Source: Halorussus limi (GTDB lineage: Archaea > Halobacteriota > Halobacteria > Halobacteriales > Haladaptataceae). Taken from it: 64,000 bases of DNA. The translations under genes were made by a program, and so were the position numbers. Below are positions 1 through 64,000 of this stretch, in pieces. Where the stretch lies: assembly GCF_023238205.1 (NCBI RefSeq), contig NZ_CP096662.1, positions 62,001 through 126,000 on the forward strand. The letters run 5' to 3'. Under the pieces are notes generated by a model. That model did no database searches. It had not been told where the DNA came from and worked only from the letters and a program-made list of their open reading frames with translations. The stretch's first letter is position 1. Each line of letters begins with the position of its first letter.

Positions 1-1
1 G

Positions 2-358
2 TTCGACGACTTGGGGATCGTCACCCGGCACGATGGCCATCCGGCCACCTACGAGCGCAATGACGCGTATTTTGAGTGGCGACGCATCAACCAGCTCGCG
101 GCCGACCATTCCGTCGAGGACCTGCAGGATCGCGTTCGTGAACTCACGACGCGCATCACCGAGTATGAGGAGGCGTACGACGCCGCGTCACCGGCCGCAG
201 TCGACGCCGTCGCCGCCGCGGAGGGCAGCAACGAGCGGACCATCGACGACGTGTACGGCGACCTCGGCGACTGGGCGACCGCCCTCGAGGAGCGTGACCG
301 CTACGAACGCGCACGCCAGCAACGCACGGGTGGCGAGCGCGAACAGGCGTCCGGGTAG
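2..358 (+). CDS. C-terminal part of DUF7342-like winged-helix protein (cut by window edge)
   Basis: The reading frame is open from base 2, so the N-terminal DNA-binding half lies outside the window. What remains is an acidic coiled-coil-like region with a conserved pattern (E-Y-E-E-A-Y-D) that matches the C-terminal half of the proteins at 9369-9881 and 10341-10892. Those two have an N-terminal helix-turn-helix. The next gene, 8 nt downstream, is a TumE-like protein, and the same order is seen at 9369-10333. A regulator or antitoxin role is inferred from this pairing. The true start cannot be seen; an in-window TTG at 11 is not trusted. Confidence 0.6.
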   Translation, partial: FDDLGIVTRHDGHPATYERNDAYFEWRRINQLAADHSVEDLQDRVRELTTRITEYEEAYDAASPAAVDAVAAAEGSNERTIDDVYGDLGDWATALEERDRYERARQQRTGGEREQASG

Positions 359-366
359 CCCGCTCG

Positions 367-801
367 ATGGTGCCACCGACAGGCGATGGCGGGAGCCCTG
401 CCCCCATCGATCGCCCCATCCTCGAGTTCCTCCAGACGCGGCTCGAAGCGACGAGGCAGGTCTCCCGAGCGACCGTCACGGACGCCAGCGGCCATCTAGA
501 ACTCCACGTCGTCTTTACCCCGTCGTACTACCCGGCAGCCGTCGACGAGGCGCAGTTGACGGTCAGTTGGTACACGAACGACGACTTCAAACTCCACTAT
601 CGAGAGGTACATTCGGAGCACACCTGGGAATGCCGATGGGATCGGCATCCGAACCCCCACAATACGCGCGACCACTTCCATCCCCCGCCCACCGACCCGA
701 CACCCGGCGAGGACGCATCGTGGCCAGACGACCATCGTGACGTCGTTGCGCTCGTCCTCGATGAGATCGAAGACCGGATCGTGACTCTCTGGAGCGAGTA
801 A
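367..801 (+). CDS. TumE-like small protein, possible toxin of a DUF7342 pair
   Basis: This 144-residue protein has a His-rich stretch near residues 90-108 (W-D-R-H-P-N-P-H then H-F-H-P-P-P). The same pattern, R-F-D-R-H-P-N-T-H then H-F-H-R-P-P, occurs in 9878-10333. Such spacing recalls the TumE (DUF6516) toxin family, whose HTH partner is the antitoxin. The preceding gene is DUF7342-like, as in the second locus, which supports a two-gene unit. I am fairly sure the two loci are homologous and less sure of toxin activity. The start follows the upstream stop by 8 nt. Confidence 0.6.
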   Translation: MVPPTGDGGSPAPIDRPILEFLQTRLEATRQVSRATVTDASGHLELHVVFTPSYYPAAVDEAQLTVSWYTNDDFKLHYREVHSEHTWECRWDRHPNPHNTRDHFHPPPTDPTPGEDASWPDDHRDVVALVLDEIEDRIVTLWSE

Positions 802-824
802 GGGCTACGGTCTCGCGTGGAGTG

Positions 825-852
825 TTTATCGGCGCCGAAAGGCGTGCAGCGC
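825..852 (+). promoter_or_regulatory. TATA-like box plus GC palindrome (shared promoter motif)
   Basis: TTTAT at 825-829 is followed by a GCGC/GCGC arm pair (832-835 and 849-852) around a core containing GAAAGGCGTGC. This is a weaker member of the motif family seen upstream of many small genes here. It serves the gene at 880. Confidence 0.45.
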
Positions 853-879
853 GCGACAGCGTGCGCGGCGTGACTCACT

Positions 880-1170
880 ATGGCTGATCCCGATCCGAAC
901 GACGACACGAGTGCCGACTACGAACAGTTCGAGAAAGAGTTGCTCGCCCAGGACCGCGACGCCGCCAGGGTCGATACGGCGGACATCGACGACACGATGG
1001 CCCGTAGCCTGGTCGACGATCTCGTCGACGCGGACCTCGTCACTCCAGTTCCCGAGGACAGCGTCCTCGTTCACGAGCCGAGCGGCACCGCGTTCAACTC
1101 AACGATGCAGCTGGCCGTCTTCCATCGAGGCTGGACGGCCGGCCGCGACGCCGATGAGGAGGCCGAGTGA
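880..1170 (+). CDS. Small acidic haloarchaeal protein
   Basis: This 96-residue protein is very acidic and I recognise no catalytic motif. The middle (V-D-D-L-V-D-A-D-L-V-T-P-V-P) and the end (A-F-N-S-T-M-Q-L-A-V-F-H-R-G-W) look like a small folded domain. Its TGA overlaps the ATG of the next gene (TGATG), so the two are probably co-transcribed and translationally coupled. A motif-family promoter lies about 50 nt upstream. Function is unknown. Confidence 0.7.
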   Translation: MADPDPNDDTSADYEQFEKELLAQDRDAARVDTADIDDTMARSLVDDLVDADLVTPVPEDSVLVHEPSGTAFNSTMQLAVFHRGWTAGRDADEEAE

Positions 1171-1505
1171 TGCAGCAGACGCTCACAGGGTGTGCGTTCT
1201 GCGACGCCCCGCCCGGCACCGAGACTGGTGAGGCGCACACCTGGGGCCAGGATGAGCGAGTCTCCCACCCGATCTGTGTCGACTGCGCCATCCAGACGCG
1301 GCCGGATCCCGACGAACGCGATCACTTCGCCTGCGACAGCTGTGGGCTGGTCGTCGACGCGCTCGCAGCGCTGACACGGTTCCGCGTGGAACTCGGACAC
1401 CTCGAAGGGCCGTTGCAACTGTGCGAGCACTGTAGTCCAGGCGGGCTTGCGACGTACTGGACGCGCGATCTCGAGGAGCACCTCGTCACGACGCCGGCGG
1501 AGTGA
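1170..1505 (+). CDS. Four-CxxC zinc-ribbon protein
   Basis: This is a 111-residue protein with four evenly placed CxxC pairs (C-A-F-C, C-V-D-C, C-D-S-C, C-E-H-C), enough for two zinc ribbons. It resembles the small zinc-finger proteins common on haloarchaeal plasmids (DUF7558-like, from memory). The ATG at 1170 was chosen because it overlaps the upstream stop as TGATG; a GTG three bases earlier is the alternative. It is probably co-transcribed with the gene before it. A nucleic-acid-binding role is inferred from the fingers only. Confidence 0.75.
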   Translation: MQQTLTGCAFCDAPPGTETGEAHTWGQDERVSHPICVDCAIQTRPDPDERDHFACDSCGLVVDALAALTRFRVELGHLEGPLQLCEHCSPGGLATYWTRDLEEHLVTTPAE

Positions 1506-1554
1506 CCCAAACACGCTTTACTGGTTCGCTGTAAACTGTAATCAAGAACGACCC

Positions 1555-2133
1555 GTGTCACGCACCTCAAACCGGGCCGACGGCGACATCGTCCGCGACT
1601 TCCTCTCGGTCGCAGACCTGCTGGAAGAGCCACAGCTTGCCCAGTTGTACGCGTACCTCACTCGGGAGGGGGAAGCGACCGTCCAGGACGTGATAGACGA
1701 CCTCGAGCTCGCCCAGGGGACGGCTTACAGCTACGTCAATCGGCTCGTCGACGCCGGCGTCGTCGGGGTTACCCACGACGAGCAACCCCGGCGGTACGCC
1801 GCTCGTGAGATCGACCTGACCGTGACCGCGGCCGCCGGCGACCGCGAGTACACGATTACGCCGGCGCTCATCCACGCCGTCGGCCGCCGCGAGACGAACG
1901 CCGACATCGACACCTACATCGACCGCCACGGCGTCGCCGGCCTCACGACCGCGCTCACCTACGCCGTCGCCCGCGAACGCGGCGAGGTGACCCACCGGCT
2001 AATGGCAGAGGATCTGGACATCTCGCCGCTGGCTGCAGAGATGATCCTCCAGGCGCTCCGACCCGTGGTCCACGAGCACTACGAGACCGGAGCGGACGTA
2101 AGTCACGACACCCAAGAAGGAGTCAACGAATGA
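1555..2133 (+). CDS. Winged-helix transcription regulator (DUF7437-like)
   Basis: From the GTG at 1555 the protein is about 192 residues. Residues 15-80 form a TrmB/MarR-like winged helix (E-G-E-A-T-V-Q-D-V-I-D-D-L then Y-S-Y-V-N-R-L). A second helical region around G-E-V-T-H-R-L-M-A-E-D-L-D-I-S may be another HTH-like domain. The open frame extends back to 1447, but GTG 1555 follows an AT-rich stretch suited to a promoter, giving a nearly leaderless start. Its targets are not visible. Confidence 0.7.
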   Translation: MSRTSNRADGDIVRDFLSVADLLEEPQLAQLYAYLTREGEATVQDVIDDLELAQGTAYSYVNRLVDAGVVGVTHDEQPRRYAAREIDLTVTAAAGDREYTITPALIHAVGRRETNADIDTYIDRHGVAGLTTALTYAVARERGEVTHRLMAEDLDISPLAAEMILQALRPVVHEHYETGADVSHDTQEGVNE

Positions 2134-2202
2134 GCATCGAAACGGGCGTCCCGACACAACTGACGCAGTGCTTAGTTTATCGTGGTTCCTTGGAGGAAAC
2201 TG

Positions 2203-2814
2203 ATGGAACTCAGTGACCATACGCTCACGGTTTCACGGGAGCTTTCAAAACTCGATAAAGACGTACTCGAGTTCACACGAATTCTCGACGCCTGCAAGGT
2301 TGACTACGCCATCGTTAGTGGGTACGTCGCGATCCTCACTGGGCGATCTCGATCGACAGAGGACATCGACGTCATTCTGGAGTCGCTGTCTGAAACCGAG
2401 ACTGAGCAGTTGGTTACTGAACTCAAAAATCACGGGTACTGGGGGATGGCGATGCCGCTTAATGAGATGTATTCGATGTTGAGCGAGGGCAGCCGGATCC
2501 GGATCGCCGAGGACGGAGAGATGTACCCGAACTTCGAGACATGGTTCGTCTCAAACGACGTGGAACGGGAGGCACTCTCGAACCCCCTCACGGTTATGTT
2601 CGACGAGGGGCAGATCGATATCAGTCCGCTTGAACTCCAAATTGCATACAAACTCCGACTCGCGCAAGCTGCTGACAGCCTCAGCGGGAAGGATTTCGAA
2701 GATGCACTTCACCTGTACTTGACCTTCGAGGAACGATTTAACACGGAGCAGCTCGAAACGTACGTCAAAGAGCTTGGAGTTGAGGACTACTATGCTGAAC
2801 TCACAGGAGTTTGA
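2203..2814 (+). CDS. Nucleotidyltransferase-fold protein (AbiEii/DUF6036-like)
   Basis: This 203-residue protein carries an NTase-fold signature: V-S-G-Y-V-A followed by a T-E-D-I-D-V motif that supplies the paired acidic residues. This resembles AbiEii-type or minimal nucleotidyltransferases used in toxin-antitoxin and phage-defence pairs. ATG 2203 was chosen over a frame start at 2182 because it begins a typical N-terminus. A small partner gene overlaps its end by 23 nt. Activity is inferred from the fold only. Confidence 0.7.
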   Translation: MELSDHTLTVSRELSKLDKDVLEFTRILDACKVDYAIVSGYVAILTGRSRSTEDIDVILESLSETETEQLVTELKNHGYWGMAMPLNEMYSMLSEGSRIRIAEDGEMYPNFETWFVSNDVEREALSNPLTVMFDEGQIDISPLELQIAYKLRLAQAADSLSGKDFEDALHLYLTFEERFNTEQLETYVKELGVEDYYAELTGV

Positions 2815-3022
2815 GGACGATCATCGCCGGAACACGGAGCAGCGGCGAGCGATGATCAAGCGGTGGGCCGAGTACGTGCGGACGCACGACGATAGCGACT
2901 GGTCACGCCAGCAGAATCGGCTTATCGACTCGCAGCTCCAGTCGGCAAACGATATGGCCGCTGCTGGCGACACGGATCCAGTTCGGTTTGCAGCCGCTCG
3001 AGATCGGCTGCGCGACCGGTGA
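2792..3022 (+). CDS. Small partner protein of the nucleotidyltransferase
   Basis: This 76-residue, charged, helical protein starts inside the NTase gene (23-nt overlap), which implies tight coupling. It has no HTH I can see; sequence such as R-R-A-M-I-K-R-W-A-E-Y-V looks amphipathic. In similar two-gene units one member is a toxin or modifying enzyme and the other its partner, but which role applies here is unknown. Confidence 0.6.
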   Translation: MLNSQEFEDDHRRNTEQRRAMIKRWAEYVRTHDDSDWSRQQNRLIDSQLQSANDMAAAGDTDPVRFAAARDRLRDR

Positions 3023-3062
3023 CTGTTCACCGAGACGCTCCCTAGAGAGCACTGCGACAGCA

Positions 3063-3233
3063 ATGACCTCAAATACTACTCCAGCAGGGTCAGGCGACGA
3101 CGAAGTTCGCAAGCTCTACGAGCGGTATCATGCAGCCGAGAGCGACGCCGAACGCCGCGAGATCGCCCTCGAGATGGGGAAGCTCGACGGACATCGCCAC
3201 GCGGAGATCTACGCAGCACTCGAAGACGAGTAA
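3063..3233 (+). CDS. Short protein equal to the C-terminal module of a CopG-type regulator
   Basis: This 56-residue protein is nearly all one module (L-Y-E-R-Y-H-A-A-E-S-D-A-E-R ... H-A-E-I-Y-A-A-L-E-D-E). It closely matches the last 45 residues of the ribbon-helix-helix protein at 58966-59445, but without the DNA-binding domain. It could be a truncated relic or a stand-alone form. ATG 3063 was chosen because homology begins just after it; the open frame runs further upstream without similarity. Confidence 0.55.
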   Translation: MTSNTTPAGSGDDEVRKLYERYHAAESDAERREIALEMGKLDGHRHAEIYAALEDE

Positions 3234-3320
3234 GCTCTCCTGCTTCCAGAATTCCGTGGGCGGACTCGTTCGAAACTAGCGACTAGCGTTTTTTGGATTT
3301 CGAGTCGTCACTAGCGGAGG

Positions 3321-3581
3321 TCATGCAGCCTCGAGGTCACGAACGTCAAGCTCGCCAGCGAGATACTGCTCTCCTTGACGAGTAATATCATAGATGCCGT
3401 TGCCGAGGTGGACGAGGAGACCGTAGGTGACTAGCGTCTTGCACCGGGCGTTGATGTGCTGGCGAGAGAAGCGGACACGGTCGCTATCAGCCATTTCCTT
3501 GGGTGTATCAGGGCCAGCCTCAGCGAGATGCTCCAGAATGCGGTCATCGGCACGAGACATCCAGTCGGCGTCAAAGCGCAT
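3321..3581 (-). CDS. PhiH1 repressor-like winged-helix protein
   Basis: This 86-residue protein begins M-R-F-D-A-D-W-M-S-R-A-D-D-R-I-L, the hallmark start of the haloarchaeal PhiH1-repressor-like family. A winged helix follows (helices around S-R-Q-H-I-N-A-R-C-K-T-L, wing around G-N-G-I-Y-D-I-T). It likely represses nearby or its own transcription. It is transcribed against its neighbours. Confidence 0.8.
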   Translation of the reverse strand: MRFDADWMSRADDRILEHLAEAGPDTPKEMADSDRVRFSRQHINARCKTLVTYGLLVHLGNGIYDITRQGEQYLAGELDVRDLEAA

Positions 3582-3702
3582 AATCGCTTCTGGTTGCGCC
3601 GACGCTATCCCACACGCGCTAAGTCAAGTAACAAAGCGTATCGCTTCTACAGTTGACTCCTTACGTTTTATACGCCTGCCACCCTAACCCTCGAGCGTTC
3701 AG

Positions 3703-3963
3703 ATGCATTCCCCTCCATCGGACAGTTCGGGCGGATCGAATGACCTTCTCGTCGAGATTATTGAGACGCTGGAGACATGTGGGCTCGAGGACGACGCCTA
3801 CCAGCTCCACGATTACGTTGACGTCGAGGCGCTCGAACAGTTGGTTGCTTCGTCTGATGAGGATATCGCTGTCCAGTTCACCGTCGAGGGGATTCAGCTC
3901 ACAGTTACAGGGGATGGTGTCAAAATCATCGATCCCGAGGGTGGGTACGAAAAAGACCAATAG
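3703..3963 (+). CDS. HalOD1 output-domain protein
   Basis: This 86-residue protein matches the HalOD1 domain: L-H-D-Y-V-D-V-E-A-L-E-Q-L-V then V-Q-F-T-V-E-G-I-Q-L-T-V. HalOD1 is a haloarchaeal domain thought to be an output module of signalling systems. It lies about 125 nt upstream of a PAS/GAF histidine kinase, so a shared signalling role is plausible. Confidence 0.8.
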   Translation: MHSPPSDSSGGSNDLLVEIIETLETCGLEDDAYQLHDYVDVEALEQLVASSDEDIAVQFTVEGIQLTVTGDGVKIIDPEGGYEKDQ

Positions 3964-4088
3964 CATGCCGTCTATGAACCGCCGGCTGCCGGTCCCTCCG
4001 ATTCCGGTTGTATCTGGTGTGAGGCGTGGAATCACGTCCGTTCCTCAATCAGGCAAATTATGAATCTAGAATCTGCTACATATTCCAG

Positions 4089-5996
4089 ATGAGGGATTGG
4101 TCTCGGACAGTAAGTCAATGGTCGGTCACCATTCTTGGATTTGGGCTTCTCCTGCTCACACTCGCCCGAGCCGCGACAGACACCGACGATCCCCTTATCG
4201 ACTTCATTGAGGTAGCGGCCCCGTTCGTCGTCGGCATCGGGCTCATCGTCGGCGGGATATGGCTCACCAGAACGTCACCAGTGGCCCGTATCAGACAACT
4301 TTCGAAGTGGACGCTGGGCGGCGCCATCGTCGGCGTGGCCGTCAACCTCTGGTTCGTCTTCATCATCTCGCTGGAACAGGTCCCAGCCGGTGAACCGGTC
4401 GTGTTGAATCTCAATGGCGCTGGCATCTTCATGGCCGCCGGTGTGCTTCTCGGTTACTATGCGACGGGACTGCAAGCGCGGGAAAACCAACTCGAACTGT
4501 CGGAGAACCGCTTCCGAGCGCTCACAGAGAACTCGTCGTTCGCGGTCATCTCGGTCGATGAGACGAGTACGATTCGGTACGCGAACGATGCGACCGAAGC
4601 CCTCTTCGGCTATCCCACCACGGACCTCGTCGGTGAACCGTTGACCACGCTGATGCCCGCCCGGTTCCGTGAGGCACATCTCGAGGGGCTGTCTCAATAT
4701 CTCTCTGAGGAGAACCGAACTGTCGACTGGGACGGTCTCGAATTGACCGGGATGCGAGCCGACGGCGCGGAATTTCCCGTCGAAATCAGTTTCGGCGAAT
4801 ACGTCGTGGCCGACGATCACCTCTTCACCGGCGTCATTCAGGACATCTCCGACCGAAAAGCAGCCGAGCAGCAGCTCCGTGACCACACGTCGAAAGTCAC
4901 ACAGTTACACGAGGTTGCAACCGAGATCACCAGGGCAGCATCCACAGAACAGGTGTATCAACGCACTGCAGACGGGGTCGTTGACGTCTTCCCGGCCGCT
5001 GTCGCCCGCGTGGCGATCGCGGACGGCGACCAGCTTGTGCCGGTCGTCAGTTCGGACCACGAGTCCCTCGAGGAGTGTCAGCCCGTATCCGCAACCCTCG
5101 GATACGCGGGGCAGAGCTACCAGTCGGGTGAGGTGCTCCGACTCGACGATCTGACGGATACGCGCTCGGCAGCACAGTCCCCGCTTCAGGACGGGGGATC
5201 ACTGCCGGACGCGGATCCTGCGGAGCCACGGGCGCTGTTAAGCATTCCTCTCGGGGAGTATGGGGTCGTGCAAGCGTTTGCCTACGAGCCAGCAGCGTTC
5301 TCCGACCGTGATGAAGAGGTCGCCGAGATGCTCGCGACGCATGTGACGACAGCCCTCCAACGCATTGAGGCCGAGGCGACCATTCGACGCGAACGCGACC
5401 GGCTCGAAGAGTTCGCCAGCATCCTCTCGCACGACCTCCGGAATCCATTGAACGTCGCCCAAGGTCGGTTAGAGCTCATACAGATGACTGGCGAGATAGA
5501 CCACGTCGAGGCCATCGACCGCGCGCTCGATCGGATGGAGCGGCTCATCGAGGATATGTTGACACTCGCTCGCGAAGGCGATGCCGTCGGTGAGACACAG
5601 CCGGTCGCGCTTCGCACACTCGCTAACCAAGCCTGGAACAACGTCGCAACTGAATCTGCCTCGCTCGAGGTCGAGTCGAGCGTCCAGATCGACGCGGATC
5701 ACAGTCGACTCATCCAGGTGTTCGAGAACCTGTACCGGAACGCGATCGAACATGGCAGCGACGGGGTCACAATTCGGGTTGGCTCCCTCGACGACGGCTT
5801 CTACATCGAAGATACTGGCCCCGGTATTCCGGAGGACGAACGAGACGACATCTTCGAGAGCGGGTACACGACCAACCAGGACGGCACCGGATTCGGGCTC
5901 GCAATCGTCAAACGAATCGTCGAGGCCCACGGGTGGAAGATCGACGTCACAGCCGGTCGCGATGGGGGCGCCCGCTTCGAAATCTCAGACGTTTGA
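4089..5996 (+). CDS. Membrane histidine kinase with PAS and GAF domains
   Basis: This 635-residue sensor kinase has about four N-terminal membrane helices (residues 10-127), then PAS (about 138-260), GAF-like (about 280-430), HisKA with phospho-acceptor H448 (L-S-H-D-L-R-N-P) and HATPase (about 530-635). The HATPase keeps its N box (E-N-L-Y-R-N-A-I-E-H), D-T-G-P-G-I-P and G-T-G-F-G-L. It should phosphorylate itself in response to a membrane or redox/light-type cue; no receiver partner is adjacent. ATG 4089 was preferred to 4026 because the first helix follows directly. Confidence 0.85.
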   Translation: MRDWSRTVSQWSVTILGFGLLLLTLARAATDTDDPLIDFIEVAAPFVVGIGLIVGGIWLTRTSPVARIRQLSKWTLGGAIVGVAVNLWFVFIISLEQVPAGEPVVLNLNGAGIFMAAGVLLGYYATGLQARENQLELSENRFRALTENSSFAVISVDETSTIRYANDATEALFGYPTTDLVGEPLTTLMPARFREAHLEGLSQYLSEENRTVDWDGLELTGMRADGAEFPVEISFGEYVVADDHLFTGVIQDISDRKAAEQQLRDHTSKVTQLHEVATEITRAASTEQVYQRTADGVVDVFPAAVARVAIADGDQLVPVVSSDHESLEECQPVSATLGYAGQSYQSGEVLRLDDLTDTRSAAQSPLQDGGSLPDADPAEPRALLSIPLGEYGVVQAFAYEPAAFSDRDEEVAEMLATHVTTALQRIEAEATIRRERDRLEEFASILSHDLRNPLNVAQGRLELIQMTGEIDHVEAIDRALDRMERLIEDMLTLAREGDAVGETQPVALRTLANQAWNNVATESASLEVESSVQIDADHSRLIQVFENLYRNAIEHGSDGVTIRVGSLDDGFYIEDTGPGIPEDERDDIFESGYTTNQDGTGFGLAIVKRIVEAHGWKIDVTAGRDGGARFEISDV

Positions 5997-6205
5997 TTCA
6001 GTTCGGCATCGAAAGCGTGAGGAAGGGATCTGAAGGCCCTCGGCCGCTCGGCATCCCGCGACCCACACTGCGCTCCTCGTGCCTGTGGTGCTTGCGGAGT
6101 CGGGGGACGACCGAGACGACCTCGCCCTTTCTGAGTCCACCAGGATGTCGGCTGGGTCACCGAGCGTCGAGCCCGGTTGAACAGGTTCTTTGTTACGGCA
6201 CGCCC

Positions 6206-6679
6206 CGCTCGCCGCTGCCGCCCTCCGCGTCGCTTGCGACCGACCATTCCGGGCGTGCGGGCGCTCTCCACACCGCCCGCGCCCGTTCCGGGCTAAAATA
6301 AATCTGGTCTCGACGCCAGCGGGTATCCCCGTCGGTTGCGCCCCTTGCGGGCTTTCGCGTTCCAGCGCTTGGTGCCGCTGCGCGCGGCGAGCCACCCCGC
6401 GGGCTCGCCGTGCTCCCGACAGTCGCCCTGGACACGGTCCCGCGCATCGGGCCGGACACGAGCGAGCATATCCCGCTGGACGCTTGCTCCGGGCGGGTCG
6501 GCGCGCGGTTCTGGTTGGGTGACCTTCCTTTGGCGCTCTCGCTCGCGCCCCAGGGGGCGCTCACGAAGGCGCGAGCGAGAGCGCGTAGATGGTTCTGTCG
6601 GGCGTTGTCGTCGAAGAACCGCGATGTTGCAGCATCGCGGTGTCGGGCGCGTGAGCGCCTTCAGGTCTTGGTGAGACCA
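6206..6679 (+). promoter_or_regulatory. Cassette A: conserved structured GC-rich leader
   Basis: This noncoding stretch shares blocks with 59709-60108. They are a 50-nt block at 6206-6255 (one mismatch), a 23-nt identical block at 6486-6508, a perfect 17-bp inverted repeat (6533-6549 with 6568-6584, 18-nt loop), and three short hairpins just before the ATG: 6619-6640, 6646-6659 and 6664-6678. An AT-rich CTAAAATAAAT near 6292 may be the TATA box, which would give a leader of about 350 nt. Stems differ between the copies by paired changes, supporting RNA structure. Confidence 0.75.
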
Positions 6680-7576
6680 ATGTCAAGTAAGAACGTTACC
6701 AGTCAAGTAGTTTCGGTCGATGAACAGGCATTCGAAAAAGCGGATGAAGTGGCGGTCGATGAAGAGGGCTTCGAGGTCGTCGATGAGACCCCAGAGTTCC
6801 AGGCGACGGTGCAGATGGAGGTGCAGGCAAAGGTCGATGCAAACCACCCGGATGGGATGGTCGACACCAGTGAAGAGCGGATCTACGGTGCGACCCTCGA
6901 ACAGGAAGAGCGCATTCGGGCTCGGGAGGCTGAACTAGAGCGCATCAGTGCCAAGGCGGAGATGGGGACGCAAGAAGGGCGGGAGAAGCGGACGCGAGAC
7001 ATCGCAGCGAAGCGGAGTGCTGAGCGGCGTGCAGAGTTCCAGAAGCGGGCAGCGAGCGTGGACCCCTGGGCAGACCCGGAGAGAAACGATCCTCGTGCAG
7101 AACTCAGGCAGGGGCAGTTGGCGGCGGTGAACAAGCAGTCGATGCGGCTGGCCGAGAAGCTGGATGGCTGGTCGCGAGCAGCGATTGGTCGGCGGCTGGG
7201 TGAAGCCGTAGTCAGTGGGAAAGACCTGACGAGTGCAGTCGTCGGGGTGTTCAAGGAGTTGCAGACGGCGCCGGGACAGGTAGTTCCGATCGGGATGCTC
7301 GAGGACGTCAATCGCAAAGAGGTGAGCATCGAAGGTCGTATGACGGTGCTTTGGGAGAGCGACTCGCCGGCCATTCAACAAGTCGGACTCATCGAGGACG
7401 ACAGTGGGAAAACGAAGCTAACGTCGTGGGTCGCGAGTGACCAACCCTGGATCGAAGAGGGCGAGCTCGTTCGCATTCACGGCGCGGCGAAGAACTGGTA
7501 CAACGGGCGCGTCTCCGTGGCTCTGACCGGGTGGAGCACCGTGCATTTCCCCGAGCGCGGTCGGTGGTGGGAATAG
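6680..7576 (+). CDS. OB-fold single-stranded-DNA-binding protein, RPA-like
   Basis: The 298-residue protein has a long charged coiled-coil-like middle (about 60-135). Its C-terminal OB fold (about 195-290) has V-S-I-E-G-R-M-T-V-L-W-E, then D-D-S-G-K-T-K-L-T-S-W-V and W-Y-N-G-R-V-S-V-A-L, typical of archaeal RPA-type ssDNA binding. ATG 6680 lies 2 nt after the last leader hairpin; upstream in-frame sequence is leader, not protein. A role in plasmid DNA metabolism is likely. The leader suggests post-transcriptional control. Confidence 0.8.
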   Translation: MSSKNVTSQVVSVDEQAFEKADEVAVDEEGFEVVDETPEFQATVQMEVQAKVDANHPDGMVDTSEERIYGATLEQEERIRAREAELERISAKAEMGTQEGREKRTRDIAAKRSAERRAEFQKRAASVDPWADPERNDPRAELRQGQLAAVNKQSMRLAEKLDGWSRAAIGRRLGEAVVSGKDLTSAVVGVFKELQTAPGQVVPIGMLEDVNRKEVSIEGRMTVLWESDSPAIQQVGLIEDDSGKTKLTSWVASDQPWIEEGELVRIHGAAKNWYNGRVSVALTGWSTVHFPERGRWWE

Positions 7577-7642
7577 CCAGTCGTCGCAGCTCTCTTTTTT
7601 TGCTACGTGCCGGACCGACCCAAGCCCCACCTCCCCACCCTC

Positions 7643-7683
7643 CGCTCCGTGCTCGCTTCGCTGCGCGCGCAGCCACAACCTCG
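7643..7683 (+). other. Cassette A: 41-nt conserved 3' element
   Basis: This is identical over all 41 nt to 61252-61292. Each copy starts 64-67 nt after the stop codon of its cassette gene, and the two genes are unrelated. It holds a GC-rich self-complementary core (GCTGCGCGCGCAGC). It could be a terminator, a 3' RNA element or a DNA site. Confidence 0.7.
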
Positions 7684-7711
7684 ACAACCACCCGTTTATC
7701 AGATACGCATG

Positions 7712-8143
7712 TCACTGAGAGTCGGTCACCTCTCGAATTTTAAGGAGAGCCTCATCTATAGAGAAATCTCCGGGCAGGTTCGCCTGTTCCCGATGCCAAT
7801 CACTGGGCATTTCCTCTGGCGGATTGAAATTCACACGTTGCGTCTTTCCCATTTCGTGAGCAGGGACGTATATTGCCGTACCCTCTTCGTGGATGGCACC
7901 AGCGAATATATCAACGGTACCATCGGGGTACCGCTCTGGAGAGATTTCCAACTCGTAACGGTATTTATCATAATCGCTCGCCGTCTTTACCTGAACTCGT
8001 AACAGCCCCCACTCAACGTCGGTTATCAGGTCGTACTTCTGCTCATGACCATGGGGATAAGCTACGCCATACCCATTTCGAAGAATGTCTGCGGCGACTA
8101 AGGCTTCTGATGCATCACCCCGCCAACCTCGTTCCAAATCCAT
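7712..8143 (-). CDS. Small PD-(D/E)XK nuclease-fold protein
   Basis: This 143-residue protein fits a PD-(D/E)XK endonuclease of the intron-associated type (PDDEXK_5). It has E13 in the first helix, then K-Y-D-L-I with D38, then L-R-V-Q-V-K-T with K53. Holliday-junction resolvases and homing-type nucleases share this fold. It converges on the cassette A gene with the 41-nt element between them. The same layout with another nuclease-like gene occurs at 61334-61921. Confidence 0.7.
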   Translation of the reverse strand: MDLERGWRGDASEALVAADILRNGYGVAYPHGHEQKYDLITDVEWGLLRVQVKTASDYDKYRYELEISPERYPDGTVDIFAGAIHEEGTAIYVPAHEMGKTQRVNFNPPEEMPSDWHREQANLPGDFSIDEALLKIREVTDSQ

Positions 8144-8298
8144 ACTAACCTACTGGCAGTACTACTACAGAAAAGTACGTCTAATTAGTCCCCACTTCGA
8201 GGAGTGTCCAACTCTATCGAGATGAGGGACACCGCAGTAACTCAAGTACTGTCGTCTGAGCCACAATCCAGCTGAATCCATATTCGTACTCGATAGCG

Positions 8299-8325
8299 TT
8301 TATTGACCCCTCGATAGGTGAGGGG
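8299..8325 (+). promoter_or_regulatory. TATA-like box plus GC palindrome upstream of TFB
   Basis: TTTATT at 8299-8304 is followed by CCCCTC (8307-8312), loop GATAGGT (8313-8319) and GAGGGG (8320-8325). This is a clear member of the shared promoter-palindrome family, placed between TATA box and expected transcription start. Confidence 0.6.
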
Positions 8326-8364
8326 CGCGCCGAACTGGCGAGTTCCCTGAACACGGTGAGAACG

Positions 8365-9324
8365 ATGGCAACCAGAGACATCTACGAAAGCGGATTCGAC
8401 GAAGACGTCCGAACGGAATCAAGTGCGAACCAGTGTCCCGAGTGCGACGGCCGGGTCACCACGAACGCGGTCGAAACAGTCTGCGAGGACTGTGGGCTGG
8501 TCATCAACGAGCAGCGTATCGATCACGGGCCGGAGTGGCGGGCGTACGACGACGAGGAGTGCGAACGAACCGGCGCCCCACTTACTGCGGCTCGCCACGA
8601 TCGCGGCCTGTCGACGGAAATCGGTTACGGCACCGACGCGAACGGGAACGAACTCTCCGGACAGAAGCGACGGCGACTCGCCCGGATGCGCCGTGAGCAG
8701 ACCCGAGGTCGCTGGCGATCGAAAGCGGAACGGAATCTCGCACACGGCTTGGGCGAGGTGCGCCGCTTAGCAAGTGCCCTCGGCCTCTCCGATTCGGTTC
8801 ATGACCAGGCGTGTCAGCTCTTCCGGAGCGCCCAGAACGAGGATCTGCTTCGTGGCAGGTCCATCGAGGCCATCGCCGCGGCCAGCGTGTACGGAGCCTG
8901 CCGGTGCAACGGCCTCTCGCGGTTGGTAGGCGAGGTCAGTGAGATGGCCCGCGTCGCGGAGTCGCGAGTCACGAATGCGTACAAGGTGCTGAACGAAGAG
9001 TTGGGGCTCCCTGCCGAGCCCGTCTCCCCCAGTATGTTCGTGCCGCGACTCGCCTCGGACCTCGAGTGTCCGGACAAGATCCGTCAACGGGCCCGAACGC
9101 TCGCGGAGCAGGCCGAGGAGCACGGCGTCACAACGGGTGTCCATCCGGCTGGGTTCGCAGCGGCTTGTCTCTACAAGGCCGGTCGCGAAGAAGGCCGATG
9201 GCTGACGCAAAGTGACGTCGCCGAGTCCGGGAACGTCACGCCAACAACTGTCCGGACGCATCACCAGACACTAGAGGAACAAGTAGCCCGACAACGCCCC
9301 TGTACAAATACGGCCGTTAGATAA
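8365..9324 (+). CDS. tfb: Transcription initiation factor B (TFB)
   Basis: The 319-residue protein has the N-terminal zinc ribbon (C-P-E-C ... C-E-D-C-G-L-V-I), a B-finger linker (G-P-E-W-R-A-Y-D), and two cyclin-like repeats covering the rest. It recruits RNA polymerase to TBP-bound promoters. Haloarchaea carry several TFBs that direct different gene sets. ATG 8365 (M-A-T-R-D-I-Y-E) is the usual TFB start; an ATG 9 nt earlier is possible. Its own promoter carries the shared palindrome, so it may belong to that regulon. Confidence 0.93.
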   Translation: MATRDIYESGFDEDVRTESSANQCPECDGRVTTNAVETVCEDCGLVINEQRIDHGPEWRAYDDEECERTGAPLTAARHDRGLSTEIGYGTDANGNELSGQKRRRLARMRREQTRGRWRSKAERNLAHGLGEVRRLASALGLSDSVHDQACQLFRSAQNEDLLRGRSIEAIAAASVYGACRCNGLSRLVGEVSEMARVAESRVTNAYKVLNEELGLPAEPVSPSMFVPRLASDLECPDKIRQRARTLAEQAEEHGVTTGVHPAGFAAACLYKAGREEGRWLTQSDVAESGNVTPTTVRTHHQTLEEQVARQRPCTNTAVR

Positions 9325-9368
9325 TTTTCTCAGGAAACTATTTGTTTCTCGACCGTGTAGACCCCAGT

Positions 9369-9881
9369 ATGACCGAGACGTGGGACGACGTCAACGAGCA
9401 AGTCAAAGCGGAGTGGAAAGACGATACCACGCCGTTCGAGCGGGTGTACGAAATCGTCGAACAGACCCACGATGGGCAATCGGCCGCCGAGATCGCCGAT
9501 CGAGCGCTCGTGAGCGAGCCGACGGCGCGTCGCCACTGCAAGACGCTCGTGAACACCGGGTTCGCCGAGACGGAACAGGACGGCCAAACAACGCTGTATA
9601 AGCGCAATAGCGACCGGGTTTTGATGTCCCGGATCCGTGAGCTGCGTGAGGAAGTCAATCGGCCAGAGTTGCTCGACAGCATCCAGGAGATGAAGGCTGA
9701 GATCCGGCGCTACGAGGATCGTTACGATGTGGTCTCACCCGAGGAACTCGCCCAGCAACTCGACGCCGACGAGACAGCGGGCTGGGACGATCTCACCGCG
9801 TGGCGAACGACGCGGCAGAATCTCGCCGTTGCCCAAGCAGCACTCGCCTACGACGAGGCCAGCCACCAGCTCGCTGTATGA
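9369..9881 (+). CDS. DUF7342-like winged-helix regulator or antitoxin
   Basis: This 170-residue protein has a winged helix in residues 20-80 (S-A-A-E-I-A-D-R-A-L-V-S-E-P-T-A-R-R-H) and a C-terminal helical region with E-I-R-R-Y-E-D-R-Y. It is homologous to the partial gene at 2 and to 10341-10892. Its stop overlaps the next start as ATGA, so it is coupled to the TumE-like gene. HTH plus TumE-like protein is the layout of TumA/TumE-type antitoxin-toxin pairs. Confidence 0.75.
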   Translation: MTETWDDVNEQVKAEWKDDTTPFERVYEIVEQTHDGQSAAEIADRALVSEPTARRHCKTLVNTGFAETEQDGQTTLYKRNSDRVLMSRIRELREEVNRPELLDSIQEMKAEIRRYEDRYDVVSPEELAQQLDADETAGWDDLTAWRTTRQNLAVAQAALAYDEASHQLAV

Positions 9882-10333
9882 GCGACGACGACGACCGCGC
9901 CGGCGAGTTCGGACCAATCTATCTTCCGGCACTCCAGCGGATTCGTGACCTCTGGCTCGAACTCGAACCGCTTGTAGACGAAACAGCGTACGACGACGTC
10001 GTCGCCCCCACGGAACTGCAGATCAGTCTCAGCGACGGGCTTGGCAACGCCGAGAACGCTCGACTCGATATCCAATGGAGCGAATGGGGGATGTACTCGT
10101 TCCATTACGTCGATAGCGACGACGTCAATTGGCGCTTCGATCGCCACCCAAATACACACTCTCCCGAAATCCATTTCCACCGGCCGCCTGAAGCCGCAAC
10201 AACGGACGCCGAATCGTCCTGTATCGACGTGACCGAGGTGTCACTCGTGACGCGTGCAGTTCATGCGATGTGGCGGGCAGCGTACGAGGATAACGACATA
10301 GAGCAGCTGAATAGCGCCTCAAACCCGCCGTGA
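9878..10333 (+). CDS. TumE-like small protein, possible toxin
   Basis: This 151-residue protein has the motif W-R-F-D-R-H-P-N-T-H ... H-F-H-R-P-P near residues 85-105, matching 367-801. It starts within the stop of the upstream HTH gene (ATGA). The conserved pairing at two loci supports a functional two-gene unit. Toxicity is inferred from the TumE resemblance and has not been shown. Confidence 0.65.
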   Translation: MSDDDDRAGEFGPIYLPALQRIRDLWLELEPLVDETAYDDVVAPTELQISLSDGLGNAENARLDIQWSEWGMYSFHYVDSDDVNWRFDRHPNTHSPEIHFHRPPEAATTDAESSCIDVTEVSLVTRAVHAMWRAAYEDNDIEQLNSASNPP

Positions 10334-10340
10334 GACGGGA

Positions 10341-10892
10341 TTAGCGGATGGCGCGGTCAGCCACGTCCATCATCTGCTCACGAGCGGCTTCGACATCCGA
10401 GTAGAGCGCCAACGCGTGCTTGATGAGGCGACGGTCTTCCAGATTCTCCTCCCACCGCGTGATCACCTCACGGCGCTCGTGGAGCTCCGCACTTGCAAGG
10501 TCACCGTCGGCGAGCGACTGTTCGATCTCTTCCCACGTCTCGACGTCGTAGGTCGCCTGCCACTCCTCGATCTCCTCGGTAATCGCGGCCAATTCGTTGC
10601 GGAGCTCCTCGCGGGTGTTTTCGTCGATGAGCGTGCGGATTTCCTCGAAGAGCAGTCGCGTGTAGTCCGGCTGATAGCGCGTGGTCTCGCTGGCCTCGAC
10701 GCGGCGCAGCTGGCCCTGGTCGACGACATCCTGGAGTTCATCGTTGGTCGTACTCCAAGCGGCGTCGGCCTGCTCGCTGATCCAGTTGACCGACCACGGT
10801 TCGCGGAGCGTCTCGACGACCGCTCGAATACGGTCGCGAGCGCTCATCGACTCAGTCCACGACTGGACGCCATTCCGTGGGGATTCCGACAT
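10341..10892 (-). CDS. Solo DUF7342-like winged-helix protein
   Basis: This 183-residue paralogue of 9369-9881 has the HTH in residues 20-75 and a coiled C-terminal part (E-E-W-Q-A-T-Y-D). It converges on the TumE-like gene 7 nt away but has no obvious partner of its own. ATG 10892 gives a family-like N-terminus; the longer frame to 10946 runs into promoter sequence. A palindrome with a central TATAAT about 60 nt upstream may be its operator. Confidence 0.7.
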   Translation of the reverse strand: MSESPRNGVQSWTESMSARDRIRAVVETLREPWSVNWISEQADAAWSTTNDELQDVVDQGQLRRVEASETTRYQPDYTRLLFEEIRTLIDENTREELRNELAAITEEIEEWQATYDVETWEEIEQSLADGDLASAELHERREVITRWEENLEDRRLIKHALALYSDVEAAREQMMDVADRAIR

Positions 10893-10944
10893 GCTTAGCA
10901 CCTCTTGCAACAGGGTCGTGCCGTATTCGCGTATATGTTTGTAC

Positions 10945-10964
10945 ACTCTTGTATAATCAAGAGT
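10945..10964. promoter_or_regulatory. Palindrome around TATAAT in a divergent promoter region
   Basis: ACTCTTG (10945-10951), TATAAT (10952-10957) and CAAGAGT (10958-10964) form a perfect 7-bp dyad. It lies between the divergent genes at 10892 (minus) and 11016 (plus), about 50 nt from each start, and could be bound by the DUF7342-like protein. Confidence 0.5.
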
Positions 10965-11015
10965 ATGTTACGAGCATAGTCGTCCGGACATTGAAATGCG
11001 AGACCGACAGAAGCT

Positions 11016-11909
11016 ATGAGCCAACCGATGCACTACAAATATTCTGACTTTGAGGAACTGCGGCCGACTGGCGAGGCGTCCCACATTCCGGACGAGAAGG
11101 TCAACGGCGGGTGTGAAGGTGACCCCCGACGGCAACGCGTCGCGACGGGCTCTGGTGGTTACCCTGATGCGCCGACGGTAACCGACGGCGAGTGCCGGTC
11201 CTGTGGGGCGTCAGTCCCAGACGACCAGACGAAATGCCGGTTCTGTCTCGCCAACCATCTCGGTGGTGACCCGACTGGCACGGACGAGTCAGCGTCGACG
11301 ACGGTCCTCGGCATCGTCCACCTGGTCGTCGAGTCGACCACGTTCTACGGCGCCGTCGCGAAGGGCGGCGCGGCGGCGAACCTCCTCTCCGCCAAAGAGG
11401 CGGAGCCGGCCGTCGACGACTACACGCTCATCTACGACCTTGACGAGGCGCCGGCGCGCCAGCTGGCCGAACAATGGCCCTCACTTCCCGACGCGGTACA
11501 GGTGTCGTCAGAGGAGGGAGAGCGGCTTCTCAGTGCCGCCCGTGACCGGACTGGGTGGCACGGGCAGGGAGCATCGGAGCGTCAGGAGCAGGCCCGGACA
11601 CGGCTCTACGACCAGCGTGGGGACGGCATCCGCGACGCGGTCCTCGACGACACCGACGACGCGGCGTGGCTGGTTCCAGCGATAGCGCTGACCGAATCCG
11701 CCGGCGAAGCTGGGGCTGATCGGCAGGAGTCGTCGGTACCGACAACGCAGGAACTCGACTGTCAAAACTGTGGACAGGCGACCGACCATCGGTTCAAGAC
11801 CCACGAGTCGGTCCCGGATGAAGCGTGGACGGGGCAACCGATCTGGGAGTGTCGGGTGTGTGGCTCGGCTCGCTATGGACCCAGTACATCGACGCACTGC
11901 CCGTCTTAA
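11016..11909 (+). CDS. Zinc-finger protein, conserved in haloarchaeal plasmids
   Basis: The 297-residue protein has C-R-S-C ... C-R-F-C at about 60-77 and C-Q-N-C ... C-R-V-C near 247-280, so at least two zinc-binding sites flank an acidic middle domain. Related haloarchaeal proteins have been called biosurfactant protein 1; I recall that label and do not trust it as function. The stop overlaps an inverted repeat of the TTAACCAACA family. A later start at 11028 is possible. Confidence 0.65.
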   Translation: MSQPMHYKYSDFEELRPTGEASHIPDEKVNGGCEGDPRRQRVATGSGGYPDAPTVTDGECRSCGASVPDDQTKCRFCLANHLGGDPTGTDESASTTVLGIVHLVVESTTFYGAVAKGGAAANLLSAKEAEPAVDDYTLIYDLDEAPARQLAEQWPSLPDAVQVSSEEGERLLSAARDRTGWHGQGASERQEQARTRLYDQRGDGIRDAVLDDTDDAAWLVPAIALTESAGEAGADRQESSVPTTQELDCQNCGQATDHRFKTHESVPDEAWTGQPIWECRVCGSARYGPSTSTHCPS

Positions 11910-11946
11910 CCAACAAAATGGCTAGAGTATTCTCAGTGTTGGTTAA
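11906..11946. repeat. Inverted repeat TTAACCAACA-N21-TGTTGGTTAA, copy 1
   Basis: Left arm 11906-11915, right arm 11937-11946, spacer 21 bp. Arms are exact. It lies over the stop codon of the upstream gene and 75 nt before the small gene at 12021. Confidence 0.8.
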
Positions 11947-12020
11947 TAGACACACTCAGTCCCACAGCTACCCGCAGCCAGAGATGTTTCTCTGCGCCGT
12001 GAATCGGCGAGGCGCTTCAG

Positions 12021-12209
12021 ATGGACCCACGCAACACACCCGGATATCGACTGCACCGCTCACTCACCAATCTCAACCGCATCGAGACTACCGGACTCGA
12101 CGACGCAGATCAAGAGCGAATCGAGGCAGCGAGGACACTCCTCCAGAACGTGAGTCTGCTCTCTCACCTGCAACACAGCGGGAACGCCGATACACAGGTC
12201 GAGTCCTGA
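12021..12209 (+). CDS. Small helical protein
   Basis: This 62-residue helical protein (L-H-R-S-L-T-N-L-N-R-I-E) is of unknown family. It looks like the many small accessory proteins of this replicon and lies downstream of an inverted-repeat site, which may control it. Coding status rests on length and haloarchaeal amino-acid composition only. Confidence 0.45.
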   Translation: MDPRNTPGYRLHRSLTNLNRIETTGLDDADQERIEAARTLLQNVSLLSHLQHSGNADTQVES

Positions 12210-12251
12210 ATGGCGTTACAACGCGGAGTTCCGATGTTTCGCTCCTGAGCT

Positions 12252-12280
12252 GTTTATTGCCCCCCAAAAGGGGTGCGGGG
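12252..12280 (+). promoter_or_regulatory. TATA-like box plus GC palindrome
   Basis: TTTATT at 12253-12258 is followed by CCCC and GGGG arms with an AAAAGGGGTGC-like core up to 12280. It precedes the ATG at 12303, which is the start of a gene now broken by a TnpB element. Confidence 0.55.
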
Positions 12281-12302
12281 TAGAGATACCCGAGGACAAC
12301 AG

Positions 12303-12344
12303 ATGACCCACCTCACTGAACAATTCCATATTTCCGAAGAGTAA
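12303..12344 (+). pseudogene. 5' fragment of a gene split by a TnpB element
   Basis: A 13-codon frame (M-T-H-L-T-E-Q-F-H-I-S-E-E) ends in TAA just where the TnpB element begins. It has a motif-family promoter upstream. The likely other half is the stop-ended frame at 13707-13781. The joined gene is an inference; the family is not recognised. Confidence 0.45.
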
Positions 12345-13670
12345 CAACAAAGGTGAATCACTGATGAACGACGCTCCACGACGCACGGTACGAATTAAAC
12401 TCGACGTACCCGGAGAACGTCGTGGCGACTTACATCAGACCAAGACTCAATTCCTCCACTGCGCTAACCGAATGAGCGAATGGGCGTGGCGGTACGACGA
12501 TTACTGTATCACCAGCAAGAGCAGGGCCGAAGAGCCTCTGTACGACGAGTTGCGGGAGGAAACCGACCTCACCGCAAATCTCGTTCAGAAAGGTATTCGT
12601 CGCGCTATCGAAGCCGTCACGGGCGGCGTCGAGAAATTGAAGCAGGGCGAGAAGACCAGCCAACCCAAATTCGACTCTTGGAGCATCGTGTACGATAAAC
12701 GCTCCGCGACGTTCAACGACGACCATGCCACGCTCTCCACCCCAAACGGCAGAGTCTCTGCCGAATACGTTCTCCCACCTGAAAATGAGCGAGAGGACAC
12801 GCCATTCGGACGCTACTACGAGAGTGACAACTGGAATGTGTCAAGGGCCACGCTCCAATACGACGAAAACGAGGATACGTTCTACCTGCACGTCACGCTG
12901 AAAAATCCCGACTATGGGAGTGACGGAGCGGAACGCCAAGAAAGCGAGTCACGTGATGATGCCCCCGAGAACGGAGTGGTTCTCGGCGTGGACCTAAACG
13001 TGACTGGCGCGTTCGCCGTCACCTCCACAGCCGAGTCCATCGGCAGTGCAGACTTCCTCACCCACAAACGCGACCAGTACGATCAACGCCGTGCCTGCCT
13101 ACAACAGACGGGTACTCGGTCGGCCGTTCTCACGATTCAGTCCATTGGTAGTCAGTTCAGCGAGTGGTCATTGGACTGGCTCCACAACCGTGCCAACGAC
13201 CTCATCGAAGAAGCCGGTGATGCGGATGTAGACGGGATTATTTTCGAGGATCTTACCCACATCCGCGAGAGCATTGCGAACGGCAGCAAGTTCCAGCAAT
13301 GGGCCTACGCGAAGTTCGTGGAACTCGTTGAGTACAAGGTTGAGTCCACTGAGTTGTTCGTAGACTTCGTGAACCCAGCGTACACGAGTCAACGTTGCTC
13401 ACATTGTGGATGTACCCACAAGGATAATCGCGACGACAAGCAGTTTGAGTGCCAGTCATGTAGGTATGAAGTGAACGCTGATTACAACGCGGCGAAGAAC
13501 ATTGCAAACCGATACTGCGGGTATATCCATTGCGGGCAAAAGTCTCGCGGTGGATGGGCCACCAGTCAACTGGCCCTCAAGTCAGGGACGCTGAACGTGA
13601 ACGGTGAGTACACGCCTTCCGCCTTGCGCGGATAGAGCGGGAGTCCACTGACAAGTCTCAGGGCTTGACC
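12345..13670 (+). mobile_element. Solo TnpB element of the IS200/IS605 superfamily
   Basis: The element holds only tnpB, with no tnpA. The right end near 13650-13670 has a short hairpin (CTCAGGGCTTGACCCAGAG), as expected for the transposon end and guide-RNA region. Boundaries are estimated from the flanking gene fragments. Confidence 0.6.
12364..13635 (+). CDS. tnpB: TnpB RNA-guided nuclease (IS200/IS605)
   Basis: This 423-residue TnpB has RuvC-like motifs: V-L-G-V-D-L-N-V (first Asp), I-I-F-E-D-L-T-H-I-R-E (Glu), and a zinc ribbon C-S-H-C ... C-Q-S-C followed by N-A-D-Y-N-A-A-K-N-I-A (third Asp). TnpB cuts DNA guided by an RNA from the element's right end. It is about full length and looks intact. 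It is closely related to 25933-27249. Confidence 0.9.
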   Translation: MNDAPRRTVRIKLDVPGERRGDLHQTKTQFLHCANRMSEWAWRYDDYCITSKSRAEEPLYDELREETDLTANLVQKGIRRAIEAVTGGVEKLKQGEKTSQPKFDSWSIVYDKRSATFNDDHATLSTPNGRVSAEYVLPPENEREDTPFGRYYESDNWNVSRATLQYDENEDTFYLHVTLKNPDYGSDGAERQESESRDDAPENGVVLGVDLNVTGAFAVTSTAESIGSADFLTHKRDQYDQRRACLQQTGTRSAVLTIQSIGSQFSEWSLDWLHNRANDLIEEAGDADVDGIIFEDLTHIRESIANGSKFQQWAYAKFVELVEYKVESTELFVDFVNPAYTSQRCSHCGCTHKDNRDDKQFECQSCRYEVNADYNAAKNIANRYCGYIHCGQKSRGGWATSQLALKSGTLNVNGEYTPSALRG

Positions 13671-13706
13671 CAGAGTCGGTTGACCAAGTGCCGCTTTCCC
13701 ATACTG

Positions 13707-13781
13707 ACAAAACAGTACGTCGTTCGCCACGGCGAAGTCCTCCACGCGGACCTCAGTTCCCCCGACCCAATTGACGAGTAG
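13707..13781 (+). pseudogene. 3' fragment of a gene split by a TnpB element
   Basis: A 24-codon frame (T-K-Q-Y-V-V-R-H-G-E-V-L-H-A-D-L-S) ends in TAG and reads like a natural protein tail with no start of its own. It begins just after the TnpB right end and probably continues the fragment at 12303-12344. Confidence 0.45.
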
Positions 13782-14005
13782 CAGTAGTTGCCGATACGGT
13801 TTCTTTATCCATAATGAGAGCTGAAACAGTCGGTCAGTACAGATTGTGTATTGACCGCCAGAGGATTTGACAATCTACGCAGAGCTTCAGAGAGTCGTAC
13901 TGAATGCACAGCGCACATCGGTCAGCTCCATGGTCATGGGTGGCCCATCCGATCATCACTCGATTTTCGGCGGGGATTATGTGACACGGCCCCCTCACAC
14001 GTGGT

Positions 14006-14468
14006 ATGAGCGACTTTGCACTGGACGAAGTTGACCGTGGGATTCTCTTTGCGCTACAACGCGACGCCAGGAACACCACCATCGACGAGATCCCATCGAA
14101 CGTCGAGGTGGCGGCTAGCACGGTGCGCAATCGCATCAGCAATTTGGAGGAAGCCGGTGTGATCAAAGGGTAATACCCGAAGATCAACTATAAACGCGCT
14201 AACTTCCCGCTGCACGTCCTCTTCGTCTGTACGGCACCGGCCGAGGAACGCGCCGAAATGACGACGAAAGCGCTCGACGCCCACGGCGTTGTAGATGTCA
14301 AAGAGATGCTCACGGGAGCTCGCAATCTCCACGTAGAGGTGGTGGCAATGGACACACGAGACCTCACCAAGATTTCCAATGAGCTCTCAACATTGGGATT
14401 CCAGGTCGAATCCTCGGAGATTATCACCAGCCATCAGGTTCGCCCATGGGGGGGAGTTCGAGTACTGA
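14006..14468 (+). pseudogene. Lrp/AsnC-family regulator, broken by stop codon and frameshift
   Basis: Translation matches the intact paralogue at 15376-15885 from the start (L-D-E-V-D-R-G-I-L) through the HTH and the ligand-binding domain. A TAA at 14171-14173 stands where the paralogue has Tyr (K-G-Y). Later, a run of seven G at 14448-14454 shifts the frame; with six G the gene would end R-P-W-G-E-F-E-Y-stop at 14468. Two lesions mean it is unlikely to act as a full regulator. Confidence 0.75.
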
Positions 14469-14653
14469 CCCTGGACGAACCCAACAGACAACTGACTCGA
14501 CAGCGTGTGGTATGCAAAAACCGCAGCTCAATCACGGTATTTTGCGGATTTCACCACCCACCAGTTATGTTACGAGTAATGTTTTTGTGTATTCCACAAC
14601 TCCATAGAACCAGAAGGAGAGGGCACCAGACTCACACCCATCCACTACATCCC

Positions 14654-15016
14654 ATGACAGACCACCTTACCTCACGTGTCGGAGAATCACGACAGCCGAG
14701 CAAAACAGAGCTCGACCGGGCCTTCGACATCCTCAGTCACCCATACCGCCGTCGCATCCTGACGACCCTCGTCGAGGCTAACCCGCGCGACGAAGACGAG
14801 CTCAGTCCCGAACACCTCCAAGCCGCCGACGAGGATCTGGAGATGTTCACCACGCAGTTGTTCCACGTCCATCTCCCGAAACTCGAAGCAGCCGAGTACA
14901 TTGAATGGGACCGCGAGACCGGGGCGATCACGCGTGGCCCGAACTTCGACGAGGTCGCTCCGCTCGTGAAGCTCATGCGGAACCATCCCGACGAACTTCC
15001 CGCTGACTGGCCCTGA
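14654..15016 (+). CDS. DUF7344-type winged-helix regulator
   Basis: This 120-residue protein has the DUF7344 pattern: F-D-I-L-S-H-P-Y-R-R-R-I-L, then H-V-H-L-P-K-L-E-A-A-E-Y-I-E-W-D and a basic tail R-G-P-N-F. These are small haloarchaeal winged-helix proteins. Upstream in the same frame is the decayed Lrp gene, but ATG 14654 gives a natural start. Related domains sit at 15073, 16051, 18192, 33113 and 35073. Confidence 0.75.
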   Translation: MTDHLTSRVGESRQPSKTELDRAFDILSHPYRRRILTTLVEANPRDEDELSPEHLQAADEDLEMFTTQLFHVHLPKLEAAEYIEWDRETGAITRGPNFDEVAPLVKLMRNHPDELPADWP

Positions 15017-15072
15017 TCACGTCGCCGTCCGATGGATCGGTTTACACCGTGGGGTAGAGTACCGTGTCATTG

Positions 15073-15318
15073 ATGCCGGAGGTAGCGACACGTCCCGGCA
15101 GTTCCGCCGACCCCAATGCTGTCAGGTCCGAGTTCCACCACAGCCACCTTCCGAAATTGGCGACGGCTGGCTGGATCGAATACGATTCCGAAACCAAGAC
15201 CGTCCGATACAAGTCTCGAACCGAAGCCATCCGATCAGCGCTCCAAAGGACGATGGACGAACGCGACCGGATTCGTGTGGCCTACGACGGACAGTTACCA
15301 AGACTTGGCTCACGATAG
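15073..15318 (+). pseudogene. C-terminal half of a DUF7344 winged helix
   Basis: The frame contains only the second half of the domain (F-H-H-S-H-L-P-K-L-A-T-A-G-W-I-E-Y-D). The first helices (R-Y-R-R-R-I-L type) are missing and the upstream bases show no remnant. It is probably a truncated relic of a tandem copy of 14654-15016. Confidence 0.6.
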
Positions 15319-15375
15319 GTCGGGGCGAAGACGCCAGTTCACAGAAAATTTGTAGTGTCTGCACGTACTCCACCC

Positions 15376-15885
15376 ATGCCACGTGAACTCGACAACGTTG
15401 ATCGCGGTATTCTCTACATGCTCCAGTTGGACGCCCGAAACACCACGTCTCAGGAGATCTCTGACAAGACGGGCGTCTCAGCCAGCACCATCCGCAATCG
15501 CATAGAGCGTCTCGAAAACGATAACATCATCAAAGGGTACCGTCCAGAACTCGATTACGAGGCGGCCAATCTCTCGCTTCGCGTGCTGTTCGTCATCACC
15601 GCACCGCCGACAAAGCGAAGCGAGATCGTGGAACAACTGCTGGAAATTCATGGAGCCATTGATGTTACTGAGACGCTCACTGGAAAGCGAAATATCCAGG
15701 TCGAGGTCGTGGGACGAGATACGAGCGACATCGTCCGCATCACAGACGCGATCCACGAACTCGGCGTCTCAGTCGAAAGTTCGGAGATCATGAAACAGCG
15801 GAGAACACAACCGTTCAACCACTTCTATTTCTCGGAGGCGGCGGATGAGATGACCCGACAGGATCTGGATAGTGAAGACGAGTGA
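15376..15885 (+). CDS. Lrp/AsnC-family transcription regulator
   Basis: The 169-residue protein has an N-terminal AsnC HTH (L-D-N-V-D-R-G-I-L, then S-A-S-T-I-R-N-R-I-E-R-L) and a C-terminal RAM-like domain (V-L-F-V-I-T-A-P-P). It is an intact paralogue of the broken gene at 14006. Such proteins act as dimers or octamers that respond to small molecules. ATG 15376 matches the paralogue's start. Confidence 0.85.
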   Translation: MPRELDNVDRGILYMLQLDARNTTSQEISDKTGVSASTIRNRIERLENDNIIKGYRPELDYEAANLSLRVLFVITAPPTKRSEIVEQLLEIHGAIDVTETLTGKRNIQVEVVGRDTSDIVRITDAIHELGVSVESSEIMKQRRTQPFNHFYFSEAADEMTRQDLDSEDE

Positions 15886-16050
15886 CTACCAACGCCGGTT
15901 GCGGATATAGCAACTCAGACAAAATTTATTGCTAAATTGTTTCCCACTATCGCCCACAGGCACAATCTATTCCACTTATTTTGTGGTTTTGTCCGCATAT
16001 CAGAATATAGTCAAATAAGGTATAACTGGCAGAGGGGCCTTGGCGAAGGT

Positions 16051-16917
16051 ATGAGTAAAGACGGAAACATCGGGAAGACTTCTGCGAGGGGACGGTATCA
16101 TGCCACATTCGATCCAACGTCCGAACCGGCAAGTGACGCTGTTGTATCCTCACTCTCGGAAATGACCGGTACGGAGCCGGACAAGCTGGAGTCAATGGAA
16201 TCCATTGTGGACCCAATCGTCTTTGACGCACTCGTCCGGCGATCCCGGCGTTCCCTTCAGTTTAGTTTTGTGTACCACGAACACAACGTGACCGTAGACA
16301 CTGGTGGGGAATTCCGGATTCAACCACCGGAAAGCAGTAGGACAGCATACAAGGTCCCCCTCGACAGGGACGAATCCCCGTCCTACGCAGTCATTCAAGC
16401 TATCGCAGCGGTGAACGGTGTCGAGCCGACCGAGATGCCGCCCTTACATGATTCTATTGACCCCGATGCATTCGAAGCGATATTCGACCCCAGATCCCCT
16501 TCAGCAGACATCAGTCGCCTTGACTGGAGCCAGCATGCCGGACGGATATCTGGAGGGCGGTTCATGAGCAAAGAGCTTCACAGTAGTCGAGCGTTCGAAG
16601 CACTCTCTAACCGATATCGGAGACAGTTACTGCTCGCTATGTTCGAGACAAATCCACAGGATGACGACGACTTGAATCCATTAAGGCTTCTGAAGCAGGG
16701 AGAAACAACCGAGGACCTTGATGTCACCCCGGTCAGCTTGCAGCACGTCCACCTTCCCAAGCTCGCCGACATGGGGTTCATCGAGTGGGATCGTGAATCG
16801 GGTGAACTTTCGAAGGGACCGAATTGGGAGGAGATCGCCCCGCTGCTCCGGCTGATGTACGATCACCAAGATGAACTGCCGGATGAATGGTTATCAGGGG
16901 TATCATCCGACGAATGA
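16051..16917 (+). CDS. HalOD1-HalOD1-DUF7344 fusion protein
   Basis: This 288-residue protein has two HalOD1-like domains, residues 1-85 (A-L-V-R-R-S-R-R-S-L-Q-F-S-F) and about 90-150 (A-V-I-Q-A-I-A-A-V-N-G-V-E-P-T-E-M). The DUF7344 winged helix follows from residue 172 (A-L-S-N-R-Y-R-R-Q-L-L, then H-V-H-L-P-K-L-A-D-M-G-F-I-E-W). An internal ATG at 16564 could make the winged helix alone. The fusion links two domains that elsewhere here are neighbours. Confidence 0.75.
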   Translation: MSKDGNIGKTSARGRYHATFDPTSEPASDAVVSSLSEMTGTEPDKLESMESIVDPIVFDALVRRSRRSLQFSFVYHEHNVTVDTGGEFRIQPPESSRTAYKVPLDRDESPSYAVIQAIAAVNGVEPTEMPPLHDSIDPDAFEAIFDPRSPSADISRLDWSQHAGRISGGRFMSKELHSSRAFEALSNRYRRQLLLAMFETNPQDDDDLNPLRLLKQGETTEDLDVTPVSLQHVHLPKLADMGFIEWDRESGELSKGPNWEEIAPLLRLMYDHQDELPDEWLSGVSSDE

Positions 16918-16984
16918 TGGTCCCCGATACTGAGGGTAGCTACGGTCAATGAGTGGCGTAATTCGAAGGGAGAAGGGGAGATAA

Positions 16985-17629
16985 ATGTCTACTGTCGCTG
17001 AGTTCACCCTACCTGCGCAGGAGTTCGCCCTTGGTACCGTGTTCACTGAGCTTCCTGATGTAACGGTCCAGTTAGAACGTGTTATTCCAGATGCAAACGG
17101 CGTTGTCCCGTATTTTTGGGTGCGAGGAACAGAGAGTGAGAATATCGTCAAGCAGTTCTCCGAACACCCGGGAGTACGAGATATTCGGGAAGTCGATCAT
17201 GCCGATGGTGAATATCTCATGCGTTGCGAGTGGGTGCCTGACTACGATAGTGTGCTTGATGCGCTTATCGCTCCAGAAGTCATCTTACTGTCAGCGATTG
17301 GAACGGTTGAGGGCTGGACATTTGAACTCCGGGGGGAAAGCAGAGACTCCATCGCGGAGTTTAAAGAGTACTGTCACGATCACGGCGTCCCGGTGGCCCT
17401 GACAGAACTGCATGCGCTTCGCCCTCTGGACGCCAAACTGAATCTCACTGAGACGCAACGTGAAGCGCTTCGACTCGCGTATGAACGGGGGTATTTCAAC
17501 TCGCCACGTGAAACAACGCTGCAGGAAATCGCCGAGGAACTCGGGATTTCCCAACAGGCACTCGGCTCCCGCATCCAACGAGGCAATCGACGACTCATCG
17601 AACGGGTTCTCATGGAAGACTACACGTGA
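16985..17629 (+). CDS. Bat-type HTH-10 transcription activator
   Basis: This 214-residue protein has an N-terminal bacterio-opsin-activator-type domain and a C-terminal HTH_10 (T-E-T-Q-R-E-A-L-R-L-A-Y-E-R-G-Y-F, then L-Q-E-I-A-E-E-L-G-I-S). It closely resembles haloarchaeal activators that sense light, oxygen or metabolic state. It lies in a regulator-rich stretch 67 nt after the fusion gene. Targets are unknown. Confidence 0.88.
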   Translation: MSTVAEFTLPAQEFALGTVFTELPDVTVQLERVIPDANGVVPYFWVRGTESENIVKQFSEHPGVRDIREVDHADGEYLMRCEWVPDYDSVLDALIAPEVILLSAIGTVEGWTFELRGESRDSIAEFKEYCHDHGVPVALTELHALRPLDAKLNLTETQREALRLAYERGYFNSPRETTLQEIAEELGISQQALGSRIQRGNRRLIERVLMEDYT

Positions 17630-17760
17630 CCTCCTCTCATCGCTGAGGGGGGGTGAGCTATCGTCTTACTCTGCTGGAAGCTAACGCGCTCCACGATTAC
17701 TTAAATAGGCTACTGTATATGAAGGAGATGGAGTCATACACGTGGGGGAAATATCGAAGG

Positions 17761-18199
17761 ATGACGATGACTAACGAGAAAAAAAAATTCGCCGGCTGAT
17801 TTTCTAAGCACTGACCGGTCGTCACCACCGCCAGTAGAGTCGTACGTCCCTGATCGGGGCAACGGCGAGATTGAGTTACTTGAATACTATCCGGAGGAGA
17901 ACACGTACCGTGCCTTCTACGGCGCTGACCAAGACCCGCCAAGCATTGCTGTCGTAAGCGCAGTCGCAGCAGTCTCCGATACGGAGCCGACAGAGATGGA
18001 CTCTCCCCTTTGCGCAACGGTTGACCCGGATGCCCTCAATGCTCTCGCGTCCCCACGACGAACTACGGAGGGCGATCTCCACGTGACGTTTGCATTCCAC
18101 GGATATGAAGTCACAATAAGTGATTACGGGTGCATCACAATTCAACCATTGTCGTCTACTGGAAAATCGCCAGCTACAGGTGACTCATGTGATGACTGA
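17761..18199 (+). pseudogene. HalOD1 gene with a frameshift in a run of nine A
   Basis: The start at 17761 or 17767 reads M-T-N-E-K-K-K and stops soon after. If the A run (17779-17787) had eight A, the frame would continue through a HalOD1 domain to the TGA at 18197-18199 (Y-Y-P-E-E-N-T-Y-R-A, then I-A-V-V-S-A-V-A-A-V-S-D-T-E-P-T-E-M). Slippage at the run, a mutation or a sequencing error could each explain it. Its end overlaps the next gene. Confidence 0.65.
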
Positions 18200-18392
18200 C
18201 CAAGCACCACCAGTAGACGGTTTGCATGATAATCTTTCCTCTGCCGATGAAGATGTAGCAAAGCTCCGCCTTCAGATGAGCCACAAGTCTGTAGAAGAGT
18301 TAGTGGAGGATGGGCTAGTCAAATGGGATAAAGAGGCTAATGTGGTGGTGAAAGGACCTCGCTTTGACAGAGGACGGCCCCTCAAGGAATAG
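18192..18392 (+). CDS. Half-domain DUF7344-like small protein
   Basis: This 66-residue protein contains S-A-D-E-D-V-A-K-L-R-L and L-V-E-D-G-L-V-K-W-D, the second half of a DUF7344-like winged helix. It lacks the first helices. A protein with the same shortened layout is at 35073-35288, which argues for a real short family. The start overlaps the stop of the HalOD1 frame by 8 nt, so the two form a pair. Confidence 0.6.
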   Translation: MTDQAPPVDGLHDNLSSADEDVAKLRLQMSHKSVEELVEDGLVKWDKEANVVVKGPRFDRGRPLKE

Positions 18393-18500
18393 CCCGGGAT
18401 CCGATACCTTGTTCCCTCCACTTACCGATTTAGCCGCCCCAATTTCAGTACTCATCCCGAATAAAGAAGCCTCGCTAGCAACTACTGGTAGAGTTGTTCG

Positions 18501-18522
18501 TCCCCCGGGAGGGGTGCGGGGC
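18501..18522 (+). promoter_or_regulatory. GC palindrome of the shared promoter family
   Basis: CCCCC and GGGG arms flank a GGGAGGGGTGC core; the upstream box (TTGTTC) is weak. It precedes the ATG at 18559 of a broken DUF6735-like gene. Confidence 0.45.
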
Positions 18523-18558
18523 GATCCAGTCGCGGTCGCCCCGTGAGGTGATTGCTCA

Positions 18559-18606
18559 ATGGGACACCGCGCACTCGTTGCGTACGAACGCACAGACGGA
18601 CAGTGA
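18559..18606 (+). pseudogene. 5' fragment of a DUF6735-like gene cut by a TnpB element
   Basis: The frame M-G-H-R-A-L-V-A-Y-E-R-T-D-G-Q then stop is, from memory, the typical N-terminus of haloarchaeal DUF6735 proteins, which continue with Y-N-L-H. The break is where the TnpB right end starts. The tail is at 19807-20180. Confidence 0.65.
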
Positions 18607-19806
18607 ACCCACCCCGTGGATCAAGCCCCGGGGCTTCCTGCTTCAACGACGCGCTTTGCATCCACAACCTCTCGCTGAGGTGTGAACGTAGGGAGCGCAG
18701 TCTGCACAGGCGTTGATTCGGAGCGTCCCGCTCCTATCTGTTGAAGTCCTCGACTGAGAATATTCTTTGTCGCGTTGAGATCACGGTCTTCGGTATGCCC
18801 GCACGCTGGACACGAGTGCTCGCGCACCCAGATTGGTTTGACTGTTTCGACACCACAAACTGCGCACTCTTTTGTCGTCCCTTCTGGCTCGACTAAAACA
18901 ATATGCGTGCCGTGCAGGTCGGCTTTGTACTCCAGCAGGTCAAGAAACCTCGTCCATGCGGCGTCTTGTTTGTTTTTAGCATTCTGGCTGGTCTCCAGCA
19001 TCGGCTTCACATCCAAGTCTTCGACAGCCACAACATCGTACTTTGTGACAACCCACGTCGTGAGTTTGTGCTGGTAGTCCAGCACCTTGCGCTTAATTTC
19101 ACGTTTCGCTTTGGCAACGTTCTGCCGTTGGTTCTCCCATTTGGCAGAGCCGTGTTTTTTCCGAGCAAGTTTTCGCTGTTCGCGTGCGTAGCGGTCGTAC
19201 TCATCGGACAACTCCAGCGTATCCACAGACAGATTCTCGGATGTGTGGATGTAGCTGGTGATGCCGAGATCAATTCCAACACAGTTTCCGGGTTCAATCT
19301 CACTTAGTGGCGGTTTCTCTGGTGTGTCCTCCACGGTTGTTACGAGTGAGACGAACCACTCACCGGTTGGCTCTTTTTTGAGGACTACTTCGTCAATGGC
19401 CTCTGCTGGTGGTACTGCGCGTTCTGCTCGGAGTTTGAACCAGCCAATCTTTTCGAGTCGGAATCGCACGAGTCGGTCGTCGCCCGTGTTGTGATCCACG
19501 TTCCAGCGACGGGGTTGATTGTACGACACCGACCGGAATTCACCAGTTCCTTGCCAGTTCAACCGCCCAGTGTTGTAGCCTTCATCGCGGCGCTCTTGTA
19601 GCGTTTCTATGTCGTCGTGAATCTGGCTGATGGCCTGTTGTGCGGCATGTTGTGATGGGTCCGCAAACGTCGGCCAGCGGTCTGTCCATTCTGTGAGCCT
19701 GTCGTGCTGGTCGTAGTCAGATGGTCGCTGACCGGAGGCTGTTTGATAGTAGTCTCGGACGGCATGGTTACGAATCTGGCGGAGGATGTCGATGTGTCGC
19801 CACGCC
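18606..19806 (-). mobile_element. Solo TnpB element, left end missing
   Basis: The right end (on the left here, 18606-18640) has a hairpin with AAGCCCCGGGGCTT. The other end stops inside tnpB's start, fused to host sequence. No tnpA is present. Confidence 0.65.
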
Positions 19807-19829
19807 TCGCTCGCCACTACCTCCACCAC
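18621..19829 (-). CDS. tnpB: TnpB, 5'-truncated and fused to host sequence
   Basis: This 402-residue TnpB keeps RuvC motifs G-I-D-L-G-I-T, V-A-V-E-D-L-D-V and zinc ribbon C-A-V-C ... C-P-A-C with D-R-D-L-N-A-T-K-N-I-L. The N-terminus is odd: the usual first 15-20 residues are replaced by M-V-E-V-V-A-S-E, which is the reverse strand of the interrupted host gene. Homology starts at W-R-H-I-D-I. It may still be translated but lacks its natural start and left end. Confidence 0.75.
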   Translation of the reverse strand: MVEVVASEAWRHIDILRQIRNHAVRDYYQTASGQRPSDYDQHDRLTEWTDRWPTFADPSQHAAQQAISQIHDDIETLQERRDEGYNTGRLNWQGTGEFRSVSYNQPRRWNVDHNTGDDRLVRFRLEKIGWFKLRAERAVPPAEAIDEVVLKKEPTGEWFVSLVTTVEDTPEKPPLSEIEPGNCVGIDLGITSYIHTSENLSVDTLELSDEYDRYAREQRKLARKKHGSAKWENQRQNVAKAKREIKRKVLDYQHKLTTWVVTKYDVVAVEDLDVKPMLETSQNAKNKQDAAWTRFLDLLEYKADLHGTHIVLVEPEGTTKECAVCGVETVKPIWVREHSCPACGHTEDRDLNATKNILSRGLQQIGAGRSESTPVQTALPTFTPQREVVDAKRVVEAGSPGA

Positions 19830-20180
19830 GAGGCGTTCTTCGTGGTGTCGACGACGTTCGAGGTGACCGCCTATCGGACGCTGTGGTTTGGGCTACAGTA
19901 CGATTCGGAGACAGTCGAACAGGGAGAGACGGTCGGGAACGGCGCGCTCGCGACGGTGCGTTGGTACGACGGCGAGCCGGTCGGCGATAGCCACCTGCAG
20001 GGACAGTTCGCGGCCCGCAAAGACGTCGTCGGCGACATGATCGACAAGGGCGTCTTCACGCCGTCGACGGCGAGACAGTACCTAAAACGGAAGCTCGCTG
20101 AGCGGGTCGGGGACCGACAGGAGCTGCTCATTCCGACTGGAGAATCTCCCTTCGAGAAGGCAAGCCTGAACCACTCCTAG
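19807..20180 (+). pseudogene. 3' part of the DUF6735-like gene
   Basis: The frame reads Y-L-H-H-E-A-F-F-V-V-S-T-T-F-E-V through to S-L-N-H-S and resembles the C-terminal two-thirds of DUF6735. It has no start of its own. The two fragments together (about 137 codons) are shorter than the usual length, so part of the middle was also lost. An open frame back to 19704 runs into the TnpB element and is not real coding sequence. Confidence 0.6.
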
Positions 20181-20206
20181 TTCGGTCTGCTTCGTGGCCG
20201 CTGCTG

Positions 20207-20235
20207 TTTTTCAGGGGCAGGAATGGGTGAGCCCC
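20207..20235 (+). promoter_or_regulatory. TATA-like box plus GC palindrome
   Basis: TTTTT at 20207-20211, arms GGGGC (20214-20218) and GCCCC (20231-20235), core GGAATGGGTGA. It precedes the gene at 20255. Confidence 0.55.
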
Positions 20236-20254
20236 GCCGTAGGCTCGTGATCCG

Positions 20255-20671
20255 ATGACCACACACGACGACCCGTTTCACGACTGCGAGTTGGATCCCG
20301 AGGCGATCCTCGGGACGTACACGTACGAAGACGTCCTGTTCACCGACGAGACGGAAACCCCGGTGAACGTGCTCACCGGCAAGACACCGGCACATTCGCA
20401 AGCAACCGTCGAGGAAGCGAAGGAGTTCGCTGCCAGTATCGACACGGAGACGCCCCAGATCGCGCTTCCCGCTTCCGTCGAGTCACAGGTCGAAACACAG
20501 AGCAAGCCCTACACGGCGGCCGCGTTCTTCCACTTCAAGGCGACAGGCTCGCTCGAACGCCACCACGCCTACCACGCCGCCTACGAGGCGGAGGCGTTCG
20601 CGGTCGACTTCGAGGCTGACTACGCGTCGGGCGACCTGACCATCACTGTCGAACGAGCGGACGAATCCTGA
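20255..20671 (+). CDS. Conserved acidic accessory protein
   Basis: This 138-residue acidic protein has a recognisable natural start and end but no known domain. The middle A-A-A-F-F-H-F-K-A-T-G-S-L-E-R-H may be a conserved core. It is the first of four same-strand genes (20255-22101), three of which have the same promoter palindrome. Function unknown. Confidence 0.65.
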   Translation: MTTHDDPFHDCELDPEAILGTYTYEDVLFTDETETPVNVLTGKTPAHSQATVEEAKEFAASIDTETPQIALPASVESQVETQSKPYTAAAFFHFKATGSLERHHAYHAAYEAEAFAVDFEADYASGDLTITVERADES

Positions 20672-20692
20672 GAATCCGCCGTCACGAGGAGA

Positions 20693-20724
20693 GTTTTTTG
20701 AGCGCCGGCGATGGGTGCCGGCGC
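20693..20724 (+). promoter_or_regulatory. T-run plus perfect 8-bp palindrome
   Basis: Six T at 20693-20698, then GCGCCGGC (20702-20709), loop GATGGGT and GCCGGCGC (20717-20724). The hairpin is identical to the one at 23150-23172. It precedes the gene at 20776. Confidence 0.65.
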
Positions 20725-20775
20725 ATCTGGAGCGACCAACGACACCTGGTGCGTCGGCGTTTCGAGGTGTTCGAA

Positions 20776-21267
20776 ATGCACATGGTGATTTACGCCCTCG
20801 TAGAGGCATCGACGCACGACGACGCGCTGGCCACCGGAAAGTCGGTGTTCGACCGCCTGGTCGGCGCGGACCCACACGCCGGCGCCGTCTTCGACTACTA
20901 CGTCACGTTCGACGAGGAGGACACGTCCGTTGCGGGGAAGGCGCGATGGGGTGAGCTCCCGACTGCAGCCCCCGTCGACTCTGATGACGGCGAAGACCTG
21001 CTCGAGCGTGGCTGGGAGGCGACGAAGGAGGAATTCGAGCGTAATCTCGATAGAGTGAAAGAGGCCATCGAGGAGCTCTCCGACGAGGATATCATGCGCG
21101 ACGAGGACCTCGCCCGACACGCCTTCCAAAAGGTCGGTGCGTACGACGGCCCGACGATCTTCCTGTACACCGAACACGGAACCGGCATTCGCCACCGTGG
21201 ACAGCTGGATCGACTACTCGAAGAAAGTGAAGGGCTCTGGATCGTGCCCGCTGACGTCCATTTCTGA
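20776..21267 (+). CDS. Conserved haloarchaeal accessory protein (possible DUF7995)
   Basis: The 163-residue protein starts M-H-M-V-I-Y-A-L-V-E-A-S-T and ends G-L-W-I-V-P-A-D-V-H-F, typical of a conserved plasmid family in haloarchaea. No catalytic motif is visible. The next gene starts 3 nt after its stop, so the two probably form an operon. ATG 20776 was chosen because sequence before it matches the leader pattern rather than protein. Confidence 0.7.
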   Translation: MHMVIYALVEASTHDDALATGKSVFDRLVGADPHAGAVFDYYVTFDEEDTSVAGKARWGELPTAAPVDSDDGEDLLERGWEATKEEFERNLDRVKEAIEELSDEDIMRDEDLARHAFQKVGAYDGPTIFLYTEHGTGIRHRGQLDRLLEESEGLWIVPADVHF

Positions 21268-21270
21268 ATA

Positions 21271-21636
21271 ATGCCCCGTATCACCAACTGGCGACGCGAA
21301 AGCCGCTCGCCGACACTCGCGTATCGGAACACCGAGACCAGTGCGCGAGCCGTCCTACATCGAGCCCCGGACTCCTACCGGTACAAATGGCGCGGAGTGA
21401 TTCTCGTCGACGGCTACCCGGTCTGGTCGCGGGGGTATGAGACGAAGGACGCGAAGTCGTTCCGTGACGAGCTCCGGGAGCGGCCCGCTCCGGACCTCAG
21501 CTGTCCGGAGTGTCCGAACGACGACGTTCGCGTCGGCGAGAAGGCAGCAGACGGGGCGAAGGTCCAGCGGTGGTACGACTGTCCCGACTGTGGGTACGAA
21601 GCCCCCTCACGCATCGTCTACGGCGCTGAACGGTGA
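21271..21636 (+). CDS. Zinc-ribbon protein
   Basis: This 121-residue protein has C-P-E-C-P-N-D-D-V and C-P-D-C-G-Y-E-A in the C-terminal half, forming one zinc ribbon, after a basic N-terminal part (I-T-N-W-R-R-E-S-R-S). It follows the previous gene by 3 nt. It may bind nucleic acid; the exact role is unknown. Confidence 0.75.
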   Translation: MPRITNWRRESRSPTLAYRNTETSARAVLHRAPDSYRYKWRGVILVDGYPVWSRGYETKDAKSFRDELRERPAPDLSCPECPNDDVRVGEKAADGAKVQRWYDCPDCGYEAPSRIVYGAER

Positions 21637-21652
21637 GTGAGAGCTGGGCGCT

Positions 21653-21684
21653 GTTTTTCGGCCGGGCACGAGGTGGTGGCCCGG
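21653..21684 (+). promoter_or_regulatory. TATA-like box plus GC palindrome
   Basis: TTTTT at 21653-21657, arms CCGGGC (21662-21667) and GCCCGG (21679-21684), core ACGAGGTGGTG. It precedes the gene at 21706. Confidence 0.55.
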
Positions 21685-21705
21685 GACGGCCGGGTTAGTC
21701 AACCA

Positions 21706-22101
21706 ATGAGTCTCGAAGTACTTGACCGACACAGTGAGGCACTGTTCGAGTTCCTCTGGTGCCCCGTCTGCGGGCAGGAGGTCTTCACTCACATCCCCTT
21801 CGAGGGGGTGTTCTGCAAGAACTGCAACACCCAGGTTGAACTCCAAGAATCCCGAGAAACACGCGGCTACGAGGAGGCCGTGCTCGCCTGCTTCGATTCA
21901 ACCACGACCTGGAACCTCCACGTCGACGAGAAGCTACGTCGCGACCTGCCTGATGGGTCGGCACGAGTGAAGATTCTCGGCGCACCGGGCGCCTACAAGG
22001 TCGACTGGTGGAGTCCAGAGCCGGGTGAGGACTGGGAACCTGTGGAGCGTGCAGAGTTCGACGACGTCGAGGAACCATCAGAGGTGTCGCACCTGGCGTA
22101 G
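21706..22101 (+). CDS. Zinc-ribbon protein (DUF7567-like)
   Basis: This 131-residue protein has C-P-V-C-G-Q-E and C-K-N-C-N-T-Q at about residues 19-43, one zinc ribbon, followed by an acidic domain (Y-K-V-D-W-W-S-P). ATG 21706 was chosen because the earlier frame runs through the promoter palindrome. It belongs to the set of small genes sharing that promoter. Confidence 0.7.
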   Translation: MSLEVLDRHSEALFEFLWCPVCGQEVFTHIPFEGVFCKNCNTQVELQESRETRGYEEAVLACFDSTTTWNLHVDEKLRRDLPDGSARVKILGAPGAYKVDWWSPEPGEDWEPVERAEFDDVEEPSEVSHLA

Positions 22102-22123
22102 AGCGCGCGTTAGGGCGGTGAAT

Positions 22124-22986
22124 TTACGCCCGACACACGTCGCAGTCTCCGCACCCACGAGGGGTTCGCTCGTCGAAGTAGAGACGACGCCACCGAGCAA
22201 ACTGATCCGCATACGTGTCCTTGCTGTACGGGAATTGGTACAGATTGACCCCGTCCGGAAGGTCGGTGATTTCGGGCGCGTCTACGCCGGGGAATCCGTT
22301 ACGAAACACGAGATCTTCTGTTTTGGACACCAGCTCAGGAGCAACTGTGGATGGGTCCGAGGCCTTCAAGAAGTAGAGTGATGGGATGAACTCTTTCAGG
22401 TCGAAGAATCCGTTTGCGTGAAGAATCCACCCACAGAGCCACAGATACGCCTTCTCACTCGAGAAGAAGACTCCGTAGTGGTTGTCCGATTGCCGGCGTT
22501 TGTACACGAATACGGGGAGGCCATAGCTGAAGCCGACCCGCGTTGGTTCTGCGTGGATATAGCAATCCTCACGGTCGATATAGTGAACCAGCGGAGCTTG
22601 ACACAGCTTGCCCGGGTGCTCACCAGTACCGATCTGCTCCCACAGCTCCGAGACGGAGGCCACGTCGGCGCTCTCGTCCTCGAGAGTCGTATCATCGATT
22701 GCACGATGGACGGGCGCAGCGGACTGAATCTCTTCAGGGAGATCGTCGCTAGACAGCTCCGCCGTCTCTCGATCGGGGAGTGTCCGATAGAAGTGTTTAT
22801 AGAAGCCCTCACGACGCCGCTTATCGGCGAGCGCTTCGCACCGGGCGCAGTCCTCGATGAACATCGCTGGCACCACCCGGTCTGGATTCTCGGCGGCCTC
22901 CTCGTACAGACTACGCTGCCGTTCGGCCCGACTGGCAACCTCATCTGGATCGGGGAGCGGTGAGCTCTCTCAGACTCCGATGACAT
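22124..22986 (-). pseudogene. Cys-containing protein with a likely N-terminal frameshift
   Basis: The main frame (22124-22876) is about 250 codons with C-A-R-C near the start and C-G-D-C-D-V-C-R-A at the end, suggesting metal binding. Upstream, M-S-S-E-S-E-R-A-H-R-S-P starts at 22986 in another frame, and the main frame is open back to D-P-D-E-V-A with no start codon. One extra C in the run at 22952-22955 would join them. If GTG 22876 is a true start, the gene is intact but short. Family not recognised. Confidence 0.5.
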
Positions 22987-23143
22987 ACCCATACCTTTGG
23001 GCTGGAACAGCATCAGTTTCCGAGCAAGGACCCCACCCGACTGCAGCCTTGCGAATTTCGGAATCCATTTTTAACCGGGTTTAAGTTATCCAGTGACAAC
23101 CCTTCGTCGAGATTCCAGCGACTCCCTCGATTCAGGAGAGGTT

Positions 23144-23172
23144 GTTTCTGCGCCGGCGATGGGTGCCGGCGC
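23144..23172 (+). promoter_or_regulatory. TATA-like box plus perfect 8-bp palindrome
   Basis: TTT at 23144-23146 is followed by GCGCCGGC (23150-23157), loop GATGGGT and GCCGGCGC (23165-23172), identical to the palindrome at 20702-20724. It precedes the gene at 23193. Confidence 0.65.
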
Positions 23173-23192
23173 ACCCGCGTCGGCGGTGATCG

Positions 23193-23765
23193 ATGTCGAC
23201 ACGAAGTCAACTCCGATTCATCCAACGGAGTGAGACCGCAGGCGAACAGTCCGATACCGACCGCATCGCACAAATCTACCGCCACTCGGACGGATATCCC
23301 GATAGCGTCCTCCGTGACCTTGTCCAGCTGAAAGAGTTGCTCGACGAGACACGAACAGAGCGCGGGCCTGCGTACGCCGCTGCCCAGTTCCTGTTCCTCG
23401 ACACGCTCTCGACGATGACCCTCTACGTGGACGAAGGGCGTGATCGGAGCATCCACGCTGACCAACCCTCGGAACTCCTCGAGCCGGACAATATGGAGCA
23501 CCTCGACCAGCCGATGTTCCTGCTCGGACACGGCGTCGAGAACCCAGCCGACGGCATCCACGGCGACGAGGAGTACCTCTACGTCGTCGAACTCCCGACC
23601 CGGAACCCGTTCGAGGAGCCGTCCGAGTGGACGGTCAAGGTGAGTGGTCATTCCGCGTTCCCCCGGTGGGATGGCCCGAGCGAGGAAGCCTTCGAGCGGG
23701 CCAGCTGGCAGTTCCACGGCCCGCTTGAGCACGCGCTCGAAGAGCTGGTCGCTGAGCCGGCGTGA
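23193..23765 (+). CDS. Conserved accessory protein
   Basis: The 190-residue acidic protein has a conserved-looking N-terminal region (I-Y-R-H-S-D-G-Y-P-D-S-V-L-R-D-L) and Y-L-Y-V-V-E-L-P-T in the middle. No motif identifies a function. It converges on the Mrr-like gene 14 nt away and has a motif-family promoter. Confidence 0.7.
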   Translation: MSTRSQLRFIQRSETAGEQSDTDRIAQIYRHSDGYPDSVLRDLVQLKELLDETRTERGPAYAAAQFLFLDTLSTMTLYVDEGRDRSIHADQPSELLEPDNMEHLDQPMFLLGHGVENPADGIHGDEEYLYVVELPTRNPFEEPSEWTVKVSGHSAFPRWDGPSEEAFERASWQFHGPLEHALEELVAEPA

Positions 23766-23778
23766 ACGCTTAGCCCGC

Positions 23779-25143
23779 TCAGATGATGCCGCCGATGACG
23801 AGTAGGCCGACGACGAGCAGAATCGTCGCGACCACGCTCCCCCCGGCCAGCCACTTGTTCTCCATCGCCTTTTCGTGGAGCGGCATCTCGGCGTACTCCT
23901 CGCGGAACGCCTCGAGATTCTGTTCGTCGTAGAAGTACTTCGTCTTCAAAGCGAACCGCTCGGTGACTGCACAGCCCGTACAGACCGGCTCACCTTCCAG
24001 CCGCTCCGTTCTGATGTGACTGGAGCAGGCGATGGCCCCGCAGTTCGGACAGTACGTGTACGTCTCGTCGCCGCCGCTCGTGTCACAGTGGACGCAGCGA
24101 TGGATGCCGTCCTCGGCGGTTACTCGCGAGGGGCCTGCCGCGTAATACTCGTAGGGGTAGGTGTACGCCTGGAGTTCGGTCGTCTGGCGAACCTCGGGGA
24201 GATACACCGGTTCGATCGACTGAACGGAGATGTCCGAGCGGTTCGGCTCACAGGTCTTGTTGTACGTGACGTTGTTGTCGCCGGTGTAGGTGACCGTCGT
24301 CGTGTGATGCTGCTGGAGCCGCTCGACGGCCCACTCCTTGTACTCCGTTTGGGTCTGCCCGAACCGGCGCTCCTCGACGTCATCGAACACCTCCGCGAAC
24401 TGCTCGGTATCGAGGTCGACCGTCGCGTGAAGGTTCTCGGTGACCAGCGTTGCGGCGTCTTCGTCGACGACCTTCGGCTGCCCGCGTTCGGCGTGGGCAA
24501 CGAATCGCGTCCGGTCGTTGATCCGGTGGATGACGCCCACCGACGTCTCGAAGACCGCGTTCGTGTCCGCGGTGACCGCGACCACCGGGCGGAACGTCAC
24601 CGATGAGTGTGGGTCTGGGAGGTCGGCGGCCTCGATGTTCTCGATGTCGCGGAACGCCTCCGTGACTGGCGCGTCGACATCGGCGGCCGGATCGTACGGG
24701 CGGAGCGTCTCGTCACAGAGAATCTCGATGCGACCGTTGTAGAGGTCGAGGCCGATCTCGTCGGCGATCTCCCGGAGATCCTCGCCATCGAGCAGCTCGA
24801 TTAGATGTGGGTCGTCGTTCTGCTGGAGGCGGCCGGCGTACTCCTGAGCAGGGTTCGTAAACCGGCCGGTCGTGACGACCATCCCGCGTTTCGGGCCGTC
24901 GAAGTCGAAGGTCGCGATCGCCGAGTGGAGCTTCTGGACGACTGGTCGCCCGACCGTCCCCGTGTGCTTGCACTCCACGATGATCGCGCACCGGGTGCCG
25001 TCGACGACCTCCTCCATGATGACGTCCCGCCCCTCGTCGGCGGTTCGCTCGGCCTGACGGACGTTCTCGTACCCGAGATTTCGGAAGACGTCCTCTATCA
25101 CGTCCTCGAACTCAAACCCTGAGAGATCGTCCAGTACAGCCAT
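23779..25143 (-). CDS. Mrr-type restriction nuclease with zinc sites and a membrane anchor
   Basis: This 454-residue protein starts with an Mrr-type PD-(D/E)XK domain: E-G-R-D (D40), then I-I-V-E-C-K-H with E57 and K59, residues 1-115. The C-terminal part has C-V-H-C ... C-P-N-C and a later C-T-G-C, so zinc sites, then a hydrophobic helix near the end (V-V-A-T-I-L-L-V-V-G-L-L-V-I-G). Mrr proteins cut modified or foreign DNA; a membrane-tethered form is unusual. ATG 25143 fits the family. Confidence 0.82.
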   Translation of the reverse strand: MAVLDDLSGFEFEDVIEDVFRNLGYENVRQAERTADEGRDVIMEEVVDGTRCAIIVECKHTGTVGRPVVQKLHSAIATFDFDGPKRGMVVTTGRFTNPAQEYAGRLQQNDDPHLIELLDGEDLREIADEIGLDLYNGRIEILCDETLRPYDPAADVDAPVTEAFRDIENIEAADLPDPHSSVTFRPVVAVTADTNAVFETSVGVIHRINDRTRFVAHAERGQPKVVDEDAATLVTENLHATVDLDTEQFAEVFDDVEERRFGQTQTEYKEWAVERLQQHHTTTVTYTGDNNVTYNKTCEPNRSDISVQSIEPVYLPEVRQTTELQAYTYPYEYYAAGPSRVTAEDGIHRCVHCDTSGGDETYTYCPNCGAIACSSHIRTERLEGEPVCTGCAVTERFALKTKYFYDEQNLEAFREEYAEMPLHEKAMENKWLAGGSVVATILLVVGLLVIGGII

Positions 25144-25206
25144 TCCGATATACCTGGACAGTACGTTGCAACTGTCAAATACGTTGCCGAACGCAGCCCC
25201 GCCCTG

Positions 25207-25235
25207 TTTTTGAACCCCCGAGAGGGGTGCGGGGG
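25207..25235 (+). promoter_or_regulatory. TATA-like box plus GC palindrome
   Basis: TTTTT at 25207-25211, arms CCCCC (25215-25219) and GGGGG (25231-25235), core GAGAGGGGTGC. It precedes the gene at 25266. Confidence 0.6.
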
Positions 25236-25265
25236 TGATCAAACGAGCCTCCCGCGAACCAACCT

Positions 25266-25670
25266 ATGAGTGGAATCAGCGACCCACGTTCGCGCGTACA
25301 GTCACGGACCTCGGCTGATCCCGACGTCATCTACGTCGGTTACCGTCGTCGAGGCCGCACCATCGTCGAGAAGCAATCGGACCAAGAACAGCTCACGCCA
25401 GATCGGAGTCTCGAGCTGGCGAATCACAGTCCTTCGGGCTTTGAATGGGGATATGGTGGGAGTGGGCCGGCGCAACTCGCACTCGCCCTCCTGCTCGATT
25501 ACACTGACAATGAGGAGGTGGCACTGGCGGAGTACAAGGCGTTCAAGACCGAAGTGGTGAGCCAGCTAGAGTGTACAGAACCCGACAACTGCTGGCGACT
25601 CACCGGACACGAGATAGATACAACCCTTCGTGAGATAGTCGACGATCCAGTCGCACCGTCCGTCAACTAA
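25266..25670 (+). CDS. DUF6166-like protein
   Basis: The 134-residue protein contains G-F-E-W-G-Y-G-G-S-G-P-A-Q-L-A-L-A-L-L, the conserved core of DUF6166, a family of unknown function common on plasmids and mobile elements in haloarchaea. A motif-family promoter precedes it and the broken DUF7389-like gene follows by 19 nt. Confidence 0.78.
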   Translation: MSGISDPRSRVQSRTSADPDVIYVGYRRRGRTIVEKQSDQEQLTPDRSLELANHSPSGFEWGYGGSGPAQLALALLLDYTDNEEVALAEYKAFKTEVVSQLECTEPDNCWRLTGHEIDTTLREIVDDPVAPSVN

Positions 25671-25689
25671 CGATCACAGAGACCTATCA

Positions 25690-25791
25690 ATGTCAGAACA
25701 CACCCAGCAACCTCGTACGAGCGCAGAATCGCCGCAGAGTGAGCGTCAGGCACCAACCGAGTACGTCGAGCGAAGCGATGTCGGCGTCTCA
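25690..25791 (+). pseudogene. 5' part of a DUF7389-like gene, cut by TnpB insertion
   Basis: The frame starts M-S-E-H-T-Q-Q and ends E-Y-V-E-R-S-D-V-G-V-S where the TnpB element begins. The rest of the gene is at 27265-27438. An open frame through the element would fuse it to TnpB, but that is read-through of element DNA. Confidence 0.75.
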
Positions 25792-27264
25792 CAGAACTCC
25801 AAGGAGGAAGCCAACGGCTTTAGCCGTGATAGAAATCCGACAACCCTCTCCACAAACCAAGAGCGGTCGCAGGTCAACTCCCCATTTTTAATCCAAGTTA
25901 TTATAAAAATTAGTCTAATATGTGAACCACGGATGGAGGTGATTCGCACTGTCCAAGTCAAACTCGACGTCCCCGACAAACGGTGCGAGGACCTCCATCA
26001 AACCAAAGACCAGTTCCTCCACTGTGCGAACACTACAGCAAAGTGGGCGTGGAGACACCCGGACGATTACTGTATAACCTCAAAACAGAAAGCTGAGAAA
26101 GCCCTCTACGAACGACTCCGTGGCGAGACGAAGTTGACCGCGAACCTCGTACAGAAGGGGATTCGACGCGCGATCGAGGCCACGAAAAGCGGTGTCGCTC
26201 GCCTCAAAAAAGGTGAGAACACGAGTCAACCACACTTCGATGCGTGGAGCGTCGTCTATGACAAACGCTCTGCGACGTTCCACCGCGACCACGTCTCCCT
26301 TTCAACGGTGAACGGTCGTGTTGAGTGCGACTACGTGATTCCTAACAATCCAGATGGAACACCGATTGGCGAGTATCTACTGAACGAGGACTACGAGTTT
26401 CGAATGTCCACGTTGCAGTACGACCGCCATTCAGAGTCGTTTTATCTCCATGCGCGGATGCGCCGAGTCGAACACGACGAGCAAGAACAGTCTACAACTC
26501 CTTCTTCCGACGTTCATCAGAACGTGTCGCGTCCTGAGGACGCCAAGCACCGAACAGTCCTTGGCGTGGACCTGAACGTGGACGGCTCGCTCGCGGTAAC
26601 TTCAACGGGCGCATTCATCGGAAACGCCAACGAGATGAATCATCGACGCCGAGAGTTCGAGAAGACTCGCGGTTCGATGCAACGGACGGGGACGCGATCG
26701 GCGCACCTGGCGATTCAGTCGATGAACGACCGCGAACATCGCTGGATGCAAGACAAATTGCATCAGGCTTCGACTCAGATCCTCGAAGAAGCTCGTGACC
26801 GCGGCTGTACACATATCGCGTTCGAGAACTTGACAGATATTCGCAAGCGGATGGCTGGTGCGAAGCGATTCCACGCGTGGGCGTTCCGTCGTCTGCACCA
26901 ATACGTCGAATACAAAGCAAAGATGTTTGGCATCGAGGTTGAGCAGGTGAGTCCGGCGTACACGTCTCAGCGGTGTTCATCGTGTGGGTTTACCCACGAG
27001 ACTAATCGACGGTCGAAGCACCAGTTCGCGTGTCAGAAGTGCGCGTACGAACTGAACGCGGATTATAACGCGAGTAAGAACATTGCTTGGAAACTGATGA
27101 AGCGACTCCACTCGGGGCAGACGTCTTCGAGTGGAGGCGCACCCTGTCAGTGTGCGCTGACGTCAGGGACGTTGAACCTGAATGGCGAGTTCCATGCCTA
27201 CTCTATTACAGAGTCAGAAGGGGAGTCCACTGACAAGCCCACGGCTTAGGTCGTGGGTTACTGA
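25792..27264 (+). mobile_element. Solo TnpB element inside a DUF7389-like gene
   Basis: The element is defined by the break in the host frame: G-V-S (25791) joins to L-T-V-K-L (27265). The right end has a hairpin with CCCACGGCTTAGGTCGTGGG (27238-27257). No tnpA is present. Both junctions can be placed almost to the base. Confidence 0.8.
25933..27249 (+). CDS. tnpB: TnpB RNA-guided nuclease
   Basis: This 438-residue TnpB has V-L-G-V-D-L-N-V, I-A-F-E-N-L-T-D-I-R and zinc ribbon C-S-S-C ... C-Q-K-C with N-A-D-Y-N-A-S-K-N-I-A, so all RuvC-type acidic residues look present. ATG 25933 was chosen because the family starts M-E-V-I-R-T-V-Q-V-K-L-D-V-P; the longer frame is host plus element end. Close relative of 12364-13635. 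Confidence 0.88.
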   Translation: MEVIRTVQVKLDVPDKRCEDLHQTKDQFLHCANTTAKWAWRHPDDYCITSKQKAEKALYERLRGETKLTANLVQKGIRRAIEATKSGVARLKKGENTSQPHFDAWSVVYDKRSATFHRDHVSLSTVNGRVECDYVIPNNPDGTPIGEYLLNEDYEFRMSTLQYDRHSESFYLHARMRRVEHDEQEQSTTPSSDVHQNVSRPEDAKHRTVLGVDLNVDGSLAVTSTGAFIGNANEMNHRRREFEKTRGSMQRTGTRSAHLAIQSMNDREHRWMQDKLHQASTQILEEARDRGCTHIAFENLTDIRKRMAGAKRFHAWAFRRLHQYVEYKAKMFGIEVEQVSPAYTSQRCSSCGFTHETNRRSKHQFACQKCAYELNADYNASKNIAWKLMKRLHSGQTSSSGGAPCQCALTSGTLNLNGEFHAYSITESEGESTDKPTA

Positions 27265-27438
27265 CTCACCGTCAAACTCACTCGCGGTACTGGCACCCGC
27301 GACCAAGACAAGATTACGGCCAAAGTGAAGGGTAAGACGCTTGAAGACGCCCGCGAGGATATGGAAACCCTCCGAGAGTATATCCACGACCTCGCTGAGG
27401 ACACTCGCCAGATCCAGCCAGCCGACCCACACGAATAG
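27265..27438 (+). pseudogene. 3' part of the DUF7389-like gene
   Basis: The frame L-T-V-K-L-T-R-G-T-G-T-R-D-Q-D-K-I to A-D-P-H-E then TAG continues the fragment at 25690. The joined protein would be about 91 residues with the typical V-K-L-T-R-G-T-G-T-R-D-Q-D-K core. Excision of the element would restore the gene. Confidence 0.75.
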
Positions 27439-27478
27439 TACTTCTTTTGACTATTGCACAGAATTGTGTAACCATAGA

Positions 27479-28150
27479 ATGTACGAAGTGTGCGGTGAGA
27501 AGGAACTCAAGGTCATCCTCGCGCTTGACCCGGGCGATTCCATCTCAGGCGTCGCACGGAAGACCGACGAGAATCGGGAGACGATCCGTCGCGTCGTGCA
27601 TCGCCTCGAGGAGGCGGGATACGTCGCGTACGACGATGGACTCCATCTCGTCGATCAGACAATCCGAGACGCCGGTCTCGAGTTCCTGAAGGCGGCAGCA
27701 GACACCTCGCCACCGTCGATCTCAGAGGCGTACGTCCTCCCGCAATTCGCGGGGATGGAGTATGCTTATACCGGCATCGATGCGGTCTATGTCTGGACTC
27801 GCGGTGGCTACCAGGTTGCTCGCGACCCGGGGGATTATCCGCTGTTCATCGCCGTCCAGGAGTCCGACCTCGACGCCTGGGTGGCATTCTTCGACCGGTT
27901 CAGGATCCCGACTGCAGAGGAGCGTCAGTCCGCTGACGACCTCGATGGTTCGATACAGGTGATCTTCGAGCCGCGGCCACAGATCGAGGCCGAGATGGTC
28001 GACGGACGGCCCGTCATCCCACTCAAAGAAACCGTGGCGTTCGCAAACGAGCACTACGCGCACTTCCAGTCAGCACTCGACATGCTCGGCCGCATGTACG
28101 ACAGCGTCGACACTGACGCGAACTACCGTCCAACTAACGTAGAGTTCTGA
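27479..28150 (+). CDS. Winged-helix protein with a C-terminal domain, AbiEi-like layout
   Basis: The 223-residue protein has a MarR-like winged helix in the first 65 residues (S-G-V-A-R-K-T-D-E-N-R-E-T-I-R-R-V-V-H-R-L). The second domain begins S-E-A-Y-V-L-P-Q-F-A-G-M and contains D-A-V-Y-V-W-T-R-G-G-Y. The layout resembles antitoxin-type regulators, but no toxin is adjacent. A segment of the second domain recurs at 31868-31980. Confidence 0.65.
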   Translation: MYEVCGEKELKVILALDPGDSISGVARKTDENRETIRRVVHRLEEAGYVAYDDGLHLVDQTIRDAGLEFLKAAADTSPPSISEAYVLPQFAGMEYAYTGIDAVYVWTRGGYQVARDPGDYPLFIAVQESDLDAWVAFFDRFRIPTAEERQSADDLDGSIQVIFEPRPQIEAEMVDGRPVIPLKETVAFANEHYAHFQSALDMLGRMYDSVDTDANYRPTNVEF

Positions 28151-28187
28151 CAAGGAATTTCTTCGACCGGGAGTGGCCTAGCAGCTG

Positions 28188-28216
28188 TTTTTGTCGCCTT
28201 GAGAGGGCAGAGGCGA
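28188..28216 (+). promoter_or_regulatory. TATA-like box plus GC palindrome
   Basis: TTTTT at 28188-28192, arms TCGCCT (28194-28199) and AGGCGA (28211-28216), core TGAGAGGGCAG. It precedes the small gene at 28222. Confidence 0.6.
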
Positions 28217-28221
28217 ACAAA

Positions 28222-28443
28222 ATGAGCGACTCATCGAATCTATCCGTCGAACCAGACGGTCTCACACCGGAACAGCGTCTCGAACCACCAAACACCCGAC
28301 TCATCAACGCTGGTATCGCGACTATTCATAACATGGAGACACTCCGAGCCTGCGTCGCCTACGAGAACGCGAATCAGCAGCGCATCCAGATCCTCCGCCG
28401 ACTTGAACAGCGGGCCAGCAAAATCCGCTCACAGGACGACTAA
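28222..28443 (+). CDS. Small paralogous helical protein
   Basis: The 73-residue protein matches 45681-45896 over most of its length: P-N-T-R-L-I-N-A-G-I-A-T-I, M-E-T-L-R-A-C-V-A-Y-E-N-A, Q-I-L-R-R-L. Two copies with the same promoter palindrome show it is a real gene family. Function unknown. Confidence 0.7.
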   Translation: MSDSSNLSVEPDGLTPEQRLEPPNTRLINAGIATIHNMETLRACVAYENANQQRIQILRRLEQRASKIRSQDD

Positions 28444-28479
28444 CGGAACATTCGGGGATGTCTGTCGGAGCCTTAGTGA

Positions 28480-29815
28480 ACTGCCTCGGGGTCAAGCCCG
28501 AGGCTTCCCGTGGGTTAGTCGGACACTCCCACGCGACCATCGGCCTGATAGCCTCGAACAGTCGGGTGGGTCACGGTCGGGGCGTCCACGGCCCCCGATG
28601 CCTGCCGTCGCACCTTCCGAACAACGGGAAGGCTGTTGAGAACAGGCACATTTCGATTCAGTTCCTCCAATCCTTTCTTCGCGATATTCACTGCCGCGTT
28701 CCGGTCAGCGTGGTCTTGCCGACCACACGCTTTGCAATTGAACCGCTTCTTCCGACGATTCGACCGAGCCGTATGCTCACACCCCGTAAAAGAACACGCT
28801 TGACTGGTGTAAGCCGGGTCGATGTCATCGCTCGGAATCCCTTCGAACGCCGCTTTGTACGCAACGAAGGAACGGAGTTTGTGAAACGGCAACGAGTGCA
28901 ACCGACGGTTCATCCGAGTGCCGTAGTCAATCGAGTCTCGCATGTGCTTGAGGTCTTCAAACACAACAAGCGGCGACTCGAAGTGCTGAACCCACTCCAC
29001 GGTTCGTCGGGATACTTGGTGAAGTTGGTCGTGAATGTATCGTTCTTCCTTGTCCTCGAACACGCAGTCAAACGCTGTCTGCCCCGCGTTCTGCATTCGT
29101 TTCCGCATCGTGAAGTATCGGTGGCGCTCTTGCTTGATTTCCGGGTATCAATGACCACGGAGTCAATGATGTCGTCTTCGTGGAGCGCAGCGAGTGCTAT
29201 ACAGTCCTCGTTGATGTCCACTCCCACGACGGTTTGAGCGTCGTGTTTGTCTTGAACTGTAGCTTTGAGATGGGTGACGTTGACGTGGAGTTCGTGGTTG
29301 CCGTTACGAGCCATCGCTTCAGCGGTTCCGACTCGCCATTCGTCACTTTCGAGGGCTTGTTTGAGGAGTTCGAGGGTATCGGGTGCGCCACGAAGCGTGC
29401 CGTCCACCGGGTTGTACGGCTTAGCACTAATACGGTAGTGTATCTCGCTGTCTTTGAGTGTGAGGGTGTAGCCTTCAGTGAAGTTCATCCGCAACGGGTA
29501 CGGTCCAGTTTTCTCGTGACTGGGCATATTGTAGTCGTCGCGGTCGTAGAACTGCTGAAGTGCATCAAATGCCTTGGCGATGATGCGTTGGGTGGTGTTC
29601 TTTACAAGGTCAGCTTCGTCTTCAAGACGTGGCGAGATGTCGTCCCAGTCCACCCCATCTTTCGCTAATTGAATGGCCTGGTTGTACACCCATCGGGCTT
29701 CGTGGTACGCGTCGGAGAGAAGTCGCTCTTTCTTGGGTTGGAGTTGGAAGACGAGTGTCTTCGTGAGCGACTTCTCCATACCTTAATCGACGGACCCAGG
29801 TGTTGTAAAGGTATA
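28480..29815 (-). mobile_element. Solo TnpB element with a damaged tnpB
   Basis: The right end (28485-28512) has a hairpin (CCTCGGGGTCAAGCCCGAGG). The left end is estimated near 29815. Only tnpB is present and it is frameshifted, so the element is probably inactive. Confidence 0.6.
28515..29779 (-). pseudogene. tnpB: TnpB with a one-base frameshift
   Basis: Two frames overlap: the N-terminal part from 29779 (M-E-K-S-L-T-K-T-L-V-F, V-V-G-V-D-I-N-E-D) and the C-terminal part to 28515 (V-V-F-E-D-L-K-H-M-R, C-S-F-T-G-C-E-H ... C-K-A-C-G-R, H-A-D-R-N-A-A-V-N-I-A). Near 29145 the reading changes: one missing G would turn D-T-R-K-S-S into D-T-R-E-I-K-Q-E-R-H and join both halves. All catalytic motifs remain, split between frames. 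Confidence 0.8.
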
Positions 29816-29849
29816 GATTAGTGTTGATAGGTCAGGCGTTGCCGGCATT

Positions 29850-29880
29850 CACCCTCGGGTTCAAGCCCCGAGGCTCTCTG
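29850..29880. repeat. Solo right-end hairpin of a lost TnpB element
   Basis: CCTCGGGTTCAAGCCCCGAGG closely matches the right-end hairpins at 28486 and 18615, but no tnpB lies next to it in the matching orientation. It is likely a relic. Confidence 0.5.
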
Positions 29881-29947
29881 CCTTGACCACCTGTATATGA
29901 AGGATCGAATGATTGACCCACCGTATTAGGGATTAGAATATTATAGT

Positions 29948-29966
29948 TCAGACTATTATAGTCTGA
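29948..29966. promoter_or_regulatory. Perfect 8-bp palindrome upstream of the ATPase gene
   Basis: TCAGACTA, TTA, TAGTCTGA. It sits 47 nt before the ATG at 30013 in an AT-rich promoter-like stretch, so it may be an operator. Confidence 0.5.
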
Positions 29967-30012
29967 TTCCTAACTTCGGAGCACATATGTATCTCCCACA
30001 ACGACTGGGAGT

Positions 30013-31428
30013 ATGGACCAGTTCGTCAATCGTATCGATGAACTCGATCGGTTGCAGACCCTCTATGAGAGTGGCACTGCAGAACTCGCAATCATCTATG
30101 GGCGGCGCCAGATCGGCAAGAGCGAACTCGTCCGCCAATCGATTGCCGACCGCGACGAAGCCGTGTACTATCAGGCAGTCCAAGGAACAGCGACGACACA
30201 GCTCAGGCGGTTCGTCGAGGCCGCAGCGTCGACCTATCCCGACATCACGGCCGTCAAAGAGGAGTGGGAACCGCTCTTAACGTATCTCACCGACAGAGAC
30301 GCCATCATCGTTATCGACGAATTCCCGTACCTCATCGAATCGAACGGGGGACTTCCCTCTGTCATTCAACATCTGTGGGATACAGCTGTCGAAGAGAGTC
30401 AGGCGACGCTCGTACTCACAGGCTCTGCAATCGGCATGATCCATACCCACGTCCTCGATGGCGGTGCGCCACTCTACGGACGGATATCCCAGACACCGAA
30501 TGGCCGCCTCGAACTCACCCAGCTGCCGTTTCGCTCCATCCAAGAGTTCGTGCCGACGTACGATCCCGAAGAACGGGTGTTCGTCTATGGCGTCTTCGGC
30601 GGTACACCCCGATATCTCAGCCCGCTCGATCCATCACAGAGCTTCGGAGAGAACATCACGCGGCTGCTGTGCGACCCGGATGGCCCACTCCACGACGAGC
30701 CCGAAACCGTCCTCCAGATGGAGCTCAACGAGGTGAACACGTATTTTTCGGTTCTGGAGTCGATGGCCAGCGGGAACCGCAGTCGAAACGAGATCGCCCA
30801 GGGAGCCGGCATCGAGAGCACCAACACGTCGTACTACTTCGACCGGCTGGAAACCCTCCAGATCATCGAGAAACATCATCCGGCACTCGCCGATCCGGCG
30901 CGCAGCAAGCGGACTCGATACAAGATTCGAGATCCCGTATTCCGGTTTTACTTCCGGTATCTCTACGGCCGCGAGGGACAGTATGAACTCTACGGCGAGA
31001 ACGCCTATGCAGATCTCATCGAACCGGAATTGCCCGACTTCGTCAGCGAAACGTTCGAATCGCTCTGTCACCAGGCAGTGCCGGCGCTCTATGCAGACTA
31101 CCAGCTCACACAGGTGCCAAGCCAGTGGTGGTACAAGGGCCAGGAAGTAGATGTCGTCGCACCAACTGACGAGTCAACGCTGATCGCTGGCGAAGCGAAA
31201 TTTACCAACACCCCCCTCGGCTATGACGTGCTCGCGGACCTCGAAGACGACGTGGAGCAAATCGATTGGACACCCACCGGAGGTGGTGAGCCGACGTATG
31301 AATTCGCCTTGTTCAGCCGCTCCGGGTTCAAACGCTCCGTCGAGGAAGCTGCAGACGAGCGTGATGATCTCCGGCTATTCGATCTCTCCGATATCGTTGC
31401 CATTCTCGAGAGTGGAACCACCCATTAA
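30013..31428 (+). CDS. Archaeal STAND-type ATPase (ATPase_2/DUF234)
   Basis: The 471-residue protein has Walker A G-R-R-Q-I-G-K-S (about 30-37) and Walker B I-I-V-I-D-E-F-P-Y-L (about 95-104), a winged-helix middle (N-R-S-R-N-E-I-A-Q-G-A-G-I) and a C-terminal DUF234 domain with E-V-D-V-V ... G-E-A-K-F-T, a PD-(D/E)XK-like signature. These ATPases are frequent in archaea and near mobile DNA; some may act in defence. A palindrome precedes it. Confidence 0.85.
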   Translation: MDQFVNRIDELDRLQTLYESGTAELAIIYGRRQIGKSELVRQSIADRDEAVYYQAVQGTATTQLRRFVEAAASTYPDITAVKEEWEPLLTYLTDRDAIIVIDEFPYLIESNGGLPSVIQHLWDTAVEESQATLVLTGSAIGMIHTHVLDGGAPLYGRISQTPNGRLELTQLPFRSIQEFVPTYDPEERVFVYGVFGGTPRYLSPLDPSQSFGENITRLLCDPDGPLHDEPETVLQMELNEVNTYFSVLESMASGNRSRNEIAQGAGIESTNTSYYFDRLETLQIIEKHHPALADPARSKRTRYKIRDPVFRFYFRYLYGREGQYELYGENAYADLIEPELPDFVSETFESLCHQAVPALYADYQLTQVPSQWWYKGQEVDVVAPTDESTLIAGEAKFTNTPLGYDVLADLEDDVEQIDWTPTGGGEPTYEFALFSRSGFKRSVEEAADERDDLRLFDLSDIVAILESGTTH

Positions 31429-31454
31429 CGCCGGAGGGTAACAGCTGGGGATAG

Positions 31455-31482
31455 TTTTTCTCCCCCAAAGGGGTGCAGGGGA
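31455..31482 (+). promoter_or_regulatory. TATA-like box plus GC palindrome
   Basis: TTTTT at 31455-31459, arms TCCCC (31461-31465) and GGGGA (31478-31482), core CAAAGGGGTGCA. It precedes the 35-codon frame at 31511. Confidence 0.55.
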
Positions 31483-31510
31483 ATCAAACGTACCCCCAGA
31501 GGCGAACCAA

Positions 31511-31618
31511 ATGAAAGAAACCAACAAGACGTCAGCGTGTCGAATAACGATCACTCTCGAGAGCGCCGAGCTCCCCGTCGACGAGCAAGTCCGCAACGCG
31601 ACTCTCACCAAAGGATGA
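31511..31618 (+). CDS. Very small protein (35 residues)
   Basis: M-K-E-T-N-K-T-S-A-C-R-I-T-I-T-L-E-S-A-E to T-K-G then TGA. It is short but has a motif-family promoter 29 nt upstream, as the other small genes do. It could also be the remaining start of a longer gene cut by the recombination seen just downstream. Confidence 0.45.
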   Translation: MKETNKTSACRITITLESAELPVDEQVRNATLTKG

Positions 31619-31649
31619 ACAGGCAACACTCAACAGCATTCGGCACCTG

Positions 31650-32021
31650 ATGGATCAGAACAGTTCGGGACTATGCATGCTGTTTGGTTGTGCTCCCGAG
31701 GTATGGCAAGACGTGATGAGTGAGTACCACGCGTTCAGTGAGCGAATTGGGGAAGAAGTTGCTCTGAAACCCCTCACAAGTGAGAACCCCTATGAGTTGG
31801 TGCGTGATTATCTAGATCAAGAGAGAGTGTCTTCTGCTGATAATGAAGGGATAGAGCCATTCTCTGAGGAGGCGTATGTTCTCCCGCAGTTCGCGGGGAT
31901 GGAGTATGCATACACTGGCATCGATGCGGTCTACGTCTGGACCCGCGGTGGCTACCAGGTCGCTCGCGACCCAGAGGACTATCTTGATACAGTGAGAGAA
32001 TTCCGGCCTCCCCGTGAGTGA
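31650..32021 (+). pseudogene. Chimeric frame with a copied piece of 27479-28150
   Basis: The first 70 codons are unlike anything else here. Codons from about 73 to 110 repeat the segment E-A-Y-V-L-P-Q-F-A-G-M ... G-G-Y-Q-V-A-R-D-P of the gene at 27479, at high nucleotide identity. The copy stops abruptly and the frame ends in unrelated sequence. This looks like a partial duplication or gene-conversion relic. Confidence 0.6.
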
Positions 32022-32182
32022 CGAGTGTTCTGACGCTCTGTCGGAACCGAGGAGCGAACAGGGAGGGAGAGAATCGTGTAATTCCCGTGTCACACTTTCC
32101 GTGGCTGTTACCAGACTGAATGCCCAACGTAAGTATTTAGTGTGCCAAAAACGTACAAATTCTTGTGCGAACTGAGATAGAT

Positions 32183-32320
32183 ATGGAGCGCGGTGGCGAC
32201 CTGCACGAGCGGGTCAAAGAGTACGCTCGTGAGAATGGTATCCGCCATCCGCGAGCCTACCGCGAACTAATTGAACAAGGGTTAGAGACGGATGGCCTTG
32301 TTGAAACCCTCAATCGGTGA
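32183..32320 (+). CDS. Small RHH-like or helical protein (45 residues)
   Basis: M-E-R-G-G-D-L-H-E-R-V-K-E-Y-A-R-E-N-G to T-L-N-R. The spacing of helices (R-V-K-E-Y-A-R-E-N, then A-Y-R-E-L-I-E-Q-G-L) resembles half of an antitoxin-type DNA-binding domain. An AT-rich promoter-like stretch precedes it. No toxin partner follows in the same orientation. Confidence 0.5.
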   Translation: MERGGDLHERVKEYARENGIRHPRAYRELIEQGLETDGLVETLNR

Positions 32321-32687
32321 TAGTTCTCTGAACCCGTGCTGACGAAGAGCGTAGACCAGCAGTGGGTCGGTATCGCTTCACACGAACTGCGAGGGAACCG
32401 CTTGGAAGCGGATAGGCAAGGTTATGACGCTGCTGGTGGTCGGTAGTTGATTCTCTCGGTCGTTCGTCGAACGTGACGACTCCGTTCTCGGCGAGCGTCG
32501 GGGGACACGCGTTTACTACTTCGTAGGTGACGGTCACTTTGTCGGGTGTGACTGCATCCGTCTCTTGGTCGATGATGTGCTCGATAAAGGCATCAAGCGA
32601 TGCAGTTCTGTCGTCGGCGTCCGCTAGGTAGTCGATGAGTGTCTGCGACCATTTATCTGCATGGAATTCGCGGTCGAATGCGGGCAT
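32310..32687 (-). CDS. Possible DUF7344-like protein, degenerate
   Basis: From ATG 32687 the protein is about 125 residues. It has D-Y-L-A-D-A-D-D-R-T and C-P-P-T-L-A-E-N-G-V-V-T-F-D, which resembles the end of a DUF7344 winged helix. The start and the R-Y-R-R-type helix are unclear, so it may be decayed. It overlaps the end of the small gene on the other strand. Confidence 0.4.
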   Translation of the reverse strand: MPAFDREFHADKWSQTLIDYLADADDRTASLDAFIEHIIDQETDAVTPDKVTVTYEVVNACPPTLAENGVVTFDERPRESTTDHQQRHNLAYPLPSGSLAVRVKRYRPTAGLRSSSARVQRTITD

Positions 32688-33112
32688 TGGTGGGTGGTGG
32701 CTGTTGCGGAACGAGCGTACTGTGTGATGCGTCCCGCGCGCCAGCCACGCGAGGAGAACGAGGAGACTGTCTGTTCGTCCGGTATCCCGGCTCAAACGGC
32801 CCCTTCATGATCGGAGCACGAACGAATAGTGTGCAGTCGGGGTTCCGTCCCTCATCATTGCGCCAGAAACGAATATACCCGTGCTACTTTGCACCGTGTG
32901 ATGATTTGCCTCAATCTGGCCACCCAATTCTGCCGCGTCCTCAGACGCCCCGGTGACATCACTAGTCGAGAACGTCGGGAATGGCGACTCATTCGAGCGG
33001 TCAATAAATGGAGAGTATGAAAACGCAAATCGGCCGTATTCAGCATTGAAAACCCCCGTCCCGACGGGTATAGGCGGAATTATTATATTCTCTAGTCTTC
33101 TCTCTCTCTGTC
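32688..33112. other. Gene-free stretch
   Basis: No frame here has convincing family similarity. The last 50 bases are AT-rich (TATTATATTCT) and probably contain the promoter of the gene at 33113. Confidence 0.5.
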
Positions 33113-33562
33113 ATGGCAGGTGAACCCGACTCCGACGAGGTAGTAACATCCGATGCCTCCGCGTCACCGGAAACGCAACTGCCGCCGCTGGACATTTTGG
33201 AGATAGAGCCGGTGTACGAGGTATTGGCGCACTCCCGACGGCGCTACCTATGCTACACGCTTCTCGAAGACACCGAATGGTCGCTGACTGACTTGGCGAC
33301 GAAAATCGCCGCGTGGGAGAACGACGTTCCTGAACACACCGTAACAGAAGACCAGCGTGAAGAGGTGTACGCCTCGCTATACCACGCCCACGTCCCGAAA
33401 CTGGTTGACGAAGGCGTGATTACGTTCGATGAAGCAACCGAGACGATCACGACCGCCAGACACGCCGACCAAGTGTTGACCGCCCTTAAAGGGATAGGTG
33501 CCAGCCTCGACTCGGAGCAGGAAACGCACGCCCAGAGTGACATGGATGAGCAAGAGGGCTGA
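33113..33562 (+). CDS. DUF7344-type winged-helix regulator
   Basis: The 149-residue protein has V-Y-E-V-L-A-H-S-R-R-R-Y-L-C-Y and H-A-H-V-P-K-L-V-D-E-G-V-I-T-F-D, the DUF7344 pattern, with an acidic tail. The HalOD1 gene begins 10 nt after its stop. This is the clearest intact DUF7344 + HalOD1 operon in the window. Confidence 0.78.
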   Translation: MAGEPDSDEVVTSDASASPETQLPPLDILEIEPVYEVLAHSRRRYLCYTLLEDTEWSLTDLATKIAAWENDVPEHTVTEDQREEVYASLYHAHVPKLVDEGVITFDEATETITTARHADQVLTALKGIGASLDSEQETHAQSDMDEQEG

Positions 33563-33572
33563 CGAGAGTACG

Positions 33573-33908
33573 ATGGCAGAAGACGACCTGACCAGCAGTG
33601 CCAATACGCACGGGACGCAGGTAGCACAGCGGCAATACGAACACAATGGCCAGGGGGAACTCACGACCGCAATCATCTACGCCATCGCAGAGGCCGACGG
33701 CGTCTCTCTGAGCGAGGTGAAATCGCCACCGCTGTACGACTCCGTGGACGTACCAGCGATCGAAAAGGCGTTCTTCGGGCCGAACGGAGCCGGGGATTCT
33801 CGGCAGGGCGTAGGGACTGTCGAGTTTCAGTACTCCGACTACCTCGTGAAAGTCCAGAGCGACGGATGGATACGGGTGTACGAGCCGACCGAAGCAGACC
33901 ACTCGTAG
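33573..33908 (+). CDS. HalOD1 protein paired with DUF7344
   Basis: This 111-residue protein has L-T-T-A-I-I-Y-A-I-A-E-A-D-G-V, P-P-L-Y-D-S-V-D-V-P-A-I-E-K-A-F and V-E-F-Q-Y-S-D-Y-L-V-K-V, matching HalOD1. ATG 33573 was chosen because the earlier frame overlaps the upstream gene. It probably supplies sensing or partner-binding to the DUF7344 protein. Confidence 0.75.
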   Translation: MAEDDLTSSANTHGTQVAQRQYEHNGQGELTTAIIYAIAEADGVSLSEVKSPPLYDSVDVPAIEKAFFGPNGAGDSRQGVGTVEFQYSDYLVKVQSDGWIRVYEPTEADHS

Positions 33909-34114
33909 AACGTCACTTCGGAGCCACTGCGTCCTCACACGCCGGATACTCGGCCGGCCACGGTGTTTGCGAGGCAATCTTTTACTCGTCGTCGTTCCTC
34001 GTTGGCTTCGCTTGCGGATGCTCGCGCGGTCAGCACTAGGCCTGTGCCGAACGGCCGACATCTCATCGTTACTGGCCGGTGCAACCGATCTTTTTCCGGC
34101 AAGGATTCCGCGCG

Positions 34115-35057
34115 AGACACGCGCTATATTCAGCAGTCCTTTCGTCTCGGAATCACGGACATCCGCCGTCCTCGTGTGAAACATCGAGGCTTCGCTCCAG
34201 ATTGTGAACGAGGCACTTGATAACGAGTTCGCGGAACTGCTTCCACCAGCGGCGTGACCGGACGAATGCTCCGAATTTCTGTTTGATCGCCGCGTTGACT
34301 GTCTCGTTCATGTTCCGCCTTCGGTAGAGATCGCTGTCCAACCGTGCATTCCATGCCTTGTGGAGTGAGGTGAACTCACGATGCTTGATGAGTGGTCGAA
34401 TATCGTGATTCCAGGTGACCTGCCGGAGCGTCTGGTCATCATATCCCTTGTCACCAGCCAGGATTGCGATGGATGCTGCGTTCCGTTTCACCACCTGTGG
34501 CGCAATCTGTGTATCGAGTTTTCGTGTCGTCGTTACGTGAATATCGAGAACGGCGTTGGTCGCTGTATCAACCAACAGCGTTGTCTTCAACTGCCGAATG
34601 GTGAGGTTCGTTCGCTTCGTGTAGTGAGTTGAGGCATGCGCTCGCTCAAACCCGGACGCATCGATGCTGGTGACACCGTTCAGTGGCAAGTCAGCAAGCG
34701 AGATATTCAGTAACACTCGCCAGACAGCCATCTCCAAGCGGTCGAAAGCTTTGCAGAGTGTCGATGGTGCAGGGATCGAATCGAGATCGAGGGCGTCACG
34801 GATGCGGGGCATCTCGATGAGTTCGTCAACGAGGTCGCGGTACGTGGTCGTCTTCTTCACTTTGAGACAGAGGAGGACAACGTGTTGTCGGAGCGTGAAC
34901 CGCTTCCGTGAATAGCGACTCGAAAACCGTGCCACAGCACGACGAGCCACTACCATAGCCCGTTCAACGAATCGAAGAAGCCGTGACTTCGGGAGAGCAT
35001 CCATCTCCTCTCTATCTACTCACCTGTCGTGTTTGTCAGCAAGGGTTTCAACAAGGC
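34115..35057 (-). mobile_element. IS5-family insertion sequence
   Basis: It holds one DDE transposase gene. Its right end carries GGGTTTCAACAAGGC near 35044-35058, which matches 12 of 15 positions of the end-like repeats at 35742, 36390 and 37066. The left end near 34115-34140 is less clear. No target duplication could be fixed. Confidence 0.6.
34153..35004 (-). CDS. IS5-family DDE transposase
   Basis: This 283-residue transposase has S-I-D-A-S-G-F (first Asp), A-G-D-K-G-Y-D-D (second Asp) and R-R-N-M-N-E-T-V-N-A-A-I-K (Glu), the DDE triad of IS5-type enzymes. The length is normal and no frameshift is seen, so it may be active. Confidence 0.88.
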   Translation of the reverse strand: MDALPKSRLLRFVERAMVVARRAVARFSSRYSRKRFTLRQHVVLLCLKVKKTTTYRDLVDELIEMPRIRDALDLDSIPAPSTLCKAFDRLEMAVWRVLLNISLADLPLNGVTSIDASGFERAHASTHYTKRTNLTIRQLKTTLLVDTATNAVLDIHVTTTRKLDTQIAPQVVKRNAASIAILAGDKGYDDQTLRQVTWNHDIRPLIKHREFTSLHKAWNARLDSDLYRRRNMNETVNAAIKQKFGAFVRSRRWWKQFRELVIKCLVHNLERSLDVSHEDGGCP

Positions 35058-35072
35058 GAGAGGAACCAAGTA

Positions 35073-35288
35073 TCAGCCGTCTTGGTTCTTTTCTTCACAC
35101 GAATACTTTTCACCGAAGTAAGGACCTTTACGAACTACATTGTCCTCTCTGTTCCAACTGACTAACCCAATATCCTCTAATTGCTCAAGGGAGTAGTCTC
35201 TGAGTTCGAGGCGGAGTTTCGCTACGTCTTCGTCGGCAGAAACAGGGTCGTCTCGGAATAGATCATTGGATCTGTTGTGTGAAGTCAT
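35073..35288 (-). CDS. Half-domain DUF7344-like small protein
   Basis: The 71-residue protein contains S-A-D-E-D-V-A-K-L-R-L-E-L and L-E-D-I-G-L-V-S-W-N-R-E, nearly the same as 18192-18392. It starts at ATG 35288. The two short copies, both lacking the N-terminal helices, suggest a distinct small family. It lies beside an IS5 element, so truncation by insertion is also possible. Confidence 0.6.
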   Translation of the reverse strand: MTSHNRSNDLFRDDPVSADEDVAKLRLELRDYSLEQLEDIGLVSWNREDNVVRKGPYFGEKYSCEEKNQDG

Positions 35289-35457
35289 TGGCTTAACATA
35301 GAGAGGCCGTATGCACTGATAAATGCTTGCGAATCTTACTCTCACCCATACTTTTGATTAACTGAGATACAGTCAAATAGTCGCTCATTCGCACAAAATC
35401 GACCAATACAACCACTCAACAGCACAGCATGAGCTGATAGAAATTAATTCGGGTGTG

Positions 35458-35628
35458 CTACGATTGTAGTAGGAAGAACATGATTTCCACGTCTGGAATA
35501 TCGGGGTCATCATGATAAAGCGGATACGCACCACTCTCTATCTCAACACCGTTTTCATGTGCCTGTAGGATAGCTTCATCCAGAGTGTGACTGAGTTCTT
35601 CCTTCGTTGTTGGTCCAGATGTATTCAT
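35458..35628 (-). CDS. Small hypothetical protein
   Basis: This 56-residue acidic protein (M-N-T-S-G-P-T-T-K-E-E-L, ending V-E-I-M-F-F-L-L-Q-S) matches no family I know. The start follows an AT-rich region. Coding status is uncertain. Confidence 0.45.
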   Translation of the reverse strand: MNTSGPTTKEELSHTLDEAILQAHENGVEIESGAYPLYHDDPDIPDVEIMFFLLQS

Positions 35629-35690
35629 TATTAGCCCTACGTGGCAAAGACGGATAATCACACTGCATGGTTCACAAGGGTACGCTATAT

Positions 35691-35757
35691 TTGCAGTCTT
35701 CCTCGACCGGCTGATTTAGACGAGATATGTCTGAAGGATAGGATTTCAACAGAGCCA
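35691..35757 (+). repeat. IS-end repeat R1
   Basis: This stretch of about 67 nt ends in GGATTTCAACAGAGCC and is similar to R2 at 36339-36405 in the same orientation. The last 16 bases look like the terminal repeat of an IS5-type element. Confidence 0.55.
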
Positions 35758-35857
35758 TTTGGTCAGGAGTTGCGTCTGTGCCCGGTTATACCGTCTGATT
35801 TCTACTACCTGCGCAGGGGCAGAAGCTTGTAGTCGTGAGAAGACGAATAAGAATATA

Positions 35858-36247
35858 ATGACAAAGATCGCATTCGCCTGCGTCGGAAACGCGGGTCGGA
35901 GCCAGATGGCGACAGCGTTCGCGGAACGAGAGCGTGACCGTCGTGGATTCCAAATTGACATCGTCACAGGAGGAACTGACCCCGCTGAGAGTGTCCATGA
36001 TGAAGTCATCGAGGCACTCCAAGAGAAAGGAATTACTATTAGCGACCACTCTCCACGCAGAATTACCGCAGAGGACGGTATGGATGCAAATTACATCGTG
36101 ACGATGGGTTGTTCCGTCGATCAATTCCGACCCAATGAGTGGAACGGTGAACATCGTGTTTGGTCACTAAATGCATCTGAGACGAGGGAGCAACGTGATG
36201 AAATTGAACAACGAGTCGCTCACCTATTCGATGAGATTGAGAATTGA
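35858..36247 (+). CDS. arsC: Arsenate reductase / low-molecular-weight phosphatase family
   Basis: The 129-residue protein starts M-T-K-I-A-F-A-C-V-G-N-A-G-R-S-Q-M-A, the C-X5-R-S loop of LMW protein tyrosine phosphatases and thioredoxin-type arsenate reductases. It could reduce arsenate to arsenite; no ars transporter is adjacent. It lies between direct repeats R1 and R2, so it may have been moved by an IS. ATG 35858 fits the family. Confidence 0.85.
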   Translation: MTKIAFACVGNAGRSQMATAFAERERDRRGFQIDIVTGGTDPAESVHDEVIEALQEKGITISDHSPRRITAEDGMDANYIVTMGCSVDQFRPNEWNGEHRVWSLNASETREQRDEIEQRVAHLFDEIEN

Positions 36248-36338
36248 GACGCACTTAACGTGGGATTCTGATTCGGATACAGAACGACGAATCGTATGGG
36301 AGTATCTCTACCGAGTCTCGAAGAATGTAGTGGCATAT

Positions 36339-36405
36339 TCGCAGCTCTCATCGACCGGCTGTTTCAGGCGAGAATATATCTGAAGAAGAGGATTTCAACA
36401 GAGCC
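36339..36405 (+). repeat. IS-end repeat R2
   Basis: Similar to R1 over about 67 nt, including ATCGACCGGCTG and the terminal GGATTTCAACAGAGCC. Same orientation as R1. Confidence 0.55.
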
Positions 36406-36523
36406 AATACGCTTAGTATCGACTATGAACAGGTTGACCAGGAGCCTGGGAAAGGCACCAATCTATGTTCTCTAGAGCTATGCAAGCGTTTATACGGTAG
36501 AAGAGCCATAATTTGGTTGACCA

Positions 36524-36628
36524 ATGAATCTTGACCAGACGGTTGACGAAGCGCTCGCGACGTACAATATGTCGCGCAGCGAGGAGGCCGAGGAAACGGG
36601 CCGAACAGTCGCCACGCTCCAAGACTAA
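36524..36628 (+). CDS. Small protein (34 residues), possibly a remnant
   Basis: M-N-L-D-Q-T-V-D-E-A-L-A-T-Y-N-M-S-R-S-E-E-A to L-Q-D then TAA. It has an AT-rich upstream region with GTTTATACG as a possible TATA box. It might be a small regulator or a cut gene. Confidence 0.4.
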   Translation: MNLDQTVDEALATYNMSRSEEAEETGRTVATLQD

Positions 36629-36637
36629 TAGAGCCAC

Positions 36638-36997
36638 TTAGTCGAGATCCCGGATCTTTTTCGCGAATTCTGCTTTCGAGAGTCCTTGCGTCTCTATAAG
36701 CTCCGGATAGCCAGCACGTTCGACAGCCTCCTCAACGAACGTTACCCAGAGATCCTCGTGCTTCTCCGCGTAGACGACTTTCGCCTCACTCGGGTACATA
36801 TCCAGCTCGTATTCAGTCAAGTCGATTTCGACTGCGTGTTTTCGTTCAAGCGTTCTCGCACCGAAGCTATGCAGATGTTTGAAGAGGACGTTTTTCCGCC
36901 GAACAGTCAACAGCCGTTTCGATTCGTTGATGTACTCATTCACCCATTCTCGCCAGTCGTAGGAATTTGAGTCGGTCTCTATGGAGGTCTCCGGCAT
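36638..36997 (-). CDS. Hypothetical protein next to IS remnants
   Basis: From ATG 36997 the protein is 119 residues, charged and helical (L-F-K-H-L-H-S-F-G-A-R-T-L). The frame is open further upstream into the R3 repeat, so an N-terminal part may come from the inserted DNA. I recognise no family. It converges on the small gene at 36524. Confidence 0.5.
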   Translation of the reverse strand: MPETSIETDSNSYDWREWVNEYINESKRLLTVRRKNVLFKHLHSFGARTLERKHAVEIDLTEYELDMYPSEAKVVYAEKHEDLWVTFVEEAVERAGYPELIETQGLSKAEFAKKIRDLD

Positions 36998-37065
36998 GGC
37001 GAAGTCCGGATTCAGGCGCCGGAGGTAGAACTGAATCAGCGCAACAGCGGTTCGATGGTTATGGC

Positions 37066-37110
37066 TGGCTCTGTTGAAATCCTCTTCTTCAGATATGTAT
37101 TCACGTGAAT
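37066..37110 (-). repeat. IS-end repeat R3 (inverted)
   Basis: GGCTCTGTTGAAATCC and the following bases are the reverse complement of the end of R2. It marks another IS end just beside the metal island. Confidence 0.55.
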
Positions 37111-38282
37111 CTACTGTACACATCAGATTCAGTAAGTCGGATCGCAAATCGACTGCCACTCCAGAGGAGGAGGAGGACGGCAGTCGCGAAAAAGAGCGCC
37201 CCGAGCGGCGATGCCGGATTGATGAAGGCCCAGTAGAGTGGACTCGCCGAGACGCCGAAGAACACGCTCGCGACCGCATACACCGCAGGTCCACAGCAGC
37301 AACAGGCCGTTGCGCCCGTCGTGGCGAGGCCACCGAGGATTCCACCCGACGACGACAGTTCCAAGCTACGTTGCCAGACCGCCGTCATCAACGATGCATT
37401 CAGCCCGATGAGCCCGACTAGCGTGCCGATGAGTAGTGCGGTTCCCACGGACATTGCTCCCGCGAGTGGGATCGAAGGAACGTAGAATTCGACGGCAGGC
37501 CAGACAACCAGCGGATTCGCAAAGCTCGCCGTCGTGAGGAACGCGGTCGTCGGGCCGTTTACCCCCTGCTCTGGATTCACGGTGAACAACCCCGCGGAGA
37601 ACAGGAAGAACACGCCGAACATCGCTGCGACGAGTCCACCCACCCGCCCGGAGAGCCCGTTAACTGCGTCACTCCGAACGACTGGCCAGATATCCATCCA
37701 CAGGATGTAACCAACGAGAAGCGGGACGACGACCACGAGCAGATAGCCAACCGGGTTCGTGTACCCGCTGTTCGGCATCAGGTTTGGATACCCCACCCAG
37801 ATACCGAGTGCCAGTCCGAGTACACTGTATTCGGGGCGAGTTGGCCACCGCCAGAGGCCGAGCAACAGGCTCCCCGACATGAGTAACCCAGTCATGCCCA
37901 CGGCGAGTGGGGGATACCACGCGTGGAGCGTTGGGGTGGTCCCGACGGGTTCGATTTGGATTTGGATGATGGCAATCGTCCCGAATAGCGCAACTCCGAG
38001 CCCAATCAGCACCCCGCTGAGAGTCTGTTTTGGATGGTCACTCCACACCCGTTGCCCGAGATACGCACTACCTCCCATACCCACACCCCCACCCAGGATC
38101 AGCACTAAAAACGCCCAGTGTGGGGTACTGGCGTGGGTACTGCCGCTATGGGCTGCTACCGGTTGCACGAACAGCAATGCGCCGGCGAAGACCAGCCCCC
38201 GAATCAGGAGACAATGATCCATCCACCGTGCTGTACGCTCATCATGGCTATCCGAACGAACAATCTGCTGTTGCGGAGTCAT
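37101..38282 (-). CDS. Multi-pass membrane protein with a Cys4 motif, possible mercury transporter
   Basis: This protein of about 394 residues has around ten membrane helices and a signal-like N-terminus. A helix near residue 330 contains T-G-A-T-A-C-C-C-C-G-P-A-V-Y, a cluster of cysteines like the paired Cys in MerT or MerC helices. It is the last gene of a minus-strand group with two small CC-containing membrane proteins and an ArsR regulator, opposite merA. Transport of mercury or another soft metal is inferred. ATG 38282 was chosen over 38327. Confidence 0.6.
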   Translation of the reverse strand: MTPQQQIVRSDSHDERTARWMDHCLLIRGLVFAGALLFVQPVAAHSGSTHASTPHWAFLVLILGGGVGMGGSAYLGQRVWSDHPKQTLSGVLIGLGVALFGTIAIIQIQIEPVGTTPTLHAWYPPLAVGMTGLLMSGSLLLGLWRWPTRPEYSVLGLALGIWVGYPNLMPNSGYTNPVGYLLVVVVPLLVGYILWMDIWPVVRSDAVNGLSGRVGGLVAAMFGVFFLFSAGLFTVNPEQGVNGPTTAFLTTASFANPLVVWPAVEFYVPSIPLAGAMSVGTALLIGTLVGLIGLNASLMTAVWQRSLELSSSGGILGGLATTGATACCCCGPAVYAVASVFFGVSASPLYWAFINPASPLGALFFATAVLLLLWSGSRFAIRLTESDVYSRFT

Positions 38283-38328
38283 TGATATAGGGTGAATATG
38301 GTGGCGTCTATCTGGAAGCCGAACCAAC

Positions 38329-38418
38329 TCATATGGAACATTGTGTTACCCCCACGCGTTCTGGAGGGCAGCATCCACCAGCAGAACCGTCTCCACAGAC
38401 CTGACACGTCCCGTCCCG
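38329..38418 (-). other. In-frame Cys-rich tail after the stop of the upstream gene
   Basis: Directly after the TGA at 38419-38421 the same frame continues for 29 codons: R-D-G-T-C-Q-V-C-G-D-G-S-A-G-G-C-C then P-P-E-R-V-G-V-T-Q-C-S-I and stop. Five Cys in 29 residues look like a metal-binding tail. The stop may be a nonsense mutation in a longer gene, or this is chance. Confidence 0.45.
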
Positions 38419-38661
38419 TCATTGTCGCTCTCTCCGGCGGAGAACTAGGCCGATGACGACTAGCGGCAGCGCAGTGACGAGTGCAGTCACGAGGATACCA
38501 CCGAGTCCACTTGCGGGACCGCTGACAGCAGTCGCGCCAGCAGCTGTCCCACCGGCGACTGCGGCCCCGCCTGCGAGGGCCGCAGTACCGATACAACAGA
38601 GACTGAGTGCGCCCGCTAGTCCGAGGAGCCCCCACGGCGACCCATCAGCCGAGAAGCCCAT
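38419..38661 (-). CDS. Small CC-motif membrane protein, MerT/MerC-like
   Basis: The 80-residue protein has two membrane helices; the first holds L-S-L-C-C-I-G-T-A-A-L. A Cys pair in the first helix is the mark of mercury uptake proteins such as MerT, MerC and MerF. It overlaps the upstream gene by 17 nt. A possible Cys-rich continuation follows the stop. A role in passing Hg(II) to MerA is inferred from motif and context. Confidence 0.65.
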   Translation of the reverse strand: MGFSADGSPWGLLGLAGALSLCCIGTAALAGGAAVAGGTAAGATAVSGPASGLGGILVTALVTALPLVVIGLVLRRRERQ

Positions 38662-38881
38662 CGTTCACCTCCCCGATGTGGTGATAGCCGGCGGCGAGTC
38701 CCAGCGCGACCAACCCGCCCAGGCCGACAACCGCTAGATACGTCAGCCCGGTCGAGAGGCCGATTGTGGCCGCAAGGCCACCGAGCACCACCGCCCCACC
38801 GAGCAGTTCGAGGCCGAGACAGCACGCGACGAGGCCACCGACCCCCGCATACGGGAGCCACGAATCAGCGTCACCGCTCAT
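38645..38881 (-). CDS. Small CC-motif membrane protein, MerT/MerC-like
   Basis: The 78-residue protein has two or three membrane helices, the first with G-L-V-A-C-C-L-G-L-E-L-L. Start at ATG 38881 overlaps the stop of the ArsR gene by 11 nt, and its end overlaps the next gene. This is a compact operon of regulator plus metal-uptake proteins. Family assignment rests on the CC motif and the merA neighbour. Confidence 0.65.
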   Translation of the reverse strand: MSGDADSWLPYAGVGGLVACCLGLELLGGAVVLGGLAATIGLSTGLTYLAVVGLGGLVALGLAAGYHHIGEVNDGLLG

Positions 38882-39236
38882 CGGTTTCTGCCTCGGTAAC
38901 GACTTCGCACCCGAGAACACTCTCGATATTCTGGCGAATACAATCATCGGCCAGTGAGAGCATCTCGACGGCTTCTGGCCGGCTCACCTCATAGTACTTC
39001 TTGCGGCCGTCGCGTTCCGCATCGACGAGCTGGCAGTTCTTCAGACACTGGAGGTGATGCGAAACCAGATTCGTCCCGAGCCCGGTGCGGTCGCACAGTT
39101 CGCTGACGTTGAGCGGTTCGTCTGACTCAACGAGTGTCTGGAAAATGCGGAGTCTGGTCGGATCCCCCAGCGCGCTGAAGATGTTTGCACGCGCCTCGTT
39201 TACGTCGTCGTTCGATTGGAGGAGATTGATGCTCAT
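38871..39236 (-). CDS. ArsR-family metal-sensing repressor of the mer region
   Basis: The 121-residue protein is a clear ArsR winged helix: A-L-G-D-P-T-R-L-R-I-F-Q-T-L, V-S-E-L-C-D-R-T-G-L, L-V-S-H-H-L-Q-C-L. Cys residues in S-E-L-C-D, H-L-Q-C-L-K-N-C and D-D-C could bind a soft metal. It starts the minus-strand operon and is divergent from merA. An inverted repeat over its promoter (39241-39264) is the likely operator. Confidence 0.85.
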   Translation of the reverse strand: MSINLLQSNDDVNEARANIFSALGDPTRLRIFQTLVESDEPLNVSELCDRTGLGTNLVSHHLQCLKNCQLVDAERDGRKKYYEVSRPEAVEMLSLADDCIRQNIESVLGCEVVTEAETDER

Positions 39237-39240
39237 TACA

Positions 39241-39264
39241 ATAACCAAACTCTCATTTGATTAT
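39241..39264. promoter_or_regulatory. Probable ArsR operator
   Basis: ATAACCAAAC and ATTTGATTAT are inverted (8 of 10 pairs) with a 4-bp TCTC spacer, overlapping the TATA-like region of the ArsR gene (start 39236). Position and shape fit autoregulation. Confidence 0.55.
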
Positions 39265-39354
39265 AGTCCTTCCGGAAAATAGAGGACACGGAACGGCTAT
39301 TGTGAGCGTTGAGAGAAGAACATTAAAGGCTCAAACGACACAACGAGTATTAGA

Positions 39355-40812
39355 ATGTCTGTGTTGCCTGATTATGATCTCGTGATTCTCGGCGGTGGGA
39401 CAGCCGCGTTCGCTGCCATCACCGAAGCAAGTGGCCGAGGACTCTCGACGGCTATGGTGAATACAGGGTTACCGCTCGGCGGCACCTGCGTGAACGTCGG
39501 CTGTGTCCCCAGCAAGCATCTGCTCGCGGTAGGCGACCAGGCAGCCACTCCACAGGAGAACCCATTCAAGGCGGTCCAGTACAGCGACGGCGAACCGACC
39601 GTCGACTGGGAAGCCGCGCTGGACGGCACCGACGAACTCGTTGAACGGTTCCGGCAGGAAAACTACGTCGACGTCGCCGAGCACTTCGAGACCGACATCT
39701 ACGAGGGCTACGGCCAGCTGGTCGACGACACGACCATCGAGGTCGTCGACGGCGCCGACGAGGGCGCCCGGATCACCGGGGAGAAGGCACTCGTTGCGAC
39801 CGGCAGTTCACCGTGGGCGCCACCCATCGACGGCCTCAACGACGTCTACTACTACACGAGTGAAACCATCCTCGAGGAACGGAACCTCCCCGAGAGTATC
39901 GTGATGCTCGGTGGCGGTTACATCGCGTTGGAGTGGGGCCAGATCCTCCACCGCGTCGGTGTCGACGTGACCATCCTCCAGCGCTCCGACCGCGTTCTCT
40001 CGGGGATGGAAGGGCAACTCGGTCGCGAGATGCAGCGTGCGTTCGAGGACCAAGGCATCGAAGTAATCACCGGCAACGACTTCCAGCGCGTTCGCGCACC
40101 GGCTGGCGACGGTGGAGCCGAAGCGATGCAATCAGGCGTCGCCGTCGAAACAACCGTCGACGGCACCGAGCAGACAGTTACCGGCGACGCGCTGTTCGTC
40201 GCGGCCGGCGTCCAGCCGAATAGCGAGGGCATCGGCCTGGAGACGGTGGGGGTCGAAACGAACGACGACGGCACGATCCACGTCGACGAGCAGTTCCAAA
40301 CGACGAACCCGGACGTGTACGCCGCCGGCGATGTGATCGGTGAGCCTGAACTGGAGACGGTCGCCGCCAAGGAAGGCAACCACGCCGTCAAGAACGCGTT
40401 CGGCAACGAGGGCGTCAGCATCGACTACAGTGCGGTTCCGGCAGTCGTGTTCACCGATCCCGAAGTCGCTGCGGTCGGGACGACCGAACTGGAGTACATG
40501 ACCGAGCACGGGACCTGTTCGTGCCGCACTATCCAGATGGCGGACGTCCCGCGGGCGAAAGCCGTCAAGAACATTGACGGCCTCGTCCAGGTCGTCAAAC
40601 ACCACGAGACCGACGAGATCGTCGGCGTCCACATGGTTGGTCCACGTGCCGCCGACATGATCATGGAAGCGACGCTCGCCGTGAAGTTCGGCCTGACCGT
40701 CGACGGCATCATCGACACTGTCCACCCATTCCCCACGTTCAGCGAGGCGTTCAAACACGCCTGCCAGGCGTTCCGCCGGGACACCTCGACGATGAGCTGC
40801 TGTGTCGAATAG
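39355..40812 (+). CDS. merA: Mercuric reductase MerA
   Basis: The 485-residue flavoprotein has the FAD loop L-G-G-G-T-A-A-F-A, redox pair C45/C50 in G-G-T-C-V-N-V-G-C-V-P-S-K, and the C-terminal vicinal pair C482-C483 that marks MerA. It reduces Hg(II) to Hg(0) with NADPH. It lacks the N-terminal HMA domain present in many MerAs. Divergent ArsR and CC-motif membrane genes complete a mer-type unit. Confidence 0.93.
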   Translation: MSVLPDYDLVILGGGTAAFAAITEASGRGLSTAMVNTGLPLGGTCVNVGCVPSKHLLAVGDQAATPQENPFKAVQYSDGEPTVDWEAALDGTDELVERFRQENYVDVAEHFETDIYEGYGQLVDDTTIEVVDGADEGARITGEKALVATGSSPWAPPIDGLNDVYYYTSETILEERNLPESIVMLGGGYIALEWGQILHRVGVDVTILQRSDRVLSGMEGQLGREMQRAFEDQGIEVITGNDFQRVRAPAGDGGAEAMQSGVAVETTVDGTEQTVTGDALFVAAGVQPNSEGIGLETVGVETNDDGTIHVDEQFQTTNPDVYAAGDVIGEPELETVAAKEGNHAVKNAFGNEGVSIDYSAVPAVVFTDPEVAAVGTTELEYMTEHGTCSCRTIQMADVPRAKAVKNIDGLVQVVKHHETDEIVGVHMVGPRAADMIMEATLAVKFGLTVDGIIDTVHPFPTFSEAFKHACQAFRRDTSTMSCCVE

Positions 40813-40842
40813 AACCGCCATTCCACCAACACTATCCAACTT

Positions 40843-40947
40843 ATGACCGAACTCGAGACTACGATGATTCCCGCACGGAAACCCACCAACGAAGAACGAA
40901 CAGCCGGTGGCTACACCACTCAGAACGAGGGGTTCACCGATGAGTAA
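40843..40947 (+). CDS. Small protein (34 residues) between the two reductases
   Basis: M-T-E-L-E-T-T-M-I-P-A-R-K-P-T-N-E-E-R-T ... G-F-T-D-E then TAA. The last 8 nt overlap the start of the next gene (ATGAGTAA), so it would be coupled to it. The start is 30 nt after merA's stop. Coding status is inferred from the overlap and composition. Confidence 0.5.
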   Translation: MTELETTMIPARKPTNEERTAGGYTTQNEGFTDE

Positions 40948-42325
40948 CGAGCACGACTACGACCTGCTCGTCCTGGGAGGCGGGATGGCCGGCCTCCCGG
41001 TCGCGATGAAGAGTGCGTACTCCGGAATGAAAACGGCCCTCGTTGAGGAGGACCTCCTCGGCGGAACCTGTCTGAATCGCGGCTGTATCCCCACGAAGAC
41101 AATGCTACGAAGTGCGGAAGTCGCGAATCTCGCCCGCCGCAGTGAAGAGTTCGGCATCAATATCGACGGCGAGATTACTGCCGACATGGACACCATCGTC
41201 CAGCGGAAAGACGATATCGTCGAAAGCATCCGCAAGGGTGCCTACGACAACGTCGACGAGAACGAGAACATCGACCTCCTGGAGGAACACGGTGTCTTCG
41301 AATCGGCCCACGAACTCCGCGTTGGAGACCGGACACTCACGGCCGACCGGATCGTCATCAACACGGGTGCCCGCCCGCTGCGACCACCGATCGACGGCCT
41401 CGACGAGGTCGAAGTGCTCGACAGCACCGACATGCTGTTTCTCGACGAGGTTCCGGAGTCGCTGGTCGTGATCGGCGGCGGCTACGTCGGCGCCGAGTAC
41501 GCGCAAATGTACAGTCGGTTCGGAGCAGACGTTACCATCTTCCAGCGCGGTGACCGGCTCCTTCCTCGTGAGGAACCGGACGTAAGCACCGTGATCGAAG
41601 ACGTGTTCACCGACGAGGAGATCACCGTTCATACCGAGACATCCGTGACGACGCTCGTGCCGGACGGTGACGACATTGTGGTCGAGGCCGACGGGCCGGA
41701 CGGACCCGTCAAGACGCCGGCATCGGAAGTCTTGCTCGCCGCGGGGCGTCAGCCGAACACAACTGGAATCGGGCTCAACGAGGCGGGTGTCGAAACCGAC
41801 GAGCGCGGGTTCGTCGCAACCGACGACCGCTTTGAGACGACCGCCGACGGCGTCTACGCCATCGGCGACGTGAGCGGCTCGCCGATGTTCACTCACTCCG
41901 CTCGCGACGATGCGGACCTGCTGTACCGCCACCTCGCGAAGGACGAGGAGATCAGCACCGAGGGCCGAACCGTCCCGTGGGCGGTGTTCACCGACCCGCA
42001 GGTCGGCCACGTCGGGTTAACCGAACAGGAAGCATGTGACAAAGGGTACGAGGTGGGCATCGGCCGTCAGGACTTCGCCGACCAGGGCAAGCCGAAGGCA
42101 CTCGGTGAGACCGAGGGATTCGTCAAACTCGTCACGGATGCCGACACGGATGAACTACTCGGAGCGCACGTCGTGGGCGAACAGGGTGCTGAAATCGTCC
42201 ACGAACTCGTCCTCGCCATCGAACTCGGCGCGACCGCCGAACAGATCGCCGAGACGATGCACATCCACCCCACGCTCCCAGAGATCATCAACTCCGCTGC
42301 TGGTGGTGCTCATAAGCCGTCGTAA
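40940..42325 (+). CDS. Pyridine nucleotide-disulfide oxidoreductase (dihydrolipoamide dehydrogenase-like)
   Basis: The 461-residue flavoprotein has L-G-G-G-M-A-G, redox pair C44/C49 in G-G-T-C-L-N-R-G-C-I-P-T-K, and C-terminal H-I-H-P-T-L-P-E for the catalytic His. It lacks MerA's C-terminal Cys pair, so it is either a dihydrolipoamide dehydrogenase or another disulfide reductase. Coupled to the small gene before it and following merA, it may recycle thiols during metal stress. Confidence 0.85.
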   Translation: MSNEHDYDLLVLGGGMAGLPVAMKSAYSGMKTALVEEDLLGGTCLNRGCIPTKTMLRSAEVANLARRSEEFGINIDGEITADMDTIVQRKDDIVESIRKGAYDNVDENENIDLLEEHGVFESAHELRVGDRTLTADRIVINTGARPLRPPIDGLDEVEVLDSTDMLFLDEVPESLVVIGGGYVGAEYAQMYSRFGADVTIFQRGDRLLPREEPDVSTVIEDVFTDEEITVHTETSVTTLVPDGDDIVVEADGPDGPVKTPASEVLLAAGRQPNTTGIGLNEAGVETDERGFVATDDRFETTADGVYAIGDVSGSPMFTHSARDDADLLYRHLAKDEEISTEGRTVPWAVFTDPQVGHVGLTEQEACDKGYEVGIGRQDFADQGKPKALGETEGFVKLVTDADTDELLGAHVVGEQGAEIVHELVLAIELGATAEQIAETMHIHPTLPEIINSAAGGAHKPS

Positions 42326-42383
42326 CGCGTCTTGAAGAAAGTCACCATATCTCAGAGCAGGCGATATTTCGCCCCGAAATCGC

Positions 42384-42938
42384 TCACTCGGCTGTCGATA
42401 AGAGACCGTCGAGCTCCCCGGTTTCGCTCAGGTCGATGAGCGCGCGATTGAGCAGTTCCCGAACGACGAACTCCTCGTAGTGCTGGGTTTCGCAGTATTC
42501 ACACGGCTTCATCTCCTTGGCTACGGCCTCGACCTCGTCGCCGTGTTGCTCGGCGAGGGTCTCGATCAGCGCAGCTAGCTCTTCACGAGCCGTGTCCTGC
42601 GCCGAAGCAAGTTGCTCTCCACTACTTTCTGGAAGGTCGTACGAGAAGACCCGCGTATTCGACTTGTAGTACTTCCGTGTCCCACCACCAGCTTCCTCGA
42701 GCCGTGCAATCTCCACCATCCCGGCGTCCTTCAGGACGTTCACGTGGTGGCGCACCGTCGTTTCCGCCTTTTTTTCGCTGCGACGATGCAACTCGTCGTG
42801 AATCTCCTCGATCGTCATTTCCTCAGCAGCGAGCATGTCGAGGATCTTCGCCCGGACGTCGTTCTCCAGCGCCTTCGCTTTCTCCGGGTCCGTCGTCACA
42901 ACTTCGCGGATCGGCACATCGGATTCGAGGAGCGCCAT
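42384..42938 (-). CDS. ArsR-type winged-helix regulator with C-terminal CxxC
   Basis: From ATG 42938 the 184-residue protein has an N-terminal winged helix (V-R-A-K-I-L-D-M-L, H-H-V-N-V-L-K-D-A-G-M-V) and a C-terminal part with C-E-Y-C-E-T-Q-H-Y, a likely metal site. It is divergent from the P1B ATPase, so it probably controls that gene. An alternative start is 42950. Confidence 0.75.
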   Translation of the reverse strand: MALLESDVPIREVVTTDPEKAKALENDVRAKILDMLAAEEMTIEEIHDELHRRSEKKAETTVRHHVNVLKDAGMVEIARLEEAGGGTRKYYKSNTRVFSYDLPESSGEQLASAQDTAREELAALIETLAEQHGDEVEAVAKEMKPCEYCETQHYEEFVVRELLNRALIDLSETGELDGLLSTAE

Positions 42939-43069
42939 TCTTGTGACCATGTAAGCGGACGACGACAGTAAGAGTAACGCCACTCTCTCGATAGCAGTAT
43001 TAGTGATTCGATACCGCTATAACTCTCGTCGTAACGGTTATCCGCATTGCTCGGTAACTAGTGACCACG

Positions 43070-45334
43070 ATGGGAACGACACAAGAACAATTCAACGTCG
43101 GAGGGATGTCCTGTTCGTTCTGTGCCGAGAGCATCAAGAAGGCCTACAGTCGGACCGACGGCGTCGAGGACGTCGACGTGAGTCTCGCCCATGAGGAGGT
43201 TCTCGTCCAATACGACGACGACCTTCTGAGCGAGGTCGAAGTGAAGGATACGCTTCGGGACCTGGGCTATACCATCCGCGACCCGGACAAAGCGAAGCGA
43301 TACGAGCAACAGCAGGCTGAACTCGCCGACGGGAAGCGCCGCCTCCTCCTCGCAGGCGGCGCATCTATCGTTGTCGCTGCCCTGATGGGGTGGATGATTC
43401 TCGTGATGGGACGCTTCGAGTCGTCATCTCTCGCGATGGATCTGGTGACGCTGGGGCTGGCGCTCGGGACGATGTTCGGCCCTGGACGATACATCAAAGA
43501 GAAAGCTTACCAGAGCTTGCGTCGGGGGATCTTCAACCAGCACGTTCTCCTGGAAGCGGGCGGGTTCGCAGGGTTACTTGGTGGGCTTCTCGGCCTGTTC
43601 GTGTTCCCTGGCTTCCCGACCGTCCACTTCTTCGCCGTCTCCGTGTTCATCACCACCTATCACATCCTTTCGGAGTACACCAGCCTCATCGTCCGCACGC
43701 GCGCTTCCCAAGCCGTCCAAGGCCTTCTCGACCTCCAGCCCGACACGGCACGCCGCGTCAGTGATGACGGTGATGTCGAGGAGGTCCCTGTCGACGACCT
43801 CGACATCGGTGATCGCGTCCGGGTCAAGCCCGGCGAGAACATCCCCGTCGACGGCGAGGTCGTCGAGGGTAAATCCACAGTCGACGAGTCGGTTGCCACC
43901 GGTGAGTCCATCCCCGAGGAGAAGGCCGAAGGCGACGAGGTGATCGGCGGCAGCGTCAACGAGACCGGCACGCTCCTCGTCGAGGTGACCGCGACCGGTG
44001 AGGACGCGTTCCTCAACCAAGTGGCTCGCGAGATCGAGGAAGCGCGGGCGATGAAACCCGGCATCATTCAGCTCGCCGACCGCGTGCTCAAGTACTTCGT
44101 CCCAGGTGTCCTGACTATTGCCGGGTTGTCGTTCCTCTTCTGGGTGGTCGCACCGCTTGCGTGGGGTGCAGGCCCCAATGTCCAGCGCGGGGCGTTCGCA
44201 GCGCTGGCCGTTCTCGTGCTGGGCTATCCTTGTGCGCTCGGGATGGCGACTCCCCTGGCCCTCATCCGGGGCGGTGGGAAGGCCGCGAACCGCGGCATCC
44301 TGATGCGCTCCGGCGACGCGTTCCAGATCTTCCCGGACGTCGACCACATCGTGTTGGACAAGACCGGCACCATCACGGTCGGCGAACCCGCCGTCAGTGA
44401 GATCGTTGGTCTCAACGTCGACGAGGGTGATGTGCTCGCGACGGCGGCCAGCGCGGAGGCGTTCTCCGAGCATCCTCTCGCCGATGCGATCCTCGAGTTC
44501 GCTGACAAGCAAGATGTCGACTACGCTGACCCCGATGCCTTCGACTCCGTGACCGGCAAGGGCGTCCGGGCAACCGTTGGCAACGACGACGTGCTGGTCG
44601 GCAAACCGGGCTGGTTCAGTGACGAGGGAATCGACCTATCGAATGGGCGCGACGACATCGAGCGACTCCAGGGCCGCGGCCTCACTGTCTCGGGGATTGT
44701 TCGTGACGGTGACCTAATCGGCCTGATCGGCATCGGCGACGAAATCAAAGCCGATGCCACCGAGACTGTTCAGCGGATGCGCGACGCCGGTATCACGCCC
44801 GTGATGATTACCGGGGACAACGAGCGCACCGCGAACGCGGTCGCCGAGGAGGTCGGCATCGATCGCGTCATGGCCGACGTTCTGCCCGACGAGAAACGCG
44901 AAGAGATCGGTCGCCTGCAGGAAGCCGGCCACCGGGTGGCGATGGTCGGCGACGGCATCAACGACGCCCCCGCACTCACGCAGGCGGATATCGGGATTGC
45001 CATCGGCGCCGGGACCGATATTGCCATTGAGTCGGCGGATATCGTCCTGATGGGCGATCGGCTCGGTGGCGTGATGGACGCCTACGAAATCGGGAACGAG
45101 AGCTATCGGAAGACTCGCCAGAATCTCGTGACAGCCTTCGCGTTCAACGGCGTCGGCGTCGCCGCCGCGACCACGGGACTCGTTCATCCGGTGTTCGCGA
45201 TGCTTACGATGGTGTTATCCGTCTCGGCCGTCCTCGCCAACAGCTTCGCTGGTCAACTCCTCTCCGGCGAGGGTGTCAACACGGAATTCGCCCTCGACGA
45301 ACGCACGGACGCGAGCGTGGAGATGGTCGAGTGA
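43070..45334 (+). CDS. Heavy-metal P1B-type ATPase with an HMA domain
   Basis: The 754-residue pump has an N-terminal HMA domain with C15-S-F-C18, eight or so membrane helices, T-G-E-S, D-K-T-G-T-I-T, S-E-H-P-L-A and G-D-G-I-N-D-A-P. The transmembrane metal motif reads G-Y-P-C-A-L-G-M-A-T-P, so the first Cys of the usual C-P-C is Tyr, which may change metal choice. It would export copper or another soft metal. GTG 43061 is an alternative start. Confidence 0.9.
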   Translation: MGTTQEQFNVGGMSCSFCAESIKKAYSRTDGVEDVDVSLAHEEVLVQYDDDLLSEVEVKDTLRDLGYTIRDPDKAKRYEQQQAELADGKRRLLLAGGASIVVAALMGWMILVMGRFESSSLAMDLVTLGLALGTMFGPGRYIKEKAYQSLRRGIFNQHVLLEAGGFAGLLGGLLGLFVFPGFPTVHFFAVSVFITTYHILSEYTSLIVRTRASQAVQGLLDLQPDTARRVSDDGDVEEVPVDDLDIGDRVRVKPGENIPVDGEVVEGKSTVDESVATGESIPEEKAEGDEVIGGSVNETGTLLVEVTATGEDAFLNQVAREIEEARAMKPGIIQLADRVLKYFVPGVLTIAGLSFLFWVVAPLAWGAGPNVQRGAFAALAVLVLGYPCALGMATPLALIRGGGKAANRGILMRSGDAFQIFPDVDHIVLDKTGTITVGEPAVSEIVGLNVDEGDVLATAASAEAFSEHPLADAILEFADKQDVDYADPDAFDSVTGKGVRATVGNDDVLVGKPGWFSDEGIDLSNGRDDIERLQGRGLTVSGIVRDGDLIGLIGIGDEIKADATETVQRMRDAGITPVMITGDNERTANAVAEEVGIDRVMADVLPDEKREEIGRLQEAGHRVAMVGDGINDAPALTQADIGIAIGAGTDIAIESADIVLMGDRLGGVMDAYEIGNESYRKTRQNLVTAFAFNGVGVAAATTGLVHPVFAMLTMVLSVSAVLANSFAGQLLSGEGVNTEFALDERTDASVEMVE

Positions 45335-45341
45335 CGGGCGA

Positions 45342-45548
45342 TTAAGCCACCACGTCGTAGCCAGCCTGTTCGATTGCCGCGTTCACGTCGTCGTTGGAGG
45401 CCCCCTCCTCAAGGACCACGTCGACCGTGTCAGCTTCGTGGTCGGCCTCGACCCGATTCACACCATCGAGGTTTCGCAGGGCGGTCTCCACGTTCTGTTC
45501 GCATCCGTTGCACGACATCCCGGTGACGGAAATCGTCTTTCGGTCCAT
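45342..45548 (-). CDS. HMA-domain metal chaperone (CopZ/MerP-like)
   Basis: The 68-residue protein is a single HMA domain with G-M-S-C-N-G-C-E-Q-N near residues 10-19 and the usual beta-alpha-beta pattern. It could deliver metal to the P1B ATPase, which converges on it 7 nt away, or act as a periplasm-free MerP analogue. ATG 45548 is supported by the family length. Confidence 0.88.
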   Translation of the reverse strand: MDRKTISVTGMSCNGCEQNVETALRNLDGVNRVEADHEADTVDVVLEEGASNDDVNAAIEQAGYDVVA

Positions 45549-45644
45549 ACGTGCCTGTAAACACTCGCGTGGGATGACCATTACGGTAACCGTTGTATCG
45601 GTTTTATCTCCATTAGAGATGGGACGGTATCGTCCGGAGAGTTG

Positions 45645-45674
45645 TTTATGTCGGCCCCATAGGGGTGGAGGCTC
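45645..45674 (+). promoter_or_regulatory. TATA-like box plus weak GC palindrome
   Basis: TTTAT at 45645-45649, then GGCCCCATAGGGGTGG with the GGGGTGG core. Arms are short, but the position before the gene at 45681 matches the family. Confidence 0.45.
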
Positions 45675-45680
45675 TTCGAG

Positions 45681-45896
45681 ATGGGGACCACTGACGACAA
45701 AGAGAGTGACGAATTCCCTCCAGAGAAGCGTCTGGAAGCACCGAACACGCGCCTGATCAAGGCCGGTATCGCGACGATTCCGGATATGGAAACCCTCCAG
45801 GAGTGCGTTGCCTACGAGAACGCCCACCAGAATCGAACGCAGATTCTGCGCCGGCTCAAGTGGAAGGCCGAAGAGCTGCGTGAAGATGAGGGGTAA
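45681..45896 (+). CDS. Small paralogous helical protein
   Basis: The 71-residue protein is a paralogue of 28222-28443: P-N-T-R-L-I-K-A-G-I-A-T-I, M-E-T-L-Q-E-C-V-A-Y-E-N-A, Q-I-L-R-R-L-K. The stop is 10 nt before an inverted repeat of the TTAACCAACA family. Confidence 0.7.
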   Translation: MGTTDDKESDEFPPEKRLEAPNTRLIKAGIATIPDMETLQECVAYENAHQNRTQILRRLKWKAEELREDEG

Positions 45897-45905
45897 GCTC
45901 TGTCC

Positions 45906-45947
45906 TTAACCAACAATATGCGAGTGATTTCACCGATTGTTGGTTAA
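45906..45947. repeat. Inverted repeat TTAACCAACA-N22-TGTTGGTTAA, copy 2
   Basis: Left arm 45906-45915, right arm 45938-45947, spacer 22 bp. It lies 8 nt before the IS1595-like element. Confidence 0.8.
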
Positions 45948-45955
45948 TAGAGACC

Positions 45956-46999
45956 GCTCTTATGTAGAACTGCGGAACGCCCCCATAACAAGGCAGTCGA
46001 TGATGATATCGACGGATGCGCCGGCAAGGTTTAGCGACCGAATAAGGCCGAACGTGTGAGCGGCCTGTTCCAAGCCCTGCTTGGACAGGCCGCGGAACTT
46101 CCGCAGCCACGGTTGAACAAGCGAAAAGAGGCACTCAGCCTGGTTAATGTGGACGCCGTCGGGGGATACGTATCTCTCTTTGTGTACGACTGTTCGGTGG
46201 TCACGCTCCATCTCTCTGTAGGCTTGGAGTCCGTCTGTCCAAACCTCTCCTAGTGGCTGGGAGAGGTCTTCAGCCTCCTGAATCACTGGTTCCAGATCAC
46301 CGCTGAAGTCGATGCCGAGCTGGCCGCGGATCACGCGAAGCGAGTCGCGGCACGCCGCGACGAGCGTCAGCTGATCACCGTGGCGGCCCCGCCAGCGTGA
46401 GCGGCCAGTTTGGGACGAACCGCCGCGAGAACGACTGCTTCGCGGCGGCTCTTGTCCCTTGTAGCCCGAGCAGACTGTGCCAGATTCGTCGACTTGCGTC
46501 GGTCCAGCGATGGTCTGGTCGAGGAGGCCCCAGACGACGGGGAAGCCGCGATGGATCGCGGCTTCCGCCTCCCGAATCGCCGTGTGAACGGTTTTGTAGG
46601 CTCGCCCGAGGAAGGGCGCGATCTGGTTGATACTGAGCAATGTATCGGCGTAGAGCGTGAATGCGAGAAGTACCTCGCCGCAGGTGAGGTGCTTCTCATG
46701 AAATGGCGTTCCGTAGGTGTAGACCGGCTTGAAGTTGCAGTCACGGCACCACACGCGGTCGAGATGCGACCACGTTTGAACGGAGCTGTGCCCGCACCGT
46801 GGACAGGACGTATTCTCCCAGAATTCCTTGAGTCGCCGCTCGATGGCCGCATCGAGCGGCTCGGTGTCGATCTCGACGATGCCCAACTCGATCAGCTCTC
46901 GAAACATCGCGCCGAACGCCGGCTGAGCAGAAGACATACTCCCAGATTATGGCTGGCTCAGTGTAACTACAGGGTCTTTCCGTAGTTCTACATAAGAGC
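45956..46999 (-). mobile_element. IS1595-family insertion sequence
   Basis: Terminal inverted repeats are GCTCTTATGTAGAACT at the left and its reverse complement at the right, with one mismatch further in. One transposase gene fills the element. No 8-bp target duplication is visible at the ends. Confidence 0.85.
45960..46937 (-). CDS. IS1595-family transposase
   Basis: This 325-residue transposase has an N-terminal zinc ribbon (C-P-R-C-G-H ... C-R-D-C-N-F, residues 45-67), then DDE-type residues Q-V-D-E-S-G-T, V-W-T-D-G-L-Q-A-Y and N-Q-A-E-C-L-F-S-L. It appears full length. A basic insert (S-R-S-R-G-G-S-S) lies in the middle. Confidence 0.88.
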   Translation of the reverse strand: MSSAQPAFGAMFRELIELGIVEIDTEPLDAAIERRLKEFWENTSCPRCGHSSVQTWSHLDRVWCRDCNFKPVYTYGTPFHEKHLTCGEVLLAFTLYADTLLSINQIAPFLGRAYKTVHTAIREAEAAIHRGFPVVWGLLDQTIAGPTQVDESGTVCSGYKGQEPPRSSRSRGGSSQTGRSRWRGRHGDQLTLVAACRDSLRVIRGQLGIDFSGDLEPVIQEAEDLSQPLGEVWTDGLQAYREMERDHRTVVHKERYVSPDGVHINQAECLFSLVQPWLRKFRGLSKQGLEQAAHTFGLIRSLNLAGASVDIIIDCLVMGAFRSST

Positions 47000-47007
47000 G
47001 CCAATAA

Positions 47008-47049
47008 TTAACCAACAGAGGGACGGCTTGCTTTCGGTTTGTTGGTTAA
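47008..47049. repeat. Inverted repeat TTAACCAACA-N22-TGTTGGTTAA, copy 3
   Basis: Left arm 47008-47017, right arm 47040-47049, spacer 22 bp. It lies 8 nt after the IS1595-like element. With copy 2 it brackets the insertion. Confidence 0.8.
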
Positions 47050-47193
47050 GTAGTAGATAGGACGAGGTTTCTTCATTCAATTCTAATCTCGAAACAGAGG
47101 GTTCGGACTCGGTAAGTAGCTCCTGCGTATCAATCTCCAAACAAAAATTGGCTCCAGCGAGCGTTTTAGTCGTCGTAGAGCGACAGGTCAGAT

Positions 47194-48502
47194 ATGTTCG
47201 GCCCTCCGTCCGACCGTGCGCTGGTGCGCCGATACTACCTCTACCGGGCCACGCTGTCGGTCGGGTTCATCACGCCTATCTTCACATTGTTTCTCCTACG
47301 GTCCTTGACGTTCACGCAGGTCGGGGCGCTGTCGGCGCTGTACTCAGTGCTGTCAGTCGTCGGCGAGGTGCCGACAGGCTACGTCGGTGACCGGCTGGGG
47401 CGGCGCGCGAGCCTCCTCCTCAGTGTGCTGTTCACCGTCGGGTCGCTGGCGGGCTTCGTCCTCGCAAAGGGGTTCCTCTGGTACATGTTCCTCTACGCGT
47501 TGTGGGCGGTGGCGCTGACGTTCCGCTCGGGGAGCATGGACGCGTGGCTGTACGATACCCTCGACGAACGCCTCGACACTGGGCAATTCAGCCATCTCCG
47601 GGGGCGGGGCGACGCGGTGCAGAACTGGACCGCAGCAGTCTCGATGGTCGTGGGAGGCCTGCTGTACGGGCTGGAACCCACCTACCCCTTCGTCGCCGCG
47701 GTCGCGTTCAACAGCCTCGGCTTCATTACCCTGCTCTCACTGCCGAAGAACCGCCAGTACGCCGACCGTCACGACGCGGAAGCAGACCGGCTCGGCCCGC
47801 TGGAAGCCCTCACCGTCATCCGCAAGCATTTGGCTCGACCGCCACTGCGGTCACTGGTGTTGTACGTCGGGCTGTTCTACGCCGTCGTCGGCGTCGCTCA
47901 CACCTACGTCCAACCGATGGCGGTCGAGACGCTCGCCCCCTACGCCGCCGGGTTCGGCGTCCGGATCCCCGCAGATGGTGCGACCGCGGCGGCGCGCTCT
48001 GGCGAAGCGGGCGCGGCGCTGGCGCTTGGCCTTGGCGTGATGTACGCCGCCCTCACCGCAGTATCGTCGTCGGGTGGCTACTACGCCGGCACGATCGAGG
48101 ACCGCATTGGCGTCCGCAAGGCCGTGTTGGTCGTGCCGGCCGTGACGGCCGTCGCGCTCGTGGTGCCGCTGTGGGTTGCGCTGTTGGCGCTCCCGGCATT
48201 CGCGGCGATGCGAACCGGGATGCCGCTGGTACAGCCCATTGCCAACGGGTACATCAACGACCACATCGAAGGGGGTCGGACGGGCGACACTGCTCTCCGC
48301 GGTGTCGATGTTCTACATGACGCTCCGGACGCCGCTGGCGCTTGGGGCCGGGATGATGGCCGATGCGACCACGGCGACCACGGCAATTGCCGCGCTCGGC
48401 GGCCTGTTCCTCGCAGCCGGCGGCGCAGTATGGCTGCTCGGCGAGGTAGCACCCGAGACAGAGGCCACCGTCGGGGGAGAGTCCGGTCCCCCGGCGTCAT
48501 AA
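47194..48502 (+). pseudogene. MFS transporter with a late frameshift
   Basis: The first 360 codons encode a major facilitator protein with about ten helices and G-D-R-L-G-R-R in the first loop. At a run of five G (48271-48275) the frame changes; with four G the protein would read H-I-E-G-V-G-R-A-T-L-L-S-A-V-S-M and continue to G-P-P-A-S at 48502. The uncorrected frame ends in a non-membrane tail at 48561. Substrate unknown. Confidence 0.75.
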
Positions 48503-48725
48503 GTCAGTTAGGAGTCGGCCCAGAGCCGTCGGCTATGAGTCGCACGAGAACGAGTGAGTAAGGGAATATGCTCATGATTTCCCTAGCCATGAATCCACTG
48601 GACTGAAAGGAAAGTCATCGGGCTGAAAAGAGATTGTTACCCCCGATATGTACAACGCCTAGGTATCTATCAGCGGTTCCACAGTCAATTCTAAATAAAG
48701 AAATCGAGCTACCAGCTACTGAAAG

Positions 48726-48756
48726 TTTTTCAGCGCCCCCGGAGGGGCGGAGGCGC
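48726..48756 (+). promoter_or_regulatory. TATA-like box plus GC palindrome
   Basis: TTTTT at 48726-48730, arms GCGCC (48733-48737) and GGCGC (48752-48756), core CCCGGAGGGGCGGA. It precedes the gene at 48774. Confidence 0.6.
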
Positions 48757-48773
48757 GTTCTGACCTCCGTCGA

Positions 48774-49202
48774 ATGATGACTGACCGCTATCTCACGACA
48801 GTCCTCGAGGAAGCCGAGCACGTTGCCGAGCAGCACAACCAGATCGCTCGAACGACAGACAACCAAGCCCACGAGTACCTCCGATACGCCGTCCTCCGGG
48901 TGCTTGAAGGCGAGGCAGAACACCTCCCAGCAGACTGGACGCCGATCGACGGTGTGACCGTCGGCTACGGGAGCGACGAGGCGATGTTCGACAGCTGGGG
49001 CTCCAGCGAAGACTGGTGGGAGACTGTCCCGCCGCAGGAGGCGTGTACCCGGTTCCGGGTGTTCTTCCCGGACAACCACCAGACGGTTCCCCGCGACATC
49101 GTCGACATGATGACCGCGCTCGGTACCTGGCGGGTTTGGACCGGGAGTGCAGCCGCGTGCGGCTCCTACGACCATCGCGAGCGCCGTGAGGTCAATCTTT
49201 GA
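48774..49202 (+). CDS. Conserved acidic accessory protein
   Basis: The 142-residue acidic protein has no motif I can name (H-V-A-E-Q-H-N-Q-I-A-R-T near the start, F-D-S-W-G-S-S-E-D-W-W in the middle). It belongs to the group with the shared promoter. Start could be 48774 or the next codon at 48777. A TnpB gene follows. Confidence 0.6.
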   Translation: MMTDRYLTTVLEEAEHVAEQHNQIARTTDNQAHEYLRYAVLRVLEGEAEHLPADWTPIDGVTVGYGSDEAMFDSWGSSEDWWETVPPQEACTRFRVFFPDNHQTVPRDIVDMMTALGTWRVWTGSAAACGSYDHRERREVNL

Positions 49203-49366
49203 CAGCGAGAGAATCCTGCCGTTCACGGCGGGCGTGAATCGCGTAAGCTCCGATGAGAACCATTGCGTCAATGCTGGTCTTGAGTCTCCAACGAGATGAT
49301 TGGGTTCTACTTTCACCGTGGTTGGCTGACGTTCAAGTTCCAAACGAGCATATCTGGAAATGGCTG

Positions 49367-50707
<1,341 letters not shown>

Positions 50708-50709
50708 AC

Positions 50710-50765
50710 CGGCTGAGACTCCCACGGAGGAAACCCCGGCGTAAACGCCGGGGAGGATGTCATCT
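50710..50765 (+). mobile_element. TnpB element right end with hairpin
   Basis: CCCCGGCG-TAAA-CGCCGGGG (50731-50750) is a perfect 8-bp hairpin just after tnpB, as expected for the right end and guide-RNA scaffold. The left boundary, somewhere in 49203-49366, is not clear. Confidence 0.6.
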
Positions 50766-50784
50766 GTGGCCGGAAGGCCATCCG

Positions 50785-51162
50785 GTGGAGGAAGTGCTCC
50801 ACGAGCGGCTCAGTGGCCCTGCGGAAGCCGTCGCTCCGGACGGTGGCCGAACGGGCGACGTTCGCGACCGACTGGTCGTCGACGAGAACGCACAGTCGAA
50901 GGACGATCTCGAGCCCCGCACGAAGCGTGCCGTCGCCGAAGCGATGGACGTCTCGCTCCTCTCGAAAGGTGGCCGCTACGAGGTGCAGTCCGCGTCCGGC
51001 AACCGGTACGAAGTCGACGTCATCGATGAGTCGTGTACCTGTCCTGACTGGGAGCAGCGCTCACCCGAAGGCGGCTGTAAGCATCTGCGTCGCGTCGATC
51101 ACGAAATAAAACAGGGTCGTGTTCCACGTCCGGATGGGCGCCTTCCAGCACCCTCGAACTAG
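50785..51162 (+). CDS. SWIM zinc-finger protein
   Basis: This 125-residue protein has the SWIM motif C-T-C-P-D-W-E-Q ... G-C-K-H-L-R-R (residues 83-102), preceded by R-Y-E-V-Q-S-A-S-G-N-R-Y. SWIM domains bind DNA or protein partners. The GTG at 50785 is a weak start; the frame is open back to the TnpB right end, so the N-terminus may have been lost to the insertion. Confidence 0.75.
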   Translation: MEEVLHERLSGPAEAVAPDGGRTGDVRDRLVVDENAQSKDDLEPRTKRAVAEAMDVSLLSKGGRYEVQSASGNRYEVDVIDESCTCPDWEQRSPEGGCKHLRRVDHEIKQGRVPRPDGRLPAPSN

Positions 51163-51236
51163 AACGATATCTTCTGGAGTGCGTGGTAGTGTGGCGGCAC
51201 ACTAGACTTTTCACGGCCGGTCACGTACCGGGAGAT

Positions 51237-51488
51237 ATGAGCAGCGACAGAATCGACGCCGAAAGCAAGGTGTCCGGAAACCAGGCAAACATCCCCGCCC
51301 GGATTCGGCGTGAACTTGATATCGACGATGGCGATCAGCTCCGTTGGCATCTCGAGGACGACGGGAGCATTCGGGTCCACGTGATCCAACAGCAACCGGG
51401 CACATTCGCCGACTTCGACGGCTACGCTGGTGAGGAGCCGACCGATGTCACGAGCGATCACGACGCCTGGGGCGTCGACGTCGAGTAA
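51237..51488 (+). CDS. AbrB/SpoVT-type antitoxin (VapB-like)
   Basis: The 83-residue protein has V-S-G-N-Q-A-N-I-P-A-R-I-R-R-E-L-D-I-D-D-G-D, the swapped-hairpin AbrB fold of VapB-type antitoxins, and an acidic tail. The PIN gene starts the base after its stop. It should bind its own promoter and neutralise the toxin. ATG 51237 was chosen for family fit. Confidence 0.85.
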   Translation: MSSDRIDAESKVSGNQANIPARIRRELDIDDGDQLRWHLEDDGSIRVHVIQQQPGTFADFDGYAGEEPTDVTSDHDAWGVDVE

Positions 51489-51923
51489 ATGCCGCGGGCA
51501 CTCATCGATACGACAGTCCTCTTTGCCGCCGCATATCGGCGGGATGGATCCCACGATGCCGCGCTTCCCGTGCTCCACGGCATCGACGATGGAACGCTCC
51601 CGGAAGCTGTCGTCCTCGACTACGTGCTCGCGGAAACGCTCAACGGCCTCACGACCCACGCCGGCCACGACGCAGCCGTCGATCTCCTCGATCGAATCGA
51701 AGAAAACGCCCGCTTCCACATTGACTCGCTCACTACCGACGCCCTCGCGACAGGGAAGGCCCTCTTTCGTCAACACGAACCCCTCTCCTTCGTCGACGCC
51801 TGCATTGTCGCGTATATGCAAACCGAAGGGCTCGGTTACCTGTATACGTTTGACGACGATTTTGACGCCATCGAGGATGTCTATCGGCTCGATACAGCAA
51901 CGAATCCCTACGACCCGAACTGA
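51489..51923 (+). CDS. PIN-domain ribonuclease toxin (VapC-like)
   Basis: The 144-residue protein has I-D-T-T-V-L-F at the start, V-L-A-E-T-L-N in the middle and F-V-D-A-C-I-V-A then T-F-D-D-D-F, the acidic PIN residues. VapC toxins cut RNA, often tRNA. It directly follows the AbrB-type gene, giving a complete VapBC-like pair. Confidence 0.88.
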   Translation: MPRALIDTTVLFAAAYRRDGSHDAALPVLHGIDDGTLPEAVVLDYVLAETLNGLTTHAGHDAAVDLLDRIEENARFHIDSLTTDALATGKALFRQHEPLSFVDACIVAYMQTEGLGYLYTFDDDFDAIEDVYRLDTATNPYDPN

Positions 51924-51960
51924 CGCTGGCAGACGCCACGGCTGGCGACGGAGTTCGGTC

Positions 51961-52884
51961 TCAGGATAGTCGCACCTCGTAGTCAGCCGCCAGCTTCTGG
52001 AACTCGTCCCACTCCGGGAGCCGGTCATCGTCGACCTCGCCGTGCGTCTCGAGGTAGCGGAGCAAGGCGTCGATTCCGTCTTCGAGGCCATACTTCGCCG
52101 CCTGCTCTCGGAGGTCCTCATCGTCGACGTCGACGTTGCTGAGCAGGAGGAGACAGTACGAGCGGTGGCGGCTGCCGTCGTCGATTAGCAGCGTGTGACA
52201 ACACAGCTCCGCCGGCGAGACTGCGTCGAGTTCCTCGGAGTAGACGTAGTAGCGGTGGCCGGTGAGCAGGAACTGGAGGTCGAAGGCCGCGAACCGAGCG
52301 AGGCCGGTTTCGTGGAACGCCTCCGCGTCGATCTCCATCTCGGCCTGGAGGAGGAATTCGTCGTAGTCCTCCCAGAGAATCGTGCCCTTCGGGGCAACGG
52401 CTTCGAGGCGATGGCGATGGAGATGGTGTGTGAGTTCACGGGCGAACTCGTGGAGGCGGTCGAAGTCGGCGTTGAACTCGTAGCGGCCGTCGTCCGTCCC
52501 GACGAGCCCACGGTCGCGAAACCGCTTGAGGATGCGGTTGACCGTGTTGCGGTAGTTGTCGCTCCGGTCGGCGATCTCGGAGACGGTTCGCGGCTGGTCG
52601 AGGTAGTACAGCACCTCGAGTGCCTTCCCGGTCAGCAGCTCGGGGAACTCGATGTGGGAGTGCTGGCGGACGAGGTCCCGATAGAGTTCGACGGCGCGAG
52701 CATCCGACGGGACGACTCGTTTTCGCCGGCCATCGCGTTCAGTGTAGACGAGCCCCTTCTCGACGAGGTCGGCGACGGCACGAGAGAGGTAACTCTCGCT
52801 GTGGTCGAGCTTCGTCGCGAGTTCGGAGATCGTGTCGCCGCGGTCGACCGTGGCGAGGGCCTCGAGTTCGATACGCCGGAGCAC
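51961..52884 (-). CDS. Tandem winged-helix regulator
   Basis: This 307-residue protein has two winged helices, residues 5-60 (S-E-L-A-T-K-L-D-H-S-E-S-Y-L-S-R-A-V) and 88-130 (S-E-I-A-D-R-S-D-N-Y-R-N-T-V-N-R-I-L), then an acidic alpha/beta domain of unknown type. It is divergent from 53024. The TTAACCAACA inverted repeat between them, 85 nt from its start, may be its operator. Confidence 0.7.
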   Translation of the reverse strand: MLRRIELEALATVDRGDTISELATKLDHSESYLSRAVADLVEKGLVYTERDGRRKRVVPSDARAVELYRDLVRQHSHIEFPELLTGKALEVLYYLDQPRTVSEIADRSDNYRNTVNRILKRFRDRGLVGTDDGRYEFNADFDRLHEFARELTHHLHRHRLEAVAPKGTILWEDYDEFLLQAEMEIDAEAFHETGLARFAAFDLQFLLTGHRYYVYSEELDAVSPAELCCHTLLIDDGSRHRSYCLLLLSNVDVDDEDLREQAAKYGLEDGIDALLRYLETHGEVDDDRLPEWDEFQKLAADYEVRLS

Positions 52885-52968
52885 GGTGTAACATAGTACG
52901 AAACTTGTATATAAAGAAGTTTCGAGGAGTGTTACAGACAGAGAGGAACAAGAGCTTTCCCCATCGCC

Positions 52969-53009
52969 TTAACCAACAAAACTATGGATAGAGAGTCCGT
53001 GTTGGTTAA
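52969..53009. repeat. Inverted repeat TTAACCAACA-N21-TGTTGGTTAA, copy 4
   Basis: Left arm 52969-52978, right arm 53000-53009, spacer 21 bp. It is 14 nt before the ATG at 53024 and lies in a divergent promoter region. Confidence 0.8.
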
Positions 53010-53023
53010 CACGGAGAGAGTCG

Positions 53024-53350
53024 ATGTCCTACGAACCCCCGACCCCACCGGCGAACCTCCCAACGGAGATCGTCAACACTCTCAACGAAGCCTCATCGGA
53101 GCATCTTCGGGACGTTGCCAGCTACGCCGAGGCGTTGGCCGAATACAAGGAGCGTGAAGCTCGTCTCGAGGAGAAAGAGGCGGACGACGCCGACATCGAG
53201 GAGCGCCCCGATGACCTCCCGGACGACGTGCCAGCGAAGGCGACGATCACGATCAAGGAGATCAACGACAACCGCTACTACTACTGGCAGTGGCGGGAAG
53301 GCGATTCAGTGACGTCGAAGTACAAGGGGCCGGTGAATCCCGACAAGTAG
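53024..53350 (+). CDS. DUF6788-like protein
   Basis: The 108-residue protein ends with A-T-I-T-I-K-E-I-N-D-N-R-Y-Y-Y-W-Q-W-R-E-G-D, the DUF6788 pattern, after an acidic helical N-terminus. The family is common on haloarchaeal plasmids, often near replication genes, as here beside orc1. Function unknown. An inverted repeat lies just before its start. Confidence 0.78.
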   Translation: MSYEPPTPPANLPTEIVNTLNEASSEHLRDVASYAEALAEYKEREARLEEKEADDADIEERPDDLPDDVPAKATITIKEINDNRYYYWQWREGDSVTSKYKGPVNPDK

Positions 53351-53540
53351 ATGAGATTGAACTGTAGTCCGGTGTTCTTTTCAGTACCATTAGAGACGTC
53401 GCAGACGACACCCCCCAGAGTGTGAATGGGTCCGGTCAACCCGGACTGAAACTCGAAGGGAGAGGACATCCACCCCACGTTTCCGTCGTTTCTCCACCGT
53501 TTCCGCATCATCGATGGTACCGACGACAAAGAAATCGTAG

Positions 53541-53736
53541 GACACACCCCCCGTTTTCGAGTTGTAAATGGGAGAGGGAAAAGGGAAAGTACAGTACATC
53601 GACCGGCACGTCAAATCTCTTGGCTCACTCACCCCCCGTTTTCGAGTAGTAACGAGACATTCCGACGAATGACACCCCCCATTTTCGAGTTGTAACGCAC
53701 CGCGCGGGATACGAACACCCCCCGTTTTCGAGAAGT
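53541..53736 (+). other. Origin repeats, left block
   Basis: Four copies of a repeat resembling ACCCCCCGTTTTCGAGTTGT lie at about 53544-53567, 53631-53652, 53672-53695 and 53715-53736, all in the same direction; the last two differ slightly (A for G, AGAAGTAA). Weaker copies may occur near 53405. They fit origin-recognition boxes bound by the adjacent Orc1/Cdc6. Confidence 0.8.
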
Positions 53737-53761
53737 AAGTGTGAGGAGAATACGGGCGAGA

Positions 53762-55261
53762 TTAGTTTTTACTTCGGAACTGCTTCAGCCGTTCGCGGAC
53801 AACCGCTCTGATAGTCGCCTCCTCGTGAGCTAGATCTTCGAACCGGGAATCCTCACGGATCGTCTCCATGATCGTTTCCGGATCCTCGGAGAGGGAGAAA
53901 TACATATGCACTCCTCTGCCTCGCCCCTTGCCCCGACGCTCGAAGTCCAGTACACCGTACGTACTCTGCTCTGTGACGTGATTTACGAACGTCTCGCGGC
54001 TGTACTGGTCCGCATCCATCGTATCGGCAATGAATTGATACGTCTTGAACGCAGGTCCAGCAGGGATCCACTCAGGATGTTCTCTTGCGTAGTGGGCAGT
54101 GGCCGCCACAGCGTAGATGGAGAGTTTCTTTTGAGTGGAGATCCCACTAATATGGCGAAGTTTTCGATTTTCGGTGTATTTTTCCTGAGCATCACGGACA
54201 TCAGTCTCGATAACCGTGTCAGCCCCACGCCGCTCGGCTAATTCACCAGCCCATCTGAGGAGATCAATCGCTTTCCGCGCATCCCCGTGCGTTTGGGAGC
54301 CGAACGCAGCAACAAGCGGAACAACGTCATCTGCAAGTGAGTCTGGCTTGAAGGCGTCCCGCCGGTTGCGGAGAATACTACGGAGTTGGTTCGCATCGTA
54401 ATCATCAAAGAAGATGTCGTCAGGGTTGTAAGAACTCTGTGCGCGGCTGTTGAGGTCCTTCATAAAGTCGGCGTAGTTCGTGATCGTCGTGAGCGAGATG
54501 GGACCATCAAAGTCGGCGAGTTTGCGAGCCCGTGAAAGCTGGTAGATGAGAGAATTGTACTCTGCTTCCTGATACGGCCCCTCGAGCATATCGATCTCAT
54601 CAAGAATGAAGATGACACCGTCATAATACTCTCGCATGAGTTCGTACAGTCGCTCCAGCTTCTGATCCGTTGAGACACCGGTTTGGGGAACACCAGGATC
54701 AACGCCGAGGTCGTCGGCAGCAGCTTTGACTAACCGATAGACAGCCCGATCTGCTGTCTTCGGCCCCTCGCAGTTGATTGAGATGACCCCGAAGGTCTTG
54801 CCTTGGGATTCACACAGTTCGACGATCTGTTTGCAGACCGCATGAATGATGAGCGACTTCCCAGTTCCAGAAGGACCACTCAGAAGCATATCCGGGATCC
54901 CTTCATTCTGGAGGACCGGTTTTAGGTTGTCGACGACACGGCCTAGCTGGTCGTCACGACCGACGATACGGTCCTCGTCGATGATGGTATCTGACCGGAC
55001 GAGGTCTTTGTTCGCGAAGACCCCGCCGGACGACTCGGTTTGGAGCCGATCACGAATTGAGATGCCGCCACCGTCGCCATTAGTTGCATCTTGAGACGAA
55101 TCGGCGGGATCTGATCCGTTTTCGAAGGTCGTTTGTGACGTGCCAGAAGACGCCACCTCCTCATCCGTCGATTCAGGAGTTTCAGGATCAGCAGCAGAAG
55201 ATTGACGATCCTCCTCACCTTCCGGATTATTCGATCCTGCTCTACGTCCCTCTCGTCCCAT
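53762..55261 (-). CDS. orc1/cdc6: Orc1/Cdc6-type replication initiator
   Basis: The 499-residue AAA+ protein has Walker A G-P-S-G-T-G-K-S (about 131-138), Walker B F-I-L-D-E-I-D-M-L and a C-terminal winged helix (Y-G-V-L-D-F-E-R-R-G-K-G-R-G). The first 80 residues are acidic and disordered. It binds the flanking repeats and loads the helicase. A TATA-like box about 25 nt upstream of the ATG suggests a leaderless transcript. Confidence 0.92.
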   Translation of the reverse strand: MGREGRRAGSNNPEGEEDRQSSAADPETPESTDEEVASSGTSQTTFENGSDPADSSQDATNGDGGGISIRDRLQTESSGGVFANKDLVRSDTIIDEDRIVGRDDQLGRVVDNLKPVLQNEGIPDMLLSGPSGTGKSLIIHAVCKQIVELCESQGKTFGVISINCEGPKTADRAVYRLVKAAADDLGVDPGVPQTGVSTDQKLERLYELMREYYDGVIFILDEIDMLEGPYQEAEYNSLIYQLSRARKLADFDGPISLTTITNYADFMKDLNSRAQSSYNPDDIFFDDYDANQLRSILRNRRDAFKPDSLADDVVPLVAAFGSQTHGDARKAIDLLRWAGELAERRGADTVIETDVRDAQEKYTENRKLRHISGISTQKKLSIYAVAATAHYAREHPEWIPAGPAFKTYQFIADTMDADQYSRETFVNHVTEQSTYGVLDFERRGKGRGRGVHMYFSLSEDPETIMETIREDSRFEDLAHEEATIRAVVRERLKQFRSKN

Positions 55262-55391
55262 TATGAACCCCCTCGAACTCTGGGTATAAAAATATGGACC
55301 CTTGTGGAGTTGTAACCGGGCGAAAACAGGCTATCTAACGACTACAGCCCCGTATCCTCTGGATGAGTCAGATACCGTCTTCGGAATCTAT

Positions 55392-55784
55392 CACCCTCCG
55401 TTGTCGAGTTGTAACAGTTCGACGAAGCTCGCTGTCGTCGATCTTCCTCGATGACCCGGACCCCCCGTTTTCGAGTTGTAAGATGTGGGGCGGTAATACA
55501 CCTGGTTCGATGCTCCCACCCTCACGTTGTAAGGAGAAGTGAGTCGAGGTAGGTCTCGGAGCAAAATCCACATAATCCGGATTTTGTGAATGATGCCCAG
55601 GGTGATACAGTGTTTCTCACACTCCCCGTTTTCGAGTAGTAAGCGCCAGAATAGTTGCGAAAGAACGACGCTCGTAGAATCCGTTCACGAGTGAGAGGAA
55701 TGCCGGAATTCGGACATGATTGCTGGGGAAGCCGCGTTGGTGATCTCGAATGTTTCACCCCCTCCCCCCTTTTTCGAGTTGTAA
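55392..55784 (+). other. Origin repeats, right block
   Basis: Copies at about 55392-55414 (diverged), 55460-55481, 55619-55642 and 55757-55784 have the same orientation as the left block. A partial copy is near 55513-55532. Spacing is irregular. Together with the gene they form a plasmid origin. Confidence 0.75.
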
Positions 55785-56121
55785 GTCGCGGGGGAACAGG
55801 CCATCCAAGCCGTTGCGTAACGAGAGGTGAGGTGACTAAAGTTGGTGTAGAGGCGGTGAGACGCAATAATACACGGGATGAGAACCACGAATGCGCTGAA
55901 GTTGTCCTCTACATCCCGAGACATCAATCGTCTAGCTGAGCTAGATGATATATTTTCTATGTCTCTAGTGCGGTTATGGTAAGGCAATGTGTGATATAAA
56001 CTTTCGCATTTCTAGTTCCTAGTTAGAAAATGAGGCACTCAGCCACTCTATCGCGTATATCCGCCACAATCGGCTGTTTTGCAGTCCCTCCTGCTGTTCA
56101 CCCCTCCCCGCCGTCACGAGT

Positions 56122-56148
56122 TTACAACTCGAAAAAGGGGGGAGGGGT
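56122..56148 (-). other. Inverted origin repeat, outer boundary
   Basis: TTACAACTCGAAAAAGGGGG and the bases after it are the same repeat on the opposite strand, some 340 nt beyond the right block. Opposed boxes often mark the edge of a duplex-unwinding region; the stretch 55925-56060 between them is comparatively AT-rich. Confidence 0.65.
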
Positions 56149-56456
56149 CGTCAGGTCCAGTCCGTGATACCGACTATATGTGTTCCGTTGAGTTCTCGTC
56201 GGATGTCGTTCCGATCCCAGTCAATAGGTGCCAGTATGCTCTCGACGGCTCGGACCAACTGCGACTCGTAGTACGACTCGATTTCCTCTTGGCATTCGAT
56301 TCGCCAAGCATCGCGTCGCTAAGCCCTTGATGCCCGAAGCAGGCGACGAGGATCCACTTCAGTGCTCCGACCGAGTTCCCCGTACATATCGGACTACCAT
56401 GAAATCGTGTCTATCAACTCATCTGTCAAATGAAGATGCCCGTAAAATAGTCCGAA
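56149..56456. other. Gene-free stretch beside the origin
   Basis: Several open frames overlap here on both strands, but none shows family similarity. I see no strong signal other than the end of the origin region. Confidence 0.4.
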
Positions 56457-57416
56457 TCAGCTTGCTGATGTCGTCTGGAACGCATTATGCTGGACGACGA
56501 GCGTTGTCCAATACACGTCCCCTTGGTACCGAACCAGATACGTGCCGCTCAGGTCACCTTCACCCTCCTCGTCGAGCCCGTGGGCCTGTTCGTGTCCGCG
56601 AAACCGGTCTGCGAGCGCCACAAGCGCATCAGACGGTGTCTCATCGGGCCCGACAACATACGGTCCATCTGCGATCGTCGTCTCGACGATCTCTCGCTGG
56701 GCGTCTGGAAGGTCCGAAAGTTCGAATGTAAACCGCTCGCGCATCTGTTGGCCGTACTCGGCGGCCGTCGCCACCTGGTCGGCCGTGTAACGATAGGTGT
56801 TTAGCGTCGTGTCGTACGCGTCGTCGACGACCCATTCGGCTTCAGCCCCGTCGTCCCAGGTGATATACGAGTACTCCGACTCGGGGACGAGGACGGATTG
56901 TTCGCGTTCGGCGTCCGTATAGAGGAACGTCGTCCCGATTCCCACCGGATCACCATCGGCGAGCCCGTGGGCGGCAAATTCTTCTTGATCAGCTTCGGGG
57001 AGAGCAGCGAACTGGATCGCCTCTGACTCGGTCACCGTGCCGGTGACGATATCCACCTTCACGGAGTACCTGGTAGACGGCGTTTCCTCGATCACCTCGT
57101 ATGCCAACTCGTAGACGTCGTCTTGGTAGGCGATGTGTTGCTGTTCGGGGAGTGGCGGCCGTGTCGCCTTCGTTGTCGCGCCACCGTCGAGAATCCGATC
57201 GAACAGTTGCGCCGTTTCGTCGTTGCCTTCAGCGGGGCGGACTGTATAGAGGACCTTCGTTGGGAGTTTCGCGTCGGCAATCGGTGTCAGTTCGAGGCGT
57301 GCTGTAGGGGCCTCTGCAGCGGCGTTGCTTCCCCCCAACCCACCGGGGCTGGTACAGCCAGCGATTACTGCGGGGAGGGACGTGGCGGCGGTCGCGAGGA
57401 GGGCACGGCGGCGCAT
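56457..57416 (-). CDS. Predicted lipoprotein
   Basis: The 319-residue protein begins M-R-R-R-A-L-L-A-T-A-A-T-S-L-P-A-V-I-A-G-C, with a twin-arginine start and a lipobox ending at C21, so it is probably exported by Tat and lipid-anchored. The mature part is acidic and has no domain I know. An inverted repeat of the TTAACCAACA family lies 90 nt upstream. Confidence 0.8.
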   Translation of the reverse strand: MRRRALLATAATSLPAVIAGCTSPGGLGGSNAAAEAPTARLELTPIADAKLPTKVLYTVRPAEGNDETAQLFDRILDGGATTKATRPPLPEQQHIAYQDDVYELAYEVIEETPSTRYSVKVDIVTGTVTESEAIQFAALPEADQEEFAAHGLADGDPVGIGTTFLYTDAEREQSVLVPESEYSYITWDDGAEAEWVVDDAYDTTLNTYRYTADQVATAAEYGQQMRERFTFELSDLPDAQREIVETTIADGPYVVGPDETPSDALVALADRFRGHEQAHGLDEEGEGDLSGTYLVRYQGDVYWTTLVVQHNAFQTTSAS

Positions 57417-57505
57417 AGTCGTGATTCCTCGGAGACGCTCGAAAAGCCTTGTGTCGGACGGACAAAGACAGCCAAAGCTTCGGAAACAGTAGAGTGGGTG
57501 AATTA

Positions 57506-57546
57506 TTAACCAACAAAATCTGTTTCTGATTCGAATTGTTGGTTAA
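57506..57546. repeat. Inverted repeat TTAACCAACA-N21-TGTTGGTTAA, copy 5
   Basis: Left arm 57506-57515, right arm 57537-57546, spacer 21 bp. It lies upstream of the lipoprotein gene on the other strand. Confidence 0.8.
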
Positions 57547-58185
57547 CACACCGTACGTGTCTACTACCGAGTTTGGACTGTGAACGAGTGTCCTCTTAGG
57601 ATATCGATAGGATGAATTGTAGTGCTGTCTCTCTTATATCGAAATCCCGTCGGGCAATTTTGAGTGGGATTAACGCCTTGAATTCGCCGGAATCGGGGTT
57701 TCTTTCGGTGTGGTCCGAGAGAGCGCAGCCATCCAGCGAGGCGTTCTTGACACAGAGCCATTCGTGGCTCACATCGGTACTCCCCGAATTTCACCCGCTT
57801 ACCCCGTGGTCGAGCAATTTTAGCGAAATAGTGGTGAGTCGGCAGCTCGTCGAGGTACTTTCTACGCTCTCAAATCGGCCCGACGAGATTCTTCTGCAAT
57901 TTGAGGCCGTTATTTCGCCTTGCATATCGCGGGTTTCGTCCAAAGAAAGAGGCGATATGCAGTGTGCGAAGGTCGCCGGCTCTCTTAGGCCGAGGGGCCA
58001 TCTCTGGGGTCCTGCTTTCCGAAATGTATCAGCTTGAGAGCACAGTATCGTCTACTGAGTCACCGGAACGTTCGTCGTCCCAACGACCAGCCTGAGGTAT
58101 CAGGTTTGCCTCCTCGAGAGCCCTGTCTGTGAGTCCGTCTCATGGAGCCCTGATGTTGATGACCGCGGCGCGCATCCTGTAGGAT
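57547..58185. other. Gene-poor stretch with a second type of inverted repeat
   Basis: An open frame at 57612-58037 has no family match, and its composition is not clearly haloarchaeal coding sequence. TGCATATCGC (57921-57930) and GCGATATGCA (57952-57961) form a perfect 10-bp inverted repeat with a 21-bp spacer, the same geometry as the TTAACCAACA repeats. I otherwise see no gene. Confidence 0.5.
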
Positions 58186-58539
58186 ATGGACTGTCCTGCG
58201 TGCGGTGGCCCGGTCACGCTCGAGGTCGGGCCGGACCGACCGCCGTCGACGTCACTGTCCAATGCGGTTCTCGATGCTGCTGAAGACGAGCGTCTCGACG
58301 TCGTCCGGACGTGCTGGGACTGTGGGTGGCAAGAGGAGCATCGGCTCCGCGTCGAGGCAATCGATACGACCGCCGGCGATGCGGACGCGATCGAGCGAGC
58401 CCGCCTTCTGGAGAAGATCACCGATGAACTCGCGGCTATCGAGGCTCTCGGGACGCTGGAGGACACGCTCACGGAGGTTCGTCGACAGCGACGGCTGAAG
58501 CCAGCCGTGGAAGACACGAACGAGAACGCGACGGAGTAA
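58186..58539 (+). CDS. Zinc-ribbon accessory protein
   Basis: This 117-residue protein starts M-D-C-P-A-C-G-G-P-V and has C-W-D-C-G-W near residue 43, one zinc ribbon, followed by a helical acidic tail. The next gene starts 2 nt after its stop. Function unknown. Confidence 0.75.
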   Translation: MDCPACGGPVTLEVGPDRPPSTSLSNAVLDAAEDERLDVVRTCWDCGWQEEHRLRVEAIDTTAGDADAIERARLLEKITDELAAIEALGTLEDTLTEVRRQRRLKPAVEDTNENATE

Positions 58540-58541
58540 GT

Positions 58542-58874
58542 ATGATGACCGACGCTGAGCCTCTCTATGACGTTCGTAAGCGAACCGACAACCCTGCGCA
58601 CCCATCGGTCGATGACGTCGTCGACTCCGTCCTCGAGCGAGCAGAGCACCCACGAGCGGATCACCAAGACGCTCACCTGGACGAAGCGTTGGCGACTGTC
58701 GTCGACAGATATGGCTCAGAGACTGTCCGGACCATTATCCAGCGCGTGCTCGTCGACGACGAGCCGTTTCGAACTGCTACGGTGGACCTCGACGTCGACA
58801 ACATCGACGGCGTTCGAATCGGGACAGCAGCCACCCGGTTCCTGGCAGAGCTGCCCGCACAGCGTGACGATTGA
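58542..58874 (+). CDS. Small acidic accessory protein
   Basis: The 110-residue protein is acidic with helices (V-D-D-V-V-D-S-V-L-E-R-A) and a C-terminal T-A-A-T-R-F-L-A-E-L. It is coupled to the zinc-ribbon gene. ATG 58545 is an alternative start. No known domain. Confidence 0.65.
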   Translation: MMTDAEPLYDVRKRTDNPAHPSVDDVVDSVLERAEHPRADHQDAHLDEALATVVDRYGSETVRTIIQRVLVDDEPFRTATVDLDVDNIDGVRIGTAATRFLAELPAQRDD

Positions 58875-58965
58875 GTTCGACGCCTCCGATTCCTGACGCT
58901 CAGAGCGTGTGCTCTGCGCAAGCCCCGAAACCGTTACGAGCGTCTGTCCGAAACGTACGCATCGT

Positions 58966-59445
58966 ATGGACCCAAGCGACGAGCTGCAGCGAGTTCATTT
59001 TCACTCGCCGGCGTCTCTCGTCGAGCGCCTCGACGCCATTGCGGAGGTCTACGACACGAACCGATCAGACCTGCTCGTCGAGGCTCTCCGCGAGTATCTC
59101 GACAAGACCGCGGACAGTGAACCGTTCCAGGAGCTCGTCGCGACGACATACTACGACGACCAGCTCGACTTCGAGACGGTCACGCAGCTGGTCGGCGCCG
59201 AGCCCGCTCAGCGGTTCCGCCTCCTCAAAGCGGTTCTCGAGGACGAGCCACTCGATCTCGCTGCCCCTGACGACGTCGACGTCTACGATGGCGACGCGAC
59301 GGCGGTTGACGCCGAGGTCCGGCGGCTGTACGAGCAGTATCAGGCGGCCGAGACCGACGCCGAGCGTCGCAAGATTGCCCTCAAGATGGGGGCCTTCGAC
59401 GGCCGGCGGCACGCGGAGATCTACGCTGCACTCCAGGACGAGTAA
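58966..59445 (+). CDS. CopG/ribbon-helix-helix regulator
   Basis: The 159-residue protein has an N-terminal ribbon-helix-helix (L-Q-R-V-H-F-H-S-P-A-S-L-V-E-R-L, then T-N-R-S-D-L-L-V-E-A-L-R-E-Y-L) and a C-terminal module L-Y-E-Q-Y-Q-A-A-E-T-D-A-E-R shared with 3063-3233. It should bind DNA as a dimer. ATG 58966 was chosen for the RHH start. Confidence 0.8.
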   Translation: MDPSDELQRVHFHSPASLVERLDAIAEVYDTNRSDLLVEALREYLDKTADSEPFQELVATTYYDDQLDFETVTQLVGAEPAQRFRLLKAVLEDEPLDLAAPDDVDVYDGDATAVDAEVRRLYEQYQAAETDAERRKIALKMGAFDGRRHAEIYAALQDE

Positions 59446-59708
59446 CGAGTTTTTGCCATATCAGCGACGGAGTCCTGCGTGACTGGCCGGCTCATCGACA
59501 CTAGAGGAATCTCGACAGCTAACTCCCTTTGCCATCAGGGTCACGTCCGTCGAGTTTGCTCGCGAGATACTGCTCCCTGCTCGCGTGGTATCAGAGCGAG
59601 CTATTAGAAAGCCACCGGCCGCCTCGCTCTTTCTGAGTCCGCTAGGGCGATGAATGGTTCACCGAGCGACGTGGCCGGCTGGACGGGTGTGTACGTACCA
59701 GCTCGCGC

Positions 59709-60108
59709 CGCTCGCCGCTGCCGCCCTCCGCGTCGCTCGCGACCGACCATTCCGGGCGGTCTGCCTGCAGTAGCGGGCGGACTGCCGGGCTAAAGTGGAT
59801 GTGCCCTCGACGCCAGCGCTTCACCCGTTCGGGTCCTGCGGACCTCGGCACAGCCGACCGCGACGGACGTGGTTGCGTCGCGGCGAACGGGGAATGCGCT
59901 GGCAGCTCGCTCCGGGCGGGTCGGCGCGCGGCGCTGGTTGTGGTCCCTCCGTGCGGGCGCGCTCTCGCTCGCGCCCGGTAGGGCGCTCGCGAAGGCGCGA
60001 GCGAGAGCGCGCAGACGGCTCTGTCGGTCGTGACGTCGGGGAAATCCCCGTGCTGGAACACGGGGGTGTCGGGCGCTGTAGTGAGCGCCTTCAGGTGCTA
60101 GCACACCA
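59709..60108 (+). promoter_or_regulatory. Cassette B: conserved structured GC-rich leader
   Basis: Homologous to 6206-6679. It has the 50-nt block (59709-59758), the 23-nt block (59909-59931), a 19-bp inverted repeat (59957-59975 with 59994-60012, 18-nt loop) and three hairpins before the ATG: 60046-60065, 60072-60089 and 60094-60107. Several stem pairs differ from cassette A on both strands of the stem. The long inverted repeat ends about 96 nt before the ATG in both copies. Confidence 0.75.
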
Positions 60109-61188
60109 ATGTCGAGTAACAACGCGAGCGAAAAGACGGTTTCGGACGTACAGAGTACGACCACCGAAGAACGCGGTCACGAGCCGACGGTCGAACACGA
60201 GCCGTCAGGACGATCCACCTGTCCTGAGTGTGAGGGCCAGGTGATCACCGAAGACGAGCAGTCGTTCTGCACGGACTGCGGGCTGATCGTCGCCGACGAG
60301 TGGGTCGACCTGAGCCCGACGCTGAACGACCTGGGCCTGGTCGGAAACGCCGACCAGAGCATCGAGACGGTGGACCCGCTGCGGACGGACAAGGGCCTGC
60401 ACACGAAAATCGGGAGGAACACCGACGGTCACGGCAATCCCCTCAGTAACGAGCAGTGGGAGAAGGTCCAGCGCCTCCGGAAGTGGCACAAGCGGATGCA
60501 GTTCGGCGAGAAGCGCAAGCGGACGAAGCGGCTCAACGAGGGGCTCCGGGACGTCGAGATGATCGGCGGTAACCTGGACCTACCAGACCACGTCGTCAAG
60601 ATGGCGGCACAGTTCCTCCGGAGCGCCTCGGAAGCGCGGCTGCCGGGCGGCCGGATGGCCTGGGAGGCACTCGCCGGCGGCGCCGTCCTCCTAGCCGCAC
60701 GGGCCTCATCGGTCGACCGGGACGACATCGACATTGCGGTCGCGACGCACACCAAAGCGCCCCACGAGCGGGTGTGCGCTGCGGCGCGGAAGATCCGGTG
60801 CGAATGCGGGTTCGACGCACCACTCATCAGGCCCAACGCCGTGATGAGGGTCGTCGACGCGCTCGATGACGACGCCATCCCCGGGGCGCGAGCCGTGCGG
60901 ACGTGGCGGCTGGCCCAACACCTGATGAAACTCGGCGACCAGGTGCCGGTCGGGCCGGGAACGCCACGGTGCACCGTCGCGGCGTCGGCGCTGTACGCGG
61001 CGGATCGCCTGCTCTCGCGCAAGCACCTCACCCAGGAGCAGGTCGCCGCGGCGGCGAGCACGATCGTGCCAACGTCCCGAAACCGGATCGCGCGGTACAG
61101 TCGGGAGCTTGTCGACGCCTACGAAGCCGAACACGGCACCGACGACCCGGGTGTCGGCCTCGAGGAGGAACGGGACACCCTGCGCTGA
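60109..61188 (+). CDS. Divergent TFB-like protein
   Basis: The 359-residue protein has the TFB zinc ribbon (C-P-E-C-E-G ... C-T-D-C-G-L-I-V, about 38-60) after an acidic N-terminal extension, and two cyclin-like repeats that are divergent (W-E-A-L-A-G-G-A-V-L-L-A-A-R-A). It could select special promoters or act as a modified TFB. The first codons (M-S-S-N-N) match the start of the cassette A protein (M-S-S-K-N), as the leader homology runs into them. Confidence 0.85.
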   Translation: MSSNNASEKTVSDVQSTTTEERGHEPTVEHEPSGRSTCPECEGQVITEDEQSFCTDCGLIVADEWVDLSPTLNDLGLVGNADQSIETVDPLRTDKGLHTKIGRNTDGHGNPLSNEQWEKVQRLRKWHKRMQFGEKRKRTKRLNEGLRDVEMIGGNLDLPDHVVKMAAQFLRSASEARLPGGRMAWEALAGGAVLLAARASSVDRDDIDIAVATHTKAPHERVCAAARKIRCECGFDAPLIRPNAVMRVVDALDDDAIPGARAVRTWRLAQHLMKLGDQVPVGPGTPRCTVAASALYAADRLLSRKHLTQEQVAAAASTIVPTSRNRIARYSRELVDAYEAEHGTDDPGVGLEEERDTLR

Positions 61189-61251
61189 GCGGGGCGCTCC
61201 CCCGTTTTCAGTGGCGACCTCCGCCCGTGGACGCCCCGCCGCCCCACCCAC

Positions 61252-61292
61252 CGCTCCGTGCTCGCTTCGCTGCGCGCGCAGCCACAACCTCG
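61252..61292 (+). other. Cassette B: 41-nt conserved 3' element
   Basis: Identical to 7643-7683 over 41 nt, 64 nt after the stop of the TFB-like gene and 42 nt before the end of the convergent nuclease gene. Confidence 0.7.
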
Positions 61293-61333
61293 CTGACAGC
61301 CGTGTCACGCAACTAGTGAGACTAGATCTGGAA

Positions 61334-61921
61334 TTAGCCCCGGACGGTTTTCGACATCTGACCGTCCGCCCAAACTGACTCCTCATAAATATCAACCTCA
61401 ACCTCCGCCGACTCCGGGAGGTCACCTACGTCGACTATTACGATAACCGGATGGACTCGTTCCACTTCCTTGCTTACAGTTGCTAAACTCTCCTGCTGAT
61501 TTTCTGTCAACCTAACCCGGTTCCCACTCGATACCGCTTTCACCTCCACCGCATAGTACGCCAACAGATCCGTCGTCGGGTCTACCTCCTCTCGCGAATG
61601 CGGCGGGCTCGGCGTGCCCTCCACTGGTGTCAGTGCCTGCACCATAAGAATATCGTCAGGTATCCACCCTTGCGAATACCCCCAGTCACCATCTTCCGGC
61701 AACGTAACACCCTCCAATACCCCTAGATGGACTTCCTCCGTCAGATTCCGACTCTTCGAATGAATTCGGATGTCGTCTCTGCTATACTCCTTCCCCTCAG
61801 GCCGGTCTATCACATGTGTAGTAATCACCTCCTCAAGCGGCTCTGGGAAACCACCGTATCGCCCTGCAATCATCTCTGCAATCAATCCCACATCCATCCT
61901 CGACAAATCGTACGTAACCAT
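61334..61921 (-). CDS. PD-(D/E)XK nuclease-like protein
   Basis: The 195-residue protein has A-V-E-V-K-A-V with E126 and K128, followed by R-L-T-E-N-Q-Q-E-S-L, a pattern seen in DUF3883 and related PD-(D/E)XK domains. The upstream acidic residue could be D118. It is unrelated in sequence to 7712-8143 but has the same place: convergent on the cassette gene behind the 41-nt element. Confidence 0.6.
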   Translation of the reverse strand: MVTYDLSRMDVGLIAEMIAGRYGGFPEPLEEVITTHVIDRPEGKEYSRDDIRIHSKSRNLTEEVHLGVLEGVTLPEDGDWGYSQGWIPDDILMVQALTPVEGTPSPPHSREEVDPTTDLLAYYAVEVKAVSSGNRVRLTENQQESLATVSKEVERVHPVIVIVDVGDLPESAEVEVDIYEESVWADGQMSKTVRG

Positions 61922-62114
61922 CGGTCTCTACTTTCTCCGTCCTTCTACCAGCCGCTTTGTATTAGGTGGTTCCGGGCCCGAGCTCCCAATTCTGAACTGC
62001 CAGAGTTCGACTGTCTCGAGTTTGAAAGGGCGATTCATCCGTAAGAGCCACTCTCAACGGGATCTGCGAATTCTGTAGGTTTGTCGTACCCACGAGGAGC
62101 GGAGTGAGAAACGA

Positions 62115-62738
62115 ATGAAGACAGTTCCATCATATACTGTCGATAGAGAGACTGCAGCGACGCTCCGCGAATGGCTGTTCGAGAACGCTGTCGAGAAACA
62201 TGGCGAGTCCGAGATCTTCGAGCCACTCGCTGAACTGGCGGCCGCCATCGATGGCGTGCTCTACGAGCAGGCAGAGGCCGTCGAACTCGGTGCATGGGCA
62301 CAGGCGGTTTCTCCAAGTCACCGAGATACATCACACGTCAGCGGGAGCCCAGTCGATGAATCCCGATCAGATGACGCAAACGAACCAGCCGAGCCTGATG
62401 CTCTCGATATGGGCATCAGCAAGCCAGATCGTATCTACGACACGCTTCCCGATTCAGCCTGGCAGCTCGATCACGATCAGTCCACGACGAACCGGGAACA
62501 ATCCTCGACAGCAACGTCTCACGACAAGACGACACCGGCATCGAACCCCCGTACACGACGGCAACATCACCGTCCGTCAGTCAGGTATCGCACCGCGTAC
62601 GAGTGCTCCGTGTGCAGCAGCGTGCGTCAGTTAGAAACCTCGCTTCGAGTCTGTGCGTTTGTCGACGAGTGTCCCAGCTGCGGAACAGTCGCTCGCTTTA
62701 CCGCGGGCGGGATTCCCACACCATTCAGGAAGAGCTGA
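62115..62738 (+). CDS. Protein with a C-terminal zinc finger
   Basis: The 207-residue protein has a helical N-terminus, a long polar middle and C-S-V-C ... C-P-S-C near the end (residues 165-190), a zinc ribbon. The middle looks disordered. No partner is evident. It may bind DNA or protein. Confidence 0.65.
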   Translation: MKTVPSYTVDRETAATLREWLFENAVEKHGESEIFEPLAELAAAIDGVLYEQAEAVELGAWAQAVSPSHRDTSHVSGSPVDESRSDDANEPAEPDALDMGISKPDRIYDTLPDSAWQLDHDQSTTNREQSSTATSHDKTTPASNPRTRRQHHRPSVRYRTAYECSVCSSVRQLETSLRVCAFVDECPSCGTVARFTAGGIPTPFRKS

Positions 62739-62788
62739 AGAGCCTATTACAGTCTCTTTCAGCCAGTTCCCTTGACTGTCGGAGATAG

Positions 62789-64000
62789 CTACGGGAACGC
62801 CTGATAGAAGCCGGTCAAGCCGTTTTGACGGATTCGATCACAGGTATCGATGAACGTCGCTCCCTCATCGTCCTCTCTGTGTTGCTCGATGAAATCCGGA
62901 TAGCCGAGCAATTGGAGGTACGCATTAGCAAACTGGATGAGCGTCTTCACTGCGGCCTTCATGAAGTGGTATGGTTCGATGTAGCCCGCATCAGCCCAGT
63001 CTGCCTGATACAAGCCCCACTCAGTGAGCGGATCATAGGGTAAGGGATCGTCATCTATCTCGCGGTAGTACCGCTCGAAGGCATCCCGATCTGCCTCATT
63101 GAATCGGTCAAGTGGGATAACTCCCGCTGTCCACCTCTGGTCTGTATCCTCAAGCAGGCTGTCCTGATATCCCCCGCGATGAACTACGAGCGGTCGGAGA
63201 ACATAGGTCAGATTGATGTACGCCATGTGGTCCGCGATATGATCACGAAGATCGGTGTTTGCCTCCCGTACTTCATTCAGAAAGTCCCGTCCCCGGTTGT
63301 TCGAGAGCGAGATGAATTCTTTTCGAAGATCGTCGATAGCGTACTTCTCCGCGGTCTTGAGGGCTAATGTATCGAACACGCCGGTGATCAGGGAGATCGC
63401 ATTGTCGAAATGGTACTGGACGTTGAGCTGTGTCCGGTTATCTGGCTCCTGGAAAAACTGATACCCGATCTCATCGACGGCGATAAGCAAGTTCTGAAAT
63501 CGGATGCTAAATCCCCGTAAATAGTCGTCATCCGCGTCGGCCTCCACATGATACCGAGGAACCAACGACCGGAAGAGATGCCAGTACCAGCCAAACATTC
63601 CGACGGTGAGGTTCGGACTAGCGTAGAACTGCTCCCGGTACCGGAGGTAGAGCCCGAGATACTCGACTGCCTCGCTGAGGCTCATGATATTCAGCTGTCC
63701 CCCGGGGAAGTGCGCCTCGAACCACCGTCGGTTGGTAAGGAGCACTGCTCGGTTCGTGATGAACAGGTGTCCCTCATCACGATTGTTGAGCGCGGCGTGG
63801 ACGAACACCTGCCGAACTGTCGCCAGCTCTCGATCGGTGACGTCCTCTACTTCGGTCGCATACGCGTCAACGTTATCGGAGAAGATCCGTGCTGTAGTCC
63901 GTCGAATCGCCCGTTCCTGATATCCGAACAGATACGAGAATGACGCGGTCGTTTGGTGTCCATCATCATCGCTCCGGACAATTCGAGCCCCGTTCTCTGC
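62789..64000 (-). CDS. Large unknown protein, cut by the window edge
   Basis: The reading frame is open to the last base, giving at least 403 codons; the start is outside. The visible part is acidic with many aromatic residues (V-G-M-F-G-W-Y-W-H-L-F-R) and no motif I recognise. GTG 63808 is only the first in-window start and is not needed. It converges on the zinc-finger gene. Confidence 0.65.
   Translation of the reverse strand, partial: AENGARIVRSDDDGHQTTASFSYLFGYQERAIRRTTARIFSDNVDAYATEVEDVTDRELATVRQVFVHAALNNRDEGHLFITNRAVLLTNRRWFEAHFPGGQLNIMSLSEAVEYLGLYLRYREQFYASPNLTVGMFGWYWHLFRSLVPRYHVEADADDDYLRGFSIRFQNLLIAVDEIGYQFFQEPDNRTQLNVQYHFDNAISLITGVFDTLALKTAEKYAIDDLRKEFISLSNNRGRDFLNEVREANTDLRDHIADHMAYINLTYVLRPLVVHRGGYQDSLLEDTDQRWTAGVIPLDRFNEADRDAFERYYREIDDDPLPYDPLTEWGLYQADWADAGYIEPYHFMKAAVKTLIQFANAYLQLLGYPDFIEQHREDDEGATFIDTCDRIRQNGLTGFYQAFP

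Follow-up and report, generated by a model that had tools for sequence, protein, structure and literature searches.

In haloarchaea, many accessory genes of plasmids, and of chromosomal elements that carry conjugation genes, are headed by a 32-nt DNA element. It consists of a T5 box and a GC-rich hairpin some 20 nt long, and lies almost always on the strand of the type IV secretion gene for VirB6/TrbL. We consider the element a putative single-strand initiation signal heading establishment-type genes, most likely a promoter that would act in single-stranded DNA (ssDNA), and give this reading a probability of about 0.48. The strand lock to the conjugation genes, the covariation of the hairpin arms, a 5' region in which only the element is conserved and a fitting list of downstream genes all point to it. 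The element was characterized in a 64-kb window (bases 62001-126000 of a 168.6-kb plasmid, contig C4) from a haloarchaeon that has a chromosome of 3.58 Mb and four further replicons. DNA resembling the window region was found in 141 haloarchaeal plasmids of PLSDB.

Elements in the window and their downstream genes

A preliminary description of the window listed 12 sites at which a T-rich box is followed by a GC-rich inverted repeat, and this arrangement was found at all 12. Each site has a G and TTTTT or TTTAT (TTTCT at one site), a few bases and then the inverted repeat. A covariance model (R1) was built from 11 of the 12 sites, and the window was scanned with this model without filtering. 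The 11 training sites were rescored at E-values of 1e-6 to 3e-3, as expected of sites on which the model was trained, and the held-out site at 21653 was found weakly (12.1 bits, E 1.1). The listed sites are real, but the list was incomplete, as at least two more elements are present (at 18493 and 11986). A minus-strand match at 6272 was rejected as spurious because it had no gene and its sequence was off-family.

The elements described here are all on the plus strand, and scores are those of R1. The element at 824..855 (22.8 bits) heads a gene for a 96-aa protein of no known function (880-1170), and that at 8298..8329 (25.6 bits), with the sequence CCCCTC-GATAGGT-GAGGGG, heads a TFB gene (8365-9324; TFIIB, E 6e-36). 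The weaker element at 11986..12016 (17.9 bits) heads a gene for a 62-aa protein (12021-12209) whose family has elements in other replicons as well, with a distance of 35 nt in four copies. At 12252..12283 (31.4 bits), a TnpB-like gene (12364) has apparently taken the place of, or split, the element's own gene. Only a short ORF follows the element at 18493..18524 (21.6 bits), one of those absent from the preliminary list; this ORF is probably a remnant of the DUF6735 family, and an identical sequence heads DUF6735 genes elsewhere. The element at 20206..20237 (27.0 bits; arms GGGGC and GCCCC) heads the gene at 20255-20671. Next to it, the element at 20694..20725 (33.6 bits), with the 8-bp stem GCGCCGGC and the loop GATGGGT, heads an MBSP1-like gene ending at 21267, which matched NF051898 partially and below that family's cut-off (E 6e-17). 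An identical stem was found at 23142..23173 (31.1 bits), ahead of the gene at 23193-23765. The divergent element outside the training set (21653..21686) heads a DUF7567 gene (21703-22101; E 3e-68), and the best-scoring one (25206..25237, 36.4 bits) heads a DUF6166 gene (25266-25670; E 4e-29). The elements at 28186..28217 (27.7 bits) and 45644..45675 (30.7 bits) head genes for paralogous small proteins of 73 aa (28222-28443) and 71 aa (45681-45896), which have no known function and belong to a family that recurs in other genera. The element at 31454..31483 (23.3 bits) is followed by what is apparently a truncated gene, a short ORF at 31511, and that at 48725..48757 (29.4 bits) heads a truncated copy of a family of 271-276 aa (48774-49202).

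Five genes that look by eye to be of the TnpB type (12364-13635, 18621-19829, 25690-27249, 28910-29779, and 49253-50707) are scattered among the element-headed genes and apparently interrupt some of them. A cluster at 39355-45334 that resembles, again by eye, a metal- and redox-handling cluster (two flavin disulfide-reductase-like proteins and a heavy-metal P-type ATPase) has no elements heading it.

The earlier proposal that many accessory genes, a TFB gene among them, share a 5' element held well beyond the window. An ORF start was present within the next 160 bases in 147 of 150 copies (the other three had no gene), and the element was spread across the order. The ATG start codon mostly lies 32-92 nt past the box, and this distance is nearly constant within a family (87 for the MBSP1-like genes, 38 for a 99-aa family, and 74 for the ArdC-like genes). 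The families headed by the element include DUF6166, DUF6610, DUF6735, DUF7567, a SWIM zinc finger protein, PCNA, a TFB paralogue, and an ArdC-like protein with an M78 peptidase domain, in which the match to the ArdC domain was weak (E 4e-4, just below the Pfam cut-off). Judged by their domains, some of the headed genes appear to be of the establishment type (ArdC-like, PCNA, and TFB paralogue); most families have no known function. A viral origin was considered and dropped, as the ArdC-like and DUF6166 proteins had no halovirus match in a phage collection. In Haloprofundus, a 99-kb plasmid (PLSDB type MPF_T) has been annotated in full, and there the element-headed genes come after a type IV secretion system (T4SS) cluster that encodes TrbL_3 (E 4e-141), VirB4-like and HerA-like ATPases, and a primase.

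Sequence and fold of the element

In a loop-anchored alignment, three parts were common to the 12 listed sites, namely the box, two inner C-G pairs, and GGGTG or GGGCG (GGGYG) on the loop side. The remaining arm positions varied from copy to copy and kept their complementarity. The dyad of the preliminary description is thus an inverted repeat but not a conserved palindrome, as conservation is limited to those three parts. The arm covariation observed among the 12 window sites was reached by none of 500 shuffles. In copies from other genera, on which covariation was rechecked since R1 had been trained on the listed sites and then extended, the score in an alignment fitted to the model was 0.473 compared to 0.147 after shuffling, and again none of 500 shuffles reached 0.473. 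The score was at most 0.17 once the arms were slid out of register. One stem pair was G-C in 43 copies and C-G in 37, so half-site letters are not invariant. G-T pairs were about as frequent as A-C pairs (24 vs. 26 and 33 vs. 28), both below expectation; because G-T was no commoner than A-C, no clear wobble signal of the RNA type was apparent.

The stems are of 3-11 bp (mostly 5-9) and GC-rich, and contain no TATA or BRE. Best-fit loops were mostly of 5-13 nt in a fit that barred shorter loops and in which the conserved GGGYG occupies the loop side. The stability of the DNA hairpin did not differ between sense and antisense strands (-8.3 vs. -8.2 kcal/mol) and therefore does not indicate the active strand.

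Outside the element, 108 non-redundant copies had no conserved promoter, nor any other conserved feature, between positions -100 and -10, and only weak preferences for C and G were seen from -9 to -2. These copies had no AT peak where the promoter of a transcribed hairpin should lie, no BRE-like conservation upstream of the T box, and no second conserved box 3' of the hairpin; the 5' box is the only one conserved. Haloarchaeal CRISPR repeats are GTTT...GGG-like, and a resemblance to them was dropped because the arms of the element vary.

A second motif, distinct from the hairpin element, is truly palindromic, with invariant arms (TTAACCAACA-N20-23-TGTTGGTTAA, 40-43 bp in total). It occurs at 11906, 45906, 47008, 52969, and 57506 of the window and at position 47755 of plasmid C4 (G000:C4:47755), and one copy is just upstream of the T4SS operon. 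The genome contains 15 copies, all of them plasmid-borne and none chromosomal. An arm of this motif contains GTTGGTTA, which is seven of the eight letters of the NrS-1 priming site TTTGGTTA (PMC8718748). By its sequence the motif is a candidate operator or PrimPol site.

Distribution and orientation relative to conjugation genes

In an R1 scan of the same genome, plasmids C3 and C5 also had copies, and a short row was found on the chromosome (C1:755.5-756.2 kb). The remainder of the 3.58-Mb chromosome had no match at E < 1. The element is not a chance feature, since the additional copies sit on plasmids and on one chromosomal element, the chromosome has no other match, and the arms covary in other genera. 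The chromosomal row adjoins a VirB6/TrbL gene at 760 kb. The surrounding region (C1:736-761 kb) is probably an integrated conjugative element that has hairpin elements, a TrbL_3 gene, and a PrimPol gene of its own, all on one strand. Within the genus, the element was present in 16 of 18 genomes, and in the order it was present in 121 of 293 genomes and 48 of 87 genera (covariance model, E up to 0.01, strict filters). Its carriers are plasmids and chromosomal elements with conjugation genes.

The orientation of the element was compared to that of the VirB6/TrbL (TrbL_3) gene in 12 replicons of several genera, each covered completely or over a large stretch. The two shared a strand for 180 of 185 elements. 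Other genes on these replicons were on the TrbL_3 strand in 661 of 1146 cases (661 vs. 485; Fisher p 1e-32) and neighbors within 3 kb of elements in 287 of 449 (287 vs. 162; Fisher p 1e-22), p values that are indicative because gene strands came from a simple ORF heuristic and the replicons share ancestry, which makes the counts not independent. In the order as a whole, element and TrbL_3 strands agreed on 47 of 52 contigs, and the other five disagreed or were mixed. Within the genus, the gene for the NrS-1-type primase-polymerase obeys this lock too, on 18 of 18 contigs. On a plasmid of a relative (G002:C3), 29 of 30 copies point in one direction, in about seven clusters over 266 kb in which genes are about evenly split between strands. 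The location of the element relative to the T4SS varies, mostly downstream of the operon on plasmids and just upstream of it in the chromosomal elements of the genus, and the orientation is constant. A signal acting on a transferred single strand would be expected to be locked to the polarity of conjugation. A double-stranded promoter, a repressor site and an RNA leader work in either orientation and so give no reason for a polarity of the whole replicon.

A mostly one-strand run of genes on the plasmid (G000:C4:46502-61612) stops immediately ahead of the window's first element. The run codes for the large subunit of exonuclease VII, for T4SS components that include TrbL_3, and for a primase-polymerase of the NrS-1 type, and also contains a 1527-aa ORF. 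On the F plasmid, leading and tra genes share one direction round the circle, and the same arrangement was found here.

Competing explanations and a proposed model for single-strand initiation

The preliminary description had placed a repressor palindrome between a TATA box and the transcription start of a double-stranded promoter. The T-rich box, about 27 bp before the end of the hairpin, has a plausible TATA-to-start spacing, and the element is common to many genes. An operator would keep its half-site letters, yet the arms vary and covary while staying complementary, and a lock to the strand of the T4SS genes is unexpected for a double-stranded operator. With no BRE-like sequence upstream either, we regard this reading as very improbable. 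Placing the hairpin in the 5' leader of an RNA, as the target of an RNA-binding protein or as a Shine-Dalgarno-like GGGGUG in the loop, agrees with a covarying stem with a conserved loop, which is typical of RNA, and with 81 of 108 copies in which the sense hairpin, as RNA, had a small advantage in stability. The loop can pair with the 3' end of 16S rRNA. The lack of a conserved upstream promoter and of an excess of G-U over A-C, the unexplained strand lock, and a gathering search of the window against Rfam that matched no family make an RNA leader unlikely, although less so than the operator.

A little more probable, but still doubtful, is a priming site on the transferred strand from which a plasmid primase would synthesize the complementary strand. 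In many cases the candidate primase is a PrimPol of the NrS-1/pRN1 type, whose gene lies downstream of that for TrbL at a distance of about 10 kb and shares its strand. The helix-bundle domain of this enzyme was on the element strand in all 18 contigs of the genus that contained the domain as well as elements. The NrS-1 polymerase initiates at 5'-GTG-3' and 5'-TTTGGTTA-3' (PMC8718748), and GTG was present at the loop in 77 of 108 elements, but GCG replaces it in 27 of 108. Moreover, priming sites need no place before start codons, synthesis from GTG on the element strand would head away from the gene, and several element-bearing genomes lack an NrS-1-type PrimPol. More weight, within what we still hold to be unlikely, goes to an integron-like cassette site, in which the hairpin would be the ssDNA substrate of a recombinase and units of element and gene would enter the transferred strand, which would fix their orientation. 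Of 1291 segments of BLAST homology between replicons, 212 have a start that lies no more than 8 bp from an element in each of the two partners, where chance would give 3.5. Orthologous pairs of 60-97% protein identity mostly have random sequence immediately upstream of the box, and some junctions at the box are a clean gain or loss of one unit (A|B|C vs. A|C). These homology starts and junctions indicate that the gene units are reshuffled and that the element forms their left edge. However, none of the 1291 right ends was sharp at the next element, an attC-like second conserved box after the hairpin is absent, and the element belongs to the downstream gene, many copies having no element-headed gene upstream. 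Deletion between direct repeats would produce identical A|B|C vs. A|C junctions, and shuffling at the box could come either from recombination of direct repeats or from the hairpin acting as in an integron.

Known systems resemble the element in part. Integron attC sites are likewise ssDNA hairpins of variable sequence that border movable gene units. They have paired R' and R'' boxes, whereas only the 5' box of the element is conserved; the element lies on the 5' side of its gene with a polarity that is replicon-wide rather than array-wide, and its units have sharp starts but not sharp ends. In bacteria, anti-defence genes of the leading region are exclusively on the T-strand, and the Frpo promoters there fold in ssDNA (PMC11541004). 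Frpo/ssi sites of F-like plasmids share with the element a conjugative carrier, early anti-restriction and DNA-handling genes, a DNA structure at the gene start, and a one-strand polarity (PMC11541004), as in the strand agreement with conjugation genes reported above. Frpo is longer and folds into a -35/-10 mimic, and the archaeal element has no double-stranded host core promoter inside its fold and occurs at least a dozen times per plasmid. A duplex this short and GC-rich has no room for TATA and BRE, so the hairpin is no mimic of a double-stranded archaeal promoter and not a structural Frpo. The early promoters of phage N4 are short DNA hairpins in which non-conserved stem bases are free to vary if paired (PMC4496689). 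Like these promoters of the N4 virion RNA polymerase, the element has a variable complementary stem and conserved loop positions directly upstream of a start (PMC4496689), but the N4 promoters have a 3-nt loop and a stem of 5-7 bp. EGeRS1 of the pLS20 family in Bacillus is also repeated, has inverted repeats, and precedes establishment genes including ardC (PMC8708921). It is predicted to be structured in ssDNA or RNA, its mechanism being described as unknown (PMC8708921), and comprises regions of 400-600 bp in bacteria compared to the 32 nt of the archaeal element.

For the single-strand initiation signal, the following model is proposed. The plasmid would enter the recipient as one strand, on which the short hairpin would fold beside the T5 box and mark the start of nucleic acid synthesis, most likely of RNA off the transferred strand. 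This would allow early, strand-specific expression of anti-restriction proteins, clamp, TFB, and related proteins before a complementary strand exists, a task comparable to that of Frpo on the F plasmid or of the N4 hairpin promoters. The polymerase may be the host RNA polymerase with the plasmid TFB or a plasmid enzyme. We infer here that transfer is of ssDNA, which strand moves, that the hairpin folds in vivo, and which polymerases are candidates. Counted against an ssDNA promoter is the spread of elements over most of some replicons (266 kb), beyond the vicinity of one site. The literature searched, which covered a minority of subscription journals and no preprint servers, contained no description of an archaeal single-strand promoter. 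A bolder combined role, which we hold to be rather unlikely, is that the hairpin would be both the first archaeal single-strand promoter and the border at which units of establishment genes are exchanged between conjugative plasmids. If it has both roles, the replicon-wide polarity would be evidence that haloarchaeal T4SS plasmids transfer ssDNA.

To our knowledge, how DNA moves by haloarchaeal type IV secretion (as one strand or two, and by which enzyme) is not settled. A signal that keeps one orientation relative to the conjugation genes throughout a plasmid is evidence of single-strand transfer that is indirect but can be counted. The element also yields a catalogue of some twenty families, mostly of no known function, that are candidate establishment or anti-defence genes of archaea.
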